NCBI GenBank assembly: GCA_001751225.1
Contig: MAXT01000288.1
Coordinates: 1-17,676 of the forward strand
Length of the DNA: 17,676 nucleotides
Direction of reading: 5' to 3'
From: Desulfuromonadales bacterium C00003107
GTDB taxonomy: Bacteria > Desulfobacterota > Desulfuromonadia > Desulfuromonadales > Syntrophotaleaceae
Made by a program: the position numbers and the translations under genes. The notes beneath the pieces are model-generated. The model saw only the letters and a list, made by a program, of their open reading frames with translations. It did not search any database and was not told the DNA's origin. Below are positions 1 through 17,676 of the stretch, piece after piece (positions within the stretch are counted from its first letter, which is position 1; each line of letters starts with the position of its first letter).

Positions 1-230
1 GGATAATTCCTTTCGGGATGTCTTTAAAGCTTTATTCATTGGCAAAAGAACCTAAAACTCTCCATTTGGTAAATGAAGCAGGACACAATAATTGCTATCT
101 CACGGGTGGAGAGGAATATAAAAAACTCTGGATTTCGTTTGTTGGCAAATACAGTAACTATAATTACCCAGATAAGCTGACAAAGAATCGGAAAGAAAGG
201 CACTCAAAAGGCAGGATGGAGTTTTACTAA
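1..230 (+). CDS. alpha/beta hydrolase, C-terminal fragment (5' end outside window)
   Basis: The reading frame is open from base 3 and ends at TAA 228-230. The first codons read IIPFGMSLKLYSLAKEPK. This matches the segment of alpha/beta hydrolases (BAAT/prolyl-oligopeptidase-like) around the late catalytic Asp, where 'D..vPf..g..L...a..pK' is typical. It is followed by AGHNNCYLTGGEEY, where the His is the expected catalytic triad histidine and the GG-Y ending is usual for the family. The nucleophile elbow and the start codon lie left of the window, so the ATG at 18 is an internal Met and not a start. The last 25 or so residues are basic and unremarkable. The gene converges with the large minus-strand operon and shows no link to it. 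Substrate unknown. Confidence 0.7.
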   Translation, partial: IIPFGMSLKLYSLAKEPKTLHLVNEAGHNNCYLTGGEEYKKLWISFVGKYSNYNYPDKLTKNRKERHSKGRMEFY

Positions 231-390
231 GAGTCTGTCGGACTTGACGGGCCGAAACGAAAAATTGGCTATTAGAGACCAGATTTTCGAGAACTTGAGA
301 GCGAATAGCAGGGCTATTTGGCGAAAATTGTCGAGAATATGGGCCGATCAGGCGGTTTTGCAGTCGGCTCATGATAAGCCCGACAGCCTC
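231..390. repeat. putative MITE-like non-coding repeat with imperfect terminal inverted repeats
   Basis: Bases 231-245 (gagtctgtcggactt) and the reverse complement of 376-390 (gaggctgtcgggctt) match at 13 of 15 positions, bounding a 160-bp segment directly after the hydrolase stop codon. Inside are a short inverted pair (gctatt near 269 and aatagc near 304) and two similar 'tcgagaa' boxes near 287 and 331. No convincing gene lies in it; the minus-strand frame through it shows no recognisable domain. Ends of this kind are typical of small non-autonomous insertion elements, but only one copy is in view and I see no clear target-site duplication. Confidence 0.4.
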
Positions 391-406
391 CTATATATTT
401 AGGAGG
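387..406. other. short perfect hairpin, not an obvious terminator
   Basis: The segment cctccta (387-393) pairs perfectly with taggagg (400-406) around the 6-base loop tatatt, and it touches the right end of the putative repeat. Neither strand has a following T run, so it is a weak candidate for termination of the convergent genes. Bases 407-532 hold no gene; the only other symmetry is an aaatgga-t-tccattt inverted repeat at 420-434. Confidence 0.4.
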
Positions 407-532
407 TCAGTGACGTGGCAAATGGATTCCATTTTATTTAAAGTTAACTATTTATCTTCCTTTGCATGGTTCATTTGCCCAGGAGGAACGTATCTTCCTT
501 GAGAAACTTATGTAGAATAATGCATCGAAAAA

Positions 533-1708
533 TCACCAATCCTGAGCTTTGCCTAAATTACTAGTTGGGATTTGATCGCATAAAGACAGTTTGGCCGGCC
601 TTTCGTAGTGGTTAAGTTTATCATCAAGAAACGAGTTAAGCTCTTTCTCTGAGACCTTTACGGCCACCCCTACTTTCTTTAATACGACCAAAGCTTTGAG
701 TCTGGAACCCTCTTCAGGGCGCATCAATCTGACAACACAATCAGCAACGCATGGATGTGTCAGCATGATTTTTCTTACTTTGGCTGGATAGACATTTACG
801 CCTGCGACCTGTACCGCTTTGTCAATTCTTCCTTTTGGTAGAAATTGTTTTTTTCCTTTCCAGGATAAATCATCTTGCAATACATAGGCTGCGCGAGAAC
901 CATCAAAGGGGTGTTGGCGAAACAACCGTGACTCGTTGGCGACTCTTTCCCAGTAGGGCAAAAGCTCATAGGGGGCTTCGGTAGCATTACGATAACCCAC
1001 GCCGCCTGTTTCCGAAGATCCATAGACCTCTGTCATGCCAGAGAGTCCAGCTTTCTTCAGCTCGGTGATTATTTCTGGCCGGCAAGGTCCTGTAGAGGTA
1101 ACCCCCCAAACATCGTCTGGAAATTCTGCCTTTAACTCTGCCAGCTTGCCCCATAAAAGAGGAAATGCGATGACAAGATCGCCACCTTGTAGGCCGGCAA
1201 TTAAACTACGCATCGGCATAATTGGCATCCACAATACAGGACAACCAAGTGCTTTAGGCAGGAGTACAGAAAAAAGGAATCCATAGATGTGATGGCGTGG
1301 AACAAAGCTGACGATCCTTTTCCGACCCTTGAAAAGCTCAGCCCATGCTAGAATTTCTTGAACATGAAAAGAGAATTCCTGGGTTGCAGGAACCGGTTCA
1401 CCTGTACTACCCGATGTGAAAAAAGTTATAGCCAAAGGGGGCTTGCTCCACAACCGATGCATTTCCTCCGCCCATTCCGCCAATGTTTTTCCGGTAACAG
1501 TGCTCCTGTCCTCTTCCACGTCAAACATGAGACAGGCTCGCTGAACTATGTTAGTTAAATCCGGAAATGTTTTCGCATCGATCTTTATCGATGCAGGCAG
1601 AGAACCGCCAGCTGCTAAGCGTAGACGCTGCGGGTAAGACATTGCACCCAGTAGTAGGCTGGACAATATTTCTTGAAAATCAATTACAGATAAAGATACG
1701 TGATTCAT
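533..1708 (-). CDS. AMP-dependent acyl/aryl ligase (acyl-ACP or acyl-CoA synthetase, ApeH-like)
   Basis: This 391-residue protein belongs to the adenylate-forming (ANL) superfamily and is shorter than the usual 500-550 residues, as are ligases in aryl polyene and xanthomonadin clusters. Visible motifs are the phosphate loop FFTSGSTGEPVP at about 96-107 (Glu-Pro-Val where most members have 'G.PK'), HHIYGF at 139-144, the A5-type YGSSETGG at 229-236, KGRIDKAVQVAGVNV at 292-306 covering the hinge GR-D, and a near-terminal LGK with Lys387, the likely adenylation lysine. By role it would activate an aromatic acid and load it onto a carrier protein. It is the last gene of the run, 128 bp after the PagL-like gene, and its bases look visibly lower in GC than the genes to its right. 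The ATG at 1708 is preceded by an AAGG seven bases away. Substrate is inferred only from context. Confidence 0.85.
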   Translation of the reverse strand: MNHVSLSVIDFQEILSSLLLGAMSYPQRLRLAAGGSLPASIKIDAKTFPDLTNIVQRACLMFDVEEDRSTVTGKTLAEWAEEMHRLWSKPPLAITFFTSGSTGEPVPATQEFSFHVQEILAWAELFKGRKRIVSFVPRHHIYGFLFSVLLPKALGCPVLWMPIMPMRSLIAGLQGGDLVIAFPLLWGKLAELKAEFPDDVWGVTSTGPCRPEIITELKKAGLSGMTEVYGSSETGGVGYRNATEAPYELLPYWERVANESRLFRQHPFDGSRAAYVLQDDLSWKGKKQFLPKGRIDKAVQVAGVNVYPAKVRKIMLTHPCVADCVVRLMRPEEGSRLKALVVLKKVGVAVKVSEKELNSFLDDKLNHYERPAKLSLCDQIPTSNLGKAQDW

Positions 1709-1836
1709 TGCCTTGCCTTAACGACCTGCCTAAAAACTATCGCTGAAGGCCGGATCCTACTGCCAATTACAACGATAACGAAAACGCACTTACACTCAGT
1801 TTGAAGGCGCTAGGTTTTACAATAAAACTGAACGAG

Positions 1837-2406
1837 CTAAAAAAATCGTCCCACCTGCAAAACCACAGAATTAATTCCCCGGTTGTCATGATGAAGTCCG
1901 CCATTGGACACATGATGTAACCGCAAGGCAGAAAACCAGGGAGCTCCATCGCTCCAATCCATCTCCATCCCGACCCCAGCCTGCGGGTTAAAGTTAACCC
2001 GCAATCCTTGCCCTTCCACCTGAAAATCAGTGTAGATGATACCGATCCCTGCTTCCAGGTAGGGGCGCAGATGAGCAGAAGTAAAATGGTCCAAAAAGTA
2101 AAGGGCAAGGATGTTGGCCGATGCCACGGTACTCATGTGTGTTCCGGTGGTGGAACCGACATGCCCTTCAACTTTGAAGCGAAGCGGATCGGGTGCCCGG
2201 TGATGCCAGATAGCCTCGTAGTCATAAAGTGCAGCAGCAGATAAAAGTATGAAATCGACATCTGCGCTTGGATCGTAGGTTATGCCCAAGCTGCTTCCAA
2301 GGGAGTAGCGGGTTGCGACATTCCCGTCATCCGCCACCGCCAAACAGCGACCTGCAGCCAACAGAATCAAGCAGAGAAGTATTGCACTCCAAACTTGGTT
2401 TATCAA
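1837..2406 (-). CDS. PagL-like outer membrane beta-barrel (lipid A 3-O-deacylase / acyloxyacyl hydrolase family)
   Basis: The 189-residue product has a hydrophobic N-terminal signal segment (about 4-24). Alternating beta-strand-like stretches follow, such as LRPYLEAGIGIIYTDFQVEG (113-132), ending in an aromatic C-terminus (VGRFF) as in outer membrane barrels. The segment LRLHHVSNGGLHHDNRGIN (161-179) fits the PagL His-x-Ser-Asn signature, with His165 and Ser167 as candidate catalytic residues. By simple spacing, the third PagL residue (Glu, 12 after the Ser) falls on Asn179, so activity is not assured. PagL removes a 3-linked acyl chain from lipid A in the outer membrane. Its start codon overlaps the chain-length-factor stop by four bases (2403-2406), so it is cotranslated with the synthase genes. 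It could instead be a structural barrel of the same fold. Confidence 0.65.
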   Translation of the reverse strand: MINQVWSAILLCLILLAAGRCLAVADDGNVATRYSLGSSLGITYDPSADVDFILLSAAALYDYEAIWHHRAPDPLRFKVEGHVGSTTGTHMSTVASANILALYFLDHFTSAHLRPYLEAGIGIIYTDFQVEGQGLRVNFNPQAGVGMEMDWSDGAPWFSALRLHHVSNGGLHHDNRGINSVVLQVGRFF

Positions 2407-3500
2407 CCTCGCCCCTTGGTTACAGTCAGAAAACCATAACCGCCATTGTCATCCATTTTGAGACAACAAATATCTCGCCGACCTAGATCCTCAGCACCGA
2501 CAATTTGCCAGTCAGTCTCCCCGGCAACGTTACCCGGTGTGGCACAAAGGCGCCCATCGCGCATCGCCAGGGCGGCGGCGGCCAGGTCGAAGGCTTGCCC
2601 GACTGGCAAGCTACCGTACAGCGGCGCGTAGCTCGCGACCGAAGCCCCTTTGGGAACGAATTCTGGATATTTGGCGCTGCACTGAGGATGTCCGTCAGCT
2701 CCCAAAATATAAACTGTCTCCTTCGGAAGGATGGGGAGGCCTCCGGAGAGATGGCCAAGAGTCACCATATCAATGGCTCCATACCGGGATGCTGTATCCT
2801 CTCGGGACAAAACAAAAAAGGCCGCTCCCTCCCCGACCAGCGCCGTCTGTTTAGCGAGGTCAAAAGGCGCCATTTCCTCAGTTGACTCACTTCCCAAAAA
2901 CCGCTCCCAGCAGTAGCCAAGAACAGCGCTGTACTCATCCACCCCACCAAAAACGACATGATCGACGCGCCCTTCCTCAAGCCAAAGCTGGGCGGTCAAC
3001 AGTGCCGAAGAAACCGACATTTCAAACTGGCTTACTGTGAGGTTAGGGCCACCAATATTCAATTTAATGGCAACATGAGCGGCAGCGGCATTATGTACAG
3101 AATTGGAGAAATGAGTGGGAGAAGCGCAAGAGTCTCCATCATCTATTATCGAATCAAGAAAGGAGAAGGTGGTACGAAGGGCTCCATAACCACTAGCAAT
3201 CACGAGGCCCACCCGCTCTGGAATTGCCCCGAGCATTCCCGCATCTTGCAAAGCCAGATGGCTACCAAGCAGAGCTAACCGGGAAAAGTGATCGATACGT
3301 CGCAGTGCTCGTTTGTTTAGGAACTCCTCCAGAGGGCCGGTATCTGCAAGAAACGCTGACCGCAACACGCTTTCGTTACCAGGAACAGGCGTCACTTGCA
3401 TGGTCGAAGGGACCCCGGAAACAAGGGCTCGGTCAAAGGCATCCAAACCGCAGCCAAAACCGCCCACTACCCCAACCCCTCGAATTGAAAGCCTGGTCAT
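2403..3500 (-). CDS. beta-ketoacyl synthase-like chain length factor (ApeC-like)
   Basis: This 365-residue thiolase-fold protein has the ketosynthase layout but has lost the catalytic residues. Aligned by eye with its neighbour, the nucleophile Cys position reads LTVSQFEMSVSSAL, putting Glu160 where Cys is expected. HGTGT is replaced by a GADGHPQC-like stretch near 267-274, and the second His motif (GHTLGAAG) reads GSLPVGQAF near 296-304. This resembles chain length factors of type II polyketide synthases and of APE clusters, which pair with an active ketosynthase and shape the tunnel that sets chain length. It directly follows that ketosynthase gene with an ATGA overlap (3497-3500), which supports a heterodimer. 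A decarboxylase-type ketosynthase (Cys replaced by Gln or Glu) is the main alternative. Confidence 0.82.
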   Translation of the reverse strand: MTRLSIRGVGVVGGFGCGLDAFDRALVSGVPSTMQVTPVPGNESVLRSAFLADTGPLEEFLNKRALRRIDHFSRLALLGSHLALQDAGMLGAIPERVGLVIASGYGALRTTFSFLDSIIDDGDSCASPTHFSNSVHNAAAAHVAIKLNIGGPNLTVSQFEMSVSSALLTAQLWLEEGRVDHVVFGGVDEYSAVLGYCWERFLGSESTEEMAPFDLAKQTALVGEGAAFFVLSREDTASRYGAIDMVTLGHLSGGLPILPKETVYILGADGHPQCSAKYPEFVPKGASVASYAPLYGSLPVGQAFDLAAAALAMRDGRLCATPGNVAGETDWQIVGAEDLGRRDICCLKMDDNGGYGFLTVTKGRG

Positions 3501-4699
3501 TGCAGACCTTCCTTTCCGAAAATCACTACAGCATTGTTCCCACCGAACGCTAGAGACTGGGAAAGGGCCGCTCGACCTTCAATGGCCACCTCTTGAGAGA
3601 TGGGATTGATGGGAAGTGCGGGATCCGGTTCGGCAAAACCGGCACTGGTGGGGATACGCCCCGCTTCCATACAAGCGATGGTGAATGCTGCCTCAATCGC
3701 TCCGGCGGCCCCCAAGGTGTGGCCCGTAAAGCCCTTAGTCGACAGAAAAGGCGTTCGAGGAAGCACTTTATCGAGCACCTGGCTCTCCACCCGGTCGTTG
3801 TCAGGAGTTCCCGTACCGTGGGCGTTAACGAAGGCGATATCCTCCGGTCGGCAATCGGCAGTATTCATGGCCTCATCCAAAGCTCGTCTTAACCCCAACC
3901 CCTCGGGGCTTGGAGCCGTCAGGTGATAAGCATCGCAAGCGGAGCCATACCCCAAAAGATGGGAGCGTATTTTCGCTTTTCGCGCCTGCTGAGTTTTTTC
4001 CGATTCGAGAACCAGCATTCCAGCCCCTTCCCCGAGATTAAGGCCGCGCCGATTCAAATCAAAGGGCCTGACCGGCTTAGCGTCGGCGATCATCAAGGAG
4101 GCGAAGCCATTATAGGTAACTCGAGTAAGCTCGTCGGCGCCACCGGCCAGAGCCACATCGCACAGACCGTTTCGAACCCAAGAAGCTGCAAGGCCAAGAG
4201 CATCGGTCCCGGATGAACAGGCATTGACCACCGTCTGCACAGGTCCGGAAAGACCGAAATGACGCGCTACCGAGGCGGCAGGGTTACTACGTAAAAAACG
4301 CTCTATCGGGGTCATCTCCGGTCGCTTTCCACTGCGATAATCGCGGTAGAATTCCTCACTGTTCATAGCGCTGCCAACCGTGGTTCCGATACAGACCCCG
4401 ACCCGCAGCCCCCTCAGATTCTCAGGGTTCCAATCGGCATCATGGAGTGCTTCCAGGGCAGCGGCCAGGGCCAGACGCGAAGTCCTCAGCAACTGGCCGT
4501 CTTCAGGAAACTCCGATGGGAAAAACCCCTCGGGAACTTCAAAAACCGGATACCTAATGGCGTGTGCCGTTTCAAAGCTAGACGGAGGTGCAGGATGCCG
4601 CCTTTCTTTAAACAAACTCTCCATACAAGCCGCCAGGTTGGCACCGGCGGCGCATAGGCAACCGACTCCGGTAACGGCTACAGGAGACGGCCCGCTCAT
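3497..4699 (-). CDS. beta-ketoacyl-ACP synthase, active-site complete (FabF/ApeO-like)
   Basis: The 400-residue protein is a full-length condensing enzyme. The nucleophile is Cys161 in VVNACSSGTDAL, and the two catalytic histidines are His294 in NAHGTGTPDND and His327 in KGFTGHTLGAAGA. The late glycine motif FGGNNAV (385-391) is also present. It would catalyse decarboxylative Claisen condensation of malonyl-ACP onto the growing chain in the cytoplasm. It lies between the carrier protein gene (ATGA overlap at 4696-4699) and the chain-length-factor gene (ATGA overlap at 3497-3500), so the three form a minimal type II synthase. APE systems carry two or three such condensing proteins; only this one in the window has the full triad. 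Confidence 0.92.
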   Translation of the reverse strand: MSGPSPVAVTGVGCLCAAGANLAACMESLFKERRHPAPPSSFETAHAIRYPVFEVPEGFFPSEFPEDGQLLRTSRLALAAALEALHDADWNPENLRGLRVGVCIGTTVGSAMNSEEFYRDYRSGKRPEMTPIERFLRSNPAASVARHFGLSGPVQTVVNACSSGTDALGLAASWVRNGLCDVALAGGADELTRVTYNGFASLMIADAKPVRPFDLNRRGLNLGEGAGMLVLESEKTQQARKAKIRSHLLGYGSACDAYHLTAPSPEGLGLRRALDEAMNTADCRPEDIAFVNAHGTGTPDNDRVESQVLDKVLPRTPFLSTKGFTGHTLGAAGAIEAAFTIACMEAGRIPTSAGFAEPDPALPINPISQEVAIEGRAALSQSLAFGGNNAVVIFGKEGLQ

Positions 4700-4950
4700 C
4701 CCTGCAACCGCTCGTCGATGAACCCAGCCAGGGTTTCGATCGATTCGAAAGCCTCTCGACCCTCTTCCATGTCCTGGATTTCGATACCAAAATGCTTCTG
4801 GATTAAGACGACCAGCTCAACCGCATCGAGAGAATCGAGCCCTAGCCCTTCACCGAACAGAGGGGTGCTGTCCTCGATTTCCTCCGCTGTCATATCCTCC
4901 AGGTTGAGCTCTTCCACCAGTATCTTCTTGAGTTTTTCTTTGATCGCCAT
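4696..4950 (-). CDS. acyl carrier protein
   Basis: An 84-residue acidic helical protein with the phosphopantetheine attachment motif GLGLDSLDAVEL; Ser40 is the attachment site. It would carry the starter and polyene intermediates as thioesters. I chose the ATG at 4950 because AAGGAG (4960-4965) sits nine bases upstream. An upstream in-frame GTG at 4968 would add six residues but would begin inside that ribosome binding site. The stop overlaps the ketosynthase start by four bases. It is the only carrier protein visible, whereas APE clusters usually have two. Confidence 0.92.
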   Translation of the reverse strand: MAIKEKLKKILVEELNLEDMTAEEIEDSTPLFGEGLGLDSLDAVELVVLIQKHFGIEIQDMEEGREAFESIETLAGFIDERLQG

Positions 4951-4959
4951 CTCTCGTAA

Positions 4960-4965
4960 CTCCTT
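4960..4965 (-). promoter_or_regulatory. ribosome binding site of the acyl carrier protein gene
   Basis: On the minus strand the bases read AAGGAG, nine bases before the ATG at 4950. It decides the start in favour of the Met-Ala-Ile-Lys N-terminus over the longer GTG form. Confidence 0.75.
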
Positions 4966-4995
4966 CACTAAAATAGGGGGGCCTTAAAACCGACC

Positions 4996-5919
4996 TCACC
5001 CTTTATCATCGTTGTTCCACATATCGTAGAAGTTGAAAAACTGAAATGGGTTTTTTACCGTATATTCTTCCAGTAATCGGGTGAATAATTGAGCGTAGGG
5101 ACGATAAGCTTCTTTTGACCGACCAAGATCAGCAGGAACCCTGATCACCCCGGAGACCTCTAGCTCGTAACTCGACGGTCCAGTCTTCCGGCTAAAAAGC
5201 ACCGCAATCGGCGCACCGGTGGCCGACGCTATTTTGTAGGAGCTGAAGTTAACCTGCATCTCATCGCCTAGAAACCGGACGGAAACCGAACTCCGGTCGC
5301 TCCCCAGCATACGATCCCCCATTACCGAAAGAACTTCACCCTTTTTCAGCGCACCCATCATCTCAAGGGTTCCGCCGAGATACCCGCGGGGATCGATAAT
5401 ATGAAAGGGTGAACCAGCATCTGAGTGCTCAAAGAAGTGCCGGTCGATATCCCCCTCTTCTCGTTGAATCAGCAGATTCACCGGCGTTTCAAGGCAGCGT
5501 AAGGTGGCCATCGCCACCTGCCAACAGCCGACGTGAGACATCATGAGAATCAGTCCACGCCCTTCCCCGACCAGTTCGAGCAACTCCTCCCGCCCCTGCA
5601 AGCTGACGCTCAGGGCCTCCGGCCCCAAAATCCCCACCGCCGCACGGTCGATTAGCACTTTGCCCAGTTCCAGGCTCATCCGGTAGCTCTGCCACCAGCG
5701 CCGGACAGGCCCGCTGTCGGGAAAACGACGGCGAAGATAATATTCAGATTTTTTCCTTTGATCCGGACGCAGCAACATGTAGTAAAATATGATGAAATAG
5801 AGCACAAGGTAGGCAGCCCACCGCCCTCCCAAACGAATAAGAAGATAAAAAAATCGGTGCTGCCAGGCCGTACCGACGCTCCTGCTGCTCCATTGCCTCT
5901 CCCTCTTTTCGCTATCCAT
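4996..5919 (-). CDS. LpxL/HtrB-family lipid acyltransferase (ApeD-like)
   Basis: The product is about 307 residues with an N-terminal membrane segment near 38-53 (YLVLYFIIFYYMLL), then an acyltransferase domain of the lipid A biosynthesis acyltransferase type. The block GRGLILMMSHVGCWQVA holds His129 (ATG numbering) as the expected catalytic base. The HX4(D/E) acid position reads Gln (H-V-G-C-W-Q). MGDRM near 201-205 is the second conserved block of the family. It would act at the inner membrane, joining an acyl or aryl polyene chain to a lipid or sugar head group. ATG 5919 has AAAAGG nine bases upstream; a TTG at 5928 is an alternative start adding three residues. The gene overlaps the stop of the glycosyltransferase gene, and such pairs are usual in APE clusters. 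Confidence 0.82.
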   Translation of the reverse strand: MDSEKRERQWSSRSVGTAWQHRFFYLLIRLGGRWAAYLVLYFIIFYYMLLRPDQRKKSEYYLRRRFPDSGPVRRWWQSYRMSLELGKVLIDRAAVGILGPEALSVSLQGREELLELVGEGRGLILMMSHVGCWQVAMATLRCLETPVNLLIQREEGDIDRHFFEHSDAGSPFHIIDPRGYLGGTLEMMGALKKGEVLSVMGDRMLGSDRSSVSVRFLGDEMQVNFSSYKIASATGAPIAVLFSRKTGPSSYELEVSGVIRVPADLGRSKEAYRPYAQLFTRLLEEYTVKNPFQFFNFYDMWNNDDKG

Positions 5920-7081
5920 CGGAAACAACCTTTTCCTTCTTTACCAGCATCGCTGTCGCATAAATCCCTCCGCCGACCAACGCACCCAGAAGAGGACCGA
6001 TCAAAAGAGAACCTATCAGCCACTCATAGAGCCTCTCAAACCCCTGATGGCCAAGGGTTTGCCAGGACACCTCGGTAAGAAACTCGCCATGACGCATAAA
6101 GTAACCGGCCTCTATACAGAGCGCGGGCACTAAAGGCGGCATGCACAGCTGGCTCGTGCTAACTGCCGCCACCTTGTTGAGCCTAAAAAAACCGGCCGCG
6201 AAAAGGACCGCGATGGTATGGCAGGCGATTAGCGGTGCTGCCCCGAGGATTACTCCCAACGCTCCTGCTGCGGCCAATCGGCCCGGGGAAGTGTTTTCCG
6301 TAAGTAGGCAGCGGATCGACTCCATTGGGCGAAACAAGCTGACCTTAGGGCTCTTTTCTTCATGCACAATTTTACGGTGAGGCCAGGGCAGAATCGATCT
6401 CATAGTCAAATGAGTGTTGAGCAAAGTAAGCCGTAGGTTGTCTTTGACTTTGTCAAAGTGGGAGACCCGCTTTTCAGCTGGGGGATAATAGACTGAGATA
6501 TCCGCATCTCGCAGCGAAACCCCAGCCCAGGCTGCCTTAACCAGCACCTCTATCTCGAAAGAATAGCGAGTTTCCTTCAGTTTCAGCCCCTCCAGGACCG
6601 CCAGCGGGTAGGCCCTGAAGCCGCTCTGAGTGTCCTGCAGGCTGCGCCCGGTCTGCAGTCGCAACCAGAAGTTAGAAAACTTGCGCCCGAAGCGACTCGA
6701 CCCGGGAACGTTAGAGGTATCGAAATCCCTTTTCCCTACCACGATGGAGAAGGGTTCTTCCCTAAGTATCTTGAAAATCTGCTGCATATCGGCGGGATCG
6801 TGTTGACCATCGGCATCAATGGTGACTAGATGGGTCATCCCCATCCGAGCCGCCTCCCGGGCTGCAATCATGATCGCTGCCCCCTTGCCTTTATTGGTCT
6901 CCTCGCGCAGCACCTGCACCCCGAGCCCCTGCAGGGTGTCTGCTCCGCCATCGCTGCTGCCGTCGTCCACAACCAGCACCCTGTCGTGTAGCGCCAAGGC
7001 ACGTTGGGCAACCTCCCGCACCGTTGCCGCATGGTTGAAGAGAGGGATCACAATTAGGGTTTTATCAATATCAAAAGTCAT
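5912..7081 (-). CDS. GT2 glycosyltransferase with C-terminal DUF2062 membrane domain
   Basis: Residues 1-230 form a family 2 glycosyltransferase of the dolichol-phosphate-mannose-synthase kind: VLVVDDGSSDGG (35-46) for nucleotide binding, the metal motif DADGQHD (89-95), VGKRDF (115-120) and DTQSGFRAYP (150-159). Residues 250-380 are hydrophobic, with about three membrane segments (for example ALGVILGAAPLIACHTIAVL at 274-293) and match the DUF2062 type. This fusion is a regular companion of APE-type clusters and would transfer a sugar to a membrane lipid or polyene acceptor at the inner membrane face. The 43-bp gap to the upstream rSAM gene holds no strong ribosome binding site before ATG 7081. 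Donor sugar and acceptor cannot be read from the sequence. Confidence 0.85.
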   Translation of the reverse strand: MTFDIDKTLIVIPLFNHAATVREVAQRALALHDRVLVVDDGSSDGGADTLQGLGVQVLREETNKGKGAAIMIAAREAARMGMTHLVTIDADGQHDPADMQQIFKILREEPFSIVVGKRDFDTSNVPGSSRFGRKFSNFWLRLQTGRSLQDTQSGFRAYPLAVLEGLKLKETRYSFEIEVLVKAAWAGVSLRDADISVYYPPAEKRVSHFDKVKDNLRLTLLNTHLTMRSILPWPHRKIVHEEKSPKVSLFRPMESIRCLLTENTSPGRLAAAGALGVILGAAPLIACHTIAVLFAAGFFRLNKVAAVSTSQLCMPPLVPALCIEAGYFMRHGEFLTEVSWQTLGHQGFERLYEWLIGSLLIGPLLGALVGGGIYATAMLVKKEKVVSDG

Positions 7082-7124
7082 CTAAAAAGCCAAATTACCG
7101 TTTAAAAACATAAGATCTGCCGTT

Positions 7125-8612
7125 TCATAAGCGGCAATCGGAACGGACATCAGCATTACCGCCAGGATCGGCGATGCGCCGGCTGCCCCGGGCAAAACGA
7201 AGAAAGTCTCCGAGATTGAGAACAAAGCGCCGCCAGCTGTCGGGGGAACGCCACAACATGGCCAGATAACCAAGCAGGACCTGGGGTCGCATAAAGTGTC
7301 TCTTGTAAAACTCGGTGAAGAGCTTTTCCAACTGCTCGCGGTTCATCCCCTGGGGAATAAACTGAAAATGCATGCAGTCCATCTTTGCCCAATCCTCTTC
7401 AAACACCCCCTTGTCACGAATCGTTTGGTACAGGGGAGCCCCGGGAAAGGGAGTGAACTTGGCCAAGTTGAAATCGTCTATGGGCAGAGAAAAGACGTAT
7501 TCCATGCTGCGCCGGATGCTCGCTTCGCTTTCGCCGGGCAGTCCCATCATCAGCAGGCCCTTGGTTCGAATTCCGGCGCCCTTGATCATGCGCAACTTGG
7601 CTGCTAGCATCTCAAGATCGGCGTTCTGACGGTGCTGAGCCAGTAATTCCGGGTCTCCGGTCTCTATTCCCAAGCTCGCCATCCAACACCCTGCCCCCTT
7701 CATTTGCTGCAAAAGGTCTGGGTCGATATGCTCGGCCCTCACTGCGCAGTTAAAGGTCATCCCGAGGGGCTTATCTGACATTAAACGGCAGAAGGACTCA
7801 ACCCGGTCCCGGTTAAAAGTGAACTGGTCGTCGTAAAAATTGACATGACGGATACCAAAACGCTCTTTCAAATAACTCAGATGGGCGTAGAGGTATTCGG
7901 CGGAGTTATAGCGAAAGCTGCTTCGAAACACCGAACGGTCGCAGTAGCTGCAACTGTAAGGGCAACCACGACTGGAGATACAGCTGGTATTCGGTACCCT
8001 CGGATAGTTGAAAATCGGTAAACGATAGACATCAGGATAACCTGCCAACTTCTCGTAAGCCGGAAAAGGAAGGGAGTCGAGTACGATCCCCTTTTCCCGG
8101 TACCCGGAAAAAACAATCTCGTCATCGGGCTCCCGATAAACCAGCCCCGGAATAGAAACGCTTCCCTCCCCTTCAGCCATTATCAGCTCATGAAACGTCT
8201 CCTCCCCCTCCCCGGCCACGATAAAATCGACTACGGGAAAATCTCGCAGGATCTTTTCCTTGAGGGCAGAGACGTGGGGGCCGCCAAAAACCGTGCGGAT
8301 ACGGGGAAGCTCTTGCCGAGCCATGGTCGCCAAACGTACTCCATCGAGAAAACTGGAGGTAGTGCAACTGAACCCGATCATGGCCGGCCGCTCAGACCGC
8401 AGCAGGTCAAGAATTATCCGATCGCTTTGGGGATGGGCGTAACAATCGACGATATGGACCACGACCCCAAGTCGCTCCAGATAGGCGGCGATACTGGCCA
8501 GCCCAAGCGGTGGCATAATATTAGCCAGACGCGAAATATCTCGCCCCGCCGCATCGGCCTGGTAGCCAAGGGGATGAACCAGGAGTACCGTTTTTGCATT
8601 CAACACCGCCAT
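7125..8612 (-). CDS. B12-binding domain radical SAM protein 1 (BchE/class B-like)
   Basis: The 495-residue protein has an N-terminal cobalamin-binding Rossmann-type region (about 7-145) with MPPLGLASIAAYLE (33-46), VFGGPH (108-113) and VAGEGEETF (132-140), as in B12-rSAM proteins. The radical SAM core follows, with the 4Fe-4S motif SRGCPYSCSYC (Cys217, Cys221, Cys224), the GIETGD strand (315-320) and MGLPGESE (356-363). The family includes class B methyltransferases acting on unactivated carbons and the oxygen-independent cyclase BchE. It is third in transcription order of three rSAM genes, ten bases after the second. AAGGAG lies only three bases before ATG 8612, closer than usual. It presumably modifies the polyene product or its head group; the exact reaction is unknown. 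Confidence 0.88.
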   Translation of the reverse strand: MAVLNAKTVLLVHPLGYQADAAGRDISRLANIMPPLGLASIAAYLERLGVVVHIVDCYAHPQSDRIILDLLRSERPAMIGFSCTTSSFLDGVRLATMARQELPRIRTVFGGPHVSALKEKILRDFPVVDFIVAGEGEETFHELIMAEGEGSVSIPGLVYREPDDEIVFSGYREKGIVLDSLPFPAYEKLAGYPDVYRLPIFNYPRVPNTSCISSRGCPYSCSYCDRSVFRSSFRYNSAEYLYAHLSYLKERFGIRHVNFYDDQFTFNRDRVESFCRLMSDKPLGMTFNCAVRAEHIDPDLLQQMKGAGCWMASLGIETGDPELLAQHRQNADLEMLAAKLRMIKGAGIRTKGLLMMGLPGESEASIRRSMEYVFSLPIDDFNLAKFTPFPGAPLYQTIRDKGVFEEDWAKMDCMHFQFIPQGMNREQLEKLFTEFYKRHFMRPQVLLGYLAMLWRSPDSWRRFVLNLGDFLRFARGSRRIADPGGNADVRSDCRL

Positions 8613-8622
8613 CGACTCCTTA

Positions 8623-9984
8623 TCACACCATCACCTTTTGTGGGAAGGAGATCAATTTGTCCCAAAGCAGCCCGCGAAAACCGAAACGCTGCATGACGGC
8701 CAGCTTTTCCTGCCCCGCCGAAGGAGGAAATATCCGATCTCTCCTGCCCTGGAAGGCCTTGAAAATCATGGCGTTCATCGCCTCGGGGTCGACCTGAGGC
8801 GAGAAATAATAGGCTGGCTTCAACAGGGATGCTTCGGCATCAATCACTCCATCTTTTATCGCTTGGGAATGGAGTTCCGTGCCAGACAGAATCCGAATCC
8901 CGGAAAAAGCGAAGACCACCGCCGCCCCTAGTTGCTCTATGTTTCCCAGCCCCTCTTCCACCGTGGCCAAGGTCTCGCCAGGCCCTCCAAACATGCAAAA
9001 ATGAGCACAAGGAATCTCCGCTTCAAGACAGGCTTGATTGACCTTGAGCACCTCGGAAAAGGAGAATCCCTTCTTAATCCCCTGCAAGGTCGTATCGCAA
9101 GCCGCGTCGGTTCCAAGTTCCATGGCATAGAGCCCCGAACGTTTGAGCAGGGACAACTCTTCCCGGCCAAGCCCCTGGGGCCTGAAAAAGGCGCTCCAGT
9201 GGATGGATAAATCCCGACGGAGGAGTTCCTCGACTAATTCCAAATAAAGCCCTGCAGGGTCGTTGAAGATTGAATCGGTGAAAAACACCTTCTCAACCCC
9301 AAAATCTCGAATAGCCTGTTCGAGATCGTCGACGACATCTTTAGGCGGACGGGGACGAAACCGGTTACCTTCTAACGTTGGGTAAGTGCAGTAGGTACAG
9401 CGAAAAGGACAGCCACGCTTTGTCTGAAGGTTGAGCATGCCACTTTGAGCGAGGTAAAATTCGACCAGGTCCTGTTCAAAAAGGGGCGCCGCCATTTCGG
9501 CCCCGCAGAGACGGTCGGTGTGGCCTGAGAGAATCTGTGGCGAAGGGAGGCCAGAATTCAGCGCAGTCAACAATTGACATAGAACAGACTCCCCTTCACC
9601 TATTACGCCGTAATCGGCTTCGAAATAGGCTAGAATCTCCTCCGGCATAATTGAAAACCCAGGGCCGCCGAGAATAATCGGGGCCTGGGTGACTTCCCGG
9701 AGCAGCCCAATCTGTTCCCTGGCCTTAGCCAAATACCAAGCATTCTCCGAACTGAGGGAATCGACATTGTCGATGTTGCGCAAGGAGAAACAGACAAAAT
9801 CTGGCGCAAAATCCTCAAGCTCCGTCCGCAGTCTCTCTTCTGAGCAGCCGGAAGCGAGAAAGTCAAACTGCCGAACCTCATGCCCCTCTTGGGATAGGGC
9901 CGAAGCAATCACCGCCATCCCTAGAGGATAGACCGGGTAAGGCTCTAAGGTGGTATTGGCTGAAAGGATAAAGACCCGGCTCAT
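8623..9984 (-). CDS. B12-binding domain radical SAM protein 2
   Basis: This 453-residue protein has a cobalamin-binding region at about 1-140, with PLGMAVIASALSQEGHEV (20-37), APIILGGPGFS (101-111) and GVIGEGES (126-133). The radical SAM core has KRGCPFRCTYC with Cys192, Cys196 and Cys199. It also carries FRPRPPKDVVDDLE (209-222), typical of the core's first helix region, and MFGGPGET (331-338), the usual SAM-contacting turn. It belongs to the group often annotated as lipid-biosynthesis B12-binding/rSAM proteins. Its ATG overlaps the stop of rSAM 3 by four bases (9981-9984), so the enzymes are made together. No substrate can be assigned. Confidence 0.88.
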   Translation of the reverse strand: MSRVFILSANTTLEPYPVYPLGMAVIASALSQEGHEVRQFDFLASGCSEERLRTELEDFAPDFVCFSLRNIDNVDSLSSENAWYLAKAREQIGLLREVTQAPIILGGPGFSIMPEEILAYFEADYGVIGEGESVLCQLLTALNSGLPSPQILSGHTDRLCGAEMAAPLFEQDLVEFYLAQSGMLNLQTKRGCPFRCTYCTYPTLEGNRFRPRPPKDVVDDLEQAIRDFGVEKVFFTDSIFNDPAGLYLELVEELLRRDLSIHWSAFFRPQGLGREELSLLKRSGLYAMELGTDAACDTTLQGIKKGFSFSEVLKVNQACLEAEIPCAHFCMFGGPGETLATVEEGLGNIEQLGAAVVFAFSGIRILSGTELHSQAIKDGVIDAEASLLKPAYYFSPQVDPEAMNAMIFKAFQGRRDRIFPPSAGQEKLAVMQRFGFRGLLWDKLISFPQKVMV

Positions 9985-11246
9985 TGTTCAGTTTTCTTTT
10001 GTGGAAACGCGCGGCGTTTTTTCGGATTATAGCGACGGTAGGTGCCGTCTTCCATTTCCCTCCGGATAACCTGTTTAAACAGCTCTCCCATCTTCAGTTG
10101 ATGCCCCCCGTCGGCGTAAAAGGTATCCCAGGCGTAGTAGTAGAGTTCCTGAAGCTTTTCCGGGGTCATGTTACGGGGCTGGAAGACGACCTTATCGGCA
10201 CTATAATCTAGCCAATTGTTGCTCAGGATTCTGCCTTCGGCTTCGAGCTGCTGCCTAATGGGAGAGTGAGGAAAGGGCGTCAGGATGGTGAACTCGGCGA
10301 TGTCCAGTTCCACCTCCATCAGAAAGTCAACCAGCCGCTTGATGTCGTCCTCGGTTTGATCATCGGTGCCGAGGATAATGGTCCCTTCGACGCCGATACC
10401 ATGATCCTTGAAACGGCGGATGCGGTCGCGAATCACATCCGAGGTATCGAAGACGGCCTGGTATACGTACCAGGCACCGGCATCAGCAGCCAGCTTGAGA
10501 ACTTTTTCATCATCAAGGATCGGGTGGGAGACCCACTTTTTTTTCAAAGGCGCCATGGCAGTAAAGAGATCGATCAGCCATTCACGGTCCTGAGCCAGAG
10601 AGTTGTCGACGATGAACAGGCGGTTATTCTGAATCGCCTCCATCTCTTCGATGACCTTATCGATGGGGCGGGGTCGGAATTTTTTGCCGCCGAGGAAACC
10701 GGTACAGCAGGGAAAACAGTCAAATTTGCAGCCCCGCGAGGCATGCACCAGGTCGAGCATCTGGACTCCGCGATAATTGTAGATATCGCGGTTAAGGATC
10801 TCCCTGCGGGCAGTTCCCACCAAGTCGAGAGATGGCGGGTTATCCATGTAGTCGTAAACTTTTTTCAGCTGACCTTTTTGAAAATCATCGATCACTGCGC
10901 CAAAACGCCCTTCCGCTTCGCCTAGAAATATCGAATCGGCATGCTCGGAGACCTCTTCGGCATGAAGCATGGTGGCGATGCCACCGAAAATAACCGGTAT
11001 ACCGCGTTGGCGAAATGCTTTGGCGACCTCAAAGGCGCGAGGCAACTGGCAGCTGAGCATGGTAGAGATACCCACTAGGTCAGCCGAATCATCGAAATCG
11101 ATAGGCTCCAGGTTTTCGTCAGTAAATACCAAATCAACCTCGGCCGGAACCGTAGCGGCAAAGACAGCTGGCCCGTGCGGGGGAAGATGGAATTCCGTCT
11201 GACGATCGAGTTTGGGCCAGCGCGGGTAAACAAGTTTCATTTTCAT
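9981..11246 (-). CDS. B12-binding domain radical SAM protein 3
   Basis: The 421-residue product is first in transcription order of the rSAM trio. It has a degenerate cobalamin-binding region (about 1-120; DLVGISTMLSCQLPRA and VIFGGIATMLHAEEV), without the PP-LG opening of the others. The radical SAM motif is ASRGCKFDCFPC (Cys173, Cys177, Cys180), followed by KKFRPRPIDKVIEEMEA and later ILGTDDQTEDD in place of the usual 'G.PGET'. The FRPRP-DKV block is shared with rSAM 2 but not rSAM 1. I placed the start at ATG 11246 because GGAG (11255-11258) lies eight bases upstream; the frame stays open to 11297, but that 17-residue extension shows no family similarity. The C-terminus is rich in Lys and Arg. 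Reaction unknown. Confidence 0.85.
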   Translation of the reverse strand: MKMKLVYPRWPKLDRQTEFHLPPHGPAVFAATVPAEVDLVFTDENLEPIDFDDSADLVGISTMLSCQLPRAFEVAKAFRQRGIPVIFGGIATMLHAEEVSEHADSIFLGEAEGRFGAVIDDFQKGQLKKVYDYMDNPPSLDLVGTARREILNRDIYNYRGVQMLDLVHASRGCKFDCFPCCTGFLGGKKFRPRPIDKVIEEMEAIQNNRLFIVDNSLAQDREWLIDLFTAMAPLKKKWVSHPILDDEKVLKLAADAGAWYVYQAVFDTSDVIRDRIRRFKDHGIGVEGTIILGTDDQTEDDIKRLVDFLMEVELDIAEFTILTPFPHSPIRQQLEAEGRILSNNWLDYSADKVVFQPRNMTPEKLQELYYYAWDTFYADGGHQLKMGELFKQVIRREMEDGTYRRYNPKKRRAFPQKKTEQ

Positions 11247-11254
11247 CACAATCA

Positions 11255-11258
11255 CTCC
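11255..11258 (-). promoter_or_regulatory. ribosome binding site of the third B12-rSAM gene
   Basis: The minus strand reads GGAG eight bases before ATG 11246. It supports that start over the upstream in-frame codon at 11297. Confidence 0.65.
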
Positions 11259-11318
11259 ACATGTACAGGCCATCACGGGGGGTGCATAAATTCTCACTAC
11301 CCCAAAACACCTTATGCC

Positions 11319-11328
11319 TACTTAAGTA
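11319..11328. other. 10-bp perfect palindrome in the leader of the rSAM block
   Basis: The bases tacttaagta are self-complementary and lie between the candidate promoter (11358-11385) and the rSAM 3 start. A dimeric regulator could bind here, but a 10-bp AT-rich palindrome can occur by chance. Confidence 0.2.
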
Positions 11329-11357
11329 AATCGACCACCGCTGCTAAGATCGGAAGT

Positions 11358-11385
11358 ATCATAAATTCCTGTTATCTGCAAACAA
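11358..11385 (-). promoter_or_regulatory. candidate sigma-70-type internal promoter for the rSAM/synthase genes
   Basis: On the minus strand TTGTTT (11380-11385) and TATGAT (11358-11363) are separated by 16 bases, just after the thioesterase stop (11387). This lies in the largest gap within the operon (140 bp), so a second transcript starting at rSAM 3 is plausible. Only the sequence match supports it. Confidence 0.35.
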
Positions 11386-11386
11386 G

Positions 11387-11848
11387 CTAAACTAATTGTC
11401 CCGACTTCCAACGATCACAGAATTCCCGATAAAATGGCGGTGCTACCAAAAGAAAGTCATTCTCCTTGTCCATCATCATCTGTACCGTATAGCCGCTTGT
11501 GGTTACTTCTCCGGCCCCATTGCGCAGGATGAACTCAATATTGATGCGTGCCGCTTCACTCCAGTGCAGAATTCCCTCGATAGTGAAAGGGTCTTCGAAG
11601 CAAAGGGGCCGATGATAATCGATATGCATTTTTTTAATCGGCGTAATGACCTCCGCACGATATAAATCCATATAGCCGATGCCGAAACGATTGCCAAGGG
11701 TCACCCTGGCGTCCTCAAAATAGCCTGGATAACGACCATGCCAGACAATACCGAGGGGATCGACTTCCTCAAACCGAACCACTCGGGATACAGTGACCCG
11801 AAGCGGCTGAGGTTGACCGGGCTGAGTGGGGAAATAGGGCCTTTTCAT
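11387..11848 (-). CDS. hotdog-fold acyl-CoA/acyl-ACP thioesterase (4HBT/YbgC-like)
   Basis: The 153-residue protein carries the 4-hydroxybenzoyl-CoA thioesterase signature: VRFEEVDPLGIVWHGRYPGY (24-43). Asp30 is at the catalytic position and is followed by G-I-V-W-H, then FEDAR. HIDYHRPLCFED (75-86) is the next family block. It would hydrolyse a thioester, either releasing the finished polyene or clearing stalled chains; APE clusters normally contain one such enzyme. Start ATG 11848 is supported by AGGAGG (11856-11861) seven bases upstream and by the ATGA overlap with the dehydratase stop (11845-11848). The frame is open to 11956, but that extension merely overlaps the dehydratase gene. It is the last gene before the 140-bp break. 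Confidence 0.85.
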   Translation of the reverse strand: MKRPYFPTQPGQPQPLRVTVSRVVRFEEVDPLGIVWHGRYPGYFEDARVTLGNRFGIGYMDLYRAEVITPIKKMHIDYHRPLCFEDPFTIEGILHWSEAARINIEFILRNGAGEVTTSGYTVQMMMDKENDFLLVAPPFYREFCDRWKSGQLV

Positions 11849-12231
11849 TTCGCACCCTCCTGGCGCTGCAACCGCAGTGTAAACGAGGCAGCTACCTTCT
11901 CCTGAAGCATCAACTTTACCCGATAAGAATGCCCGTCTATACCAGCACAGGGACAAATGTTGACGTCAATTTCCTGGTCCGGTCCTAGTGGCAGAAGAAA
12001 CTTGGCCCTTTCGACAACCTGGAGCTTCAAGGGAGCACCAACGCAGCCCTCTATCAACGACTGGGCAATCAGAATCTGCACAATTGCCGGCACAATCGGA
12101 AATCCCGGGAAGTGCCCGGAAAAACCTATAAATTCTTCACCGAAGCTGAATTTCCGCTCTGCAGAGTGGTCCTCACCGACAACAATGGGAGTCAGGGCTG
12201 CCCTCTCGATGGATTTCATCAAATCATTCAT
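11845..12231 (-). CDS. FabA/FabZ-fold 3-hydroxyacyl-ACP dehydratase subunit (ApeI-like), acidic residue missing
   Basis: The 128-residue hotdog protein has the dehydratase signature GFSGHFPGFPIVPAIVQI (36-53), with His40 as the catalytic histidine of FabA/FabZ. In those enzymes a Glu or Asp follows 14 residues after the His; here that position is Leu54 (PAIVQILIAQ), and the usual Pro-Gly is Pro-Ala. It would dehydrate 3-hydroxyacyl-ACP to form the polyene double bonds, probably only with a partner that supplies the acid. The ApeP-like dehydratase at 15903-16361 is the obvious partner. Its ATG overlaps the lipoprotein stop by eight bases (12224-12231) and its stop overlaps the thioesterase start by four. 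Confidence 0.8.
   Translation of the reverse strand: MNDLMKSIERAALTPIVVGEDHSAERKFSFGEEFIGFSGHFPGFPIVPAIVQILIAQSLIEGCVGAPLKLQVVERAKFLLPLGPDQEIDVNICPCAGIDGHSYRVKLMLQEKVAASFTLRLQRQEGAK
11856..11861 (-). promoter_or_regulatory. ribosome binding site of the thioesterase gene
   Basis: A full AGGAGG on the minus strand, seven bases before ATG 11848. It lies inside the dehydratase coding region and fixes the thioesterase start. Confidence 0.8.
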
Positions 12232-12898
12232 CGATTCTCTTCACCTCTTCCTGCCACAGGGTCAAACGATAGCCGGCAATACGGTCATCGAGTACAATCC
12301 CCCGCGGATAAAGTATTGTCTCTGCTGTTTGATACTCAAAGTATCTGGCCATCCAGTCTTCCTGATCTCCATCCACCTCGGTAGCCAACAACTGCGAACC
12401 GTTGCCACCAAAGGTGAATCGGATTTCTCTGGAAGGGTTGGAGCGCGTAAGTTGGCAACGACTGGCTGTTAAACGCAGCGTTTCACTGCCATCAGGGCGA
12501 GGGGTCAGAAACACCCTGCGCACCGAGGCAGCCACCGCCTCAGTAAAGTGTGGAATTTTGGCTATGTCGGGTAACAGGTAGTGTTGCTGCTCCCCGATCT
12601 GGGTGACCTCGAGATCAAATAGTTTGACCCCCAGGTCGTTCAAAGCCACCAACCTCACCTGGCCTTGAGTCAAATCAAGGCGCATCAGACCAGCCATGGG
12701 CACGCGGGCGCCGCGGAACTCGAACAGCACCGTCTGCCGCAACTGAAAAACCCCCTGCTGAGCTGTCCAGACCGAAGTTGCCAACTGGGTTGCTGTCACA
12801 TCCGAGCGCACAGCCACCGTATCCGGCATTACAAAAGGGACCCCACTGCAAGCCGTCAGGGCCAGTAGCAGACTAAGGATGACACACTGTTTTTTCAT
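12224..12898 (-). CDS. DUF3261-type lipoprotein (ApeN-like)
   Basis: The 224-residue product begins with a lipoprotein signal peptide: MKKQ, a hydrophobic stretch, and the lipobox LTAC with Cys17 as the lipidated residue. Ser at +2 (no Asp) suggests outer membrane sorting. The rest is mostly beta-strand-like (for example LRLDLTQGQVRLVALNDLG near 72-90) and resembles lipoproteins of the DUF3261 family found in APE clusters beside an MMPL exporter and a LolA-like protein. It would help deliver or anchor the polyene lipid in the outer membrane, much as LolB receives cargo from LolA; that role is inferred. The start overlaps the exporter stop by four bases (12895-12898). Confidence 0.8.
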   Translation of the reverse strand: MKKQCVILSLLLALTACSGVPFVMPDTVAVRSDVTATQLATSVWTAQQGVFQLRQTVLFEFRGARVPMAGLMRLDLTQGQVRLVALNDLGVKLFDLEVTQIGEQQHYLLPDIAKIPHFTEAVAASVRRVFLTPRPDGSETLRLTASRCQLTRSNPSREIRFTFGGNGSQLLATEVDGDQEDWMARYFEYQTAETILYPRGIVLDDRIAGYRLTLWQEEVKRIDE

Positions 12899-15267
12899 GT
12901 ATCCTCGCCGCGGTAAAGAGCTGGGACGACCAGCAGCGCAGCCGGAATGGCGGCGCCGATCCCCAGTAACACAGTTACGCCAATAGAATGCAAAGCGGGA
13001 TGGTGAGCCAGCACCAGAGCACCAAATCCAGCCAGAGTGGTCAGACCAGAAACCAACACCGCCTTGTCGGTGGCTCCACTGTGCCCCTCGGCAGACTTGC
13101 AGACCATGAAAATCCCGTAATCTACCCCCAACCCAATAACCAGGATACAGGCGATAATGTTGAATAGATTAAATTCCAAACCGAGGGTCCCCATGCAACC
13201 GAACATCACTATCAGTCCGGTGCCGACCGGGACCAACGCCGCTAAAACTTTCCCCACCCGTCGGAAAAGCAGCAGAAGCAGCAGGACCACAACTACCGAG
13301 GCCGAAAGGATAAAGCGGAAGAAATCGTGACTGATAGCAGCACTGATCTCGCGCCGGAAACGGCCCTGAGAAACCAACTGAACCGTCCCTTGCAGCTGAC
13401 TCTCGACCAGATCAGCCAATTCGGGTCGATCGGGCACCAGAGTCAACACCTCGGCTGAGGTTCCCTCACCGAGAACCAGTGAATCAACAAGATTGCCTAG
13501 TCCGGCCTGCCTTAGTCCCTGCAGAGTCACCGGCTGAGCAGGAGCGTTCAAGGATTTAAAAAAGGCAGAAAAAGCCACCTCGCTAAAACCGAGAGCTGCA
13601 GATTCACGGCGCAGGTCAGCGAGTATACGCTGCCCCTGGGCTCCTTGCCAAAAACTCAGCCAGCGTTCGCGATTGGCCTGTTGCACCTCAGTCGAGGGTA
13701 GCAAAGAAGCGATACTGATCATCGGCTGGTCAGGCTGCTCTTTTTGAAGCAGAGCAAAGAGTTGCTCATTGGCTACTAGCGCCTGTTCAAGATTTTCGCC
13801 CCTGGCCCATATCATGGCCTGATCTCGAAAGTCTCCCCAGTTCTGGCGCAGATTCTGCTCCGCAGCGGCCAACTCGGGCGGTACCAAGCTCATGCGCCTG
13901 AGATCCCCGTTAAATTCCAACCCCATAGACTGCCAACCACAACCGGCCAACAACAACAGCCAGATGCCAAGCACCAGACGCCGCCGATGCCGTATTCTTG
14001 ACAGCCAACGGCTAGACGATGCCCCCTGCTCTGGCCCAACCGCTGGTATCAGGTGGGGCAGAACCAATAGCGACAAAAGCAGGGCGGCGCCAATTCCGGC
14101 AATGGAAAAAACCGCCAACTGCCGCTGTCCCGGCAGGTCGGAGAAAAGCAGGACGGCAAAGCCGGCCATCGTAGTCAGACCACCAAACAATATGGGCCGG
14201 GCCAACTCACCAACGATAGCCTCAGGCGCGGCCCCACCTCGGCGCAAGGCAAAGTATACGTGCAATCCAAAATCTACGGTAATCCCAAGCAGTACCGCTC
14301 CAAAACCTAGGGTAACGGCGGAGACCGGCGAAAAAAACCAGGATACGGCGACGGCACTGATGCAAACAACCGCGATGGGTAACAAAAAAACAAACCCCGC
14401 CCGCGGACTGCGCAAAAAGCAAAAGAACAGCGCCAGCAGAGCCAACATCGATCCAGTCAGAATGCGCCACAAGTCCTCCTGAATCGCTTGGGCGTTAGCC
14501 AGGGTATATCGATGCCCGGCGACCAGGGTGGCACTGATATTGTCGGGCAAGGTTTTATCCACCGCTTCAGCAAAGCTCGCCAGCAGGGTTTCAGCGCCCG
14601 CCGAATCGGTCATCGGAATGGGGGTCTCTGCTAGTAGCAGAGCACTTTTTCCCTCCGCGCTGACAAAGTGGTTATCGACCAACCGCATCTGCGGAATCAT
14701 ATTGATATAACGTAACTTTTTCAGCCCAAACTGATAAATAGACAAAGGGTCGCGGCGAATCAGTCCCTTAAGGGCCCAGCCTTCTGGAGCAAATAGTTGC
14801 TCATAATTTTCCTGCAGTCGCTGCCGAACCCCGCCCTTATCATAATCACTGGCCATGGCCTCTAGGTCTTTGGCATCGAGAATGCTCGGAAACGCATCTT
14901 GGAGCCAGTTGAGCAAACGTCCCTGCATTTGGCTCTCAGGACCAGTCACCACATTCGCAAAGAGTGCCGGGTCGAGAGCAGCAGCCAGTCGGTCGACGGC
15001 CGCCACAAGCACAGCGCTGCCCCCTTCCCCATCGGTTTCGAGGCTTATTACCAGCTTGCGGGCAAAGGGCGCACGCTGTAAAAGAGCGAAATCTCCTGCC
15101 ACCCGGCTGCCACGATCGGGTAGCATCGCCTCGATGTTTTCCTCAAGGCGGATCCCTGTAAAGGCGATTATGCTGAGTAGAATCAGAACCGAGGTCACCC
15201 AGTACAATAGCCGTCGGCGGCTGGCAAAAAACCGGTATGCCGTTGCGGTGTACTCTGAAAGGCTCAT
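12895..15267 (-). CDS. MMPL/RND-family exporter (ApeM-like)
   Basis: The 790-residue inner membrane protein has the two-fold RND layout. One segment near 20-39 is followed by a periplasmic domain (about 40-265) and five segments up to about 408. The second half repeats this: a segment at 431-448, a periplasmic domain (about 449-650) and five segments from 651 to the end. The paired motifs GITVDFG (328-334) and GLGVDYG (712-718) hold the Asp residues typical of MMPL proton relay segments, and GGLTTMAGF (362-370) is echoed by SGLTTLAGF (740-748). It would extract or flip the polyene lipid from the inner membrane using the proton gradient. It follows the LolA-like gene by six bases and overlaps the lipoprotein gene, which supports an export unit. 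Confidence 0.9.
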   Translation of the reverse strand: MSLSEYTATAYRFFASRRRLLYWVTSVLILLSIIAFTGIRLEENIEAMLPDRGSRVAGDFALLQRAPFARKLVISLETDGEGGSAVLVAAVDRLAAALDPALFANVVTGPESQMQGRLLNWLQDAFPSILDAKDLEAMASDYDKGGVRQRLQENYEQLFAPEGWALKGLIRRDPLSIYQFGLKKLRYINMIPQMRLVDNHFVSAEGKSALLLAETPIPMTDSAGAETLLASFAEAVDKTLPDNISATLVAGHRYTLANAQAIQEDLWRILTGSMLALLALFFCFLRSPRAGFVFLLPIAVVCISAVAVSWFFSPVSAVTLGFGAVLLGITVDFGLHVYFALRRGGAAPEAIVGELARPILFGGLTTMAGFAVLLFSDLPGQRQLAVFSIAGIGAALLLSLLVLPHLIPAVGPEQGASSSRWLSRIRHRRRLVLGIWLLLLAGCGWQSMGLEFNGDLRRMSLVPPELAAAEQNLRQNWGDFRDQAMIWARGENLEQALVANEQLFALLQKEQPDQPMISIASLLPSTEVQQANRERWLSFWQGAQGQRILADLRRESAALGFSEVAFSAFFKSLNAPAQPVTLQGLRQAGLGNLVDSLVLGEGTSAEVLTLVPDRPELADLVESQLQGTVQLVSQGRFRREISAAISHDFFRFILSASVVVVLLLLLLFRRVGKVLAALVPVGTGLIVMFGCMGTLGLEFNLFNIIACILVIGLGVDYGIFMVCKSAEGHSGATDKAVLVSGLTTLAGFGALVLAHHPALHSIGVTVLLGIGAAIPAALLVVPALYRGEDT

Positions 15268-15273
15268 AGGCAG

Positions 15274-15906
15274 CTAAAAAAGATCCTCTGCCAAAGGCTG
15301 GTTGATAAGCACATTCTCAAACCGTAGCCGGGTGTAGTCTCCGTCAGCCTCATGCACTTCCACCATCTGCACATGACGACCCCCAGGTGCAAATTGAATT
15401 TTTAAATAATCGAGAAACCCAGCGGTTTCAAAAAGAGGATCAAGCCTGAGCCGCACCGGACCTTGCGCCTCTACGACAATGTGATACTTCTGGCGCAACC
15501 AATCAAAATCGGCACCGGCACAGGCCAGTAATTGTTCGGCAACGATTTTCATCACCGGTTCACGATCAATATCAAAGTTTTCACTTCGACCGGTGCGCTG
15601 ATGCCAACGGTGTCCCTCATTGCCTTTTAATACGAACCCGGTAACAACGGGCTGGGTCAACTCCCAACGCAATGAGCCAGGGTTTTTGAAATAAAAGCGT
15701 CCGGAAGAAAGCATGGCATCCTGAAACACAGCCAAGTATTTTTCCTGGGTAAAATCACTAGCGATGGTTTCGATTCCGGCTGAAAGCTGTTCGAGGCGCT
15801 CCAGAACCTTAGCATCCTGCTCTGAAACCCCAGCCCACGCACCCACAGGCAACCACAGCTGAGCAAAGAAAACAAAGATGCCTAGAGTTTGCAAAAGGCC
15901 TTTCAT
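15274..15906 (-). CDS. LolA-like periplasmic lipid carrier (ApeL-like)
   Basis: The 210-residue protein has a classic signal peptide (1-25, cleavage expected after AWA). The mature part shows LolA features: ETIASDFTQEKYLAVFQDAM (46-65), GRFYFKNPGSLRWELTQP (69-86) and a strand-rich C-terminal half. LolA proteins shuttle acylated cargo across the periplasm; the version in APE clusters probably carries the polyene lipid from the MMPL exporter to the outer membrane. Its ATG overlaps the stop of the dehydratase by four bases (15903-15906). It is unlikely to be the housekeeping LolA, given its companions. Confidence 0.85.
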   Translation of the reverse strand: MKGLLQTLGIFVFFAQLWLPVGAWAGVSEQDAKVLERLEQLSAGIETIASDFTQEKYLAVFQDAMLSSGRFYFKNPGSLRWELTQPVVTGFVLKGNEGHRWHQRTGRSENFDIDREPVMKIVAEQLLACAGADFDWLRQKYHIVVEAQGPVRLRLDPLFETAGFLDYLKIQFAPGGRHVQMVEVHEADGDYTRLRFENVLINQPLAEDLF

Positions 15907-16361
15907 GCCTTCTCCGGTGTTACTTCACCCTGCGGGATCCACAGTTTGAGCTTCCCGGCGGCCAATGGTTGTTGCCCAAGAAAGACCTCACCTTCAACCA
16001 CTACAAACCTTTCCACGGCTGCGATAGGGCGAATACGGATAGACAAGCAATCCCCCACATGGGCAGTCCCTTCCATTACCACCTTACTTATCCCAACCAG
16101 AAAACCCTGCCCTACCGGCTTCCCAGCCAAGCGGTCTGCATAGCCCTGAACAGCGGCAAAGGCCTGGGCCAACATTTCCACCAAGGCCACCTCGCTCAAT
16201 TGTCCGTCCCCATCCAGTAGGGGATTGGCGGCATCGATCACAGCTTCGACCGTAGCCTCCTCACCCTCGTGATATTCGACAAGACGATCAATCTGGCGCA
16301 TGGGAAGGCGATGCGGGATCAGGCCCTCGGCCGCCATTGGCAGTTTGAATTCGTTCAACAT
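15903..16361 (-). CDS. hotdog 3-hydroxyacyl-ACP dehydratase subunit (ApeP-like), histidine missing
   Basis: The 152-residue protein opens with LIPHRLPMRQIDRLVEY (14-30), the usual start of FabZ/ApeP-like dehydratases ('lpH..pm...D'). The active-site region reads NPLLDGDGQLSEVALVEMLAQ (46-66). Glu62 occupies the catalytic acid position, but no 'GHFPG' histidine precedes it; that stretch is DGDG. It therefore carries the half of the FabZ dyad absent from the ApeI-like protein at 11845-12231. It would act with that partner on 3-hydroxyacyl-ACP. A GGGGAG lies four bases before ATG 16361, and the gene begins 24 bp after the ammonia-lyase stop. Confidence 0.8.
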   Translation of the reverse strand: MLNEFKLPMAAEGLIPHRLPMRQIDRLVEYHEGEEATVEAVIDAANPLLDGDGQLSEVALVEMLAQAFAAVQGYADRLAGKPVGQGFLVGISKVVMEGTAHVGDCLSIRIRPIAAVERFVVVEGEVFLGQQPLAAGKLKLWIPQGEVTPEKA

Positions 16362-16385
16362 CGGGCTCCCCTTGTTCGCTACCGG

Positions 16386-17676
16386 TTACTGCCAGAAGAC
16401 TGACAGGTCGTCGAGAAGCTGGCTGGAAAAAAGGATTTTGCGAAATTTCACCAAATCGTCATGAAAAACGCGACTGTTGTCATAAATCTCAAAATGCTGG
16501 TTGAGCTCCTGGTGAATCTTGCCCGTACCGCGACCAAGGCCCTCGGCATTGCGGAACGATAGCGCCTGCAGGTCGGCAAGTACCTCCAGAGTGAGAATAT
16601 GTTTGGCATTGCTCACTGACTTGCAGGCCTTGCGTGCCGCAACCGTGCCCATGCTGACCACATCCTGATTGGAGGCGTTGCAGGAAATCGAATTGGTGCT
16701 GACCGGACCCGCCAGCTGCCGATTCTCTGCAGTGGTGGAGGTTGCGAGGTACTGAGCCCCCATAAATCCCATGGTCAAACCTGCCGTACCGGGGATCAAA
16801 TGTTCAGGCAATCCCTCATTCTGGTGTTTATCTAGGTACTTATTAAGACGCCGTTCGGAAAGATTCGACAGGGTAGACATAGCAATGCACAGGGCATCCA
16901 TAACAAAACCAATACTCTGGCCATGAAAGTTACCGCCATGAATAATCTTCTTCTTGTCCGGAATAATGAGTGGATTATCGTTGGAGGAGTTGGCCTCGAT
17001 CTCAACGGTGCGCACCGCCAACTCAACCGCTTCGGCTACCGGCGCCAGGACTTGCGGAATACAACGTATCGAATAAGCATCCTGTACCTTGATGTCGGTT
17101 TCGAATACGGGCCCACCCTGCTGCTGGCCTCGGATCAGCTCGTGTGTGTTCTCACGCAGAGCAATGTTGCTTGAGCCCTGGTAAAGGTTGCGGATTGTTT
17201 CGGCAATATGCAACTGACCAGGATGAGGCTTTAGCTGATGCAGGTCGTCATCCAAGGAATCATCGATGCCGCCAAAGATCTCCTGAGCAAAGGCCCCCGT
17301 CACACAGGAGAGCCGTAGTAGCTGCTTGGCACCGTACAGGGCGAAGGCAGCCAGCGCAGTCATGGCGCTGGTACCATTCATCAAGGCGAGCCCCTCCTTA
17401 AAACTGAGTCGCATCGGCACCATTCCGAGCTCGGCAAAAACCTCCCCGGTCGGGCGTAGCTCATCGCGATAATAGACTTTCCCCTCGCCGATTACCGCAA
17501 GGCCCAAATGGGCCAGATGGATCAGGTCCCCCGAGGCGCCGACGCTACCACACTCAGGGATGAATGGGGCGATGCCTAAATTGATCATATCACGGAGGAA
17601 TTCGAGAAGCTCGATGCGCACCCCGCTAAAGCCCTTGACCAGGGAATTGAGTCGCACAACCAGCACAGCAATAGCG
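16386..17676 (-). CDS. aromatic amino acid ammonia-lyase (PAL/TAL-type, HAL family), N-terminus outside window
   Basis: The frame runs open to the window edge, and the residues around the GTG at 17666 (AIAVLVVRLNSLVKGFSGVR) match mid-protein sequence of the family, so the start is missing. GSVGASGDL holds the Ala-Ser-Gly that cyclises to the MIO electrophile. NGTS, QDAYSIRC-PQ and the late CNASNQDVVSMGT block are also present. The family deaminates histidine, phenylalanine or tyrosine. Where histidases have QED, this protein has NQD with Gln, as in phenylalanine and tyrosine ammonia-lyases, so I favour cinnamate or 4-coumarate as product. The substrate-selecting residues lie off the window. 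As first visible gene of the operon it would supply the aryl starter. Confidence 0.88.
   Translation of the reverse strand, partial: AIAVLVVRLNSLVKGFSGVRIELLEFLRDMINLGIAPFIPECGSVGASGDLIHLAHLGLAVIGEGKVYYRDELRPTGEVFAELGMVPMRLSFKEGLALMNGTSAMTALAAFALYGAKQLLRLSCVTGAFAQEIFGGIDDSLDDDLHQLKPHPGQLHIAETIRNLYQGSSNIALRENTHELIRGQQQGGPVFETDIKVQDAYSIRCIPQVLAPVAEAVELAVRTVEIEANSSNDNPLIIPDKKKIIHGGNFHGQSIGFVMDALCIAMSTLSNLSERRLNKYLDKHQNEGLPEHLIPGTAGLTMGFMGAQYLATSTTAENRQLAGPVSTNSISCNASNQDVVSMGTVAARKACKSVSNAKHILTLEVLADLQALSFRNAEGLGRGTGKIHQELNQHFEIYDNSRVFHDDLVKFRKILFSSQLLDDLSVFWQ

Follow-up and report, generated by a model that had tools for sequence, protein, structure and literature searches.

What might three radical SAM enzymes do within an operon that otherwise resembles those for aryl polyenes? 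The question was raised by a window (the whole stretch of DNA that was analyzed, 17,676 nt) on contig MAXT01000288.1 of Desulfuromonadales bacterium C00003107. Here, three mutually distinct radical SAM genes, rS1, rS2 and rS3, occupy positions 7125-11246 of the minus strand, in an aryl-polyene/flexirubin-like operon with 17 genes in the window (Table 1). No title or abstract opening returned by our literature searches describes such a trio in a Desulfuromonadales aryl-polyene operon, and we know of no reaction that has been demonstrated for any radical SAM enzyme from a ladderane-type cluster. The reading that we tentatively favor, at a little under an even chance, is an anaerobic, outer-membrane-bound polyene lipid whose chain or anchor is tailored by two radical SAM modules.

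Results

The aryl-polyene character of the operon, originally predicted from its sequence, was borne out by a ketosynthase with a Cys-less partner, an acyl carrier protein (ACP), a thioesterase, and the LolA/MMPL/DUF3261 export set, each member of which scores above its Pfam cut-off. An anaerobic host lineage is likewise supported by kinship. Both hotdog dehydratases score under their cut-offs. The true start of the thioesterase is probably nearer 11845, since matches in relatives cover about 152 residues. No ketoreductase is present in the window, which ends with the contig in the lyase gene (HAL); FabG is found upstream in the related locus L064; no enoyl reductase was seen in the operon gene content, and an exact sigma-70 pattern gave no matches. 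The 17 operon genes in the window include no class I, or ordinary, SAM methyltransferase, and for this reason we call the operon aryl-polyene-like rather than filing it as a member of the class, although this gene, known from the E. coli list, may not be a defining one.

Table 1. Operon genes in the window, with the matches on which their naming is based
Feature	Position	Strand	Basis
MIO-type aromatic amino-acid ammonia-lyase (HAL)	16386..17675	-	PF00221; 5´ end cut by contig edge
FabZ-like hotdog dehydratase	15903..16361	-	FabZ 33.4 bits, cut-off 113; place conserved in relatives
LolA-like carrier	15274..15906	-	PF03548 56.3 bits; flexirubin LolA2 90 of 125 bits
MMPL/RND exporter	12895..15267	-	PF03176 66.2 bits
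DUF3261 protein (ApeN-like)	12224..12898	-	PF11659 27.9 bits, cut-off 22.3
ApeI-like hotdog dehydratase	11845..12231	-	ApeI-like 18.2 bits, cut-off 28.5
4HBT thioesterase	11387..11956	-	PF13279 55.2 bits
rS3: radical SAM protein, B12-binding-like domain, short-loop form	9981..11246	-	
rS2: B12-binding radical SAM protein	8623..9984	-	TIGR04072 (rSAM_ladder_B12)
rS1: B12-binding radical SAM protein	7125..8612	-	nearest BchE/HpnJ/AprD4
Glycosyltransferase 2 (GT2) fused to DUF2062	5912..7081	-	PF00535 72.3, PF09835 41.7 bits
LpxL-like acyltransferase	4996..5928	-	PF03279 41 bits
Acyl carrier protein	4696..4968	-	PF00550 44.4 bits
Ketosynthase, Cys-His-His intact	3497..4699	-	PF00109 131 bits; active site inspected
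CLF-like ketosynthase partner	2403..3500	-	PF00109 62.7 bits; active-site Cys position changed
PagL-like outer-membrane lipid deacylase	1837..2406	-	PF09411 71.3 bits
AMP ligase, 4-coumarate-CoA-ligase type	533..1708	-	TIGR02372 244.5 bits, cut-off 334.7

Three known systems share parts of this gene set. The gene list of the E. coli aryl-polyene cluster (PMC8253772, Table 1) has in common with the window ketosynthase genes, an ACP, two dehydratases (putative in the window), a thioesterase, LolA, an RND transporter, DUF3261, an acyltransferase, a glycosyltransferase, and an acyl ligase. As predicted, that list contains no B12-type radical SAM trio. It includes ApeB, an ordinary SAM methyltransferase, whereas no ApeB-type gene was found in the window, which instead has the three radical SAM genes, a MIO lyase, PagL, and a glycosyltransferase fused to DUF2062. 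With flexirubin clusters, the window shares the MIO lyase start, and flexirubin models are the nearest in NCBIfam, below cut-off, for the window LolA (LolA2) and a relative's FabG (FlxB); unlike those clusters, it has the radical SAM trio, and the matches listed for its genes include none that would form dialkylresorcinols.

The third system is the ladderane-candidate FASII clusters, reported as ladderane-like in 2009 for Geobacter, Pelobacter carbinolicus, and Desulfotalea (PMC2649909). In that paper, K. stuttgartiensis, Desulfotalea psychrophila, Geobacter, and P. carbinolicus have clusters that share with the window operon several radical SAM genes, including a B12-binding one, Cys-less FabF paralogues, and a glycosyltransferase, and share with the window's relatives phytoene-desaturase-like and phenylacetyl-CoA-ligase-like genes. 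The window operon differs from them in having the MIO lyase, the 4-coumarate-type ligase, and an export set of aryl-polyene type, and in having neither a PaaK-like ligase nor the extra ketosynthase pair KSc/KSd. The likeness to anammox bacteria is one of published gene lists, not of sequences, and none of the 16 loci that a search of genome contigs with rS2 yielded bears the name of an anammox bacterium.

The CxxxCxxC cluster motif is invariant in alignments of all three radical SAM proteins. Each had been predicted to be of the B12 type; the B12-binding domain PF02310 is clear in two, rS1 and rS2 (87.5 and 66.7 bits, cut-off 32.1), whereas rS3 falls below the cut-off at 27.4 bits, and close relatives of rS3 carry PF02310 in a precomputed table. 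The predicted fold of rS3 matches the cobalamin-binding radical SAM class over its whole length, but MiaB and RimO nearly as well; the nearest fold is that of AprD4, and rS3 has a shortened loop. AprD4 is not known to use cobalamin. Given this nearest fold, the Pfam score, and the near-equal MiaB and RimO matches, rS3 may not bind cobalamin.

Only rS2 falls within TIGR04072, at 692.3 bits against a cut-off of 360; rS1 (89.2) and rS3 (47.4) lie outside. This membership, together with the published deltaproteobacterial clusters, upholds the link to ladderane genes that had been raised in the original prediction (PMC2649909). The best-scoring characterized relatives, TsrM, BzaD, BchE, HpnJ, and AprD4, share the overall architecture of the trio, but their substrates are unrelated and the trio scores far under their NCBIfam cut-offs: rS2 reaches 139.4 of 500 bits for TsrM and 208.3 of 450 for BzaD, and rS1 178.8 of 481 for BchE and 173.7 of 577.6 for HpnJ. 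The match of rS1 to AprD4 has 127 bits. TsrM stands foremost for rS2 and is the closest match to its predicted structure. TsrM is a tryptophan C2-methyltransferase, with an aromatic carbon as its substrate, and BzaD also acts on aromatic carbons. The three proteins lie so far from every characterized enzyme that similarity reveals neither substrate nor reaction type, and a shared fold by itself proves no function. An origin of the trio by duplication of a single gene in tandem was rejected on the basis of low identity (in local matches, rS2 is 29% identical to rS3 and 20% to rS1) and of separate clades in a tree of 42 sequences, for rS1 (13/13 tips, support 0.815), rS2 (11/11, 0.92), and rS3 (0.981; 10 tips, joined by one Geobacter paralogue).

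The same kinships bear on the idea that the trio forms fused carbocycles in the polyene, as proposed for anammox ladderanes. The TIGR04072 assignment and the resemblance of rS1 to ring-forming BchE are consistent with this, as is the L064 operon, which encodes a CrtD/carotenoid-isomerase-like oxidoreductase (a phytoene-desaturase-like gene outside the window; Amino_oxidase 66.4 bits, CrtD 79 of 549.7 bits) and extra ketosynthases. With the Cys-less ketosynthase partners of relatives, these match the kinds of genes given for K. stuttgartiensis in PMC2649909 and PMC4790861. However, these papers also report that Desulfotalea, with a syntenic cluster, had C31 polyunsaturated hydrocarbons and no ladderanes (PMC2649909), and that K. 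stuttgartiensis genes in E. coli yielded no ladderanes, with most proteins insoluble (PMC4790861). The fold of rS2, moreover, is closest to a methyltransferase, and this match slightly lowered our estimate for cyclization, which we consider very unlikely, and slightly raised that for methylation of the ring.

Among 108 genomes of the class, 51 have all three radical SAM families, 50 none, and 7 one or two; with 7 of the 58 carriers holding only one or two members, the trio is not strictly obligate. The rS2 count excludes TIGR04072 matches of 265-325 bits in ten relatives and ten genomes with only 205-235 bits. The 265-325 bit matches have no cluster gene adjoining except one 26% rS3 match, and two that were scanned were both below the curated cut-off. 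The original prediction took the trio as one unit, to be doubted if linkage were not conserved or if relatives made the same product without it. Linkage is conserved in relatives, but the single unit gives way to two parts: rS3 and rS2 travel as a pair, and rS1 is a separable module. One genus, with the lyase cluster and rS1 only, provides the gene-content half of the second case.

The neighbors of these modules suggest another target. rS1 adjoins a PagL-like gene in 10 loci, loci of the window, Nitrospirota, and Geobacter types combine rS3-rS2 with GT2 and LpxL, and polysaccharide deacetylases are present in several locus types. The pair could thus act on a glycan or lipid A-like anchor, with rS1 working beside the PagL-like deacylase. 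This explanation, which we think unlikely but worth keeping in view, is weakened by the rS1-only genus, which keeps GT2 and LpxL without rS2 and rS3, and by the PagL counts, with a match somewhere in the stretch examined for 33 of 61 rS1 loci and none for 28, some of whose stretches are short.

The window's genus has lost the KSc/KSd pair, and a 4-coumarate-ligase-like enzyme replaces the PaaK-like ligase. Of the 28 tight-trio loci, 6 have no KSc listed. Two of these, L009 and L010, come from the window's genus, L051 stops near rS3, and L054 has a piece of KSc at its edge; in L047 and L050 (genomes G038 and G029), the operon is split, since everything else in the upstream half is likewise missing next to rS3.

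For the aryl module, the lyase of the window is 98% identical to that of L010, and a full-length relative matches PF00221 at 540.7 bits. The nearest solved structure to this relative is a tyrosine aminomutase (319 bits); 3kdy and 3kdz, named as histidine ammonia-lyase, give 319 and 317 bits with near-identical alignments, and other histidine ammonia-lyases up to 293 bits. Its scores against HutH models (491 of 524 and 473 of 539) are below cut-off. These scores, the aminomutase match, and the coumarate-type ligase in the operon lead us not to favor a plain histidine-degrading role. The starter genes thus comprise a Lyase_aromatic match and a 4-coumarate-ligase-like ligase below its own cut-off, with predicted substrates.

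This module is optional. Neither MIO lyase nor aryl ligase occurs in five of the trio operons, which makes the ring that the lyase would supply an improbable target of the trio. Modification of the head group or chain had been predicted; the chain is kept in our preferred reading, and a HAL-derived aryl head group is unlikely as the target. The radical SAM enzymes could nonetheless substitute for an ordinary methyltransferase and methylate the aromatic ring, as would fit BzaD and TsrM being the closest families of rS2, the lack of a class I methyltransferase among the 17 operon genes of the window, and the finding of a class I SAM methyltransferase domain in 3/3 loci without rS2 and rS3 (one genus), whereas the remaining loci searched had none. 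In that genus, however, the methyltransferase shares one protein with a polysaccharide deacetylase, and this arrangement points toward the anchor. Besides the five operons, Geobacter-type G084 and Nitrospirota G005 and G007 keep rS2 and rS3 with HAL unmatched, and we judge ring tailoring unlikely. Nitrospirota loci L017, L019, and L020 keep the PaaK-like ligase with HAL not seen, so that a trio without HAL is compatible with another aromatic starter.

Discussion

In the pathway that we propose, tailoring of the chain or anchor would follow familiar steps. The MIO lyase and coumarate-type ligase would provide an aryl-acrylate starter in this lineage, and the ketosynthase and its CLF partner, with a reductase and dehydratases, would elongate the chain on the ACP, as the gene content suggests. 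GT2, LpxL, and PlsC may place the acyl chain on a lipid or glycolipid anchor, and LolA, MMPL, and DUF3261 would export the product, by analogy with the E. coli system. Tailoring would fall to rS3-rS2 and to the separable rS1, beside the PagL-like protein in some relatives. Natural variants make the polyene chain or lipid anchor, rather than the lyase-derived ring, the most likely site. Our best guesses are methylation of an sp2 carbon by rS2, judged from its TsrM-like fold, and BchE/HpnJ-type oxidation or ring closure by rS1; rS3, with its AprD4-like fold and shortened loop, could be a partner of rS2 in an unspecified role. Against the chain or anchor as site, the aromatic-carbon chemistry of TsrM would fit ring methylation equally. 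Ladderanes are not known to carry methyl branches, so a methylase role for rS2 would fit badly if TIGR04072 truly serves ladderane synthesis.

Clusters of this kind were in print in 2009, and the window operon is a variant of the ladderane-like clusters described at that time (PMC2649909). New here are the family counts over 108 genomes, the division into an rS3-rS2 pair and a separable rS1, and the optional aryl module. A broader proposal, which we regard as distinctly unlikely, is that rS3-rS2 and rS1 form the tailoring core for an undescribed class of anaerobic, branched or carbocyclized outer-membrane lipids of the aryl-polyene kind, and that these lipids and the ladderane pathway have in common an ancestral pair of enzymes acting on ACP-bound polyenes. 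If so, the aryl-primed Desulfuromonadales form would be the missing cultivable relative for solving the first ladderane-type radical reaction, and the TsrM-like fold of rS2 would point to methylation, not the expected cyclization.

Separable, linked modules in relatives, some of them presumably cultured isolates, offer a route to learning what the radical enzymes do. The TIGR04072 family occurs here within a compact operon, which opens the question of function to lipid extraction and gene deletion, and natural controls exist in loci that have or lack the aryl module, as well as in those with rS1 only. Some clusters called ladderane outside anammox bacteria (for example, in PMC9902471) may be polyene-lipid clusters.

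Results

Three tandem radical SAM genes, as the original prediction had claimed, are present at 7125-11246 of the window (see table), and the cysteine positions given for them (Cys217/221/224, Cys192/196/199 and Cys173/177/180) are correct and invariant among the aligned homologues. The window spans the entire contig C288, which belongs to a draft genome of 2.53 Mb (completeness 86.8%, contamination 7.3%). MAGs labelled Desulfuromonadaceae or Desulfuromonadales bacterium are the closest relatives that have a name (rS2 identity 91-92%). The operon occupies the minus strand between the contig edge (17675) and roughly position 533. The end of a gene convergent to it resembles ORF 19727-20641 of L010, a locus of the same genus, by eye an alpha/beta hydrolase.

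Features located in the window
Feature	Position	Strand
rS3	9981-11246	minus
rS2	8623-9984	minus
rS1	7125-8612	minus
4-coumarate-type ligase	533-1708	
Gap at the KSc/KSd site	11246-11387	
End of convergent gene	3-230	plus

In a relative, G013 (same genus, 99% complete), the genome to which L010 belongs, the gene order of the operon is FabG, KS, CrtD/carotenoid-isomerase-like oxidoreductase, KS, ACP, PlsC, MIO-type ammonia-lyase (HAL), dehydratase, LolA, MMPL, DUF3261, dehydratase, thioesterase, rS3, rS2, rS1, GT2-DUF2062, LpxL-like, ACP, KS, CLF, PagL and AMP ligase. The genome of the window itself has the upstream piece on contig C280 (L120), where KS, ACP, PlsC and the beginning of the lyase are found. 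The first 40 bases of the window, read on the minus strand from its 17676 end, recur 353 bases before the end of C280, in an overlap that is not letter-identical. The KS active site is Cys-His-His, the CLF is without the Cys, and the AMP ligase is closest to 4-coumarate-CoA ligase (244.5 bits against a cut-off of 334.7). The parts of the window and G013 operons correspond to the E. coli aryl-polyene gene list, as tabulated in PMC8253772 (Table 1). Relative to that table the radical SAM trio, the MIO lyase and PagL are extra and, unlike in the table, no ordinary methyltransferase was found in the window's operon.

We surveyed 108 genomes of the host's class, with E up to 1e-60 for rS3 and up to 1e-90 for rS1, and with ten genomes holding just a 205-235 bit paralogue left out of the rS2 count. 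rS3 was present in 54, rS1 in 57 and rS2 in 53; 51 genomes carry the complete trio, 50 none of the three, and seven an incomplete set: rS1 alone (G110, G129, G134), rS3 and rS1 without rS2 (G106 and, in fragments, G118), rS3 and rS2 without rS1 (G075), and rS1 and rS2 without rS3 (G136). The set is of a divergent Geobacter type in 29 of the 51 trio genomes (identity about 33-40% for rS3 and rS2, about 48-52% for rS1). Of the 52 genomes having both rS3 and rS2, 51 place them on one contig, always on one strand and within 6 kb in 50; rS2 and rS1 lie on a common contig in 36/52, spaced by at most 100 bases in 19; and the trio is tight (one strand, gaps of at most 100 bases) in 18, all these being counts of genomes that are akin to each other and thus not independent. 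In the class of G005, a Nitrospirae MAG, rS3 occurs at no less than 59% identity in 15 of 101 genomes, once split in two pieces. When proteins were compared across 26 fetched tight-trio loci from other genera than the window's, rS3 proved the best conserved, with a median identity of 79% against 75% for HAL (14 loci), 70% for both rS1 and ACP, and 59% for rS2. In one Geobacter-type locus a further rS3-like gene (L089:4169-5338) immediately follows rS3. Ten loci outside such operons (L065-L074) hold members of a family that is sister to TIGR04072, with scores of 265-325 bits that do not reach the cut-off.

Of 28 tight-trio loci (type A, the window's type, with the trio together), 15 have HAL, five lack it and in eight it is not visible; for the five that lack it, searches of the whole genomes (G003, G011, G059, G080, G090) gave either no HAL at all or a paralogue of just 36-37% identity. 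The PaaK-like aryl ligase of relatives' operons was found in 22 loci, including 10 of the 15 HAL-bearing tight-trio loci and none of the five without HAL. Among the remaining HAL loci, L010 has a coumarate-type ligase, and L048, L057, L059 and L097 begin too close to HAL to judge. Genome-wide, G080 and G003, two of the five HAL-less genomes, have no close PaaK-like match. Because HAL and the PaaK-like ligase are both missing from five trio loci, the two genes seem to form an aryl module that is optional and that the trio can do without. The operon of G044 has HAL and that of G080 lacks it; an rS3 listed for Geoalkalibacter halelectricus is 85% identical.

The extra ketosynthase pair KSc/KSd, carried by most relatives between thioesterase and rS3, is gone from the window and from L009 and L010 of its genus, leaving a 140-base gap in the window; no close KSc was found genome-wide in G000 (the window's genome), G013 or G014 (best match 37%). 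Nor was a PaaK-like ligase found in this genus (paralogues at 29-33% only). The 4-coumarate-type ligase at the operon end, matched among the other fetched loci in L010 only (E up to 1e-8), seems to replace the PaaK-like ligase that relatives have upstream of the lyase.

Discussion

In K. stuttgartiensis and D. psychrophila, Rattray et al. (2009, PMC2649909) described FASII clusters that include radical SAM and phytoene-desaturase-like genes. They noted similar clusters for Geobacter and for Pelobacter carbinolicus, and reported that D. psychrophila made C31:8 and C31:9 hydrocarbons and no ladderanes. Since that paper described such clusters, the cluster kind is already known; what is new here is the aryl-primed form, the trio's modular behavior and the naturally occurring variants, for which a literature search of titles and abstract openings found no earlier description. 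According to Javidpour et al. (2016, PMC4790861), expression in E. coli yielded no ladderanes and most proteins were insoluble.

Alongside the observed gene content, linkage and modularity, we propose a pathway that would start from an aryl-acryloyl unit, build a polyene chain, attach the chain to a lipid anchor and export it to the outer membrane, with radical tailoring of chain or anchor. Our guess is that rS2 is an sp2-carbon methylase and, likewise as a guess, that rS1 is an oxidising or ring-closing enzyme. A 2026 preprint (PMC13142503) places ladderane synthase among non-methylating cobalamin radical SAM enzymes; the predicted TsrM-like fold of rS2 does not favor that grouping for its family.

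Three further types of locus were seen besides the window's. Type B (G110, G129 and G134, one genus) has a HAL cluster with rS1, without rS2 or rS3. In all three of its loci (L080:1997-3478; also L081, L082) there is a fusion of a polysaccharide deacetylase with a class I SAM methyltransferase; the methyltransferase part was found in none of the other loci searched, and this may reflect a single event. In type C (Nitrospirota), rS3-rS2 adjoin GT2/LpxL, rS1 is not beside them, and the two genomes searched (G005, G007) have no HAL. Type D, the Geobacter type, has rS3, thioesterase and rS2 in series and rS1 apart. Near-full-length rS1 (47% identity or more) was found in 8 of 12 searched genomes behind loci from the rS2 scan, and fragments only in two more. 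Of 61 loci with rS1, 10 (L083, L084, L085, L087, L091, L109, L110, L112, L113, L117) have it immediately next to a gene for a PagL-like outer-membrane protein, and in all of these but L091 rS1 lies apart from rS2. In L047 and L050 (G038 and G029), the neighborhood of rS3 does not contain the upstream half of the operon, and the cluster is thus split.
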